Below, one piece after another: positions 1 through 48,733 of a stretch of 48,733 nucleotides of DNA. Under the pieces are notes generated by a model. The model was given only the letters and a program-made list of their open reading frames with translations, had not been told where the DNA came from and did no database searches. Numbering within the stretch: the first letter of the stretch is position 1; each line of letters starts with the position of its first letter. A program made the position numbers and the translations under genes. The stretch covers positions 1-48,733 of the forward strand of contig CALIIW010000150.1 in NCBI GenBank assembly GCA_938018185.1, given 5' to 3'. This DNA is from an uncultured Saprospiraceae bacterium (GTDB lineage: Bacteria; Bacteroidota; Bacteroidia; Chitinophagales; Saprospiraceae).

Positions 1-272
1 AGATGTGCCGCCAATGCCAAGCAAGTATCAAAGAAAAAACCAGCATAGGCCCATTCTTTTAAAGTAGTGGACATTCGAGTCCAAATAGCTACCAAACCTA
101 AAATTTTTGCAGTAGCTAAAGGGTAGATCAAGTAAGTGGGATATCCTAAACTTGAAAAGGCTCCTTGAATCATTTCATGATTAAAAAAGTACATGGAGGC
201 AGAAAATAGCATTAGCGCAGTCAATAAGCCAGTTGAGAGGTAGTAGATTATCTTTGATGTCTTTTGATTCAT
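1..272 (-). CDS. DoxX-like small membrane protein (partial, C-terminus off the window)
   Basis: The reverse strand from the ATG at 270-272 reads without a stop to the window edge, giving about 90 residues that begin MNQKTSKIIYYLSTGLLTAL. Three hydrophobic segments are visible: one near residues 8-28, one around the LIYPLATAKILGLVAIW stretch, and one at WAYAGFFFDTCLAL. The spacing and the 'YPTYLIYPLATAKILG' type motif resemble the DoxX-like family (DoxX_2), four-helix inner-membrane proteins of poorly defined function. The gene is divergent from the methyltransferase at 462. The assignment is by eye, and the C-terminal third is missing. Confidence 0.7.
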   Translation of the reverse strand, partial: MNQKTSKIIYYLSTGLLTALMLFSASMYFFNHEMIQGAFSSLGYPTYLIYPLATAKILGLVAIWTRMSTTLKEWAYAGFFFDTCLALAAH

Positions 273-420
273 AAAGTGTTCTTTGAGCACTTAAGGTAGC
301 TAATTTGCGCTTATTTGCTTAATTTCCTAATATAAAAAAGTATTACTTGATAGACAAAGACAGTTAAAAAAATAGTAATTTTCTCAACTGATTGATTATT
401 ATTACGTAAACTGCTTATTG

Positions 421-445
421 GGCCTCTTAGGCCTTTTCTTTATTT
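421..445 (+). terminator. short GC hairpin with T-tract in the methyltransferase leader
   Basis: GGCCT-CTT-AGGCC forms a 5-bp GC-rich stem followed by TTTTCTTTATTT. It ends 16 bp before the ATG at 462. It has the shape of a weak intrinsic terminator or attenuator. With only 5 bp in the stem it could be chance. Confidence 0.25.
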
Positions 446-461
446 AAAACATTCATCGATC

Positions 462-2075
462 ATGCTAACAAAAATTCAAAAGGGAGAATTAAGATCAGAA
501 CTTTTTAGATACCTAGATGGAGTAGCCACCGCTCCGGCAGCATATTGTTTGCATGATAAAGGAGTATTAGATTTTATATTAGAGCATAAAGAAGTCAAAT
601 TAATTGATTTAGCAAATCATTTCAAAGCAAACGAAGGCTATTTAAATGTTGCACTAAGAATACTTTGCTCCCAAGGTTGGCTAAATCAAAATTTGGACAA
701 TGCAAAGGATGAAATCATATATTCTATAAATGAAAAATCGGAAACAGCATTTTCTCATTTTTATTTGTATGAAGATGTAGTTGACTTACTCAAATTTTCG
801 GGAAAGTATCACAGCAGATTGTTTCAACAAGAACCTTTCATAAAACTTTCAAAGATCTTTGAAAAGTTTCAAAAAAATTATGATATAAAATTTTCTGATG
901 AACCAATTTACTTGTCTATTCAAAAGCAAATTTTGAAACATGTGGAAGGGATGATAACTGCTCCATCTATTGTGGCATTAGGCATGAGTGGGATGTTTCA
1001 TAAGTACTTTATGGAAGCCTATTTTAGACCAGAGGAATTTCACAAAGAAGCAAAAAGTTTTTCTGTTCTTTTGGATTTCTTTGCACATCTTGGATGGTTT
1101 GAAAAGAAAAAGGAAACTTATGCATTTACAGATAAAGGATTGTTTTTTGCTAAACGGGCCTCAGCTTTTGGCGTGACAGTTTCTTACTGTCCTACCTTTA
1201 GACAATTGGATGAACTCATATTTGGAAATCCAAATCATTTGTGGGAAAAGCCCAAAGGAGCTGAGGAATTGCATGTAGATCGAAAGATGAATGTTTGGGG
1301 TTCTGGTGGTGCGCATGGAACTTACTTTAAAAAAGTTGATGAGATTATAATTGATTTATTCAATCAGCCCATTGAAGATCAACCAAAAGGAATCGTTGAC
1401 ATGGGGTGTGGCAATGGTGCATACCTTCAACATTTATACGAAGTCATCGAGCAGAGAACATTAAGAGGCAGCATGTTAGAAGAACATCCTTTATTCTTGG
1501 TTGGAGCCGATTACAACCAGGCTGCCTTAAAAGTGACTAGAGCAAACTTAATAGCCGCTGATATTTGGGCAAAGGTGATTTGGGGAGACATCGGTAGGCC
1601 AGATATTTTGGCAAAGGATCTGAATGAAAATTACAACATAGAATTAAAAGATCTACTGAGTGTGCGAACATTTTTAGATCACAATAGAATATGGGAAGAT
1701 CCAAAAGAGCTAACAAAAGATAGGGTGAGTAAGTCTACTGGAGCCTTTGCTTTTAGAGGAAGGAGAATAAGCAACAATGCAGTGGAGGATAATCTAAAAG
1801 AGCACCTCATGAAGTGGGCGCCTTATGTAGAAAAATTTGGACTCCTTGTTATTGAATTGCATACCATTCCTCCACACTTAACAGCAGAGAACTTAGGACG
1901 TACTGCAGCAACGGCATACGATGCCACACATGGTTTTTCAGATCAATACATTGTAGAGATTCCAATCTTTAATAAGATTGCAGCTGAGGCTGGTTTGTTT
2001 CCTGATGAAAAACATTTTTCTAAGTTTCCCAATTCTGATTTAGCCACTGTGAGTATTAATTTGTTGAAAGGGTAG
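462..2075 (+). CDS. class I SAM-dependent methyltransferase, AprA/PKS-type
   Basis: A 537-residue protein predicted to be a SAM-dependent methyltransferase. The Rossmann motif I is clear at about residues 310-320 (VDMGCGNGAY), followed by an acidic 'GADYN' strand end and 'GDIGRPDILAKDL'. The segment 'LLSVRTFLDHNR' is, from memory, typical of the methyltransferase domains in polyketide synthase loading modules (AprA/GphF type), here encoded as a free-standing protein. The N-terminal half contains two similar winged-helix-like blocks, about residues 17-77 (LDGVATAPAAYCL) and 158-215 (VEGMITAPSIVAL), as in dimerising O-methyltransferases. No PKS or NRPS gene is nearby, so the substrate is unknown. 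The first ATG after the AT-rich leader was used. The stop codon is followed within 3 bp by a dispersed palindromic repeat. Confidence 0.8.
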   Translation: MLTKIQKGELRSELFRYLDGVATAPAAYCLHDKGVLDFILEHKEVKLIDLANHFKANEGYLNVALRILCSQGWLNQNLDNAKDEIIYSINEKSETAFSHFYLYEDVVDLLKFSGKYHSRLFQQEPFIKLSKIFEKFQKNYDIKFSDEPIYLSIQKQILKHVEGMITAPSIVALGMSGMFHKYFMEAYFRPEEFHKEAKSFSVLLDFFAHLGWFEKKKETYAFTDKGLFFAKRASAFGVTVSYCPTFRQLDELIFGNPNHLWEKPKGAEELHVDRKMNVWGSGGAHGTYFKKVDEIIIDLFNQPIEDQPKGIVDMGCGNGAYLQHLYEVIEQRTLRGSMLEEHPLFLVGADYNQAALKVTRANLIAADIWAKVIWGDIGRPDILAKDLNENYNIELKDLLSVRTFLDHNRIWEDPKELTKDRVSKSTGAFAFRGRRISNNAVEDNLKEHLMKWAPYVEKFGLLVIELHTIPPHLTAENLGRTAATAYDATHGFSDQYIVEIPIFNKIAAEAGLFPDEKHFSKFPNSDLATVSINLLKG

Positions 2076-2077
2076 GT

Positions 2078-2143
2078 TAGTTGATAGTTGTTGGTTCTTC
2101 GGTTTTGCTTGTAGAAAATCGAACAACAAACAACCAGCAACCA
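2078..2143. repeat. dispersed palindromic repeat, copy 1
   Basis: This intergenic element begins 3 bp after the methyltransferase stop. Its arms GTTGTTGGTTCTTCG (2086-2100) and CGAACAACAAACAAC (2120-2134) pair at 13 of 15 positions. The same element in reverse orientation lies immediately after dnaK at 27683-27747, sharing the string GTTGATAGTTGTTGGTT and the inner CGAACAAC motif. It sits between two convergent genes and could fold as a hairpin in either transcript. Confidence 0.7.
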
Positions 2144-2151
2144 CCATACAA

Positions 2152-3522
2152 CTATTTCACAACAATAACTTTCTTTGTTAAAAAGCTATTTCCTTGACTC
2201 ACTTTTAATACGTACGTACCAGCATAAACTGCTCTAAGATCAAAATAGGCGATTGTAGATCCTTTGTGAATTTTTGAAGATGAAATTAGACGGCCAGTGT
2301 TGTCAAACAATTCAAGCAATACCTCTTCTTCTACTAATTTTTTTATTTGTATGGCCAATAAGTCTGAAGCAGGATTTGGGAAAATTTCTATTTGATCGAT
2401 ACTAAGTACTGTTTCTTTAACCGGGTTCACATCTGTATACACTGTAGTATTTTCATCTACAGCAGTGACATCTCTTCTTTCAGAAACACCATAGAAGCTT
2501 GGTCCAACAACATATGGGTATGTAGAATTCCAGTTTTCATCTACCGTTGCAAAATAGCAGTAGATGCCTTGAGGGTATTCCGGGGTGACACAAAACCTAC
2601 CATTATGCTCATCTAAAAAATCTTCCTGGCCATCATGACTAATGTATTCGTAATCTTCTTTGTAGTATCCAAGGAAATATGTAGCATTAATTGCTGGTCC
2701 TTGATCTGAGGCATTTCCATTAGGATCTGTTGTTCTTTCTGTGATGTCTCTAAGTTGGTAAGAAGATTTAATTCGTTCAATACCTCCAGTACCATCTGCA
2801 TTTTTGTATCCATATGCACCATAAATTGGGAAACCATCATAAGCATATCCAATTAATGGCGAATGTGTATTTGGGTCTATGGCATAAAGACCTTCAGCAT
2901 CATAAAGATTGCAAATGTCAGAAATTACTTCTAGATCAAGTTTGAAAGCAGAAGGGTTTTGGTGGTGATGATAATTACCCATTGCTGGGTGAGCTTTTGA
3001 ACAATCAAAACCATCTCTTTCTGCTGGGATAGCATCTCTATTCCAATCTTGCTGCGACATAGGTCCACCAGGGCACGGCGGATTGCCAGGGCCACCACAA
3101 GGGGCATTGGTATCGGGATTCCATGCGACACCGTCTCTATAATCGAACAAGGCAACACCATTGATAAAAATACCAATATTGCCAGGCGTAGTAGCGTTCA
3201 AGTTTCCGGTATTTTGAACTGGATTTAAGGGTATTTTGAAGATCTTATTTTGGCTGGTCGCCTGTGATGGATTTCCGTCTAAAAAAGGACCAGTCGTGTA
3301 GGCAGGTATTCCGTTTGTATGAACATATACAAAATCATCTGAGTACTCGACCAGCTGACAATTGACTAAAATGCCATTATTAATTGCAGTGGAATTGCCC
3401 TCTACATAATATGTTCCTGTTTGACTTGTATTCTGTATCCAAGCTGTTACGGCAGGATTCAATTGAGCATTTGTATGAAAACCAATGATGATATAAACTA
3501 AGCTTAGATAAACTTTATGCAT
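2152..3522 (-). CDS. YHYH-domain secreted protein with T9SS sorting domain
   Basis: A 456-residue exported protein. A Sec signal peptide is visible at the N-terminus (MHKVYLSLVYIIIGFHTNAQ). The middle of the protein contains 'MGNYHHHQNPSAF' and 'YAYDGFPIYGAYGY', the two hallmarks of the YHYH domain (Pfam family of unknown function, often in marine bacteria). The last 75 or so residues, from 'IEIFPNPASDLL' to the terminal 'TKKVIVVK', are a type A T9SS C-terminal sorting domain, so the product should cross the outer membrane by type IX secretion. The histidine-rich motif suggests metal binding, which is inference. It is convergent with the methyltransferase gene; the 270 bp upstream (3523-3792) is AT-rich with no gene. 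Confidence 0.85.
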   Translation of the reverse strand: MHKVYLSLVYIIIGFHTNAQLNPAVTAWIQNTSQTGTYYVEGNSTAINNGILVNCQLVEYSDDFVYVHTNGIPAYTTGPFLDGNPSQATSQNKIFKIPLNPVQNTGNLNATTPGNIGIFINGVALFDYRDGVAWNPDTNAPCGGPGNPPCPGGPMSQQDWNRDAIPAERDGFDCSKAHPAMGNYHHHQNPSAFKLDLEVISDICNLYDAEGLYAIDPNTHSPLIGYAYDGFPIYGAYGYKNADGTGGIERIKSSYQLRDITERTTDPNGNASDQGPAINATYFLGYYKEDYEYISHDGQEDFLDEHNGRFCVTPEYPQGIYCYFATVDENWNSTYPYVVGPSFYGVSERRDVTAVDENTTVYTDVNPVKETVLSIDQIEIFPNPASDLLAIQIKKLVEEEVLLELFDNTGRLISSSKIHKGSTIAYFDLRAVYAGTYVLKVSQGNSFLTKKVIVVK

Positions 3523-3792
3523 AGAGTAGGTTTTTTTTATAAAATTGAAAGAAATCTTCCTTAATTATATGAAGACAAGATATAAGAAAAAAGACATACC
3601 TATTAAGTTGATAATTAAAAATTTGATTTTACAATCTTAAGGAACAAGCCCTTATAGGATTTGCTGCAATTCTTGTCGAATATTTTGTTCTTTTTGGTAA
3701 AAAAAAACTAAAATAGCCTTATACTAGATTTTAAATAAACTAGAATCTATATTTAAGCCAAACAAAAACCAAAATCAAGGATTATATTATTT

Positions 3793-4350
3793 ATGAAAAC
3801 TGCGATTAAATACGGCCTTATACTTGCTGCAATAACAATTTTGATTACTAGCCTAAAATACTTTTTTGCCAGGAGTACCCTAATCACTCCTTCCGGCTTA
3901 GATTTTATTTTTAGCCTTATTCTCCCGTTTGTTTTAATGTACTTAGCCTTGCGTGCCATTAAACGTACCAATGACGGCTTTCTGTCTGTTGGTGAAGGTC
4001 TAATGAATTCAATGCTTGTATACGCGATAGGGACGCTTTTGGGCGTTCTTTTTACTTTTTGTTTATTGAATTATATAGATCCAAGCATTATTGATGAAAT
4101 GCCTGATTTTGCGAATACTTCTGAAGAGAGTTTTAGAGCTGGTTATCTTTTGAGTGGAGGAGATCCAATGACGGTTGATCAAGCCTATGAGACTCATATG
4201 CTTAAAGGAGGAAGCGCAATTTCCTCCTTTGCAAATCCTAGCTCTGCTATGTTCTTTATGTTTGGTTGGTTTGTAAGTTTGTTTTTCCCAGGACTCGTTT
4301 TTGCTTTTATAATTTCTTTTATACAAAAGAATGAAACAGGTCAAATCTAA
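3793..4350 (+). CDS. DUF4199 domain-containing membrane protein
   Basis: A 185-residue protein with four hydrophobic segments, at about residues 6-26, 36-58, 74-96 and 150-178. The layout is that of DUF4199 proteins, common in Bacteroidota and without assigned function: a helix pair, an amphipathic acidic region in the middle (SIIDEMPDFANTSEESF), then a final helix followed by a short charged tail. It is the first gene of a same-strand run of four, with a 28-bp gap to the next. The start ATG is the first in frame after an A-rich stretch. Two more DUF4199 paralogues lie at 5987 and 6549. Confidence 0.8.
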   Translation: MKTAIKYGLILAAITILITSLKYFFARSTLITPSGLDFIFSLILPFVLMYLALRAIKRTNDGFLSVGEGLMNSMLVYAIGTLLGVLFTFCLLNYIDPSIIDEMPDFANTSEESFRAGYLLSGGDPMTVDQAYETHMLKGGSAISSFANPSSAMFFMFGWFVSLFFPGLVFAFIISFIQKNETGQI

Positions 4351-4378
4351 TACTCAAACATAAATTAAGTTATAAGAA

Positions 4379-5977
4379 ATGGATGAAAATACAGAAAAAC
4401 AAATATCTGACGAATTGAGTAAATCAATTTTTAAGGAATGGTTAGAAAAGTTGCAACAAGAAAGTTGGCAGTTAGAGCTAATTATTTCTGGTTTTGCATT
4501 GTTTGGTATTTATAGTAGTAAGGGCGCATTAGTTGACTTAAGATTATATGAGGAGAATGTATCGAATGATATGTTTGTAGAGCCTTTGTTATACTTGGTA
4601 CAGATTGGGTGGAAAATATTTTTTATTAATTTATTGCTTCATGTTATTCTCAGGTCCTTATGGATAGGTGCCATTGGACTCCGGTATGTTTCGGCAGACA
4701 TTGATTACAAGGCTTTAAATTATTCTGAATATTTCACAAACTTTCTTAAAAGAAAAGTTGGAGACTATGATGATTTTATTGAAAGATTAGAGAAGATATG
4801 TTCGGTTTTATTTTCCTATACTTTTTTACTATTCCTACTTTTTTTATCTGCGATTGCATTTATTATGGGCATTGCCTTGCCTATCATTATTTTTGAATGG
4901 GTGGGGATAAAGGAAAATGAATCTAACATGATTTATGCTATGTGGTGGATTTTTCCCTATTTATTTTTAGGAATAATTGTCTTTATTGATTTTATTACAT
5001 TAGGGGTGATTAAGCGTATAAAAGACAACACTGTTTCAAAGATCTATTTACCCATATATAGATTTTTTAGTTTAATAACGCTTTCATTTCTTTATCGACC
5101 GTTGCTATATAATTTTATCGATGATAAGTATACAAGAAAATTATTTTACTTTTCCTTGCCTTACATTTTCTTCATTACATTCGGAGAGACGATGTTTGCT
5201 GAAAATACTTATCCTTTTATTCCTTCTGATCAACAGACCTTTGAAGAAGGACAGTATTTAGATTATAAATATTATGATGATCTATATTTAGAACGAAATG
5301 AGTATTTAACATGGGAAGAACAAAAGGATTATAAACAAACTGCTAGCATAAGATTATCATCCTATCGAATGAATAATAAATTTGAAAGTATTTTTATTAA
5401 GCATCGATCTATGGATAGTAAAATTTTACAAAAGAAATATGGGCTGACACCTATTTACGATCCAGGTTGGCATTTTACTTTATTTAATAAGGCGAAACTA
5501 AATGAAGATCTTAAATTAGATATTATTAAAAAGGAATTTGAAAAGAAATACCAACTTTTAGATAAGCAATATAGAGGAGTACGTGACTCCTTAAGAAGAA
5601 AACAATACCAAGGAGAAGAACTTATTTCGATTAAAACACGAGAAAAACAAAACCTACAAAATGCTAAATCAAATGTATTTAAAGACAAGACTAACAAAAT
5701 AGCTGTCTACAAGCAAGAACAATCTGATATGGTTTTAAATGCATTAAAAGAACTAGTGGAAATTAGGATAGATGGAATTGATTACAAAGATAGTTTGACT
5801 TGCTTTTATACAAAACATCCGAATAATGGAGAAAAAGGATTAATTTGCAATTTTAACATTGAATCGTTAAAAAAGGGAAATCATATTTTAGAGTTAGATA
5901 GAGATTATGATTATGATATAGATCAGGATTCTGTGTTGACTTCTAAATTTAAACTCCCTTTTATTAAGCAATTTTAA
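4379..5977 (+). CDS. uncharacterised multi-pass membrane protein with C-terminal coiled-coil region
   Basis: I do not recognise this 532-residue protein. The N-terminal half has about six hydrophobic segments (around residues 32-52, 70-102, 142-175, 182-210, 228-245 and 254-273). The C-terminal half, about 260 residues, is hydrophilic and very rich in Lys, Tyr and Asp, with a probable coiled coil near residues 375-420 (KKEFEKKYQLLDKQYRGVR). There is no signal-peptide cleavage site and no enzyme motif that I can see. It lies between DUF4199 genes, 28 bp after the first and 9 bp before the second, so co-transcription and a shared membrane role are likely. No function is proposed. Confidence 0.8.
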   Translation: MDENTEKQISDELSKSIFKEWLEKLQQESWQLELIISGFALFGIYSSKGALVDLRLYEENVSNDMFVEPLLYLVQIGWKIFFINLLLHVILRSLWIGAIGLRYVSADIDYKALNYSEYFTNFLKRKVGDYDDFIERLEKICSVLFSYTFLLFLLFLSAIAFIMGIALPIIIFEWVGIKENESNMIYAMWWIFPYLFLGIIVFIDFITLGVIKRIKDNTVSKIYLPIYRFFSLITLSFLYRPLLYNFIDDKYTRKLFYFSLPYIFFITFGETMFAENTYPFIPSDQQTFEEGQYLDYKYYDDLYLERNEYLTWEEQKDYKQTASIRLSSYRMNNKFESIFIKHRSMDSKILQKKYGLTPIYDPGWHFTLFNKAKLNEDLKLDIIKKEFEKKYQLLDKQYRGVRDSLRRKQYQGEELISIKTREKQNLQNAKSNVFKDKTNKIAVYKQEQSDMVLNALKELVEIRIDGIDYKDSLTCFYTKHPNNGEKGLICNFNIESLKKGNHILELDRDYDYDIDQDSVLTSKFKLPFIKQF

Positions 5978-5986
5978 CAATTTTAA

Positions 5987-6505
5987 ATGACTCGAATTGT
6001 ACTTATTTGTGGTGTAATTTATGCACTAATTTCGGCTCTTATTTCTGTGCTATACTTCAATCAGACCTTTGGAATGTTAGCGATGACGGGTCTTGGAATT
6101 GTGGTGTTGATTCTTACTTTAATAGTTGGAATAATGATGTATCGAAAAGGGAATAATGGCTTCTCTCCCTTTAAGGATAATCTAAAATTATCCGCTGGTA
6201 TTGTGTTGATTGGAGTGGTTTTATCTGGAATTTTAGGACAAGTATATAATAACTCACTTTCTGATGAAGCTAAAAGTGAATTTCAAGACAGCTTTATTGA
6301 TAATCAATTAGCAGGCTATGAATCTTTGGGTTTGCCCATTACATCAGAAGTTGAAGAAAACCTAGAAAATCAAGCAAAAGCAATGTTCTCATTCAAGCTA
6401 ATACTAATGGGTTTACCTTTTGCTTTGATGATGTATGGATTAGTTGCTTTCATTGTAGCCTTGATCTTTAGAAAAGATCCCATAGAGCAGCAAGGAGCTG
6501 TATAG
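5987..6505 (+). CDS. DUF4199 domain-containing membrane protein, paralogue 2
   Basis: A 172-residue protein with four membrane segments and an acidic loop between the third and fourth (SLSDEAKSEFQDSFIDNQL). It is closely similar over its full length to the next gene, which has the same 172-residue length, the same MTRI start and the same 'MFSxKxILMGLP' segment. The pair is therefore a recent tandem duplication. It starts 9 bp after the preceding 532-residue membrane protein gene, which suggests translational coupling. DUF4199 has no established function. Confidence 0.8.
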   Translation: MTRIVLICGVIYALISALISVLYFNQTFGMLAMTGLGIVVLILTLIVGIMMYRKGNNGFSPFKDNLKLSAGIVLIGVVLSGILGQVYNNSLSDEAKSEFQDSFIDNQLAGYESLGLPITSEVEENLENQAKAMFSFKLILMGLPFALMMYGLVAFIVALIFRKDPIEQQGAV

Positions 6506-6548
6506 ATTAAAATTACAACAAACCAAAAAGGATAAACAGAATAGTCAG

Positions 6549-7067
6549 ATGACTCGAATTATATTAATCATTGGATTGGTTTACGGTTTTGTAGGCCTCT
6601 TATTGTCGATCTCATTTTACTTGCAAATGGCCGGAACTTTTACCATGCTTCTTCTTGGTATTATTATAATGATTGCTTTTTTTGTATTAGGAATAATGAT
6701 GTTCAGAAAAAGTAATGCAGGCTATTCGGTCTTTATGGATAATATAAAACTGTGTTTTGGAATAATGTTTTTGGGAATGTTTATTTCTAACTCTTTGAGT
6801 TTCGTATATACTTCAAGCATACCTGAAGAAAAGAAACTTGAATTGCAGGATAATTTTATTGAGAAACAGTTAGAATTCCATAAATCTATTGGGTTGCCCG
6901 CTACAACAGAAGTTGAAGACCAATTAATTAGTCAAGCCGAAGCTATGTTTTCATTGAAAGCAATTCTAATGGGTTTACCAATCATACTAGGGCTGTATGG
7001 GATCTTAGCATTCATATTATCCTTGATCTTGACAAAAAATCCTCCAGAGCAAAATGTAGTGGAATAA
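6549..7067 (+). CDS. DUF4199 domain-containing membrane protein, paralogue 3
   Basis: A 172-residue tandem copy of the preceding gene. Shared landmarks are MTRI at the start, 'FMDNIKL' against 'FKDNLKL', the acidic loop with 'LQDNFIEKQLEFHKSIGLP', and the fourth helix 'AMFSLKAILMGLP'. It has four predicted membrane segments. It is the last gene of the membrane-protein run, separated from the previous gene by 43 bp. No terminator hairpin with a T-tract follows directly; instead the hairpin-rich intergenic region at 7154-7264 begins about 90 bp downstream. Confidence 0.8.
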   Translation: MTRIILIIGLVYGFVGLLLSISFYLQMAGTFTMLLLGIIIMIAFFVLGIMMFRKSNAGYSVFMDNIKLCFGIMFLGMFISNSLSFVYTSSIPEEKKLELQDNFIEKQLEFHKSIGLPATTEVEDQLISQAEAMFSLKAILMGLPIILGLYGILAFILSLILTKNPPEQNVVE

Positions 7068-7387
7068 TATGTTAGAGCCTGTTGGTTTTCATGCTTTTTT
7101 AAGGGTATTTAGAAGTAAGGCTAAAAAACGGCAGAGGCGTGATATTATTATAGCCCAGTGTGTAAACACTGGGTACAGGAAATGAGCTGAATTCATTTGG
7201 CGTGATTTTTTAAACGACTGACTGATTTTTTGCTTTAGCAAAAATGAAAGTCCGGTGGACTTTCAAAGGAGGGATCCCGCAGGGAGACAAATGGCTTTCG
7301 AGGATTATGCGGTTTTCCAGCCCTTTCCGCTAGAAACGAGGTATAGAATTTAAGTTACACAATTATCAGAAGTTGATTTTTAATGAT
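7068..7387. other. 320-bp gene-free region with hairpin cluster
   Basis: There is no credible gene here. The region lies between the ends of two convergent genes. It holds three perfect short palindromes (listed separately as 7154-7264) and, after them, a more GC-rich stretch around 7265-7340 (GGGATCCCGCAGGGAG) that looks different in composition from the AT-rich spacers nearby. It may be the remnant of a small non-autonomous element. Confidence 0.6.
7154..7264. repeat. cluster of three perfect inverted repeats (REP/MITE-like)
   Basis: Three hairpins are visible: CCCAGTGT-GTAA-ACACTGGG (7154-7173), TTTTTGC-TTTA-GCAAAAA (7227-7244) and GAAAGTCC-GGT-GGACTTTC (7246-7264). The middle one recurs in near-identical form, with a GAAA loop, downstream of the GH3 gene at 26665-26687. 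Short palindromes of this kind are typical of REP-like sequences moved by Y1 transposases, but no transposase is in the window. Confidence 0.6.
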
Positions 7388-7930
7388 TTAAGTTTTATCT
7401 GACAATCCCTTTTTTAGACTAAATATAATATTTTTTGGAAAGCCCTCATCTTTTCTATCTGGAAGTAAATTAAATCCTTGTTTTTTCAAAAGCTTTATGG
7501 AAGCTTTGTTTTCAAACTGCGTATATGCTTCAATGGTTTGTAATTGCAAATCCTTAAAACCATAATTCAAAACTGCTTTTAAGGCTTCTGTCATTATCCC
7601 TTTGGCTTGTGAATCTGTATGCAGGTCATAGCCAACTTCACCAGTTAATTTATCTTCAGAAAAATGCCATAAAGAAATGGAGCCCAACATCTTCGAAGGA
7701 GCAAGCTTATTTGCAATACACCAGTAAATGTTTTCATTGTTTTCAATACCAGTATTTACTTTTTTGATGAATGCAAGCGCATCTTCTAAAGTCTCTGCCG
7801 TTGGTCTTACAATAAATTTATTCACCTCCGGATCAGAACGTAAAAATTGAATCACAGCTGCATCACTTGGTATAAGCTGTCTAAGCACAAGTCTTTCTGT
7901 TTCTATTTCTGGAAAAGGTGTAAAATTCAT
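7388..7930 (-). CDS. GNAT family N-acetyltransferase (RimJ/RimL type)
   Basis: A 180-residue acetyltransferase. The opening 'ETERLVLRQLIPSDA' is characteristic of the RimJ/RimL subgroup. The acetyl-CoA binding motif A region reads 'GEVGYDLHTDSQAKGIMTEAL' (about residues 98-117), matching the Q-x-x-G-x-x-T-E-A pattern, and 'NKASIKLLKKQGF' (about 145-157) is the usual motif B end. Members acetylate the N-terminus of ribosomal proteins or small amines; the substrate here cannot be told. The gene appears to be transcribed alone. Confidence 0.88.
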   Translation of the reverse strand: MNFTPFPEIETERLVLRQLIPSDAAVIQFLRSDPEVNKFIVRPTAETLEDALAFIKKVNTGIENNENIYWCIANKLAPSKMLGSISLWHFSEDKLTGEVGYDLHTDSQAKGIMTEALKAVLNYGFKDLQLQTIEAYTQFENKASIKLLKKQGFNLLPDRKDEGFPKNIIFSLKKGLSDKT

Positions 7931-7986
7931 AGATTTTAATTCACTTGAGAGTAAGTTGAAACCTAAATATATAGAATTTTAAGTTG

Positions 7987-8463
7987 TCAATTTTGTTTGA
8001 CTAAGTGCGTGTTAAATCTATCGCAACAAGGAGAGATTAGATCTAGAGAATCACTCCTGAATTCAATATATTTTTCATTGTCTATTATCAACTGATAAGA
8101 GAATGGGTTTGGGTTAAAGTCTGCTTTAAAGAGCACAGCTATTATACCATCTGTTCTGGTGATCCTTTGGATTTTTCCACTTGCTAGCAATTCATTAGCT
8201 TTTTCTAATCCAAAAATTCCATTGGATTTTACCAATAAATGATCAAAGTCTTTCCCATATCCGGCCCCAGTTTCTCCGCCAGAACTACTTTCCACTCGCC
8301 ATATGCCTCGAATATCAGCTTCTTCTGAAAGATCATCAGTCGGATAATAATGGTCGAATGGAATGTGGTCTAATAGGCCAAGGAGTCCAATATCTGGTTC
8401 TTGTTTGCTACAAGAGAAATTCAAAAGTAAAAGGCAAAAGAAGATATAAAATTGAATTCGCAT
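7987..8463 (-). CDS. lipoprotein of unknown function, paralogue of 8636-9133
   Basis: A 158-residue protein with a lipoprotein signal peptide; the lipid cysteine is Cys18 (LNFSC). It is about two-thirds identical by eye to the next gene upstream. Shared blocks are 'YYPTDDLS', 'DFDHLLVK', 'NGIFGLEK', 'ASGKIQRI', 'DFNPNP' and 'CCDR.NTHL'. The paired cysteines near the C-terminus are conserved in both. I recognise no domain. It is a tandem duplicate with its own 5' region; the perfect hairpin at 8537-8587 separates the two genes, so they are probably separate transcripts. Confidence 0.75.
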   Translation of the reverse strand: MRIQFYIFFCLLLLNFSCSKQEPDIGLLGLLDHIPFDHYYPTDDLSEEADIRGIWRVESSSGGETGAGYGKDFDHLLVKSNGIFGLEKANELLASGKIQRITRTDGIIAVLFKADFNPNPFSYQLIIDNEKYIEFRSDSLDLISPCCDRFNTHLVKQN

Positions 8464-8536
8464 AAATATGGATTAAAGATTAAGTTTGAAGGGGCTTTAG
8501 TAGTGTAGACAGTGGATTGGGCACAAATGGTTGGCT

Positions 8537-8587
8537 TAAAACTTAAAAAGAGCTGCCCATTCTTTGGGCAGCTCTTTTTAAGTTTTA
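8537..8587. terminator. strong bidirectional intrinsic terminator
   Basis: A perfect 23-bp inverted repeat (8537-8559 and 8565-8587) with a 5-nt loop. The GC core AGAGCTGCCCA is flanked by A- and T-runs on both sides, so it would work on either strand. On the minus strand it ends the transcript of the lipoprotein gene at 8636-9133. Confidence 0.9.
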
Positions 8588-8635
8588 AGCTTTTAAGGAC
8601 AAAAGAATAATTTATGTAAATTGACTTCCGTGTAG

Positions 8636-9133
8636 TTAATCCATTTTGATCAAATGGGTGTTATACCGATCACAACAATCAGAACGCAGTTCTAAAGAAT
8701 CATTCCTCAATTCAATTAACTTTATATTATCTATAAGGAGTTGATAGCTTAAAGGATTAGGATTGAAGTCAGGTTCAAATTGAACATAAATGAAACCATC
8801 AGGTCTTGAAATTCTTTGAATTTTTCCACTAGCTACTAATTCATTGTCTTTTTCCAAGCCAAATATGCCATTTGGCTTAACTAATAAATGATCAAAGTCC
8901 TGTTCATATCCACCACCTGAAAACCCTCCGGAGGTTCTATCTACGCTCCAAATACCATTAATATCAACTTCGCTAGATAAATCATCTGTTGGATAATATT
9001 TATCTGCTGGGATATCATCTAATAGTGTTAATAAACCATTGTCCACTTGTCCGAGGCTAGCATCTTCATCATTGTTGCCACAGGCAAAGAATAACGCTAA
9101 TAAACTAAGGAATGCAATCGTTTTTATTTTCAT
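8636..9133 (-). CDS. lipoprotein of unknown function, paralogue of 7987-8463
   Basis: A 165-residue lipoprotein with lipid cysteine Cys18 (LFFAC), followed by an acidic stretch (GNNDEDAS) of the kind that directs Bacteroidota lipoproteins to the cell surface. The rest matches the neighbouring paralogue almost end to end, including 'YYPTDDLSSEVDINGIW', 'GGYEQDFDHLLVKPNGIF' and the C-terminal 'CCDRYNTHL'. The downstream copy lacks as clear an acidic signal (SKQEPD), so the two copies may sit on different faces of the outer membrane (inference). No known domain. Confidence 0.78.
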   Translation of the reverse strand: MKIKTIAFLSLLALFFACGNNDEDASLGQVDNGLLTLLDDIPADKYYPTDDLSSEVDINGIWSVDRTSGGFSGGGYEQDFDHLLVKPNGIFGLEKDNELVASGKIQRISRPDGFIYVQFEPDFNPNPLSYQLLIDNIKLIELRNDSLELRSDCCDRYNTHLIKMD

Positions 9134-9302
9134 AATAAAAGGTTTAAAAGTTTAAAAAGAAGCGCTTTTATTATTAGAGACAGTAGTTCATGACTTTTTG
9201 GTTGGGTGAAATCATTTTTAATGAAGATTGCTTTGGTTTTATTGTTTCCAAGAGGATATTTACCAAGCTTTTAAAGCTCAGTAAATATAAGGCATGGCAT
9301 TA

Positions 9303-10058
9303 CTAATAATCATTTATTGTCAATGGAAGCAGCTTTAATGTACCTCTAACTTCATCCTGTAATTGAATAAAATATAAACCTGCTGGCATATTTGAAATAT
9401 TATATTGTCCATCCATGCTGTAAGAATAATTTATTATTTCTTGACCGAGGATATTTCTTAAGGAGATTGAAGAAAAGACTTCGGTTGTAGTTAAATTAAA
9501 GTAATCCTTAGTAGGATTCGGAAATACTTTTATGGGGGCGAGTTCCGCAGCATTTTCAGTATTTAGAGGAGGTATCTCATTTTCGCAATTTTCATCCATG
9601 TTTACATTTGCGTTTATTACAGTTGTAGCTAGAATATTATCTGGATCGTCTGCTAAAGAAAAATGCATTTTGATTTCGCAACATGCTGCATTTGATCTTG
9701 GGTATATTTCTACTTGAAAGAAATCATAGGTTTCTAAGGAATCTAAATACATAGGTTGGTTTACATCTGGATCCAACTGGATATTTGAAGAAACCGCGGG
9801 AAAATAATGAATATTATTATCGCCTATAGGAATGTCCCAGCTATCACAAGCTTCATCTACTACTCTCAACCATTTTATACCAATTGTGTCTGCAGTTAAA
9901 TTTGCAACTTTAATCTTTAATCTTACTACTTCAGAATTATTTTCAAGATCTAGGTCTAGAAAAACAGTGTCAATTGCTGCGGGAGTCACTGAGATGATTT
10001 GACTTTTAGAGGTAAAAAAGGACAGAATTAGAAAGCTTATAAGGATCGTTTTTTTCAC
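9303..10058 (-). CDS. T9SS-exported protein, triplet member A
   Basis: A 251-residue secreted protein with signal peptide (MKKTILISFLILSFFTSKSQ), a central beta-rich domain of about 140 residues that I do not recognise, and a C-terminal T9SS type A sorting domain starting at 'IKVFPNPTKDYF'. It is the third and most downstream of three tandem paralogues. The central domain conserves 'IYPRSNAACCEIK' and 'DDPDNIL'. It has lost cysteines kept by the other two: 'CDSWDIPIGDNNIHY' against 'CDGWETAICDNNKCY'. A 95-bp stretch (9511-9605) is almost identical to the next copy. Confidence 0.82.
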   Translation of the reverse strand: MKKTILISFLILSFFTSKSQIISVTPAAIDTVFLDLDLENNSEVVRLKIKVANLTADTIGIKWLRVVDEACDSWDIPIGDNNIHYFPAVSSNIQLDPDVNQPMYLDSLETYDFFQVEIYPRSNAACCEIKMHFSLADDPDNILATTVINANVNMDENCENEIPPLNTENAAELAPIKVFPNPTKDYFNLTTTEVFSSISLRNILGQEIINYSYSMDGQYNISNMPAGLYFIQLQDEVRGTLKLLPLTINDY

Positions 10059-10144
10059 AATAGAATTTTTAATAAGGTGATAGCAAGTTTGAAGTGTATG
10101 TTTCCGATACTTTAGGACAGGTAGGAAACAAGCTTGTTGTTCGA

Positions 10145-10897
10145 CTAATTAGCGCATATAGCTAATTGAAGCATTTTCAAAGTATTTGCATCCTTATCTA
10201 ACAATTGAATAAAGTACAGACCAGCCTCCATTTTTGAGATATCATATTGTTCGTCTATGTCGTAATTATACAGCATCACTTCTTGTCCCAAAGCATTTCT
10301 TAATAAGATGGTAGACGCATCTTTAATAGCTGATAACGTAAAGTAGTCACTCGTAGGATTCGGAAATACTTTTATGGCGGCGAGTTCCGCAGCATTTTTA
10401 GTATTTAGAGGAGGTATCTCATTTTCGCAATTTTCATCCATGTTTACGTTTGCATTTACTGTCAAAGTACCCAGAATATTGTCTGGATCATCAACCAAAG
10501 AATAATGGACTTTAATTTCACAACAGCCTGCATTTGTTCGAGGATAGATATGCACGGCACATTCAGGGCAGCTTTCGCCTGCCTCTAAGTACATAGGTTC
10601 ATTTAAATCTGGAAGTGTAATGTTTGATGAAATAAAGGTGGCATAGCATTTATTATTATCACAAATAGCAGTCTCCCATCCATCACATTCTCCTTTAACC
10701 TCACGAACCCATTTTAAAGCAATCTTATCATCTGTGATATTGGTAACGTCGACTTTTATTTCTAAATCAAGATAAGAAATGGAAAGGTCTTGGTCTTGAA
10801 ATATAGTATCTGTCACTAAGGGATTTATTTCAATAACCTGGGCTATGGAGGTGAAATAAGCAAGAATGATAAAAGAAAAGAGTATGGTTTTTTTCAT
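10145..10897 (-). CDS. T9SS-exported protein, triplet member B
   Basis: A 250-residue paralogue of the flanking genes, with signal peptide (MKKTILFSFIILAYFTSIAQ), central domain and T9SS sorting domain (IKVFPNPTSDYF). It has extra cysteines: the 'CDGWETAICDNNKCY' cluster and a second 'ESCPECAVHIYPR' cluster just before the conserved 'NAGCCEIK'. These would allow disulphides or metal binding. Linker and sorting-domain DNA is nearly identical to copy A over 95 bp while the N-terminal halves have diverged. The 86-bp gap to copy A holds no clear promoter or terminator, so A and B may be one transcript. Confidence 0.82.
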   Translation of the reverse strand: MKKTILFSFIILAYFTSIAQVIEINPLVTDTIFQDQDLSISYLDLEIKVDVTNITDDKIALKWVREVKGECDGWETAICDNNKCYATFISSNITLPDLNEPMYLEAGESCPECAVHIYPRTNAGCCEIKVHYSLVDDPDNILGTLTVNANVNMDENCENEIPPLNTKNAAELAAIKVFPNPTSDYFTLSAIKDASTILLRNALGQEVMLYNYDIDEQYDISKMEAGLYFIQLLDKDANTLKMLQLAICAN

Positions 10898-11012
10898 ATT
10901 GATATATTTATTTTGTCAAGGAGGTTACTAAAAATAATAAAAATATTCGAGAGTAATTAAGAAGATTTGTAAATAGAATTTATCACTAAATAATATTTGT
11001 TTGATGCCAAGC

Positions 11013-11053
11013 AAAAAAAAGAGCTGCACTCAGAAAGTGCAGCTCTTTTTTTT
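11013..11053. terminator. intrinsic terminator after triplet member C
   Basis: A perfect 18-bp inverted repeat, A8-GAGCTGCACT and AGTGCAGCTC-T8, with a 5-nt loop CAGAA. It is bidirectional in form. It separates the first gene of the triplet (11074-11823, minus strand) from the second. Confidence 0.9.
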
Positions 11054-11073
11054 ACTAGTAACTATGCGTTAGT

Positions 11074-11823
11074 CTAGTTTGCATTAATTGTTAATGGCAT
11101 AAGCTTTAAAGTAGCACCTGACTCATCTTGCAATTGAATGTAGTAAAAACCAGCTGACATATTTGAAACATCATATTGTCCACCTTCATTATAAGAATAA
11201 TTCATCAATTCTTGGCCTAAGGTATTTCTTAATATGATTGTAGAAACAGCTTGCGTGCTTGTCAATTTGAAATATTCATTCGTTGGATTAGGAAAGATTT
11301 TGATTGCATCAATTTCTGTAGCATCTTCGATAGATGAAAGAATTTCATTTTCACAATTTTCGTCCATATTAACATTTCCATTTACAGTGGCAGTAGCCAA
11401 GATATTATCTGGATCATCAACAAGGGAAAAATGTAATTTGATTTGGCAACATCCTGCGTTTGTTCGAGGGTATATATGAACCGCCATTTCATCAAAAGAT
11501 TCTTGAGCCTTCAAATACATTGGCTCATTTAAATCTGGAAGCATAATGTTTGAAGATATGGTTTGAAAGTAACAAGTGTTATTGTCACAGATAGCTGTTT
11601 CCCAACCTGCACAATCGCCTTCCACTTCACGGAGCCATTTGATGGCAATTTTATCATCAGTTAAGTTAGCTACACCCATTTTTACTACTAAATCAAGATA
11701 ATTTATCGATAAATCTTGATCTTGAAAAGAAACATCAGAAACCTCTGGAGTTAGACCAATAATTTGTGCTTTTGTAGCAAAAAAAGCGAAGCACAAAAAG
11801 CTTAAAAGTATAAATTTTCTCAT
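11074..11823 (-). CDS. T9SS-exported protein, triplet member C
   Basis: A 249-residue paralogue with signal peptide (MRKFILLSFLCFAFFATKAQ), the unrecognised central domain and a T9SS sorting domain (IKIFPNPTNEYF). It keeps the 'CAGWETAICDNNTCY' cysteine cluster and 'YPRTNAGCCQIK'. Its linker (NEILSSIEDATEIDA) differs from the near-identical linkers of copies A and B. It has its own terminator at 11013-11053 and lies 179 bp downstream of the sensor-regulator gene on the same strand. Its function is unknown; surface attachment or release through T9SS is expected. Confidence 0.82.
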   Translation of the reverse strand: MRKFILLSFLCFAFFATKAQIIGLTPEVSDVSFQDQDLSINYLDLVVKMGVANLTDDKIAIKWLREVEGDCAGWETAICDNNTCYFQTISSNIMLPDLNEPMYLKAQESFDEMAVHIYPRTNAGCCQIKLHFSLVDDPDNILATATVNGNVNMDENCENEILSSIEDATEIDAIKIFPNPTNEYFKLTSTQAVSTIILRNTLGQELMNYSYNEGGQYDVSNMSAGFYYIQLQDESGATLKLMPLTINAN

Positions 11824-11855
11824 ATGATAATATTAATAGATTTAATAGATAATGC

Positions 11856-11890
11856 AATTTAAGCTAAAAGATCGAATTTTAGCTTAAATT
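11856..11890. repeat. 14-bp perfect inverted repeat
   Basis: AATTTAAGCTAAAA (11856-11869) and TTTTAGCTTAAATT (11877-11890) around a 7-nt loop. It lies 33 bp upstream of the triplet member C start and about 110 bp past the end of the regulator gene. It lacks a T-tract, so it is either a weak terminator for the regulator or an operator near the triplet promoter. Confidence 0.6.
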
Positions 11891-12002
11891 CGATTCAAAT
11901 TACTTGATTTTTTAGCAATTTGGACTACATTTTGGCAAGAAAAGGAGTTTTGATTGGCTTCATCACAAGGAATTATGGTGCTTTGGTTTGTGATATCAAA
12001 CC

Positions 12003-14906
12003 CTATAATTGTGAATTAAAAAATTCATTTAGGTTTACAGCTCGTTCAAGATTCAATTTTTTCCTCAAACGGTACCTACTTATTTCCACACCTCTCACTG
12101 AAATGTTCAATAAAGGAGCAATTTCCTTTGTTGTTAAATTCATTTTTAAATAAGCACAAAGTTTATGATCATTTGTAGATAATACTGGGAACTTGACTTT
12201 TAGATTTTTAATAAAATCTTGATGGACTTGATCAAAATGAAGACTAAATTTATCCCAATCTTCATCAAGTCTTAAATCATTCCTGAAAATTTTCAAAATG
12301 TTATTTAATTCTTTACGGACTGCGGGGTTTTTGACCGATTCATTGAGGTCGTCAAACTTTTCTCTCAGTGTATCTAGCGTTTGGTTTTTTTGTAAAAGTT
12401 GAAGTGTATTACTTGCAAGTTCTTGATTTTTAAACTTAATTTCATTGAGTAATTTTTCTTTTCTGATCTCTTCTAAATGCTCTTCAGTTTTCCTTTTCTC
12501 TTCTTCTAACTGAGCGGTATTTTCTTTGTACCTCTTTCGTGGTATCAAAAGTAAAGCGGCTATTAAAGCAATAAGTATCAAAAGATAAATAATTTTAGCC
12601 AGGGTTTTTTTATACCAGGGAGCTTGTATGCTAAAATTGATCTTATTCACTGGAGATTCTAACAAAGAGACAGTTCTACCTTTTATTTCGAAGCTATGAT
12701 CTCCAGAAGAGAGATTGTTGTATTCTTTGGTTGTGTTGCTTGTCCAAGAAGACCATTTTTGATCATTACCTGAAAGTTTATAACTATATTCATGATAATT
12801 ATTTGTGTTTGGATAGTTAGTCTGAAAAGAAATTCTAACAGCATTTTCAGAGGCCTTTAGATTTATTTCTTTTTTATTTTTGCCAATACTACTGAAAACT
12901 AAACTATCTTTTTGCAAGGGAAGGGCAATGGATTTTATGGCAACATCCAAATTGTTATTTGGCTTCGCTTTCAAGTCATATTCAATAGCGCCATCTTCTG
13001 TAGATATAATTAAACTATTATCTGCAATAGGAAAAAGTTCTTCGAAGCCCCCAATGTAAGTGGCATCTGTATTTAGATTTTCTAATTTTTTTTGAGAGAT
13101 TTCATTGTCTAAACCATTATTTTCTAAAGTTAAGCAGATACTGTTTCTATCAGAAATGCACCAAATATCATTATTGTTTTGAATCAACCTTCTAACATGG
13201 TTGCTTGATTCAAAATATTTATTTAGGATATTATCTTTTTCGAATCGATCGTTTTTTTCATTGTATTTATAAATTCCAGTTTCGTTTGTTAAGTAACAAA
13301 TGCCATTTATATTGAAGACATAATTTCTATCATTGGCTGCAAATCCATCTTCCATTGTATATTCTTGGACCGTTTCACTGCTAAGATCTTGATTGAATTT
13401 AATTCTATAAACCTTTTTGTATGGATGAGATACCCATAGATTGTCAAATTTATCAAGAAGCATAATTCTTGCTGACTCATCCATTCCCCTGACCATTCTA
13501 ATAAATTCTAAGTCTCCATTTTGTTTAATGCTGTAAAGTGCCAATCCATTATAGTTTCCTAGTACTAAAGTGTTTTTATTTAGAGCTAAAAATTTCCAGG
13601 CGCTAAATGTACCAGGAATACTTTCAGCAAGTTCATCAATCTTAAGAGGCCCTTCATGATGAGCACAATAAAGTTGATCATTGATAATATCTGTGCCCCA
13701 GGTTTGTCCTTTAGTACCTGGAACCAATTCGAAATTGTAATCCGTCAAGGGATTGTAATACTCTTTTTCGTTGATACTATAGAGACCATGAGAAGTAGAA
13801 AAGTAATATTTTCCTTTCCAGATTTCTACGTCGTAAACGGCACCTTCCAGTTCGTTATCGGGGAAAAATTTTCTTGAAAGAGAAGAGAAGTCGATTTCGT
13901 CAATACCATTATTTGTTCCAAGCCATAGAACATCATTGGGTGCATAGGTTAAGGTGTTTATGGCATTGTTTTGCAGACCATTTTTTTTATTTAAAGCCAG
14001 GGTTGTTTGACCCAGGTCATTAATTACAACTAGCCCTCCTAAATAAGTGCCAACAATAAGTCCATGTTTGGAATGGTAGATGGCTGAACTGATTCTTTTT
14101 TCTTTCAAAAAATGTTGCGCATTGTTAATCCACTCTGTGCATTTTCCATCTTTGTAAATATAAATGCCCTTTTTTTCTGTCAATAAAAAAACACGGTCAT
14201 TCGTTTGGTCCGGAACGATCTTAATGATTTTTTTGTCTTTGAAGGTCTCGCTTGTTGGAATTATGGATTCTTTGCCTTTTACAATTTGAAAGATAGCTTG
14301 TCCTTCAGAATGGTACCAAAAGCTGTTCTGAATTTTAGCAAAGGAATAAATGTAGGCGTTTTTGCCAAAGGTGCTTATACTGTCATTCCTAATAAGGTAT
14401 ATTTTATCGTTTGAAGAAAAGGCTAGATTTTCGTTCTCAATTAAAAGGTGCCAGACTTCAGCTAGATCTGATAGCTGGCTTCTGAACTTATCTCTCAAAT
14501 TTTCATAGGCTAGACCCCCTGATGAATTTGGATAGAAATATCCAAGCTCATTTTGAGCTCCTATATAAATTCGCTTGGATGGTGAAATTGCTATCGATCG
14601 CATGATGGTATTTCCTGGGGTAGGAAAGCTACGCCAGGATATGCCATCAAAAGACAATAAGCCCCCATTGTTGGCAAAAAAGATGTTACCATTGCTGTAA
14701 GAGGCAGACCAATTTTGAGGTCCTGCATGATAAGCGTCTTTAGAATGATTATATATCTTTGGTGTACCAAATTTAAAATCCTGAGAAACTACATTTGACA
14801 TTGACATAACAATACAAATACATGAAAGAGTCAATAGCTGAAGCCCTTTCAATGAGGTGCTGAAAGTTTTTAATGATGAACCTTTGATGTATAGTATTTT
14901 GGGCAT
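12003..14906 (-). CDS. transmembrane sensor-regulator: beta-propeller, Y_Y_Y, TM, LuxR-type HTH
   Basis: A 967-residue one-component regulator. After an N-terminal signal or anchor (about residues 18-41) comes a long propeller region with repeats such as 'DVLWLGTNNGIDEI' and 'DNLWVSHPYKKVYRI', to about 650. A Y_Y_Y domain follows (EYSYKLSGNDQKWSSW, about 690-755), then one membrane helix (about 760-780), a coiled coil (about 783-850) and a C-terminal LuxR-like HTH (about 905-955, 'TTKEIAPLLNISVRGVEISRYRLRKKL'). The extracytoplasmic half matches hybrid two-component systems of polysaccharide loci, but there is no HisKA, HATPase or receiver domain. It is divergent from the glucan locus that starts at 15059, which it probably controls in response to an oligosaccharide. 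An 11-bp tandem repeat abuts its start codon. Confidence 0.88.
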   Translation of the reverse strand: MPKILYIKGSSLKTFSTSLKGLQLLTLSCICIVMSMSNVVSQDFKFGTPKIYNHSKDAYHAGPQNWSASYSNGNIFFANNGGLLSFDGISWRSFPTPGNTIMRSIAISPSKRIYIGAQNELGYFYPNSSGGLAYENLRDKFRSQLSDLAEVWHLLIENENLAFSSNDKIYLIRNDSISTFGKNAYIYSFAKIQNSFWYHSEGQAIFQIVKGKESIIPTSETFKDKKIIKIVPDQTNDRVFLLTEKKGIYIYKDGKCTEWINNAQHFLKEKRISSAIYHSKHGLIVGTYLGGLVVINDLGQTTLALNKKNGLQNNAINTLTYAPNDVLWLGTNNGIDEIDFSSLSRKFFPDNELEGAVYDVEIWKGKYYFSTSHGLYSINEKEYYNPLTDYNFELVPGTKGQTWGTDIINDQLYCAHHEGPLKIDELAESIPGTFSAWKFLALNKNTLVLGNYNGLALYSIKQNGDLEFIRMVRGMDESARIMLLDKFDNLWVSHPYKKVYRIKFNQDLSSETVQEYTMEDGFAANDRNYVFNINGICYLTNETGIYKYNEKNDRFEKDNILNKYFESSNHVRRLIQNNNDIWCISDRNSICLTLENNGLDNEISQKKLENLNTDATYIGGFEELFPIADNSLIISTEDGAIEYDLKAKPNNNLDVAIKSIALPLQKDSLVFSSIGKNKKEINLKASENAVRISFQTNYPNTNNYHEYSYKLSGNDQKWSSWTSNTTKEYNNLSSGDHSFEIKGRTVSLLESPVNKINFSIQAPWYKKTLAKIIYLLILIALIAALLLIPRKRYKENTAQLEEEKRKTEEHLEEIRKEKLLNEIKFKNQELASNTLQLLQKNQTLDTLREKFDDLNESVKNPAVRKELNNILKIFRNDLRLDEDWDKFSLHFDQVHQDFIKNLKVKFPVLSTNDHKLCAYLKMNLTTKEIAPLLNISVRGVEISRYRLRKKLNLERAVNLNEFFNSQL

Positions 14907-14907
14907 T

Positions 14908-14929
14908 GATGTATTGATGATGTATTGAT
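14908..14929. repeat. 11-bp perfect tandem repeat at the regulator start codon
   Basis: GATGTATTGAT occurs twice without a gap, directly upstream of the ATG (complement of 14904-14906) of the sensor-regulator. In the regulator transcript it would occupy the ribosome-binding region. Eleven bp is about one helical turn, so the copies would lie on the same face of DNA. A third, partial GATGTAT lies just inside the coding sequence. Confidence 0.75.
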
Positions 14930-15058
14930 TTAATAAAGATAATCAATAGTTTGGTGTATTTTCACAACCATATTTAAGAATTGATTCGCTGAAGTGAACT
15001 TTTCAACATTTCTTGCTTTTCTTTGTTTAAATATTTCAAACATTAAAAACTTAATAAT

Positions 15059-16786
15059 ATGAAATTCTACAATTTACCCCTCTTACTAAGCTTAATATTA
15101 AGCTTATTCTTAATTGGTTCATGCAGTGATGATGAAGGCGATGGCCCGGGTGTATCATCAACTGATCCGATAGCAAGTTTTCAGTTTGAAATTGCTGAAA
15201 ATGATTTTAACACAGTAAGCTTTACAAATTTCTCTGATAATGCCGATTCTTATTCTTGGGATTTTGGTGATACCAATATGTCAACAGAAGAAAGCCCAAC
15301 GCATACTTATGCAGATGCAGGCGATTTTGTTGTTACTTTAACTGCAACTAATAGCTCAACATCCCATACAGCATCAAAGACTGTAACAATTGTTGACCCT
15401 AATTCAGCAATTAAAGATTTAACTGGAGAAACCTCAAAAGTTTGGAAATTATCAAGAAACATTGCGGAGGAAGAATACCCTTTACAAGTAGGACCAGCAG
15501 ATAAATCTGCCATTTGGTGGGCATTTGGATTGAATGATCCAATTGGGGCAAGACCTTGTCTTATGGAAGAAGAGTATATTTTTAGTACAGACGGTACCTT
15601 TACATACGATAGTAAAGGATCTGTTTTCGCAGATTATGGAATTTGGAATGAAGATATAGCTGGTCAATGTATAGATGATTCTGATGCAACGCTTATGACT
15701 GGACCTAATGGTGAAGATTTGTCAGCATGGGGATCAGGAACATTTAGTTTTAATTACGATCCAGCAGCTGGATCTTTAACTGTTACGGGATTGGGAGCTC
15801 ATGTTGGTTTACCTAAGGTAGGTTCAGATGCAGAGTATTCAACGCCACAGAGTGCAGTAACCTATGCTGTTACTAGTTTAGAAACGGATGGACCTGTTGA
15901 TAAAATGTATTTGGAAACAACTATTGATGGTGGATACTGGCAATTTCTTTTGGTGAGCTATGATGACCCTTCAACTGAACCAGACTTACCAGGTGCTCCT
16001 CCAACAACTTCATTTAATTATGAGATTAATGGACAGACAGTTAGTTTCACAAATAGTTCTATCAATGCGGATTCTTATTCATGGGATTTTGGAGATAACA
16101 ATACATCTATTGAAGAAAACCCAACTCATACCTATGCAAGCGATGGCAATTATACAGTGGTTATGACAGCAACAAATGCGAATGGCTCAAATGAGAGTAC
16201 AGTTAACTTAGTTGTAACTAGCGCTGTATTTTCAGCAGAAAGTTTCCATGGAAATGGATTAAAAACTTGGAAGTTGAACCCAGAAGCTGGTGCATTAGCT
16301 GTAGGTCCTGCAAAAGGATCTGGAGAATGGTTTGCAACTACACTGGATGATGTAACTGTTAGAGATTGTGCATTCAATGATGAATACATTTTTAATAATG
16401 AGGATAAATTTATCTATAACTCAAATGGAGATTTATGGGCGGAGGCTTATATGGGAATCGATCCTCCTGGTTGCGTATTGGATGGAGATCTTCCTATTGA
16501 TGCTGCACCTTGGGCTTCAAGTTCGCACAGTTTTACAATAACTGAAGCAACTGCTAATGAGCCTGCTTACATTACCGTAACAGGAACAGGCGCATTTATT
16601 GGATTGGCCAAGGCGTTTAATGGTGGAGAGCATGCTGCTCCAAATCCATTGGATGTTGATGATATTACTTACGAAGTTTTAAGTTACGTTAATACAGGAA
16701 GTTCAGAAATTCTTGCATTAACCATTGATATAAGTGATGGTCAAGTAGGTGGAGCTTACTGGACATTTACTTTGATTTCTGAATAA
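15059..16786 (+). CDS. surface lipoprotein with two PKD domains and two copies of a glycan-locus module
   Basis: A 575-residue lipoprotein; lipid cysteine Cys22 (LIGSC) is followed by SDDEGDG, a surface-export type signal. The layout is PKD (about 38-110), module (118-305), PKD (315-390), module (395-575). The PKD domains carry 'SYSWDFGD' and 'ENPTHTYASDGNY'. The two modules share 'KVWKL'/'KTWKL', 'VGPA', 'EEYIF'/'DEYIF' and 'GAHVGLPK'/'GAFIGLAK', so the protein arose by internal duplication. PKD lipoproteins are regular members of laminarin loci and probably bind glucan in place of SusE/F. It is the first gene of the locus, divergent from the sensor. A terminator-like hairpin follows 10 bp after the stop. 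Confidence 0.85.
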   Translation: MKFYNLPLLLSLILSLFLIGSCSDDEGDGPGVSSTDPIASFQFEIAENDFNTVSFTNFSDNADSYSWDFGDTNMSTEESPTHTYADAGDFVVTLTATNSSTSHTASKTVTIVDPNSAIKDLTGETSKVWKLSRNIAEEEYPLQVGPADKSAIWWAFGLNDPIGARPCLMEEEYIFSTDGTFTYDSKGSVFADYGIWNEDIAGQCIDDSDATLMTGPNGEDLSAWGSGTFSFNYDPAAGSLTVTGLGAHVGLPKVGSDAEYSTPQSAVTYAVTSLETDGPVDKMYLETTIDGGYWQFLLVSYDDPSTEPDLPGAPPTTSFNYEINGQTVSFTNSSINADSYSWDFGDNNTSIEENPTHTYASDGNYTVVMTATNANGSNESTVNLVVTSAVFSAESFHGNGLKTWKLNPEAGALAVGPAKGSGEWFATTLDDVTVRDCAFNDEYIFNNEDKFIYNSNGDLWAEAYMGIDPPGCVLDGDLPIDAAPWASSSHSFTITEATANEPAYITVTGTGAFIGLAKAFNGGEHAAPNPLDVDDITYEVLSYVNTGSSEILALTIDISDGQVGGAYWTFTLISE

Positions 16787-16796
16787 TTTTTTTTCA

Positions 16797-16832
16797 AAAA
16801 GCAATAGTAGCCTACTGGCTACTATTGCTTTT
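16797..16832 (+). terminator. intrinsic terminator or attenuator inside the glucan locus
   Basis: A perfect 16-bp stem (AAAAGCAATAGTAGCC with its complement) around TACT, followed by TTCTTTTTTT. It lies between the PKD lipoprotein and GH16 genes, leaving only 27 bp before the GH16 ATG. With no room for a separate promoter, it probably acts by partial read-through. Confidence 0.88.
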
Positions 16833-16859
16833 CTTTTTTTATTCCAATACAATCTGAAT

Positions 16860-17972
16860 ATGAAATACCTCATCCTGTTTTTTGCAACAGCCTTTCTCTT
16901 CTCATGCCCAAACGAACCTGACGATGGCTCTCTTATTAACTCCGATGATCCGACAGATTTAGAACTAAACGTCTTGTCTTATAATGATGGATCCGGCATT
17001 GTAGTGATTAATGCCACAGCTACAAATGCAAATTCGTTTCATTTTTTCTTAGGAGAAGGGACAGCAGATCCTGTCATTAAAAATGAAGGAATTCATGAAC
17101 ACACCTATGTTACTTATGGCTCTTACGAAATAGAAGTTAGAGCATATGGTCCATCAGGAAGGTATGTTTCAAAGAAAAAACGTGTTCTAGTTGAAGCGGC
17201 TGATCCTGTACCTGTAGGCAATGGTTATTCTACACCTTTTAGTTATGATGGAATGGAGCTCGTTTGGAATGATGAATTTTTAGGATCAGAACTAAATGAA
17301 GCAGATTGGTCTCATGACATAGGCAATGGTTGTCCAGATTTATGTGGTTGGGGCAACAACGAATTGGAATATTATAGACCTGAAAATTTATCGGTATCCA
17401 ATGGCGTATTAACCATTGAAGCAAAAAGAGAAGACTATGAGGGCTTCAAATATACTTCTTCTAAAATTGTTACTAGAAATAAACAAGCTTTCCAATATGG
17501 GAGGATAGATATAAGAGCCACCTTGCCAAAAGGACAAGGTTTATGGCCTGCACTTTGGATGTTAGGTACAAACCAAGCTACTGTTGGGTGGCCTAAATGT
17601 GGTGAGATTGATATTATGGAAATGGTCGGTGGTCAGGGTAGAGAAAACACAATTGGGGGAAACGTATTCTGGCATAATGGAACTGAAAGAGATGATGATC
17701 CTAAATCATATAAGTTATCTGAAGGTACTTTTGCTGATGAGTTTCATGTGTTTTCAATTATTTGGACGGATACTGAAATCACATGGATGGTAGATGACAA
17801 TGTTTATCACAGTTTTAGCACAACTCCAGCGGATAGATCTGAATTCCAAAATTCATTTTATTTAATATTTAATGTAGCTGTAGGCGGAAATTGGCCAGGC
17901 AGTCCAGATGACACGACCGTTTTTCCAACCCAAATGCAAGTTGATTACATCAGAGTTTTTCAAGAAATTTAA
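16860..17972 (+). CDS. GH16 endo-beta-1,3-glucanase (laminarinase-type) lipoprotein
   Basis: A 370-residue lipoprotein with lipid cysteine Cys16 (LFSC) and an acidic stretch (NEPDDG), so it is likely surface-exposed. A PKD-like beta domain spans about residues 33-112. The GH16 catalytic domain follows from 'MELVWNDEFLGSELNEADW' to the end. The active site is 'GEIDIMEMVGG', with nucleophile Glu249, Asp251 and acid/base Glu254; the extra Met is the mark of the beta-1,3-glucanase branch. 'GLWPALWMLG' and 'FNVAVGGNWPG' are also typical of it. It would cleave laminarin-like glucan outside the cell before import by the SusC/SusD proteins encoded next. The gap to susC is 40 bp. Confidence 0.93.
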   Translation: MKYLILFFATAFLFSCPNEPDDGSLINSDDPTDLELNVLSYNDGSGIVVINATATNANSFHFFLGEGTADPVIKNEGIHEHTYVTYGSYEIEVRAYGPSGRYVSKKKRVLVEAADPVPVGNGYSTPFSYDGMELVWNDEFLGSELNEADWSHDIGNGCPDLCGWGNNELEYYRPENLSVSNGVLTIEAKREDYEGFKYTSSKIVTRNKQAFQYGRIDIRATLPKGQGLWPALWMLGTNQATVGWPKCGEIDIMEMVGGQGRENTIGGNVFWHNGTERDDDPKSYKLSEGTFADEFHVFSIIWTDTEITWMVDDNVYHSFSTTPADRSEFQNSFYLIFNVAVGGNWPGSPDDTTVFPTQMQVDYIRVFQEI

Positions 17973-18012
17973 AGAAAACCAATCTTAAGAATTTAGAGTA
18001 AAAAAAATATTT

Positions 18013-21000
18013 ATGCTTAAAGCCATATGCAAAATAAGTTTCCTTCTCGTCATTTGCGTTTTAGGATCTTTATCCTCCTACGCTCAAAAAAGTGAAATAA
18101 AAGGTGTTATCACTGATGGTGAAACTGCTGAAGCAATCATAGGAGCAACTGTATTAATTAAAGGAACCTCAGAAGGTACGGTCACCGATTATGATGGATC
18201 CTTTTCTTTAATGGCTGATCCGACCATAGATGTGTTGGAGATTTCATATATCGGATTTCAAACCATAGAGCTGCCATTAAATGGAAAGACATCTCATATC
18301 GTCGAAATGAATTTGAACAACAATGAACTTGATGAGATCATAGTCATTGGATATGGGAGACAAAAGAAAAAAGTTGTTACAGGTGCAACAGCTACAGTAA
18401 CAGCAGAAGAAATTGGTTCTACGCCAGTTTTGAGAGTTGAACAAGCCTTGCAAGGCCGTACACCAGGGGTACAGGTCACTAGTAATTCAGGCCAACCTGG
18501 GGATGCACCGACCGTAAGAATTAGAGGTATTGGAACTACAGGAAACTCAAATCCATTATACATTGTGGATGGAATTGCTGTTAGTGGAATAGATTATTTG
18601 AATCCAGGGGATATAGAATCCATTCATGTTTTGAAAGATGCCGCATCAGCTGCTATTTACGGAGCTAGAGCTGCCAATGGTGTTGTGTTGATTACAACCA
18701 ATGCAGGATATGTTGGCAAAATGAGTGTAACTTATTCTGGTTATTATGGCATCCAAAACTTTAGCAATCAACTTGATATGTTGAATGCGGATGAATACAA
18801 AATGATGATGAATGAAGGGGCAAGAAATGCTGGCTTGTCAGAGCCTTTTGACCTTTTAGAAATATCTCCGCATAATACAAATTGGCAGAATGCCCTTTTT
18901 GAGAAAGATGTGCCCATGCAAAGTCATCAAATTTCTATTGCTGGAGGAAACGAAAAGTCAACCGTAGCTTCCTCAGTTTCTTACTTTAGACAAGACGGGA
19001 TTATAGGAAGGGAAAAATCATCTTTCGATAGATATACCGCAAGATTAAATGGAAGACATAAAGCAACAAGCTTTTTTACAGTAGGAAATAATTTGGCTTT
19101 TACACACTTAACCAAAAGAGGTATAGGAACGAATCAATCTTTTAATGGAGCCTATAGTTCGGCTTTAAATTTAGATCCTTTAACTCCTGTGTATGAAACG
19201 GATGAAACCAATCTAAGTGCTTACCCATATTCTTTAGAACCTGTGGTCAATGATGAAGATGGAAATATCTACGGAATTTCTCAATACGTAGGAGCAGAGA
19301 TTGTCAATCCATTGGCTTTGATTCAAACACAAAGCCCTAAGACTAGGAAAGACGAATTGGTTGGAAACATCTACGGAGAGTTAGAGCCAATTAAAAATCT
19401 AAAATTTAAGTCTAATATTTCTATGGACTTAGCTTATGTTGTATCAGATAATTTCAAACCTTTATTTTATTTGAATGGCGCACAACTAAATGATAATAAG
19501 ACTACAGTTAATAAAACCATAGATAGGTATTTTACTTGGCAATGGGAGAACACTTTGGATTATACGAAGACTGTTGGAGATCATGAAATTGGTGGTTTGA
19601 TAGGCATAACATCTACAGAGTATAATTTTGAAAACCTGAGTGGATTTAATGCAGATGTGCCAGTTGATGATCCAGATAATGTTTATTTAAATTTAGCAAC
19701 GGATACCTTGTGGACAGCAGGTGGAGAAGCAGTGCATTCTTCTCTGTATTCTTTATTTGGAAGAGTAACCTATAATTTTAAAAACAAATATTCCTTTACT
19801 GGAATTTTAAGAAGAGATGGTTCTTCTAAATTTGGTGCCAATCAGAGATTTGGAATTTTCCCTTCTGTTGGATTTGCCTGGGTGATGAGTGATGAGCCAA
19901 TGTTTTCAAATTTAGGTCCAATAAACTACATGAAAGCAAGAGCATCATGGGGTGTCAATGGAAACCAAGAAATTGGAGATTATCAATTTTTGTCAGCAAT
20001 TGACAAGACAAGAGGCTATACTTTTGGCGACGGACGTGAAGTGGGATCTTCTCCACTATTTGTAGAAAACGCAGATATTCGTTGGGAGGAATCGGAGCAA
20101 TATAACTATGGATTGGATTTCGGTTTTTTTGAAAATAAGCTTCAAGCCACCTTTGATTATTATATAAAGAATACAACAGGCTTATTAGAAAAGGCACCTA
20201 TTCCAGGACATGTTGGAAATGATGGACCTATTGCAAATGTAGGTTCTGTCCAAAACAAAGGTCTTGAATGGGCAGTGACATGGAGGGAAGTAAAAGGTGA
20301 TTTCAAATGCAATATTGGAATCAATGGAGCATTCAATGAAAACGAAATTACTTTTATTGGTAATTCTGAGAAAGTATTAACAGGTGCTTCTTGGGCTTTG
20401 GCTGGTCCCGTAACACGATCAGAAGAAGGTCAACCAATCGCTTATTTTTGGGGCTACAAAACGGATGGAATCTTTCAATCACAAGCAGAAGTTTTTAAAC
20501 ACATCAATAGAGATGGAGAATTGCTTCAAGAAAATGCCGTTCCTGGAGATGTTAGATTTGTAGATTTTAATGGAGATGGAATTATTGATGAAAAAGATAG
20601 AACGCAAATTGGAAACCCAACACCTGATATGACCTTTGGTGTTTTTGCTTCCTTTGAAAAAAAGGGCGTAGACCTATCACTGTTTATCCAAGGTGCTACC
20701 GGCAATGAGATTTTCAACGGGACACAAAGAAGAGATCTAAGATATACAAATAGTACAACTGATTTATTGGATAGATGGACAGGAGAGGGAACTTCAGATT
20801 CTGCCCCAAGATATACTTGGATAGATTCTAATAATAACAATAGAGTTTCTGATTTATATATTGAAGATGGTTCTTACGTCCGATTAAAAAATGTCCAATT
20901 GGGTTACAACTTTGGCGAGAAATTACTTACTAAGATGAATGCACAAGCTTGGAGGGTTTATGTCTCTGCAGAGAATCTTTTCACCTTCACAAAATATACT

Positions 21001-21129
21001 GGAGTAGATCCAGAGATAGGAGCCTTGGTAAATTCTAACAATGAGATAGAGTCCTTCAATATTGGAATTGACAGGGGAGCTTATCCGCCATCAAGAACTT
21101 TTAGGTTAGGAACAAGCATTACGTTTTAA
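18013..21129 (+). CDS. susC: SusC/RagA-family TonB-dependent outer-membrane transporter
   Basis: A 1038-residue protein of usual SusC length. It has a signal peptide (to about residue 25, SLSSYAQ), a carboxypeptidase-regulatory-like domain (about 28-105, 'GVITDGETAEAIIGATVLIKG'), a TonB-interaction region ending 'DEIIVIGYGRQKKK', and a plug with 'VRIRGIGTTGNSNPLYIVDG' and 'KDAASAAIYGARAANGVVLI', both SusC signatures. The rest is the beta-barrel, ending in 'RTFRLGTSITF' with a C-terminal aromatic residue as outer-membrane proteins need. With SusD, 50 bp downstream, it forms the active oligosaccharide importer. The substrate is inferred from the neighbouring GH16 and GH3 genes. Confidence 0.95.
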   Translation: MLKAICKISFLLVICVLGSLSSYAQKSEIKGVITDGETAEAIIGATVLIKGTSEGTVTDYDGSFSLMADPTIDVLEISYIGFQTIELPLNGKTSHIVEMNLNNNELDEIIVIGYGRQKKKVVTGATATVTAEEIGSTPVLRVEQALQGRTPGVQVTSNSGQPGDAPTVRIRGIGTTGNSNPLYIVDGIAVSGIDYLNPGDIESIHVLKDAASAAIYGARAANGVVLITTNAGYVGKMSVTYSGYYGIQNFSNQLDMLNADEYKMMMNEGARNAGLSEPFDLLEISPHNTNWQNALFEKDVPMQSHQISIAGGNEKSTVASSVSYFRQDGIIGREKSSFDRYTARLNGRHKATSFFTVGNNLAFTHLTKRGIGTNQSFNGAYSSALNLDPLTPVYETDETNLSAYPYSLEPVVNDEDGNIYGISQYVGAEIVNPLALIQTQSPKTRKDELVGNIYGELEPIKNLKFKSNISMDLAYVVSDNFKPLFYLNGAQLNDNKTTVNKTIDRYFTWQWENTLDYTKTVGDHEIGGLIGITSTEYNFENLSGFNADVPVDDPDNVYLNLATDTLWTAGGEAVHSSLYSLFGRVTYNFKNKYSFTGILRRDGSSKFGANQRFGIFPSVGFAWVMSDEPMFSNLGPINYMKARASWGVNGNQEIGDYQFLSAIDKTRGYTFGDGREVGSSPLFVENADIRWEESEQYNYGLDFGFFENKLQATFDYYIKNTTGLLEKAPIPGHVGNDGPIANVGSVQNKGLEWAVTWREVKGDFKCNIGINGAFNENEITFIGNSEKVLTGASWALAGPVTRSEEGQPIAYFWGYKTDGIFQSQAEVFKHINRDGELLQENAVPGDVRFVDFNGDGIIDEKDRTQIGNPTPDMTFGVFASFEKKGVDLSLFIQGATGNEIFNGTQRRDLRYTNSTTDLLDRWTGEGTSDSAPRYTWIDSNNNNRVSDLYIEDGSYVRLKNVQLGYNFGEKLLTKMNAQAWRVYVSAENLFTFTKYTGVDPEIGALVNSNNEIESFNIGIDRGAYPPSRTFRLGTSITF

Positions 21130-21179
21130 ATAATTATATCAAGTTGCAAAACTTCATATAACGATAAAGAAATCATAAC

Positions 21180-22730
21180 ATGAATAAATATATAATTTTA
21201 TCTAGCATTATTCTTTGTATTCTTTTGATGTCCTGCAAAGAGGACTTTTTGGACAGACAGCCATTGGATCAAATTGCCTCATCAAATTTTTACAAAACAG
21301 AGGATGATGCCAAAGAAGCATTAGTTGCCGTCTATGATGCCTTGCAATATCAGTCATCACCGGGCATATCTTGGGCACCTTTTTTAACAGTCTCAGACAT
21401 GTTATCAGACGATGCATTTGCAGGAGGAGGAGACGCCAATGATGGTTTGGATGAAAACGAATTGAATTTGTTTAGAATCCCAACCAACAATAAATTAGTG
21501 CATGCCATTTGGTTAAAAAATTATGTAGGAATATATAGAGCCAATTTATTACTCGAAAAAATTGAAGACATAGAAGCTTCTGATGAATTTAAAACAAGGG
21601 TAATAGCAGAGTGTAAATTCATGCGCGCTTATTTCTATACAGAGTTGGTTAGATTTTTTGAAAATATACCGCTATTGACAAAAACGATTGGGGGGCCATC
21701 AGAGTATTCGCAAACGCAAAATACTGCAAAAGAAGTTTACGATCAGATTGGTCTTGATTTGGTTGAAGCGATTGAAGATTTGCCTACATCCATTCCTGCT
21801 GCTGAAAATGGAAGAATAACAAAATGGGCAGCAGAAGGATTATTGGCGAGGGTATTTTTATTTTACAATGGAGTCTATGGAGCTGATATACAAGCAGGTT
21901 CTATTACGGTCAATCGAGCAAAGGCACTTGAATATCTAGAAGACCTGATAAATAATGGTGGTTTTGTTTTACATCCGGAGTACAATGAATTGTTTAAATT
22001 AAAAACAGAATTTGGCACCGAGTCGGTTTTTGAAATTTCACATGGTGATAGCCCAGCTTGGTGGGATTGGCAATATTTAAGAGGGTCAGAAGGCAACCTA
22101 GCTGCTCAGATGCAAGGGCCAAGAGTAACAGGTTCTGATCATTTTAACAGAGGCTGGAGTTTTGCGCCAGTGACTGAAAAACTAAAGCAGTTTATGGGTA
22201 ATGATCCAAGAGTGGAAGGAACGATTATAAAACAAGAAGATCTTGATGGCAATTTGATTAAGGGATATCAACATACAGGTTATTTCTCAGCAAAGTACAC
22301 TTCGGATTCAGAACATTGGGGATCTGATGGGCAGTTTGAGCACAATAGAACTTGCAATTATAGAGTCATCAGGTTTGCTGATGTATTGCTAATGGCTGCA
22401 GAATTAGGAAGTCCATCGGCACAAGATTATTTAGACGAAGTAAGGGCAAGAGTAGGTTTAGCTTCTGTACCAGCAAGTATAGAAAATATATTGAAAGAAA
22501 GAAGATTAGAACTTTCTCTAGAAGGCATCAGATATTTTGATATCTTAAGGCAGGGATTATCCTATGCTAACGAACAACTGACAATCACTGGAAATCGTGG
22601 TCCAAATTATGAGGGAGATCAACTTTTATTTGAAGTCGAATTTAATTCGGCAACAAAAGGTTTTCTACCGATTCCACAGCAAGAAATTGATCTTTCAGGA
22701 GGTACATTTAGTCAGAACGCTGGCTATTGA
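21180..22730 (+). CDS. susD: SusD/RagB-family glycan-binding lipoprotein
   Basis: A 516-residue lipoprotein with lipid cysteine Cys19 (LLMSC). The start 'CKEDFLDRQPLDQIASSNFYKTEDDAKEALVAVYDAL' region is the standard SusD N-terminus, followed by the TPR-rich helical core ('CKFMRAYFYTELVRFFENIPLL') and the C-terminal 'RRLELSLEGIRYFDILRQG' and 'GFLPIPQQEIDL' segments. It is the lid of the SusC transporter encoded immediately upstream and should bind beta-glucan oligomers. It sits in the middle of the probable operon from GH16 to GH3. Confidence 0.95.
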   Translation: MNKYIILSSIILCILLMSCKEDFLDRQPLDQIASSNFYKTEDDAKEALVAVYDALQYQSSPGISWAPFLTVSDMLSDDAFAGGGDANDGLDENELNLFRIPTNNKLVHAIWLKNYVGIYRANLLLEKIEDIEASDEFKTRVIAECKFMRAYFYTELVRFFENIPLLTKTIGGPSEYSQTQNTAKEVYDQIGLDLVEAIEDLPTSIPAAENGRITKWAAEGLLARVFLFYNGVYGADIQAGSITVNRAKALEYLEDLINNGGFVLHPEYNELFKLKTEFGTESVFEISHGDSPAWWDWQYLRGSEGNLAAQMQGPRVTGSDHFNRGWSFAPVTEKLKQFMGNDPRVEGTIIKQEDLDGNLIKGYQHTGYFSAKYTSDSEHWGSDGQFEHNRTCNYRVIRFADVLLMAAELGSPSAQDYLDEVRARVGLASVPASIENILKERRLELSLEGIRYFDILRQGLSYANEQLTITGNRGPNYEGDQLLFEVEFNSATKGFLPIPQQEIDLSGGTFSQNAGY

Positions 22731-22759
22731 TATAGCTTAACTTAAAAACCAAACTTACA

Positions 22760-24343
22760 ATGGCAATAATATCGTTTATCGCATTCACAGCAATGGTAGC
22801 AGCTGTCTCTTATTGGCTTACGGGCAAAACGGAGGAAACAGCAGATGGCTATTTTTTAGGAGGCAGAAGTCTTACTGCTGGTGTGATTGCAGGATCTTTG
22901 CTTTTGACAAACCTTTCAACGGAACAAATAGTTGGATTAAACGGTCAAGCCTACACGGAAGGAATATTGGTAATGTGTTGGGAAACTCTAGCGGCCATTG
23001 CTATGGTAATCACAGCTTTATTCTTATTACCTCGATATTTAAAAGGAGGGATTACGACAGTCCCTCAATTTTTGGAAACTAGGTATGATACAATGACTAA
23101 GACCATTGCTTCGGTCTTGTTCTTAAGTGGATATGTCATTGTCTTATTGCCAGTAGTGTTATACTCAGGCTCTTTAGCCTTAGTCACCATGTTTGATGTT
23201 CCTGCAACATTTGGAATATCCCACACCACAGCTGTATGGATCTTCGTATGGGGAATTGGTTTGATTGGATCTGTCTATGCAATATTTGGTGGATTAAAAG
23301 CAGTTGCCGTCTCAGATACAATAAATGCAGTTGGTTTACTGATAGGAGGAATAATGATTACTGTTTTTGGATTGACTCACATTGGAGACGGATCGGTTGT
23401 AACAGGTATAACAAATTTATATAATGATGCTCCAGAGCGATTCAATGCCATAGGAGGACCGGAAGCCTCAGTTCCATTCTCTACAATATTCACTGGAATG
23501 ATGTTGGTACAATTGTTTTATTGGGGAACCAATCAAGCAATTATACAAAGAGCCTTAGCTGCAAAGAATTTGAAAGAAGGGCAGAAGGGATTATTGCTTG
23601 CAGCCTTTTTTAAAATATTAGGTCCTTTGATTTTGGTCATACCAGGAATGATTGCTTTTTATATGTTTAAAGGGCAATTAGATATTCCAGATCAAGCCTA
23701 TCCAAAATTGGTAAAAGAAGTATTGCCAGTAGCTATGGTTGGTTTTTTTGCTGCTGTTTTATTTGGGGCCATATTAAGTTCTTTCAATTCTGCTTTGAAT
23801 AGTTCGGTTACGCTTTTTGGGCTAGACATTTACAAAGAACACTTTAACCCTGATGCAGATGATAAAACCGTTGTGAGAATGGGTAAAATGTTTGGAATAT
23901 TGTTGGCTATTATGGCTATGTTTATCGCTCCGATGATAGCAAATGCCCCAGACGGATTGTTTGGATATTTGCAGGAGATAAATGGGTGTTACAGTATACC
24001 GATTTTAACAATTATTATTGTTGGTTATCTTACAAAATATGTTCCTGCAATTGCGGCGAAAATTGCAATCGTTTTGGGAGCAGTTCTATATTCAATCTCT
24101 CAATTTATTTTAAAACCTCATGTTTTTGGTGAGGAAAATTATCCACACTTTTTGCACGTGATGGCAGGTCTTTTTGTGATGAATGTAGTCATCATGTTGG
24201 TCATTGGAATGTTTAAGCCAAGAAGCGAAGCATTCGATCTGCCTTATACAGAACAAGTGGATATAACCCCATATAAATATGTCAAACCTGTAGGTTTAGG
24301 CATTGTGATAGTTGTCATTTTATCTTATTTATATTTTTCATAG
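22760..24343 (+). CDS. sodium:solute symporter (SSS/SLC5 family), probable sugar transporter
   Basis: A 527-residue inner-membrane protein with about 14 hydrophobic segments. The first helices read 'DGYFLGGRSLTAGVIAGSLLLTNLSTEQIVGLNGQAY', the substrate- and Na-binding region of SGLT-type symporters, and 'FFAAVLFGAILSSFNSALNSSVTLFGLDIY' is the conserved sodium-site helix with adjacent serines. It lies between susD (29-bp gap) and the GH3 gene (21-bp gap), so it is likely the inner-membrane uptake step for glucose or a short oligomer released by the GH3. The substrate is inferred from the neighbours. Confidence 0.92.
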   Translation: MAIISFIAFTAMVAAVSYWLTGKTEETADGYFLGGRSLTAGVIAGSLLLTNLSTEQIVGLNGQAYTEGILVMCWETLAAIAMVITALFLLPRYLKGGITTVPQFLETRYDTMTKTIASVLFLSGYVIVLLPVVLYSGSLALVTMFDVPATFGISHTTAVWIFVWGIGLIGSVYAIFGGLKAVAVSDTINAVGLLIGGIMITVFGLTHIGDGSVVTGITNLYNDAPERFNAIGGPEASVPFSTIFTGMMLVQLFYWGTNQAIIQRALAAKNLKEGQKGLLLAAFFKILGPLILVIPGMIAFYMFKGQLDIPDQAYPKLVKEVLPVAMVGFFAAVLFGAILSSFNSALNSSVTLFGLDIYKEHFNPDADDKTVVRMGKMFGILLAIMAMFIAPMIANAPDGLFGYLQEINGCYSIPILTIIIVGYLTKYVPAIAAKIAIVLGAVLYSISQFILKPHVFGEENYPHFLHVMAGLFVMNVVIMLVIGMFKPRSEAFDLPYTEQVDITPYKYVKPVGLGIVIVVILSYLYFS

Positions 24344-24364
24344 AGAAGTAAATAATTCATATTT

Positions 24365-26659
24365 ATGCTTAAACTCAAGATTGTAATGTATATGATCCTG
24401 GTTGGACTGCTGTGTCTAACTTGTACTCCAAAAGACACAGGATCAATCAAGAAAACGGATGTAGCAAAGGATACTAAAACAAAGCTATCAAAAATTGACA
24501 TGCTGATGTCAAAGATGACCTTAGAAGAAAAGATTGGTCAGATGAACCAGTATAATGGATTTTGGGACGCAACGGGTCCTGCGCCAGAGGGAGGAGATAG
24601 CAGGTGGAAATATGATCATCTTAAATCGGGCTTAGTCGGCTCTGTCCTGAATGTGACTGGTGCAGAAGCTGTTCGTGCCATGCAAAAGGAAGCAGTCGAA
24701 GGTTCAAGACTAGGCATACCTTTGATCTTTGGATTGGATGTCATTCATGGGCATAAGACTTTGACGCCTGTTCCTTTAGCGGAGACCGCTTCTTGGGATT
24801 TGGAGGCAATAGAATTGTCTGCAAGAAATGCTGCGATTGAGGCTTCCTCGAGAGGAATTAATTGGACGTTTGCACCGATGGTGGATATATCTCGAGACGC
24901 AAGATGGGGTAGAGTCATGGAAGGCGCAGGGGAAGATACCTACTTGGGTTGTCAGATTGCAAGAGCTAGAGTAAAAGGATTTCAAGGTAAAGACCTAAAA
25001 GCTAATAATACAATTGCCGCTTGTGCAAAGCACTTTGCAGGCTATGGTTTTGCAGAAGCTGGAATGGATTATAATACGGTAGACGTGGGAACTTCCACTT
25101 TATACAATGTCATTCTGCCGCCATTTAAAGCATGTGTAGATGAAGGGGTTTTGACAGTCATGAATTCGTTTAATATTTTAAATGGTGTACCTGCTACTGG
25201 AGATAAATTTTTACAAAGAGAGGTGTTAAAAGATCGTTGGGACTTTCAAGGCTTCGTGATTTCTGATTGGGGTTCTGGAAAAGAAATGATTGATCATGGT
25301 TTTGCCAAGGATTTGAAAGATGTTGCAATTATTGCCACCAATGCTGGTTCAGATATGGACATGGAATCTTACGGAAATATCAGACATCTAAAGGAAGCAG
25401 TAGAGGAGGGAAAAGTTGATGTAAAATATATTGATGATGCCTGTCGGCGAATTTTACAAGCAAAAGAAGACCTTGGTTTATTTGATGATCCATACAAGTA
25501 TTGTAATGTAAAAAGAGAAAAAGAGCTTTTATATAATGACAAGCACATGGAGGATGCATTGAATTTAGCGAAGAAATCTATCGTACTTTTAAAAAATGAA
25601 AATAGCATATTACCCTTGTCCAAAAAGGAAAAAGATTTAGCAGTTATTGGTGTTTTAGCTGGTGAAAAAAATTCACCTCTTGGTAACTGGCGTATGGGAT
25701 CAGATGATAACTCAGCCATATCTGTTTTAGAAGGATTAAAAGAAATAGGCTTAAAGCATAAATATGAAAAAGGCCCAGACTTAATAAAAGGAAATACCTC
25801 ATTCATTCATGAAGTAAAAATAAACGAAACAGATCGTACAGGTTTTAAGGAGGCCGTCAAATTAGCAAAGAAATCTAAAAAGGTTGTTTTAGTTATGGGA
25901 GAGCATGGCTACCAATCTGGCGAAGGTAGATCACGTGCAAAATTAGGACTCCCTGGATTGCAACAAGAATTGCTGGAGGCGATACATGAGGTGAATCCTA
26001 ATATTGTTTTAGTGACAATGAGCGGTCGACCTTTGGTTTTAACTTGGGCCGATGAAAACATACCTGCCATATTACATGCTTGGCAATTGGGGACACAGAG
26101 TGGTCATGCGATTGCAGCTGCATTGGTGGGCGATTATAATCCTTCTGGAAAGATACCTATGACTTTTCCAAGATCTGTTGGCCAAGTGCCAATCTATTAC
26201 AACCACATGAGTTCAGGAAGACCTGGTCCGATTGATCTCGTTTTTTGGAGACATTACACAGATGAAGTAAACGCACCACTTTATCCTTTTGGTCATGGAT
26301 TGAGTTATACTGATTTTGAATATTCCGATGTGACGGTAACAAACAATTTTGCTACGACAGGAAAGGTGGACGTGAGTGTACAATTGAAGAATACTGGATC
26401 AGTGAAAGGCAAGGAAGTTGTGCAACTTTACATACGTGACCTGGTCGCAAGCACTGTTCGCCCCATTAAAGAACTGAAAGGTTTTGAACTCGTGCCTTTG
26501 GAAGCTGGTGAGAGCAAAACAATTACCTTCGATTTGACTAAGGAAGAATTAGGTTTTTTCGATCCTCAAGGAAAATTTATTTTTGAAGCAGGCGAATTTC
26601 ATGTTTTTATTGGAGGGAGTTCAGATTTGAAGGAGTTCAAGAAATTTGAGATCCAATAA
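24365..26659 (+). CDS. bglX: GH3 beta-glucosidase (BglX-like) lipoprotein
   Basis: A 764-residue protein of the same length as BglX. Its probable lipid cysteine is Cys20 (LCLTC) and no acidic export stretch follows, so it should face the periplasm. The (alpha/beta)8 domain carries 'GLDVIHGHKT', 'FAPMVDISRDARWGR' and 'KHFAGYG', with the nucleophile Asp301 in 'GFVISDWGSG'. The second domain has 'GEHGYQSGEGRSRAKL', and a fibronectin-III-like domain closes the protein ('LKNTGSVKGKEVVQLYI'). It removes terminal glucose from beta-linked oligosaccharides. It is the last gene of the glucan locus and is followed by a strong terminator at 26726-26776. Confidence 0.93.
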   Translation: MLKLKIVMYMILVGLLCLTCTPKDTGSIKKTDVAKDTKTKLSKIDMLMSKMTLEEKIGQMNQYNGFWDATGPAPEGGDSRWKYDHLKSGLVGSVLNVTGAEAVRAMQKEAVEGSRLGIPLIFGLDVIHGHKTLTPVPLAETASWDLEAIELSARNAAIEASSRGINWTFAPMVDISRDARWGRVMEGAGEDTYLGCQIARARVKGFQGKDLKANNTIAACAKHFAGYGFAEAGMDYNTVDVGTSTLYNVILPPFKACVDEGVLTVMNSFNILNGVPATGDKFLQREVLKDRWDFQGFVISDWGSGKEMIDHGFAKDLKDVAIIATNAGSDMDMESYGNIRHLKEAVEEGKVDVKYIDDACRRILQAKEDLGLFDDPYKYCNVKREKELLYNDKHMEDALNLAKKSIVLLKNENSILPLSKKEKDLAVIGVLAGEKNSPLGNWRMGSDDNSAISVLEGLKEIGLKHKYEKGPDLIKGNTSFIHEVKINETDRTGFKEAVKLAKKSKKVVLVMGEHGYQSGEGRSRAKLGLPGLQQELLEAIHEVNPNIVLVTMSGRPLVLTWADENIPAILHAWQLGTQSGHAIAAALVGDYNPSGKIPMTFPRSVGQVPIYYNHMSSGRPGPIDLVFWRHYTDEVNAPLYPFGHGLSYTDFEYSDVTVTNNFATTGKVDVSVQLKNTGSVKGKEVVQLYIRDLVASTVRPIKELKGFELVPLEAGESKTITFDLTKEELGFFDPQGKFIFEAGEFHVFIGGSSDLKEFKKFEIQ

Positions 26660-26664
26660 TGACC

Positions 26665-26687
26665 GATTTTTTGCGAAAGCAAAAATC
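26665..26687. repeat. short palindrome matching the 7227-7244 hairpin
   Basis: GATTTTTTGC-GAAA-GCAAAAATC, a hairpin with one bulged T, begins 5 bp after the GH3 stop codon. It matches the ACTGATTTTTTGC-TTTA-GCAAAAAT sequence at 7221-7245 except in the loop. It is probably another copy of a small dispersed element. Confidence 0.5.
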
Positions 26688-26725
26688 AGTGTCAAGGGGA
26701 GATTGAAGGGATGGAGTGAAGAAAT

Positions 26726-26776
26726 ACAATAAAGAAAGGATCAATCGGCAAAGCCGATTGATCCTTTCTTTATTGT
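26726..26776. terminator. strong bidirectional terminator between GH3 and CBM9-like genes
   Basis: A perfect 24-bp stem, from ACAATAAAGAAAGG through GATCAATCGGC, around a 3-nt AAA loop. It lies between two convergent genes and ends both the glucan operon and the minus-strand CBM9-like gene. Confidence 0.9.
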
Positions 26777-26860
26777 TTCTGTTTTACAGAATTATACGAT
26801 CTAGAAATTTCAATTCTCTTGTTTGATCCCTTTAAACTTTTCCGTTTACAATTCACCATT

Positions 26861-27589
26861 TTATCTTTTATAAAGCCTCATTCTCCCAAAAGCAGATTCC
26901 AAATGGAAATTAGGAGTTTCACTTTCTGGCGTTTGCCAGCTTATCCATTTAACTTTTGTACCATCCTTATTGAAGTCTGCTCTAAATACACCAATTTGAA
27001 TGGTTCCATCTTCTAAAATTAGCTTCTTGCTTTTCATCCATTCCTTTGATAATTTGCCTTCGACAAAATAACCAGATTCATTTATACTGGCACCGACTTG
27101 TATATCTTTTGAAGGAATACTCCAATCCGCATCGATGATCTTGCCAATCTTAGCTGTGGAGTCAAATAGACGTGCTGCGGCATCAATTTCAAAGGAATAA
27201 TAATCTCCTGAGGGACTTGCCAAAAAGAGTTCCACACGATCCGAAAGTAATACTTGCTTTTCGGCGAATTTTCTTTCCTTTGTTAGGAATAGATCCCCGT
27301 CTATTATTTTAAAGCTAAAATATAGAAAGGCTTCATCATGCAAGGCTCTAAAAATTGTTTCATCATTCGCGGCAAGCGAATCCCAAGGAGATTTAAAATC
27401 ACTAAGTACAGTTGCTTTATTCCAAGCCTTATCTATTTTTCCATCAATAATGATTTTGTGGCTTGTATTTTTTCTATATATCAAATAGTCATTTCCTGAA
27501 TGGCTTGTTGTCTTTGATTGAAAGGACGATTGGCAAGCATTCAGAACAAAGAGCATGCAGAGTAGCAGGAGTATAACAGGTTTATTCAT
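26861..27589 (-). CDS. lipoprotein with carbohydrate-binding family 9-like domain
   Basis: A 242-residue lipoprotein with lipid cysteine Cys19 (LNAC). The body matches the CBM9-like/DOMON fold used by many Bacteroidota proteins: 'KIIIDGKIDKAWNKATVL' at the start, 'FRALHDEAFLYFSFKIID' next, 'DRVELFLASP...YYSFEIDAAA' in the middle, and a C-terminal 'WQTPESETPNFHLESAFGRMRL'. These domains bind sugars or haem; here a sugar is likely given the adjacent glucan locus, although this gene is on the opposite strand and beyond its terminator. There is no catalytic domain. Confidence 0.82.
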   Translation of the reverse strand: MNKPVILLLLCMLFVLNACQSSFQSKTTSHSGNDYLIYRKNTSHKIIIDGKIDKAWNKATVLSDFKSPWDSLAANDETIFRALHDEAFLYFSFKIIDGDLFLTKERKFAEKQVLLSDRVELFLASPSGDYYSFEIDAAARLFDSTAKIGKIIDADWSIPSKDIQVGASINESGYFVEGKLSKEWMKSKKLILEDGTIQIGVFRADFNKDGTKVKWISWQTPESETPNFHLESAFGRMRLYKR

Positions 27590-27642
27590 TCTAGATAAAG
27601 GATATAATTTTCTATTCGCAAGCTAGCAATTTTGCAAAAGAA

Positions 27643-27677
27643 AAAGCCCACTCTTTCAAATAGAAAAAGTGGGCTTT
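27643..27677 (-). terminator. dnaK terminator
   Basis: AAAGCCCACT and AGTGGGCTTT pair across a 15-nt interior that can itself extend the stem (CTTT with AAAA). T- and A-runs flank both sides. It lies downstream of the dnaK stop, beyond the dispersed palindrome at 27683-27747. Confidence 0.75.
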
Positions 27678-27682
27678 AATGG

Positions 27683-27747
27683 TTGATTGCTGTTCGTTGC
27701 TGGTTGTTCGAAACGCCGAACAACCAACAACTATCAACCAACAACTA
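27683..27747. repeat. dispersed palindromic repeat, copy 2 (after dnaK)
   Basis: Arms GTTGCTGGTTGTTCG (27696-27710) and CGAACAACCAACAAC (27717-27731) pair at 14 of 15 positions around AAACGC. Reversed, the element reads like the copy at 2078-2143. It starts 3 bp after the dnaK stop codon, as copy 1 starts 3 bp after the methyltransferase stop. Confidence 0.7.
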
Positions 27748-27749
27748 AG

Positions 27750-29687
27750 CTACGCTTGATCATCCGCATCAACTTCTTCAAACTCTACATCCTCTGCTTC
27801 GCTTGTTGGATCAGTTGCAGATTCGCCATTATCAGCGCCTTGAGCTCCAGCATCAGCTGTAGCTCCTTCTGCATTACCTTGTTGTTGTGCTTGATAAATG
27901 TCTTGAGAAGCGGCTTGCCATGCAGCATTTAACTTTTCAGAGGCAGCATCAACAGCAGCGATGTCTTCAGATTTGTGTGCTTCTTTTAATTCAGCAACAC
28001 CTTCCTCGATTGCTTGCTTCTTATCAGCAGGTATCTTGTCGCCAAATTCTTTGATTTGCTTTTCTGTTTGGAATATTAAAGAATCAGCTGCGTTCATTTT
28101 GTCAACTTTCTCTCTTGCATTTTTATCTGCATCAGCATTTGCTTCAGCTTCAGCCTTCATTGTTGCGATTTCTTCTTTTGACAAACCGGTAGAAGCCTCG
28201 ATTCTGATGTTTTGTTCTTTGCCTGTACCTTTATCTTTTGATGTAACTGTTAGGATACCATCCGTGTTCATGTCAAAAGTAACTTCGATCTGAGGAACAC
28301 CTCTTGGCGCTGGAGGGATACCATCTAAGATAAATCTACCAACTGTTCTATTGTCTCTTGCCATTGGCCGTTCTCCTTGTAAGATGTGAATCTCAACAGA
28401 AGGTTGATTTTCAGCAGCTGTAGAGTAGATCTTTGACTTCTTTGCAGGTATCGTTGTGTTTGATTCAATGACCACATCATAAACGCCGCCCATTGTTTCG
28501 ATACCTAGAGATAATGGTGTTACATCTAATAAAACAATATCACCAGTATAATCTCCTGACATTACACCACCTTGGATAGAAGCACCTAATGCTACAACCT
28601 CATCTGGATTAACAGATCTGTTTGGCTCTTTACCAAAGAATTTTTTTACAGCTTCCTGGATAGCAGGAATTCTTGTTGATCCTCCTACTAAAATAACTTC
28701 ATCAATATCAGACTTAGACAAACCGGCATCTTTTAGAGCGGCTGCACATGGCTTTAAAGTTCTAGCGATTAGATCATCTGCTAACTTTTCAAACTGAGCC
28801 CTACTTAATTTTAGTGATAAGTGCTTTGGCACACCATCAACAGCAGTAACGTATGGTAAAGTTATTTCAGTTTCTGTAGTGGAAGACAATTCAATTTTTG
28901 CCTTTTCAGCAGCTTCTTTTAATCTCTGTAAGGCCATAGGATCTTTCTTAAGATCTATGTTTTCTTGCTTTTTGAATGCTTCAGCTAAATGCTCAATGAT
29001 CACTTGATCAAAATCATCTCCACCAAGGTGTGTATCACCATTTGTAGATTTTACTTCAAATACGCCGTCTCCTAATTCTAGTACAGATATATCAAAAGTA
29101 CCCCCACCAAGGTCAAATACAGCAATGGTTGAATCCTTTCCTTGCTTATCTAATCCATAAGCCAATGCAGCAGCAGTTGGCTCATTTATAATTCTCTTTA
29201 CAGTTAATCCAGCAACTTCTCCAGCTTCTTTTGTAGCCTGTCTTTGTGAATCATTAAAATAGGCAGGTACCGTAATAACTGCTTCTGTAACTTCTTGACC
29301 TAAATAGTCCTCAGCTACTTTCTTCATTTTTTGTAAGATCATAGCAGAAATCTCTTGCGGCGTATATTTTCTTCCATCAATCTCTACTCTTGCTGTATCA
29401 TTGTCACCTTTGATCACCTTGTATGGCATTCTACCAGCTTCGGTTGCAGATTCTGAATATCTACCACCCATGAATCTTTTGATAGAAGCTACTGTTCTAG
29501 TTGGATTAGTGATGGCCTGTCTCTTTGCAGGATCACCTACTTTTCTTTCTCCACTTTCCATGAAAGCCACTACAGAAGGAGTTGTTCTTTTTCCTTCGTC
29601 ATTAGGAATGACAACTGGCTCATTTCCCTCCATTACAGCGACACATGAGTTTGTTGTTCCTAAATCAATTCCAATAATTTTACCCAT
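27750..29687 (-). CDS. dnaK: molecular chaperone DnaK (Hsp70)
   Basis: A 645-residue protein of normal DnaK length. The ATPase domain begins '[20 protein letters not shown]', with '[20 protein letters not shown]', '[15 protein letters not shown]', '[14 protein letters not shown]' and '[12 protein letters not shown]'. The interdomain linker '[16 protein letters not shown]' and the substrate domain follow, then a helical lid and an acidic tail ending 'EEVDADDQA'. It folds newly made and heat-damaged proteins in the cytoplasm with DnaJ and GrpE, whose genes are not in the window. It appears to be transcribed alone, with a long 5' region that holds a possible stress operator at 29876-29903. Confidence 0.98.
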
Positions 29688-30203
29688 TTTTATGAATTTT
29701 TAGTTTAATGTTTTAAAATTTATCTGTCTCAAATAATACCTTTTCAGGATTTATATCTTTGGGACATATTATATACAACCTTACTGTATCAATGTGCGTA
29801 CCATCCTATATTTTGTGCCAAATTGTAATTTTTAACTCTTATTTTAGACCTTTTTGATGACATTATAGGACTTTTGTGTCATTTTGGCAGACATTTTGGC
29901 AGGTATAAAAAAGAGGAATAAAATATGGAGCCTATATATCTAATAAGCCAAAAAATTTAAGACAGCCTATGAGATATTTGTAAAAATGTATTGAAATTGT
30001 TTTATGCGGTTATTTGTTGATGTGTTTAAGATAATCTTAGAAAATTTGTAAACAAATACACGAATAAACAATAAGCAATTTATATTAAACACATTTGAAT
30101 GTATTACTCTCATAATTTATATTTGGTGTACTAGGTATATAGTTCCCTAAAATATTTAAATTCGCCTCATCTAATTGATAAAAAAACCTAAGTAAACCTT
30201 AAT
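29688..30203. other. 516-bp gene-free region between divergent dnaK and a lipoprotein gene
   Basis: No credible gene or RNA is seen. It is strongly AT-rich and should hold the promoters of dnaK (leftward) and of the lipoprotein gene at 30204 (rightward). The only clear structure is the directly repeated ATTTTGGCAG near 29881-29902, listed separately. I found no exact TAnnTTTG promoter for dnaK; TATTATTTG in the minus-strand leader at about 29732-29740 is one base too long. Confidence 0.6.
29876..29903. promoter_or_regulatory. direct repeat ATTTTGGCAG upstream of dnaK, possible stress operator
   Basis: ATTTTGGCAG occurs at 29881-29890 and again at 29893-29902, preceded by GTGTC, so the first copy reads TGTCATTTTGGCAG, an imperfect dyad. 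It lies about 190 bp upstream of the dnaK start. The two copies are 12 bp apart, close to one helical turn. Binding by a heat-shock regulator or alternative sigma factor is a guess from position. Confidence 0.4.
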
Positions 30204-30773
30204 ATGAAATTCCAATACTATTTACTATTAACTTGTTTTTCGACCATTCTAATATTATCCACTTTTAGCTGTCAATCAGATCCTAAAGCAAATACAACTG
30301 AAACGGGCACTATTCCCAAAACAGCAGGCGTGACAACTGCAAATGGAACTGCGGATCTATCTAATGTACCAGAAGGATTGCAAGAATTGGTGAAGAAGGC
30401 GGTTGCAAGAGCTAAAGTACCAACTTCTGTCAAAGTAAATTTTGGTTCTGGGTATTGGCATTTAGGTGCAGCAGTGAACACAAAAACACCCGGTGATAGA
30501 TCTGGCTATGAAGGCATTTGGTTTAAGCTTGACGAAAATCAATTAATGACTGTTGGGCAAAACGAAAAGGATTTATACCAAGGCGCTTGGGCATGGGACG
30601 AAGAAAAACAACAAATTACTTTTATGGCTCCAATGAATGAAGATTGGTGGCTTAACGAATGGAAAACTATAAATCGTGGGGACCTATATATATGTATGGG
30701 CAATACGGAAAGAAATTCTAAAAGCACGCAGTTCAAGTTAGTTAGAAAACAAGAGAAAATTAGTAAGGAGTAG
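30204..30773 (+). CDS. small lipoprotein of unknown function
   Basis: A 189-residue lipoprotein with lipid cysteine Cys23 (STFSC). A low-complexity Thr/Ala linker (about residues 28-52) leads to a C-terminal domain of about 130 residues with 'VNFGSGYWHLGA', 'YEGIWFKLDE' and 'QGAWAWDEEKQQITFM'. The abundance of Trp, Gly and beta-strand patterns suggests a small barrel or lipocalin-like fold, but I recognise no family. It is followed on the same strand by the GH13-like gene after a 94-bp gap. The ATG start gives a proper signal peptide. Confidence 0.75.
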   Translation: MKFQYYLLLTCFSTILILSTFSCQSDPKANTTETGTIPKTAGVTTANGTADLSNVPEGLQELVKKAVARAKVPTSVKVNFGSGYWHLGAAVNTKTPGDRSGYEGIWFKLDENQLMTVGQNEKDLYQGAWAWDEEKQQITFMAPMNEDWWLNEWKTINRGDLYICMGNTERNSKSTQFKLVRKQEKISKE

Positions 30774-30867
30774 GTTCCTACTTCTGTCTCTTCAAAATTT
30801 ATAAGCAGTAGAACTTTTCTTTTTGTGAGATGTTTATTGTACTTTAATAAAGACCAAAACAAATATC

Positions 30868-32202
30868 TTGCAAACCCATTACCATTTGATTTTTTTCGTT
30901 TTACTGCTTCTTGGATCTTGCAAGAACAGCAGTCCTGCTGAAAAAACATTTGATGCTATTGTCGAAACAATAAGTCAAGAGGATTTGAGACCTGCTTGGA
31001 CGCACAATGCTGCCAGTTATCAAGTTAACATTCAACAGTTTACCAAAGAAGGGACTTTTAATGCCTTCAAACCACATATACCTAGATTAAAAGACCTTGG
31101 GGTACAGATTGTTCTCCTGATGCCAATCTTTGCCAAGGCAAATAAAAAACAATCAGAGACCATCGATTTATATAAGGATATTATGGATTTCAAATCTATA
31201 GATGAATCTTTGGGAAGCTTTGCAGATTTTCAAAGCATGGTTAAAGAGATTCACAGGGCAGGAATGTTTATTGTTTTAGAATGTCCTATCCAACATACTG
31301 CTGCAGAACATAATTGGAAAAAGGTGTATCCAGCTTTCTATAAAAAGGGAAAAGATCAGAATCTAGCTTTAGATTATTCCAATAAAAAATTAAGAACTAG
31401 AATATTTGATGACTTAAACTACTGGACAAACGAAGTAAATATGGATGGCATCTGTATTGACAAGTCCAATGAATTTGCCGTTGATTTTTTAGAGGAGCTC
31501 AAAGAAAAAATTTGCATTAAAAAAGACAAATTTTTAATTTTTGATTCGAACATCAATAATCAAATCATCGCAGATAATTTTGCAGAATTTGATGATTCAA
31601 TGTTTACAACTTTACAAAGTATTGCAAATAAAAAGCAAGATGCCAATCAATTAGAAAAAGTTTTGAAATCGAAAGACAACAATAAATTATATTTCAATTT
31701 CACTTCGAATGATTTTTATAACCGAAAGGGTACCGAGTTTAATCGCTTTGGAGACGCACATAAAGCCATGGCTGTTCTCTGTGTTACTTTGCCAGGAATG
31801 CCTTTAATTTACTCGGGTCAGGAGGAACCCTCGAGAAAGGCTCTTTCCATAAATAGTTCAGATAAAATAAACTTCAAGGATTACATTTATACGGATTTCT
31901 ATCGAAGTCTACTCAGCCTAAAGAAAAGAAACAAGAGTCTATGGAATGGAAATTTTGGAGGGAAACTTCATAGGATCAATACTTCAAAGGATGCATCAGT
32001 ATTTGCCTTTACGAGAGAAATGGATGGAGATAAAGTAGTTGTCATAGTTAACCTATCAAATAAGCCGCTGGCCATTAGTTTAAATGGAACTGGCTTCGAA
32101 GGCGATTACCAAAATGTGTTTGGCAATAGTACGCTGAGTTTGAATTCAGGAAGCAATCTTAATTTGAGAGACTGGGAGTATTTGGTGCTCAGCAATCGGT
32201 AG
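30868..32202 (+). CDS. GH13-like alpha-amylase-family lipoprotein with altered catalytic motifs
   Basis: A 444-residue protein with a lipoprotein signal (LLLLGSC, Cys at about residue 18) and an alpha-amylase-type barrel plus C-terminal beta domain ('VVVIVNLSNKPLAISLNG'). The early 'YQVNIQQFTKEGTFNAFKPHIPRLKDLG' is typical GH13. Motif II reads 'DGICIDKSNE': Asp198 is kept, but the usual Arg two residues earlier is Cys196. At motif III the expected Glu appears as Asp226 ('LIFDSNIN'). Motif IV has 'TSNDF' instead of NHD, keeping Asp282. The enzyme may be weak or inactive. The start is a TTG at 30868, because no in-frame ATG or GTG lies between it and the upstream stop at 30826. It is convergent with the GH31 gene. 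Confidence 0.78.
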   Translation: MQTHYHLIFFVLLLLGSCKNSSPAEKTFDAIVETISQEDLRPAWTHNAASYQVNIQQFTKEGTFNAFKPHIPRLKDLGVQIVLLMPIFAKANKKQSETIDLYKDIMDFKSIDESLGSFADFQSMVKEIHRAGMFIVLECPIQHTAAEHNWKKVYPAFYKKGKDQNLALDYSNKKLRTRIFDDLNYWTNEVNMDGICIDKSNEFAVDFLEELKEKICIKKDKFLIFDSNINNQIIADNFAEFDDSMFTTLQSIANKKQDANQLEKVLKSKDNNKLYFNFTSNDFYNRKGTEFNRFGDAHKAMAVLCVTLPGMPLIYSGQEEPSRKALSINSSDKINFKDYIYTDFYRSLLSLKKRNKSLWNGNFGGKLHRINTSKDASVFAFTREMDGDKVVVIVNLSNKPLAISLNGTGFEGDYQNVFGNSTLSLNSGSNLNLRDWEYLVLSNR

Positions 32203-32278
32203 CTGCTTGCCTTTGGTTATTGGCTTTTTGTCATTAGTTTTTTACTTGATTTAAACCAACAGCTCAAAGGAAATAGCA

Positions 32279-34768
32279 TCACGAAATTACAATCTCCTTA
32301 AATAAGTTATTCGTACTAATCCTAACAATTCCATCTGTCCTAGTAAAAGGTACACTCTTACCATCAATACTTATTTTAATCATCTTTTCAGGTACACCGT
32401 AGAGCTGATAAAAATAATTTTTATAAGGCATTTTGTACAGACCAAAAGATTTGGAAGTTCCTACAATTTTCTTTTTTGTAGCATTAAATTCAAATTGAAT
32501 TTCTTTGTATTCATCTGCTAAATAGTCGTAGCCTTCTCCCTTGTCTTCATAGTACCAACTATCGAAATTTCCTTCATCAAGGAAAATTCTAAACTGCAAT
32601 TGGTTAACTTTTTCCTTGGTGTGTTGTCTAACTGGATGCATTGGGATGACAGCGCCAGCTCTTGCAAATACTGGAATTCGATCTGGAGTTAAAGAAACTT
32701 TGTGTGTATCTCCACCGATATATTTTTCACCAGTTTTAAAATCAAACCAAGTTCCTTTTGGGAAATAAATTTTTTGAGATTTTGCTTTAGCCCTAGTTAC
32801 TGCGGAGATAAACAAATGCTCGCCAAATAAAAATTCTCTTTCTGTGTTGTACAGTTTTTTGTCCGTTTGGTCTTCAAATATCAAACTTCTAACCATCGGT
32901 TTTCCTTCAACCACATAGTCGTTGAAAGTAGAATATATATAAGGCAGTAATTTGTATCTAAATTCAATTGCCTTTCTCGTAAGAACAGTTGTCTCCTCTC
33001 CAAATGCCCACGGCTCTTGGTCTAGTCTTTCCACTTCTTTTAATTCTTCCGGATTGTCATCAATCCCAGCAGAACCATCTTCTCGATTTCCAATAGAGTG
33101 CACCCTGAAGAAAGGATGGAAGACAGCTAACTGCAGCCATCTGCACATTAATTCTGGCGTCGGTTGATTAACAAAGCCACCAATGTCTGAACCTACAAAA
33201 GAAAAACCCGATACACTCATTCTTTGAGTTTGAGTATTTGCTAGTTGCAATTGTTCCCAAGAAGCGATGTTATCACCAGTCCAAACGGAAGCATATCTTT
33301 GGCCACCAGAATAAGTCGCACGAGTTAATACAAATGGTCTTTTATTTTTTCGCAACTTTTTTAAACCTTTAAAGGTCGCTCGACTCATTTGCATGCCATA
33401 AATATTATGAGCCCTTCTGTGGTTTGTAGGGTTCCCTTCCATATGGTGCATGACCTCATCAGGGAATGTTTTCGAATTGACTTTAAAGACAGCAGGCTCA
33501 TTCATGTCATTCCAGAAACCAGAGACATCCTGATCATTGTAAAGCTCCTTGTATAAATTTCCCCACCATTTACGGACGGCCTTATTTGTAAAATCTGGGA
33601 AAACACAGTTCTCTGGCCAAACAGGTCCAACCATGAGATTTCCATCTGTTCTTTTACAGAAATATCCATTTTTTATTCCTTCTTGATAGACAGAATAATT
33701 TTCATCTTCTTTAATCCCTGGATCTATCATCACAACTGTGTCAAAACCTTTTTCTTTGATCTTTGCAATGACCTTTTTTAGATTTGGAAATAGTTTTTTG
33801 CTCCAGGTAAAACACCTAAAGCCATCCATATAATCTATGTCTAAATAAATGGAATCGCAAGGAATTTTCTTGTCTCTGAACTTTTTAGCTAAATTTAGAA
33901 CCCGTTTTTCTGGGTAGTAGGACCAACGACATTGATGATAGCCAAGACCCCACATTGGAGGTAGTTCTGGTGTGCCAGTCAGCAGGGTGTATCTTTGAGC
34001 CACATCGTTTAAATCAGGACCAAGAATGAAATAGTAGTTTAATTCACCACCTTCAGCTCCAAAAGATAATTCATTTTTATTTTTGCTATCAAAATCGAAA
34101 AAACTTCTGTGACTATTATCAAAGAATACTCCATAAGCAATATCATTTTTTAGACCGTAGAAAAAGGGTATGGTCTTATATAAAGGGTCGGTCTTAGGAC
34201 CATACGCAAATGCATCTGTATTCCAGTTCTCAAACTTTTTCTTCCTTAAATTAAGCGCACTACTTTTATCACCAAGACCATAGAAGTTTTCCGTTTTCGT
34301 AATACTTTTTTGGAGGGACACATGCGTGTCACCTTTAAGAATAGTAGATCGGTGAACAAAGCCACGCTTGTCCTGAGATAAAAGTTTCCCTTCAGTGTTA
34401 TAGATACTTACCTTAAGGTTTTTCTTAGTTACTAATAGTCTAGCCGTTGGGCTGACAATTTCAATAGCATTTTTTAATTCTGTAATTTTTAGACCAACAT
34501 TTACCTTTTTGTAATGCTTTGAAATGGCATAACTGGTATGTTTTTCAAATGCTTTTAGAGCATATCTAATCCTAATGATGTTTTCATCTATGAATTGAAT
34601 TTTTAGAAGCACATTGTTCTCAGATTTAATGAGAACTGCGTTTTTTTTCAAGATATGTGATTCCCATTTGCCTGGAGTAGTTTCTGAATAGACATCATCG
34701 TAACGATCATGATTTTCCGTGTCTTTTATATTCACGAATGAAGGAGCTTCTTGCTTTCTTTTTTTCAT
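32279..34768 (-). CDS. GH31 alpha-glucosidase
   Basis: An 829-residue glycoside hydrolase family 31 enzyme. An N-terminal beta domain leads to the barrel with 'MWGLGYHQCRWSYYPEKRV'. The nucleophile is Asp421 in 'GFWNDMNEP' and the acid/base is Asp499 in 'VWTGDNIASWEQL'. 'GGFVNQPTPELMCRWLQLAVFHPFFRVHS' is also diagnostic. A C-terminal DUF5110-type domain ('EDKGEGYDYLADEY') completes it. No signal peptide is seen (MKKRKQEAPSF), so it is probably cytoplasmic, releasing glucose from alpha-1,4 or 1,6 glucans or maltodextrins. It is convergent with the GH13-like gene, 76 bp apart, which suggests a related alpha-glucan role. Confidence 0.95.
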   Translation of the reverse strand: MKKRKQEAPSFVNIKDTENHDRYDDVYSETTPGKWESHILKKNAVLIKSENNVLLKIQFIDENIIRIRYALKAFEKHTSYAISKHYKKVNVGLKITELKNAIEIVSPTARLLVTKKNLKVSIYNTEGKLLSQDKRGFVHRSTILKGDTHVSLQKSITKTENFYGLGDKSSALNLRKKKFENWNTDAFAYGPKTDPLYKTIPFFYGLKNDIAYGVFFDNSHRSFFDFDSKNKNELSFGAEGGELNYYFILGPDLNDVAQRYTLLTGTPELPPMWGLGYHQCRWSYYPEKRVLNLAKKFRDKKIPCDSIYLDIDYMDGFRCFTWSKKLFPNLKKVIAKIKEKGFDTVVMIDPGIKEDENYSVYQEGIKNGYFCKRTDGNLMVGPVWPENCVFPDFTNKAVRKWWGNLYKELYNDQDVSGFWNDMNEPAVFKVNSKTFPDEVMHHMEGNPTNHRRAHNIYGMQMSRATFKGLKKLRKNKRPFVLTRATYSGGQRYASVWTGDNIASWEQLQLANTQTQRMSVSGFSFVGSDIGGFVNQPTPELMCRWLQLAVFHPFFRVHSIGNREDGSAGIDDNPEELKEVERLDQEPWAFGEETTVLTRKAIEFRYKLLPYIYSTFNDYVVEGKPMVRSLIFEDQTDKKLYNTEREFLFGEHLFISAVTRAKAKSQKIYFPKGTWFDFKTGEKYIGGDTHKVSLTPDRIPVFARAGAVIPMHPVRQHTKEKVNQLQFRIFLDEGNFDSWYYEDKGEGYDYLADEYKEIQFEFNATKKKIVGTSKSFGLYKMPYKNYFYQLYGVPEKMIKISIDGKSVPFTRTDGIVRISTNNLFKEIVIS

Positions 34769-35089
34769 AAAATTGGTACTGAAGTAAATATTAACCTTTA
34801 TACAGTTAATATACGCGCTAATGGTGGCTTTGTTTGTATTATTTAAAACTCGGTTTCAAGATATTAAATAATAGATATATGCCTCTATTATTTTAATTAA
34901 AAAAGCTTGATACTCAATTATTTGTCAAAAATTATGGGTGGATTTAATAAATAATAAGCTTTAAAGTATTTTTAGCAATTGAGTGTATAAATACTTATCC
35001 ACCAATCATTTAGCACAGTTTAATCTCTTAGAAATTGGTTTTAATTTAAATTTCAATAAATTTGATACAGAATTCAATTTACATTTTAC
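34769..35089. other. 321-bp AT-rich divergent promoter region
   Basis: No gene is seen between the GH31 start and the OmpA-family start. The right end holds a consensus Bacteroidota promoter (35035-35064). For GH31 I see no exact consensus in the minus-strand leader. Confidence 0.6.
35035..35064 (+). promoter_or_regulatory. Bacteroidota-type promoter for the OmpA-family gene
   Basis: TTG (35035-35037), a 19-bp spacer, then TAAATTTG (35057-35064), matching the -33 TTG / -7 TAnnTTTG consensus of the Bacteroidota primary sigma factor. The start site would be near 35071, about 19 bases before the ATG. Confidence 0.7.
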
Positions 35090-36013
35090 ATGAAACGAAA
35101 TATACTTATACCCTTCATTGTCATTGCTTTGCTCGGATTTTTGGTTTTTGGAGCCAGGTATGTCGGAAATTATATGTGTGGCGTACCAACAGTAGGGACT
35201 GCAATCACTGGGGCTGCAACAAGTAGTATCATACCAACTAAGGTCAAAAAAGGGCTTTGGTATGTTGCGGATAATACCGCTTTTCAAGGTTCTGCTAACA
35301 GCCATTTTAGTTTTATAAATTCAAGCTTTGATTACACCAAGCCAGTCAATACGGAGGTAGCACAATTGTGTGATAAAACATCGACATACTTGAAGAATAA
35401 CCCTGACCGTAATTTGAATATTATTGGTTATTATTCAGAAGATGAAAACGATGAAAGTATTTTTCCAAATTTAGGATTAGCAAGAGCAAACACTGTAAAG
35501 GAATACATGGCTTCGCTTGGTCTTTCAAAAAATAGAATCAATACTTCTGCAGAAATTGTAGGCCCTGATCGTTTTAATATTAACAAGTTGGAAAAAGGTA
35601 TTGAATTCACCTTCGCTGCAGCTTCAACTAAGACGGCAAATACTCGAATTGATGATATTAAAAATAGACTCTTAGGGGAGCCATTGATTTTGTATTTTGG
35701 AACTGGGGAAAATTACTTACGTCTAAACGACGAACAAAAGAATAATATTTCAGACCTTATATATTACCTAGACAATGTTTCAGAAAGTAGCTTAGAGATA
35801 AATGGTCATACGGACAAAAAAGGTAAAGCTGCAAAAAATATTATCTTATCAAAAGAACGTGCTCAATACGTCAAGAACTATCTATTTAAGAACGGAGGAA
35901 TTACAATGAATAGAATGAATACAAATGGCTTTGGTGAAGATCAACCATTGGTTAAAAATAATTCTTCTGCCAATAGAGCTAAGAATAGAAGGGTAGAGGT
36001 GATTTTGAAATAA
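35090..36013 (+). CDS. OmpA-family protein with two OmpA-like domains
   Basis: A 307-residue protein with a single N-terminal membrane helix (about residues 5-24), followed by two peptidoglycan-binding OmpA-type regions. The first, about residues 65-155, is degenerate ('NLNIIGYYSEDEND...LGLARANTVKEYMASLGL'). The second, about 195-307, is canonical, with 'LEINGHTDKKGKAAKNIILSKERAQYVKNYL' and the closing 'NRAKNRRVEVILK'. It should sit in the periplasm, anchored by the helix, and bind the cell wall. It has its own consensus promoter and a small membrane-protein gene 5 bp downstream. Confidence 0.88.
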   Translation: MKRNILIPFIVIALLGFLVFGARYVGNYMCGVPTVGTAITGAATSSIIPTKVKKGLWYVADNTAFQGSANSHFSFINSSFDYTKPVNTEVAQLCDKTSTYLKNNPDRNLNIIGYYSEDENDESIFPNLGLARANTVKEYMASLGLSKNRINTSAEIVGPDRFNINKLEKGIEFTFAAASTKTANTRIDDIKNRLLGEPLILYFGTGENYLRLNDEQKNNISDLIYYLDNVSESSLEINGHTDKKGKAAKNIILSKERAQYVKNYLFKNGGITMNRMNTNGFGEDQPLVKNNSSANRAKNRRVEVILK

Positions 36014-36018
36014 CATTT

Positions 36019-36339
36019 GTGATAAATATTTTTATAAAGGAAGGTTTTATAATCACCTTATTAAGCTTCACCTCAATTATTGCACTTGCACTAAAGGGCC
36101 ACTACCACATAAAGGCCCACGCCCTTTTGATAAAAAGAAATTATCGTGGCTACATTATTGAAATGATCTTTTATGAAGATTGGAGAGAAAAATTCATTCT
36201 TTCTTTGCCCATTCCTTTTATTAATATTCTGGGCAAAAAAATTAATCATCAAATTGTAAAACTTATAAGGATTGGGAATTATTTGCTTGCTTTCTTTTAT
36301 GTTCTATTTTTATGCCTGCTTTATTTTTTACTAAAATAG
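36019..36339 (+). CDS. possible small membrane protein, GTG start
   Basis: A 106-residue reading frame opening with GTG 5 bp after the OmpA-family stop, so translational coupling is plausible. It has hydrophobic segments at about residues 8-26 and 85-105, with a basic middle ('HYHIKAHALLIKRNYRGY') and 'WREKFILSLPIPFI'. I recognise no family. The amino-acid make-up looks like a real membrane protein, but the next in-frame ATG is only at residue 49, so the gene is uncertain. Confidence 0.45.
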   Translation: MINIFIKEGFIITLLSFTSIIALALKGHYHIKAHALLIKRNYRGYIIEMIFYEDWREKFILSLPIPFINILGKKINHQIVKLIRIGNYLLAFFYVLFLCLLYFLLK

Positions 36340-36370
36340 CCATTGCTTATTCACCTTGCCTTTTGTCCAG

Positions 36371-36478
36371 ATCACGCGGAACTCGCTTAAGTTTCCAAAC
36401 TTGGGCTAGACCTTTCAACCTCAGGTAAAATTAAAATACTTGTAAGAAATAAAAGACTGTAATAGAATTTATCTTTTC
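36371..36478 (+). repeat. intergenic palindromic repeat, copy A
   Basis: It contains ACTCGCTTAAGTTTCCAAAC at 36381-36400, running on into TTGGGCTAGACCTT, whose core AAGTTT-CC-AAACTT is a palindrome. A stretch about 40 bp later (36451-36478, AAAAGACTGTAATAGAATTT) resembles the left arm of the terminator in copies B and C, but its right arm is decayed. It is the most diverged full-length copy. Confidence 0.65.
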
Positions 36479-36571
36479 TAGGCTTTTGGTTTAACACTTG
36501 TTAAATAATTGATTAGAAAGACCATCTTCGTATAATACTAGTTTAAATGTAAACCAACATGATTAACAAAT

Positions 36572-37198
36572 ATGAAGTACCTAGTTTACAGTTTATTTAT
36601 CATCCCTTTCTTTTTTAGTTGCAATGACGACGATCAATCGGGTTCATCAATCCCAGACCCTATCATAGAGGAGCCTATATTGTTTCCTTTAGCCTTAGGC
36701 AATTATTGGGTTTATGAAGTTGCTAAAGTAGATGCTCTTGGAAATGAAGAACTACTTCCTTACAATGATACCATCCGAATTGTTGGAGCTAGCTTTATCA
36801 ACGACGAGACATATTACACAATAGAAGACAACAACTTTGGTTTTGGCAAAGTAATGAGACATGTGAGAGATTCCTCTGGTTTTTTAATTAATTCAAGGGG
36901 TAATATTTTACTTTCTACATTGGACTTTGATCAAGTAATATATACTTATGAAGCTGGGCCTGTCAGAATTGAGTACACCATGCAAAGTGAGGTTCAAAAT
37001 GTAAATGTACCGTTTGGTGCATTTGATTGCTTGAATTTTGAGGGTATTCTTTCGGATGTTAATGATGAAGAAAACACCCCTAGAACACTATTCAATTTAT
37101 ATAGCGATGAAGTTGGGCTTGTTGCAAGCAATATTTTCTTTTTCTCTAATCGAGAATCTACCTGGGAAAGAAGATTGATAGATTTTAAACTTGAGTAG
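36572..37198 (+). CDS. surface lipoprotein of unknown function
   Basis: A 208-residue lipoprotein with lipid cysteine Cys17 (FFFSC) followed at once by NDDDQSG, a clear surface-export type signal. The body starts 'FPLALGNYWVYEVAKVDALG', the opening seen in many small Bacteroidota beta-sandwich lipoproteins, and ends 'WERRLIDFKLE'. I recognise no enzymatic motif. It lies alone between two copies (A and B) of the palindromic repeat and shares the terminator at 37321-37357 with the convergent neighbour. Confidence 0.78.
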   Translation: MKYLVYSLFIIPFFFSCNDDDQSGSSIPDPIIEEPILFPLALGNYWVYEVAKVDALGNEELLPYNDTIRIVGASFINDETYYTIEDNNFGFGKVMRHVRDSSGFLINSRGNILLSTLDFDQVIYTYEAGPVRIEYTMQSEVQNVNVPFGAFDCLNFEGILSDVNDEENTPRTLFNLYSDEVGLVASNIFFFSNRESTWERRLIDFKLE

Positions 37199-37236
37199 GT
37201 TTTATTAGAAAATGAAAGAGCTTGAGATGGAGTCGA

Positions 37237-37357
37237 TTTCCCAATTGCTTAAGTTTCCAAATCTGAGCTAGACCTTAATCATGTAGGACGAAATTAAAAC
37301 ATTCCACAGAAGGGCTAAAAAAAAGAATGCAATAGAATTAATCTATTGCATTCTTTT
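37237..37357 (+). repeat. intergenic palindromic repeat, copy B
   Basis: It contains GCTTAAGTTTCCAAATCTGA, running on into GCTAGACCTTAAT, then a 45-bp spacer and the hairpin at 37321-37357. It shares order, spacing and orientation with copy C. Confidence 0.75.
37321..37357. terminator. bidirectional terminator within repeat copy B
   Basis: AAAAGAATGCAATAG pairs perfectly with CTATTGCATTCTTTT around a 7-nt loop (15-bp stem). It lies between two convergent lipoprotein genes and would end both. Its stem is the same as that of the terminator at 38479-38517. Confidence 0.88.
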
Positions 37358-37374
37358 ATCAAATTAAATTAAAA

Positions 37375-38268
37375 TTATTTACTCACTGTTCCAGTAGGGT
37401 TTGTAGCAACAGCATTATTACTCATATCTAGCGCAGTATGTATTTGTACATTCGCTGGAACTTGACCAACAAGTGGCTTAAGTACAAAAGGAGCTGGAGA
37501 ATTATCCGGGACCGGCTCTACTGAGATTACAACTGTTCTTGAAGAAAGACTTAGTGGAAAAGTAATTCCATCAGGAGCATTATTTAAAAAATCTTCACCC
37601 GGAAATGGAGGCCCTGCCACTGTACCGTTATAGATACCAGAATTATCTGAACCTGAAACTGAGGTGAACGTACCTGTACTCAATGGCGTACCATCAACAA
37701 CAGCCCATCCTTCGTATGCCCAGCCGGCTGGCAATGTCGGTAAATCCAAACCTGCTTCAGCAGAACCAGAAGAGTTGTCCAAAAACCATACACCGCTTAA
37801 TTCATTCATATCAGCATTTCCATCAGTAGCAGTTGCTATAATATATTTCCCCGTAGCTGATTCAAAATTAGTACCTAATGCCGCAGGATCACTAACAGAC
37901 AAAGTAGCTGCATCTCCGCTAAAATCACCAGCTAATACTTTTACAGCACTTGGTGCAGGATCGGTATCAGGAATAGGTTCTACACTTATTACAAACTTCG
38001 TAGCAGCTGCAGCATCTTCTTCAGAAACCTGGAAAGCATTATCTGAAGTATTGCCATCAGCATCAACTGTAAAAGTACCTGTAGAAACAGGTGCCCCATC
38101 TACTATGATCCACCCTTCATATTGAAACGCTGCTCCTAGATCTTCTAGGCCACTTATCTCCATATTCAATTGCTGGGTGCCGGCCATTGCCGTTTCGTCA
38201 TCTGAACAAGAAGCAAATCCAATAATTGTTGCCATTCCTAGACATTTCAAAACATTCTTTAAAACCAT
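37375..38268 (-). CDS. lipoprotein with two RskA-like (anti-sigma-K C-terminal) domains
   Basis: A protein of 297 residues when started at the ATG complementary to 38266-38268, chosen because it gives a proper lipoprotein signal ending at Cys21 (FASC) followed by the acidic SDDE. An ATG 25 codons upstream would bury it. Two similar domains follow. Each has 'YEGWIIVDGAPVSTGTF' or 'YEGWAVVDGTPLSTGTF', then 'FVISVEPIPDTDPAPSAVKVLAG' type or 'VVISVEPVPDNSPAPFVLKPLVG' type endings. That pattern (YxxW, G-F, ExP, P-K-L-G) is the extracytoplasmic beta-sandwich of RskA-type anti-sigma factors. There is no membrane helix or sigma-binding domain, so this is not a classical anti-sigma factor. Function unknown; surface location is likely. 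Confidence 0.75.
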   Translation of the reverse strand: MVLKNVLKCLGMATIIGFASCSDDETAMAGTQQLNMEISGLEDLGAAFQYEGWIIVDGAPVSTGTFTVDADGNTSDNAFQVSEEDAAAATKFVISVEPIPDTDPAPSAVKVLAGDFSGDAATLSVSDPAALGTNFESATGKYIIATATDGNADMNELSGVWFLDNSSGSAEAGLDLPTLPAGWAYEGWAVVDGTPLSTGTFTSVSGSDNSGIYNGTVAGPPFPGEDFLNNAPDGITFPLSLSSRTVVISVEPVPDNSPAPFVLKPLVGQVPANVQIHTALDMSNNAVATNPTGTVSK

Positions 38269-38395
38269 CTTATATTTTTTATTTGATTGAGCAATATACT
38301 CACACCCTATACTGTCAACTCCTTGCAGATGGTTGCCTTGCAAATAGTAAAAAATAGGTCTTTAAAACGACAATACAAACAGTTAAGAATTTAAA

Positions 38396-38517
38396 CCGAA
38401 TCGAACCGCTCGCTTAAGTTTCCACACTTGAGCTAGACCTTTCTGCGTCTAGATAAAAATTCCTAATAATGGTTAATAAAAAAGAATGCAATAGGACTTA
38501 CCTATTGCATTCTTTTT
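38396..38517 (+). repeat. intergenic palindromic repeat, copy C
   Basis: It reads CGAATCGAACCGCTCGCTTA, then AGTTTCCACACTTGAGCTAG and ACCTT, a spacer of about 34 bp, and the hairpin at 38479-38517. It matches copy B in order and orientation, and the partial copy D follows 11 bp later. Confidence 0.75.
38479..38517 (-). terminator. terminator of the hybrid kinase gene, within repeat copy C
   Basis: AAAAAGAATGCAATAGG pairs with CCTATTGCATTCTTTTT around ACTTA (17-bp perfect stem). It is placed downstream of the minus-strand hybrid kinase gene. Its core is identical to the 37321-37357 terminator. Confidence 0.88.
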
Positions 38518-38528
38518 CAAGTCTACTC

Positions 38529-38578
38529 CCGAATTTAACCGCTCGCCTAAGTCCTCAAACTTGAGCTAAACCTTGATC
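38529..38578 (+). repeat. intergenic palindromic repeat, partial copy D
   Basis: CCGAATTTAACCGCTCGCCT followed by AAGTCCTCAAACTTGAGCTA and AACCTTGATCT: the left part of the repeat without its terminator half, ending 1-2 bp before the kinase stop codon. Confidence 0.65.
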
Positions 38579-38579
38579 T

Positions 38580-40700
38580 TTATTTTTCGGTTTGCTGCAA
38601 ATGAGCATATAATCTTCCTGTCTCCGTCTTAATCAAATCAATCTGCTCATTCATTTTAGTGCCAACTATTTTGAAGAGGGCAACAAAGGAATCTTGTTCA
38701 TTTGCTTTAGCCATTTTTTCTAAAATTTCAAATTGTTTACTTAAATTGTCGAGACCAACCATGGTGAATATTGGCTTCATCTTATGACTCAGTTTTCCAC
38801 ATGTTTCCATGTCATTTTTTTCAGCTGCTTCTACAAGAGACTGGTAGTCAGTGTTTACAACTTCCAAAAACGTTTCAAACATATCAACAGCATGGTCTAA
38901 GTCATCCCCATAAGCTTCCTTCAAGAAGACCTCATTCAAACTTGTATCAAATCTAAACTCACCTGTAATTTCAACTGTTTTTTCGTCTTGATGTGCGCTA
39001 GGTTTAAGATATGTACGTAGCATTTCTGCCAATTGAAAGGGATTAAATGGCTTGGCAAGGAAGTCATTCATTCCTAATTCAAAAGCCTTGTTTTTCATTG
39101 AAATCATGGAAGATGCTGTCAAGGCTATTATAGGTGTATCTAGATTTGGGCTACATTCCTTTTTGATCGTGCTGGTTGCTTCATAGCCATCCATAACAGG
39201 CATTTGAATATCCATGAAAATAAGACTATACTTTTTAAGGCTACATTTTTCAACAGCTTCTAGACCATTTACCGCAATTTCAAAATCCAGAGACCATTTG
39301 TTTAATAGTCGTTTTATGTATTTTCTATTCATTACATTATCTTCAACAACGAGAATTGGGTGATCAGCTTTTAAAAATTGCTCAGATGTAATCATAACTT
39401 TATTTGATTTATTTAAGGTCTTATTAGTGTTGGTTAAATTTATTTCAAAGAAGAAAGTTGTTCCTTCGTTTAATTTACTTTGAACTTTTAGTTCACCTCC
39501 TAGTATTTCTAAAATTTTTCTAGTAATTGCTAAGCCTAGTCCTGTTCCTCCGTATGAATATTTTCGTTCTTCACTAACTTGTACAAATTGTTGAAAAATT
39601 TTCACCTGATCTTTTTCTGAAATTCCAATACCACTGTCTGAAATTTCAAATCTTATTTTGTAGTTGGATTCTGTTTTTTCTAATACTTTTAATGCGAGCT
39701 TAATTACTCCTTCATCAGTAAATTTTTCTGCATTTCCAATAAGGTTGAAAAATATTTGATTCAATAATAACTCATCTGCCATTACTAAACTATTCAATTC
39801 GGAATCGATTTCACAGATAAATTCTATGGGCTTATTCTCGAGTTTTAATGAAAATGTCTTACGCAAATTGTCAAGAAGCATAACAAGATTTACTTCCTTT
39901 TCGTGCACCTCAATATTGCCAGAATCAATTTTAGAAAAATCTAAAATGTCAGAAATTAGGGAATGAAGAATATTAGCAGAAGTGGATAAAATGTCAATAT
40001 ATTCTTCCTGCTCCTTAGACATTTGGGTGTCTTGAATTAAGTGAGACATTCCAATTATTGCATTAAGTGGTGTTCTAATTTCATGACTCATATTTGTCAA
40101 GAATTGTTTTTCTGCTTTTTGAGAAGCTTCAGCAAATGCTTTTGCTTCTTCAAGCTCTAGCTGCATTTGTTTGGGCTTAGTAATGTCTCTTGCAACTGCA
40201 GCAAATTTTACTAAGTGCCCATTTTCTCTTATACCAGTTACGCTTTGGCCAACCCACTTGACCTTTCCTTCTTTGGTCATAACTCTAAATTCAAAATAAG
40301 ATTGATCTACTTCATTTTGAATCATCTCTTTATAAAACTGCTTAGTAGCTTTGAAATCTTCAGGATGCACAAATTCGCTATAGTGTTTGCCAGAAAGATC
40401 TTCAAAAGAATATCCAAATTTCTCAGGCCCTTTATGATTCATAAAGATAAAGTTGCCATTAAAATCGGCATAGTAAATGAATTCTTCTATCGATTTAGCA
40501 AGATCAACATATTGCTTTGCATCGGCACTTTTTTTACATTCTGGAATATCTATTGGTCTTGATTGGAATTTATTTTCTAAAAGGAGCAATTCTGATTCTG
40601 CTCTTTCTAGTTTTATACTAGTAAGCTCTAATTGATGTTCTGCCGTTTTACGAGCTTGTCGTTCTTTTTCTAATTGAAACTTGTAATCCTCTGTGACCAT
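38580..40700 (-). CDS. cytoplasmic hybrid sensor histidine kinase: PAS-HisKA-HATPase-REC-Hpt
   Basis: A 706-residue protein. It starts with a coiled coil (about residues 5-50) and a PAS domain with PAC (about 65-180, 'YADFNGNFIFMNHKGPEKFGY'). HisKA carries the phospho-acceptor His206 in 'NMSHEIRTPLNAIIG'. The HATPase has 'NLIGNAEKFTDEG', 'DSGIGISEKDQ' and 'YGGTGLGLAI'. A receiver domain carries Asp497 in 'FMDIQMPVMDGYEAT', and a C-terminal Hpt domain carries His639 in 'GKLSHKMKPIF'. No membrane helix is visible, so it should sense an intracellular signal. The phosphate would pass His-Asp-His to a response regulator encoded elsewhere. It is apparently monocistronic, with a candidate promoter at 40770-40803. 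Confidence 0.95.
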   Translation of the reverse strand: MVTEDYKFQLEKERQARKTAEHQLELTSIKLERAESELLLLENKFQSRPIDIPECKKSADAKQYVDLAKSIEEFIYYADFNGNFIFMNHKGPEKFGYSFEDLSGKHYSEFVHPEDFKATKQFYKEMIQNEVDQSYFEFRVMTKEGKVKWVGQSVTGIRENGHLVKFAAVARDITKPKQMQLELEEAKAFAEASQKAEKQFLTNMSHEIRTPLNAIIGMSHLIQDTQMSKEQEEYIDILSTSANILHSLISDILDFSKIDSGNIEVHEKEVNLVMLLDNLRKTFSLKLENKPIEFICEIDSELNSLVMADELLLNQIFFNLIGNAEKFTDEGVIKLALKVLEKTESNYKIRFEISDSGIGISEKDQVKIFQQFVQVSEERKYSYGGTGLGLAITRKILEILGGELKVQSKLNEGTTFFFEINLTNTNKTLNKSNKVMITSEQFLKADHPILVVEDNVMNRKYIKRLLNKWSLDFEIAVNGLEAVEKCSLKKYSLIFMDIQMPVMDGYEATSTIKKECSPNLDTPIIALTASSMISMKNKAFELGMNDFLAKPFNPFQLAEMLRTYLKPSAHQDEKTVEITGEFRFDTSLNEVFLKEAYGDDLDHAVDMFETFLEVVNTDYQSLVEAAEKNDMETCGKLSHKMKPIFTMVGLDNLSKQFEILEKMAKANEQDSFVALFKIVGTKMNEQIDLIKTETGRLYAHLQQTEK

Positions 40701-41030
40701 ATTATTTGCCTAATTGGTAGTTTTAAATTAGTATTTATTTCCAGTTAATAACTATTGCAATTCTTCTTCCAAAATTATAGTTGATACAGAAATCTGTGAC
40801 AAAGCTTTATCCTTAGATATAATTTAAGGACATATTTCCTTTCTGAGGTTATGAAGTTGAATTTGGCAATTGGTTTTTTAGATGACTGACGAAATAGATG
40901 GCGGAAGCGTAATTTTAATGGCAGATGGGTGTTGCAAAAATTTGTATGTACTGGGATTGATTCTTAGGATTTTCGGATTCTTCATAGTGGTCAATAGTTT
41001 GTTCAATCTGTCAATTAACCACAACTCACC
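40701..41030. other. 330-bp gene-free region upstream of the hybrid kinase
   Basis: The left part holds a candidate kinase promoter. The right part is the downstream side of the UbiD-family gene. A rightward reading frame beginning at 40882 runs 172 bp antisense into that gene and is not accepted. I see no terminator hairpin for the decarboxylase gene. Confidence 0.55.
40770..40803 (-). promoter_or_regulatory. candidate promoter of the hybrid kinase
   Basis: On the minus strand TTTG (complement of 40800-40803), a 22-bp spacer, then TAATTTTG (complement of 40770-40777). The -7 element is exact and the spacer is slightly long for the Bacteroidota consensus. The predicted start is near 40763, leaving a leader of about 60 bases. 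Confidence 0.45.
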
Positions 41031-42842
41031 TTATCTCATCCCATACAAGGAGCCACTCTTTGCAAAAAAACGGTCTACCTTTTTCTCAACAGCTTTATCC
41101 GTTATAAGTGGAGGTGCATGGTGCTGCTTTATTCTAGCATCTATTATTATCGCATCCTTACAGCCCCAATGTTTGTTTTCCGTTGTTGCATGTAAACCAT
41201 AGACATCATGAGAAGGATTGGATCGAGTGAATGTTATCCAAACAAAGTTGTTTGTGTTTGCTGACAAAAATTCAGAGTCATCACATAGGATGATAAGCGG
41301 AATTTCTTTAAAATTGCTTTGTTCTAAAGCATAGAGGAGTTGAGTTATTGAAGTAGAGGCTTCACCTTGGATAGCCAAAATTCCTTTTTGAAAAAACTTT
41401 GGCTTTGAAAAACCAGCGGGCAGGTTTAAGTTGTCAGGAAGTTTGTTTGAGAGTTTTCTGACAGCCTTCCCTCGAGCAGCTATAATAACTTTCGAACCAG
41501 CATTCCAACCTGAACCAGAATAATCCAAAGTATCAATTGTCGTTTTCGTTTGAAAATGTAGATCCCTTTGCCAGTCAACCCTTTCTAAGAGGTGGTTGAA
41601 AAATGCAGGAATGTTCTTGCAAGTTAAATTTGGCGCATCAGCTTTGTTGCTAATGAATAAATATTTTGCCAAGGAGGTTTGCCCAGAGCCTAAGATTCTT
41701 GTAGCTTGCGTAATTATTTCTTCTGGCACTTCCTCTCTAAAAGGCATATATCGCTCTGATCCGATCGCTAGAAGTAGTGGGTGAACGCCAGCTGCATCGA
41801 CTGCGTGAATCTCATGAATCCCTGGAAACTCTCCAGCAGTCAAAGGCACAACCAATTGGTGAATCAAATAACCAAAACTTGAATCCTCTTGAGGCGGCCT
41901 TCCTACAACTGTAAAATGCCATAAAGGATCTTTTCTATGATACACTTTATGAACATCCATCACTGGAAACTCGTGCGCTAAACTGTAATACCCTAAGTGA
42001 TCACCAAAAGGGCCTTCTAATTTTTTTTCATTTTTTCGAATGAATCCAGTGATACAAAAATCTGCATCATTTGAGATAACATGTGGGCCATCAAAGGAGT
42101 ACCTAAATCTTCTGCCAGCCAACATACCAGCAAAAGTCAATTCTGATAATCCTTCGGGCATAGGCATGATGGCTGAGAAAGCATTAGAAGGATTTCCGCC
42201 AATAAAAATAGAAACAGGAAAAGCATCTTCAATTTCATTGTATGCCGTATGGTGGATACCAATTCCTCTGTGCAATTGGTAATGCATACCTATTTCTTCA
42301 TTAAGCTTATAATCATTGCCAGAAAGCTGGATTCGATACATACCTAAATTTGACTCCATAATATTTCTAGAGCCTGGAGGTAAGGTGAGTACCTGCGGCA
42401 GCGTAACAAAGCCACCTCCATCCATTGGCCAAGATTTTAGTTGAGGAAGTTTGTCAATGCTTGTCTCTCCATATTTGACAGGGATAGAGAAATTTGATTT
42501 TTTTGGTAAAGCTTGCAGTGCTGTAAAAGGAGCAGATAGAAAGGCAGAAGGTTTTTTGAGAAAGGCTGTTGGATCAGCTTTCAATTGAATCACCTTCTTT
42601 ATTTTTGGGATGGTCTTCCTGAAAATATATTCTGTTCGCTCTATCGTACCATATATATTGCTGATGGCTTGAAATGGACTGTCTTTTACTTTTTCAAATA
42701 ATAGAGCAGGTCCTGCTGCATCGTAGACCCTTCTATGTATTTCAGCCATTTCTAAGTTAGCATCTACTTCTTCTTTGACTCGAACCAGCTTTCCGGCTTT
42801 CTCCAAGTCATTTGCGCAATCACGTAAACTTTTATATGGCAT
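41031..42842 (-). CDS. UbiD-family decarboxylase (menaquinone-type, about 600 residues)
   Basis: A 603-residue member of the UbiD family of prenylated-FMN-dependent decarboxylases. It opens 'YKSLRDCANDLEKAGKLVRVKEEVD', typical for the family, with 'FIGGNPSNAFSAIMPMPEGLSE' in the flavin region. The acidic active-site loop is 'LEGPFGDHLGYYS' (Glu276), followed by 'GRPPQEDSSFGYLIHQL'. It is longer than E. coli UbiD (about 500 residues). That length fits the group annotated as menaquinone biosynthesis decarboxylases, which act on a prenylated naphthoate. No ubiX or mqn gene is in the window, so the exact substrate is not settled. It is divergent from thyA, 148 bp apart. Confidence 0.88.
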   Translation of the reverse strand: MPYKSLRDCANDLEKAGKLVRVKEEVDANLEMAEIHRRVYDAAGPALLFEKVKDSPFQAISNIYGTIERTEYIFRKTIPKIKKVIQLKADPTAFLKKPSAFLSAPFTALQALPKKSNFSIPVKYGETSIDKLPQLKSWPMDGGGFVTLPQVLTLPPGSRNIMESNLGMYRIQLSGNDYKLNEEIGMHYQLHRGIGIHHTAYNEIEDAFPVSIFIGGNPSNAFSAIMPMPEGLSELTFAGMLAGRRFRYSFDGPHVISNDADFCITGFIRKNEKKLEGPFGDHLGYYSLAHEFPVMDVHKVYHRKDPLWHFTVVGRPPQEDSSFGYLIHQLVVPLTAGEFPGIHEIHAVDAAGVHPLLLAIGSERYMPFREEVPEEIITQATRILGSGQTSLAKYLFISNKADAPNLTCKNIPAFFNHLLERVDWQRDLHFQTKTTIDTLDYSGSGWNAGSKVIIAARGKAVRKLSNKLPDNLNLPAGFSKPKFFQKGILAIQGEASTSITQLLYALEQSNFKEIPLIILCDDSEFLSANTNNFVWITFTRSNPSHDVYGLHATTENKHWGCKDAIIIDARIKQHHAPPLITDKAVEKKVDRFFAKSGSLYGMR

Positions 42843-42931
42843 TTTTTATTTTCTTCAGTTCGGAATTCGATTATTCGAATGTTCGATTATTTTACAAATG
42901 TGGAAAACTTTTTATATAAAACACAATATCC

Positions 42932-42964
42932 TTGTTTTGGTTTGCAATTCAAGTTGTACATTTG
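42932..42964 (+). promoter_or_regulatory. candidate thyA promoter
   Basis: TTG at 42932-42934 (or TTTG at 42936-42939) with TACATTTG at 42957-42964, an exact TAnnTTTG -7 element. The start would fall near 42971, about 20 bases before the thyA ATG. Confidence 0.6.
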
Positions 42965-42990
42965 CGCAACTTCGAACTATTTAATAACAG

Positions 42991-43785
42991 ATGAAGCAAT
43001 ATCTGGATTTACTTTCTTTTGTTTTAGCAGAAGGTACTGACAAATCAGACAGAACTGGCACAGGTACCAGATCTGTCTTTGGTGGACAGATCAAGTTCGA
43101 CCTATCTAAAGGTTTTCCTTTACTTACCACAAAAAAATTACACCTTAAATCGATCATACACGAGTTACTTTGGTTTCTGAAAGGAGATACCAACGTAAAA
43201 TACTTGCAAGAACGGGGTGTAAGGATATGGAATGAATGGGCAGATGAAAATGGAGATCTAGGACCCATTTATGGAAAACAATGGAGATCCTGGGAAGGGG
43301 CCGATGGGAAAACCTACGATCAAATTCAAATGGCGATTGATTTGATTAAGACTAATCCCGATTCTAGAAGGATAATCGTTAATGCCTGGAATGTGGCGGA
43401 TCTCCCAGACATGAGGCTAAGCCCATGTCATTGTCTTTTTCAATTTTATGTAGCAAATGGCAAATTGTCTTGTCAATTATATCAAAGATCCGCAGATATA
43501 TTTTTGGGTGTACCTTTTAATATAGCATCCTATGCAATTTTGACCATGATGATGGCACAGGTTTGTGGTTTGGAAGCTGGGACCTTTGTCCATACTTTTG
43601 GAGACTTGCATTTGTATTCAAATCATATGGATCAAGCAAAACTTCAACTTTCTAGAGACCCAATGGATTTACCGATAATGAAATTGAATAAAGAAGTTAA
43701 GAATATTGAGGATTTCACAATTGAAGATTTTGAATTAATTGGCTACAAAAGCCATCCAGGAATAAAAGCTAAAGTGGCTGTATAA
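42991..43785 (+). CDS. thyA: thymidylate synthase ThyA
   Basis: A 264-residue protein, the same length as the E. coli enzyme. It makes dTMP from dUMP with methylenetetrahydrofolate as carbon donor and reductant. The catalytic cysteine is Cys146 in '[12 protein letters not shown]', the same number as in E. coli. '[20 protein letters not shown]' is the N-terminal phosphate-binding loop, '[18 protein letters not shown]' the folate and dUMP region, and '[13 protein letters not shown]' closes the site. No dihydrofolate reductase gene follows, although the two are often adjacent. It has its own promoter; there is no strong terminator, only a 9-bp inverted repeat at 43868. Confidence 0.97.
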
Positions 43786-43867
43786 CAATAAGTTATGGAT
43801 GCCGTAAGTAGCTAAAGCAAGGGACTAAAACAAGTGATATTCATTGAAATCAAAGGATTATTGTCAT

Positions 43868-43890
43868 CTATTTAGAAACAGTCTAAATAG
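43868..43890. repeat. 9-bp inverted repeat between thyA and actA
   Basis: CTATTTAGA-AACAG-TCTAAATAG, perfect, ending 20 bp before the -33 element of the act promoter. It has no T-tract, so an operator or a weak thyA terminator are both possible. Confidence 0.5.
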
Positions 43891-43910
43891 CTTTACATAT
43901 ATAGTCCATA

Positions 43911-43941
43911 TTGGTATTGATAATAGGTAATTATATATTTG
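43911..43941 (+). promoter_or_regulatory. Bacteroidota-type promoter of the act operon
   Basis: TTG (43911-43913), a 20-bp spacer, then TATATTTG (43934-43941): an exact match to the -33/-7 consensus. The start site should be near 43948, giving a leader of about 65 bases before actA. Confidence 0.7.
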
Positions 43942-44013
43942 CGCTGACAAAAATATGACAAAAGAAATAGTCGATTTTAGTCCATTGAAAATCAGATAAT
44001 AAACGATAACATA

Positions 44014-45441
44014 ATGATTTGTAAATCATTGAATTTTAAACTTTTCTGCTTCCTATTGCTTTTCCCTTTCCTTCAAGTTCATGCTGAAGGAGATATTAAG
44101 GTTGGAAAAGCTCTTTTCAAAGCAAATTGTGCACAGTGTCACAATAAGAACATGAAAGATGATCTTACTGGTCCTGCCTTAGGTGGTGTACAAGAAAGAT
44201 GGGAAGGTAGAGATGAAGTGCTTTATTCATGGATAAGAAACTCTCAAGCTGTTATTGCTTCAGGTGATGAATATGCTGTCAACTTATACAATAAGTGGAA
44301 TAAATCAGTGATGAATCCTTTTACAAATTTAAAGGATGATGAAATCGCTTCTATTCTAGCATACGTTTCTTGTATGGATGATGGTTCATGTGCTCCTCAA
44401 AAGGTTGCAACAACAGGTGGAGGAGATAATACTGCAGCAGGTGCTGGAGGAGCCGTCAATAATAACATGTTGTATATGGTACTGGCTCTTATCTTAGGGC
44501 TACTAGCTTTGATTTTGGCTAGAACGATTGCAAATCTTAATTATCTTAAATTAGTAAAAGAAGGAAATGCGCCAGCCTCTAGAGGGACTTTGGCTGATAT
44601 ATTAACAAGTAAGGGTGTTATTGGCTTTCTTGTATTCTCATTGATTGTATTCGCTGGGTATACTACTGTAAATAATGCAGTTGATTTAAATAGACAACAA
44701 GGATATGCTCCAGAACAACCGATTAATTTTTCACACGCAACACACGCTGGAATTCAAAAAATAGATTGTCAATATTGCCATGATGGTGCAAGAAGATCTA
44801 AGCATTCTGTTATTCCAGCTGCTAATACTTGTATGAATTGCCATGTTGCGATTGAAAAAGGATCAAAATTTGGAACTGCAGAGATCACAAAGATTTATGC
44901 TTCAGTTGGTTACGATCCTAATTCTAAAACATACATTGAAGATATTGAAAACGTTAAATCTGATTCTATTAAAGCGGTTTATACCAAATGGATAGAAACA
45001 CAGTATAGAAAGACCAATAGTATAGAAGAAGGAACAGAATTAAAAAAGTCTGCTCAAAGAGTTATTACAGCTGAATGGGATGGCATCGTTTCTTCTTTAA
45101 CCAATGATTTGAAGAAAGAGCTTTATGGCCCAATTCCTTGGGTTAGAATACATAACCTACCGGATCATGCTTATTTTAGTCATGCTCAACATGTTAGCAT
45201 AGGAGAAGTAGAATGTCAAACTTGTCATGGACCAGTAGAAAAGATGGATTTGGTTTACCAATATTCACCACTATCAATGGGCTGGTGTATTAATTGTCAC
45301 CGTGAAACTGAAGTGAAGTTTGATGGCAACGAATATTATGAGTCTTATGAAAATTTCCATAAGGAAATAAAGGATAAAACAAGAGAAGGAGTGACGGTAG
45401 AAGAGATTGGAGGATTAGAATGTCAGAAGTGTCACTATTAA
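44014..45441 (+). CDS. actA: alternative complex III subunit ActA: multihaem cytochrome c with extra N-terminal monohaem domain
   Basis: A 475-residue protein with signal peptide (to about Ala24). Six CxxCH haem motifs are visible: CAQCH (39-43), CQYCH (252-256), CMNCH (273-277), CQTCH (401-405), CINCH (425-429) and CQKCH (470-474, one residue from the end). The first lies in a separate class I cytochrome c domain ('GPALGG...MNPFTNLKDDEIASILAYV'). Two membrane helices follow (about 150-170 and 206-226), and the other five form the ActA-type pentahaem domain. It takes electrons from the quinol-oxidising core and passes them to a terminal oxidase, on the periplasmic side. It is first in the act operon, 34 bp before actB. 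Confidence 0.9.
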   Translation: MICKSLNFKLFCFLLLFPFLQVHAEGDIKVGKALFKANCAQCHNKNMKDDLTGPALGGVQERWEGRDEVLYSWIRNSQAVIASGDEYAVNLYNKWNKSVMNPFTNLKDDEIASILAYVSCMDDGSCAPQKVATTGGGDNTAAGAGGAVNNNMLYMVLALILGLLALILARTIANLNYLKLVKEGNAPASRGTLADILTSKGVIGFLVFSLIVFAGYTTVNNAVDLNRQQGYAPEQPINFSHATHAGIQKIDCQYCHDGARRSKHSVIPAANTCMNCHVAIEKGSKFGTAEITKIYASVGYDPNSKTYIEDIENVKSDSIKAVYTKWIETQYRKTNSIEEGTELKKSAQRVITAEWDGIVSSLTNDLKKELYGPIPWVRIHNLPDHAYFSHAQHVSIGEVECQTCHGPVEKMDLVYQYSPLSMGWCINCHRETEVKFDGNEYYESYENFHKEIKDKTREGVTVEEIGGLECQKCHY

Positions 45442-45475
45442 ATAGTTATAAAAAGAATTCAATTCAAACCTATAT

Positions 45476-48400
45476 ATGAAGAATCAGCTAGATAATTGGG
45501 TAGGTATATCAGACAAGAACAACGAACCAGAGGTTCAAGAGCTTGCGCAAAGCGAGTTTGTCGGATTACCCATTGCAGAAACTTTATCAAGTGAAAGCCT
45601 TGGTGAAAAGGTTACTGCCAATCGTAGAGATTTTCTAAAATATCTTGGATTTGGTGTTGGTGCAGCGGCGATAGCTAGTTGCGAAACACCAGTAAGAAGA
45701 GCCATTCCGTATGTATCTAAACCAGATACAATTGTACCGGGTGTTGCTTCTTATTATGCATCAACTTTCGTTAGTGGAGGAGATGCCTGTCCAATTTTGG
45801 TGAAAACAAGAGAAGGAAGACCTATCAAGATTGAAGGAAACCCAATGTCAAAGATGACAGGTGGTGGTACTTCGGCTAGAGCACAGGCTTCTGTTTTAAG
45901 TTTATATGATGTAAACAGATTTAAGTCTGCAAGTACTTCTGCTGATGGAGCTTTTACAGCTTCAACTTGGGAGGCGATCGATAAAGCGATGGCTGCAAAC
46001 TTGAGTGCTGGTTCTAACATCAGAATTCTTTGCAATACTGTAATGAGTCCTACCACGAAGAAGGTTTTTGCTGAATTTCAAGCAGCATATCCTAATACAA
46101 AGGTGGTGACTTATGATCCAGTTTCTTGTTCAGCAATGCTTCAAGCAAATGAGGCTAATTTTGGAATGAAGGTGGTTCCTAATTATCATTTTGATAAGGC
46201 ACAAACAATTGTAAGTTTTGGAGCAGACTTCTTGGGAACTTGGATTTCTCCAGTAGAGTTCGCAAAAGACTATATAAAGAATAGAAAGATTAAGGATGCT
46301 TCTCATGCAAAGATGTCTTGGCATGTACAAGTAGAATCAGGCATGTCCATGACGGGCTCAAATGCTGATAATAGAATTATGATTAGACCATCTGAACAAG
46401 GTGTTGCTATTGCTGCATTATTGTCTGCTCTAGGAGGTGGAGGAAATGGTTCTGGTCTCAATGCAAAAGCAGCTGCTGCAATGGCAACTGTTGCTAATGA
46501 ATTGAAAGCTAGTCAAGGCAAAGCTTTGGTTATTTCAAATTCAAACAACAAGGCCGAGCAGATCATGATCAATAAGATCAATAATATTTTGGGTTCTTAC
46601 GGGAACACAATTGATTTTGGCTCTTACTCAATGCAAAGACAAGGCATTGATTCTGAAGCACAAGCTTTGCTTGCAGAAATGGAATCAGGTTCTGTAGATG
46701 CACTTTTAGTATGGAATGCAAACCCAGTCTATGATCTTCCAAATGGAGGAGCATTTGCTAAGGCTATGGCAAAGGTGAAAACCAGGGTATCTTTTGCAGG
46801 ATCAAATGATGAAACGACAGCACTTTGTAATTATAGTACACCAACAAATCACTTTTTAGAATCATGGGGCGATGTAGAAGCGAAGAAGGGATCTTTTTCT
46901 CTTGTTCAACCGACTATTACACCTTTATTTGATACCAGACAAGGAGAAACTTCTTTGTTGACATGGGCTAAAAGTGCCGTAACTGATTATTACGATTACT
47001 TAAAAGCATCTTGGGCTACAATGGCTGGATCAGCTGGCTTTTTATCAGGAAGTTCTTTCTGGGACGAGGCAGTACACAATGGTGTATATGATGCTGGAAC
47101 AAGTTCATCAGTACCTGCTTTTACCGATGCAAGTGGTGGGAGTATTACGACACCAAACACATCTGGGGTTGAAATTCAATTTTACGAAAGCATTGGTATT
47201 GGATCAGGAATTTATGCCAACAATCCTTGGCTACAAGAATTGCCAGATCCAGTAATGAGAACAACTTGGGGCAATTACCTTGCTGTACCTATTAAGTGGG
47301 ATGAGGCTGCAGGTAGATTCAAAGGCTACAACGGATCAGGTACAAAGACAGTAAAAGGTATTGCTGATTTGATGAATGTTACCCTTAAGGGAGAGGCTCA
47401 AAAATATTCTGTTGTTCCACAATTTGGACAAGCAGATAGTACTGCTTCAATTGCTGTTGGTTATGGAAGATCAGTAGTAGGAAGAGCAGGTTCAGGAATA
47501 GGAAATAATGTTTACCCTTGGATGCAAATTGATTCAGACGGTAACACACAATATTGGGCTAAAGGTGCAGAAATTTCAGGCATCGTTGGGGAAGATGAGA
47601 AATTCCCATGTGTACAGTACCACCATACATTTGGTGTAACTGGTGAGTACGATGGAGAAACAGTAAATGTAGATGAGGTAGACATCGTACCAGTAGGAAA
47701 AGGTTACCAAGGAGCCATCACGGACAGATCAATTGTTTATCATGATACTGTTGGGAATATTGATGGCCTGGTTGCAAAAATTAAAAAGAAAAGAGACTTC
47801 GCAAATCACTTGAATTCGAAGACTTTATATCCATACGATGAGTACACTGCAGAACTTTATTCTCAGGGGCATCATTGGGGCATGCACATTGATTTGAATG
47901 CTTGTATAGGTTGCGGTGCTTGCACTGTTTCTTGTATGGCAGAAAACAATGTACCTGTAGTTGGTGCTGGCGAAGTATCAAGACACCATGAGATGACTTG
48001 GTTAAGAATCGACAGATACTACTATGGAGAAGCTGAAAATCCAAACGTGATTTATCAGCCTGTTATGTGTCAGCATTGTGATAATGCGCCTTGTGAAAAC
48101 GTATGTCCGGTTAATGCGACAAACCACAGTTCAGAAGGCTTGAATCAAATGGCTTACAATAGATGTGTAGGTACAAGATATTGTGCAAACAACTGCCCAT
48201 TCAAAGTAAGAAGATTCAACTGGTTAGATTTCACTACAGCAGATTTATTTGGTGCAAACCAAAACTCAATCAATGGGGAAGAGCCTGCATACTATGCAGA
48301 TAACTTGACCAGAATGGTCTTGAATCCAGATGTAACAGTTAGATCAAGAGGAGTAATTGAGAAGTGTAGTTTCTGTGTACAAAGAATTCAGCAAGGAAAA

Positions 48401-48634
48401 CTTACCGCGAAGGCGGAAGGAAGAAGATTAAAGGATGCGGATGTTAAAACAGCATGTCAAACGGCTTGTACTGTTGGAGCAATCACATTCGGAGATATGA
48501 ATAATCACAAAGGCGAAATGTATAAGGCGACAGAATCACCACTAGTCTATAGAATGCTAGAAGAGGTGAACGTACAGTCATCTGTGTACTACCAAGCTAA
48601 AGTGAATAATAAGAAAGAATTTAAAAATGCTTAA
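45476..48634 (+). CDS. actB: alternative complex III subunit ActB: molybdopterin-like domain fused to iron-sulphur domain
   Basis: A 1052-residue protein. A twin-arginine motif, Arg50-Arg51 in 'NRRDFLKYLGFG', lies unusually far from the N-terminus, as in the TAT-variant group. A catalytically silent molybdopterin-oxidoreductase-like domain (to about residue 700) is followed by a ferredoxin-type domain. Its four cysteine clusters are near residues 810 (CIGCGACTVSC), 865 (CQHCDNAPCENVC), 897 (CVGTRYCANNCP) and 964 (CSFCVQ). It relays electrons from menaquinol through the Fe-S clusters to ActA. It is the usual B1-B2 fusion of Bacteroidota; actC starts 32 bp downstream. Confidence 0.94.
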   Translation: MKNQLDNWVGISDKNNEPEVQELAQSEFVGLPIAETLSSESLGEKVTANRRDFLKYLGFGVGAAAIASCETPVRRAIPYVSKPDTIVPGVASYYASTFVSGGDACPILVKTREGRPIKIEGNPMSKMTGGGTSARAQASVLSLYDVNRFKSASTSADGAFTASTWEAIDKAMAANLSAGSNIRILCNTVMSPTTKKVFAEFQAAYPNTKVVTYDPVSCSAMLQANEANFGMKVVPNYHFDKAQTIVSFGADFLGTWISPVEFAKDYIKNRKIKDASHAKMSWHVQVESGMSMTGSNADNRIMIRPSEQGVAIAALLSALGGGGNGSGLNAKAAAAMATVANELKASQGKALVISNSNNKAEQIMINKINNILGSYGNTIDFGSYSMQRQGIDSEAQALLAEMESGSVDALLVWNANPVYDLPNGGAFAKAMAKVKTRVSFAGSNDETTALCNYSTPTNHFLESWGDVEAKKGSFSLVQPTITPLFDTRQGETSLLTWAKSAVTDYYDYLKASWATMAGSAGFLSGSSFWDEAVHNGVYDAGTSSSVPAFTDASGGSITTPNTSGVEIQFYESIGIGSGIYANNPWLQELPDPVMRTTWGNYLAVPIKWDEAAGRFKGYNGSGTKTVKGIADLMNVTLKGEAQKYSVVPQFGQADSTASIAVGYGRSVVGRAGSGIGNNVYPWMQIDSDGNTQYWAKGAEISGIVGEDEKFPCVQYHHTFGVTGEYDGETVNVDEVDIVPVGKGYQGAITDRSIVYHDTVGNIDGLVAKIKKKRDFANHLNSKTLYPYDEYTAELYSQGHHWGMHIDLNACIGCGACTVSCMAENNVPVVGAGEVSRHHEMTWLRIDRYYYGEAENPNVIYQPVMCQHCDNAPCENVCPVNATNHSSEGLNQMAYNRCVGTRYCANNCPFKVRRFNWLDFTTADLFGANQNSINGEEPAYYADNLTRMVLNPDVTVRSRGVIEKCSFCVQRIQQGKLTAKAEGRRLKDADVKTACQTACTVGAITFGDMNNHKGEMYKATESPLVYRMLEEVNVQSSVYYQAKVNNKKEFKNA

Positions 48635-48666
48635 TTGCATTTTATTATAAAATTTTAAACTGTAAA

Positions 48667-48733
48667 ATGAGCCACGCAGTAGTTTCAAGAATAAGAGAAC
48701 CTCTAATTACGGGTAATAAAACTTACCACCAGA
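48667..48733 (+). CDS. actC: alternative complex III subunit ActC, NrfD-like (partial, start only)
   Basis: The ATG at 48667-48669 opens MSHAVVSRIREPLITGNKTY and runs off the window after 22 codons. The sequence 'REPLITGNKTYHQ' and the position directly after actB fit the start of ActC, the multi-helix NrfD/PsrC-type quinol-binding membrane subunit. Only the hydrophilic N-terminus is seen, so the call rests mainly on operon order. Confidence 0.8.
   Translation, partial: MSHAVVSRIREPLITGNKTYHQ

Follow-up and report, generated by a model that had tools for sequence, protein, structure and literature searches.

REP sequences are described as intergenic palindromes of 20 to 40 bp that are present in high copy number and that, in most families, carry a GTAG or CGTC tag at one end (excerpts of PMC3733652; the definitions are also drawn from excerpts of PMC12306157). 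MITEs and intergenic repeats break the assemblies of Porphyromonas gingivalis, another member of the Bacteroidota, according to excerpts of PMC5771137, and for integrons we use the terms given in excerpts of PMC9024848. The window analyzed here, the whole stretch of 48,733 nucleotides from an uncultured Saprospiraceae bacterium, contains a set of repeats for which an earlier note had offered two readings, a small element that spreads and the duplication of a terminator unit. That note had described four same-orientation copies of a palindromic repeat, and all four are present on the + strand where it had placed them. We conclude that the four repeats are probably local copies of a gene-end unit, consisting of a palindrome and a bidirectional intrinsic terminator, and not a mobile element; of the earlier proposals, duplication of a terminator unit is the best reading left. 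The features of the locus, by position in the window, are these:

36014 to 38579, no strand: stretch absent from congener G001 between the OmpA and kinase genes, where 16 bp lie between the stop codons (L027)
36019 to 36339, + strand: ORF106, a reading frame with no Pfam match and with a match in 0 of 59 other genomes
36384 to 36414, + strand: core copy A, a 31-bp palindromic block
36449 to 36487, no strand: hairpin T_A of copy A, decayed, the counterpart of T_B by sequence
36572 to 37198, + strand: ORF208, lipoprotein-like, between A and B; no Pfam match; relatives in 8 of 59 other genomes
37246 to 37276, + strand: core copy B, 31 bp
37319 to 37357, no strand: hairpin T_B, a putative two-way intrinsic terminator flanked by convergent genes
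37375 to 38268, − strand: RskA_C-domain gene (PF10099, E 1.2e-12), between B and C; relatives in 5 of 29 other genomes
38411 to 38441, + strand: core copy C, 31 bp
38478 to 38516, no strand: hairpin T_C, a putative terminator for the kinase gene
38544 to 38574, + strand: core copy D, 31 bp, no hairpin, at a distance of 5 bp from the stop codon of the kinase gene

The 31-bp palindromic core occurs four times within 2.2 kb, always on the + strand, and a repeat scan of the window places the copies in one family. Copies A and C agree at 29 of 31 positions, A and B as well as B and C at 27, A and D as well as C and D at 25, and B and D at 23 (z 7.5 to 16.9 against shuffled letters); the next-best core-like places in the window reach 20/31 (+ strand, 14440) and 22/31 (− strand, 2926). 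The core is made up of a 22-bp palindrome, for which a stem of nine pairs is possible, and a short tail. Two blocks had been described as common to all copies. The 20-bp block is recognizable in all four but exact in A only (one mismatch in C, three in B, and four in D), and the second block varies, reading GGCTAGACCTT in A and AGCTAAACCTT in D. A search of the window with the 20-mer at up to three mismatches found A, B, and C only, because D carries four mismatches to this block; the same search gave no match in 100 shuffled windows. That the copies occupy only intergenic spots is true for 4/4, with intergenic sequence making up 719 of the 2566 bases of 36014–38579; the naive chance of this outcome (0.006) assumes independent copies, which duplicates are not. 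The RskA-like gene said to be flanked by two copies is the RskA_C gene, with B and C on its two sides.

On the + strand, the unit is ordered core, linker, and hairpin, and its length is ∼105 to 112 bp. The linker from core to hairpin measures 34 bp in A, 42 bp in B, and 36 bp in C. Similarity is high in the core and hairpin and close to random in the linker and in most of the outer flank: The linkers are much less alike than the cores (z 3.3 for A–B and B–C, 0.7 for A–C), and the sequence preceding the core differs in most pairs, the exceptions being C–D (20/26, z 4.3) and, weakly, B–D (z 2.3). Copies C and D start 133 bp apart, roughly the length of one unit and a short spacer.

T_B and T_C are near-identical hairpins of 16 pairs, with an A tract before and a T tract after. 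Folding gave −19.0 (+ strand) and −19.7 (− strand) kcal/mol for T_B and −20.7 (+ strand) and −21.0 (− strand) kcal/mol for T_C, and none of 200 shuffles was as good in either case. T_A is no more stable than its shuffles (−4.0 kcal/mol, z −0.4), although 13 of the 16 pairs of T_B are still able to form in it. A stable hairpin followed by a T run is present on both strands for T_B and T_C and is not present for T_A. Over 39 bases, the hairpins of B and C match at 35, those of A and B at 30, and those of A and C at 28. These values bear out the earlier description of nearly the same hairpin 35 to 45 bp after the block in B and C (42 and 36 bp after the core), of a decayed hairpin in A, and of its absence from D, for which no counterpart is found in the sequence. 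Among the three hairpins, 2 of 16 stem pairs are changed on both sides, a number that 54 of 500 shuffles reach; the two compensating pairs may be a weak sign of a kept stem and are suggestive only.

The positions of the two stable hairpins fit a role in termination. T_B is located 120 bp behind ORF208 (+ strand) and 17 bp behind the RskA_C gene (− strand), which form a convergent pair, and T_C is located 63 bp behind the kinase gene (− strand), with core D in between. From structure and position, we predict that T_B and T_C should act as two-way terminators. Neither was among the listings of a simple terminator scan; one possible reason is that base pairing with the A tracts makes the T tracts count as stem. 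For the relatives' RskA_C genes, a terminal hairpin is present in all five loci read by eye, with a T run in four, and the hairpin sequences are unrelated, indicating that a terminator is usual at this position and that its sequence is not conserved.

We searched for the repeat beyond the window. The genome from which the window comes is a draft (5,055,429 bases, 345 contigs, 92% complete), from which further copies could be missing. In it, the core pattern with up to three mismatches matched exactly the four copies, and in five congeners (62–91% complete) it had no match. A sequence model of the unit, for which 150 of 3970 first-look candidates in this genome were scored, recovered the four copies with E values from 4e-28 to 7e-11, followed by two matches to these hairpins in antisense orientation (E 0.002 and 0.008) and then by a place on another contig (E 0.1). 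With stricter filters and 11 candidates scored per genome, the model found nothing in 297 other family genomes. A pattern with two mismatches, which itself finds A, B, and C and not D, gave no match in 59 other relatives, a set that overlaps with the 297. Exact pattern scans of the GTDB species genomes and of IMG/VR viral contigs, collections that may leave out the genome studied here, were empty; no match was found in plasmid records with copy A (36364–36500) as the only query or in phage records with C and D (38391–38600) as the only query. Among open-licence papers, we recognized no description of this repeat.

In congener G001, the order GH31, OmpA, kinase is kept, with the OmpA and kinase genes end to end and no core. 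Because G001 is without the stretch, these ∼2.5 kb, with three genes and four copies, were gained here or lost there; the single comparator genome would fit both. Among GTDB loci anchored on GH31, OmpA was found at E 1e-10 in none of the best 80 of at least 586, many of these loci being incomplete, and one locus from a MAG (L106) carries both UbiD and GH31, separated by other genes. The neighboring GH31 protein has its best named matches in uncultured Saprospiraceae, at 60% identity. Kinase relatives (∼40–45% identity) occur in 41 of 298 family genomes, the present one included, and six stretches around such relatives (L096–L101) have no OmpA match at E 1e-5. In nine stretches around relatives of ORF208 or RskA_C (L087–L095), only the queried gene was found; the two never occurred together, and neither OmpA nor the kinase was present. 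At the locus itself, no kinship is recognizable among the genes that separate the copies (local scores 28–35, obtained without a control).

To place the locus within its genome, we surveyed the intergenic pieces of 46 stretches of the same genome (G000; 826,202 bases, ∼6300 of them entering the count twice; mechanical gene calls). This gave 47 local repeat pairs (25 bp or longer, less than 5 kb apart), located in 16 of the 46 stretches, the window included, which contributed six. Seven of these stretches were inspected more closely. In one of the seven (L198; contig C141, 3945–6126), a hairpin with a T run is located behind each of three tandem paralogues of 40 to 49% protein identity, and these hairpins (at 4552, 5299, and 6080) are 79 to 85% alike and well kept. 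Terminators repeated behind paralogues in this way indicate that local copying of gene ends is not peculiar to the locus studied here.

The same genome holds dispersed intergenic repeats. One, of ∼230 to 300 bp, is located at 7097–7400 of the window; 8 of 45 other stretches match most of it (L050, L191, L194, L201, L209, L221, L223, and L228), seven of the eight in two pieces without the middle, with shorter pieces elsewhere, and the ∼70-bp middle is itself present twice in L217. This repeat looks more mobile- or REP-type than the four-copy unit does. A second dispersed intergenic family is located at 29905–30160 of the window, between the DnaK gene and the next, with relatives at 74 to 83% identity in L199, L208, L220, and L203. 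Elsewhere in the genome (L218 1945–4520, contig C35), an array of ∼80- to 140-bp repeats with an inner palindrome lies on both sides of a gene. Tandem paralogous gene runs at 5987–7067, 7987–9133 (a pair judged by eye), and 9303–11823 of the window are further local duplication.

Several observations argue for local duplication of a gene-end unit: The core is found at four same-strand places only, T_B and T_C are located where terminators are needed, and C and D are alike before the core and one unit apart. Observed directly are the sequence, the number of copies, their restriction to this locus within the material searched, the folding, and the contrast with one congener; termination in the cell, the order of duplication and insertion, and the cause of the better preservation of the core are inferred. 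The unit would have multiplied within the 2.5-kb stretch, most simply as a tandem array, and genes would have been inserted into or between units or rearranged there. T_B would serve as the end of ORF208 on one side and of the RskA_C gene on the other, T_C would terminate the kinase gene, A would be a unit with a decayed hairpin, and D would be a core alone. Plain duplication of a gene with its terminator does not explain the layout, because the intervening genes are not recognizably related and one is reversed. Of a local segmental duplication, the earlier note had expected a core found only here and a similarity that fades gradually into the flanks. The genome search agrees with the first part but not with the second, as the similarity does not fade gradually and the linker and most of the outer flank are near random beside a conserved core and hairpin. 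A near-random linker next to a kept core would be unexpected from plain decay of a duplication, and either selection (for a role in DNA or RNA) or exchange between copies may be the reason that the core outlasted the linker.

The contrast between core and linker also bears on a different account, in which the core is a functional site under selection, either a protein-binding palindrome or a structured RNA, and its pairing with a terminator is incidental. This account, which we consider unlikely, is consistent with a core kept at 23 to 29 of 31 positions beside a near-random linker, with its persistence in A and D despite a decayed or absent hairpin, and with the folding of the A and C cores, the two that were folded alone, each of which forms a stem at −9.1 kcal/mol that beats nearly all shuffles. 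However, none of the nine core pairs shows compensating changes over the four copies, and 500 of 500 shuffles were at least as good, giving no sign of selection on an RNA stem. The core also has no common position relative to genes, A and C being upstream of a gene start and B and D not; a Bacteroidota-type promoter consensus has two matches in 34700–41100 and none at any copy, and Rfam 15 gave no match in the window at the gathering score. More doubtful still is a small MITE- or REP-like mobile element that was inserted repeatedly at one place or is starting to spread. The copies are palindromic, intergenic, and several in number, their cores have sharp edges, and other, dispersed intergenic families exist in the same genome. 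The one feature around a unit that is readable as a trace of insertion is a 9-bp direct repeat, AACCGCTCG, that brackets unit C, but this repeat belongs to the block before the core that C and D have in common, and the direct repeats around units A and B are 4 bp only and chance-like. Shared terminal inverted repeats were not found at the unit ends, the best 12-base comparisons reaching 7/12 in A, 9/12 in B, and 6/12 in C at differing offsets, without a control. With four copies only, in one orientation and at one 2.2-kb locus, and with nothing in the 297 other family genomes, the GTDB genomes, or the viral contigs, the suggestion of a small, spreading element is not supported: In its own draft genome, the core is confined to this locus, and no relative or collection that was searched contains it.

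The cores could also be recombination sites with the segments between them being captured gene cassettes, as in an integron or another site-specific array, which we regard as very improbable. Every segment does lie between direct copies of a palindrome; one congener lacks the stretch, and there the two genes that have known relatives are located away from this locus. The C–D interval would correspond to a cassette without a gene. The box motifs of attC sites are RYYYAAC and GTTRRRY. In the four copies, boxes of this type have no shared offset, the unit folds as separate hairpins and not as one long imperfect palindrome, and the hairpin is common to the units where a cassette would have one particular to each segment. 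A search of the draft genome (92% complete) with the integron integrase model TIGR02249 gave seven matches, none of which reached the 265-bit cut-off (118.5 for the best single piece), and 14 of 14 control genomes also have matches below the cut-off. On two of three contigs retrieved for these sub-cut-off matches, C189 and C249, the frames were judged by eye to be other tyrosine recombinases. We assign an equally small chance to a bolder proposal: The 22-bp palindrome might be the site of exchange in an undescribed form of gene capture, by which genes are added one at a time, with a two-way terminator built in, at a single place in the chromosome. This would amount to a miniature cassette array outside integrons.

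On the preferred reading, local copying of a gene-end unit, the finding is mostly ordinary: In this genome, the signals at gene ends can undergo local copying around genes that were gained. Such copies can mimic a mobile element to a reader of one window by itself. Should the better conservation of the core be due to a function, the palindrome may help to insulate or insert genes.

Compared with known systems, the locus shares features with several. Like REP sequences, the copies are short intergenic palindromes near gene ends, and the 22-bp palindrome fits the range of 20 to 40 bp; in contrast to them, there are four copies at one locus instead of a high copy number, and the GTAG or CGTC tag is absent at the core ends (by eye). 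MITEs differ in their terminal inverted repeats and dispersed copies, which were not found here. A CALIN, a cluster of attC sites without an integrase, likewise has direct repeats between unrelated genes; here, however, attC boxes are at no shared offset, the hairpins are separate, and no integrase is over the cut-off. At the tandem paralogues of L198, as at this locus, copies of a hairpin with its T run follow successive genes, all in the same orientation, but there the genes are paralogues, whereas here they are unlike, one is reversed, and an extra palindromic core stands beside the hairpin. With a bidirectional intrinsic (Rho-independent) terminator, T_B and T_C share the strong stem, the A tract before and the T tract after, and, in the case of T_B, the location between convergent genes, and they differ from it in that the predicted terminators are repeated and accompanied by a conserved core 36 to 42 bp away.
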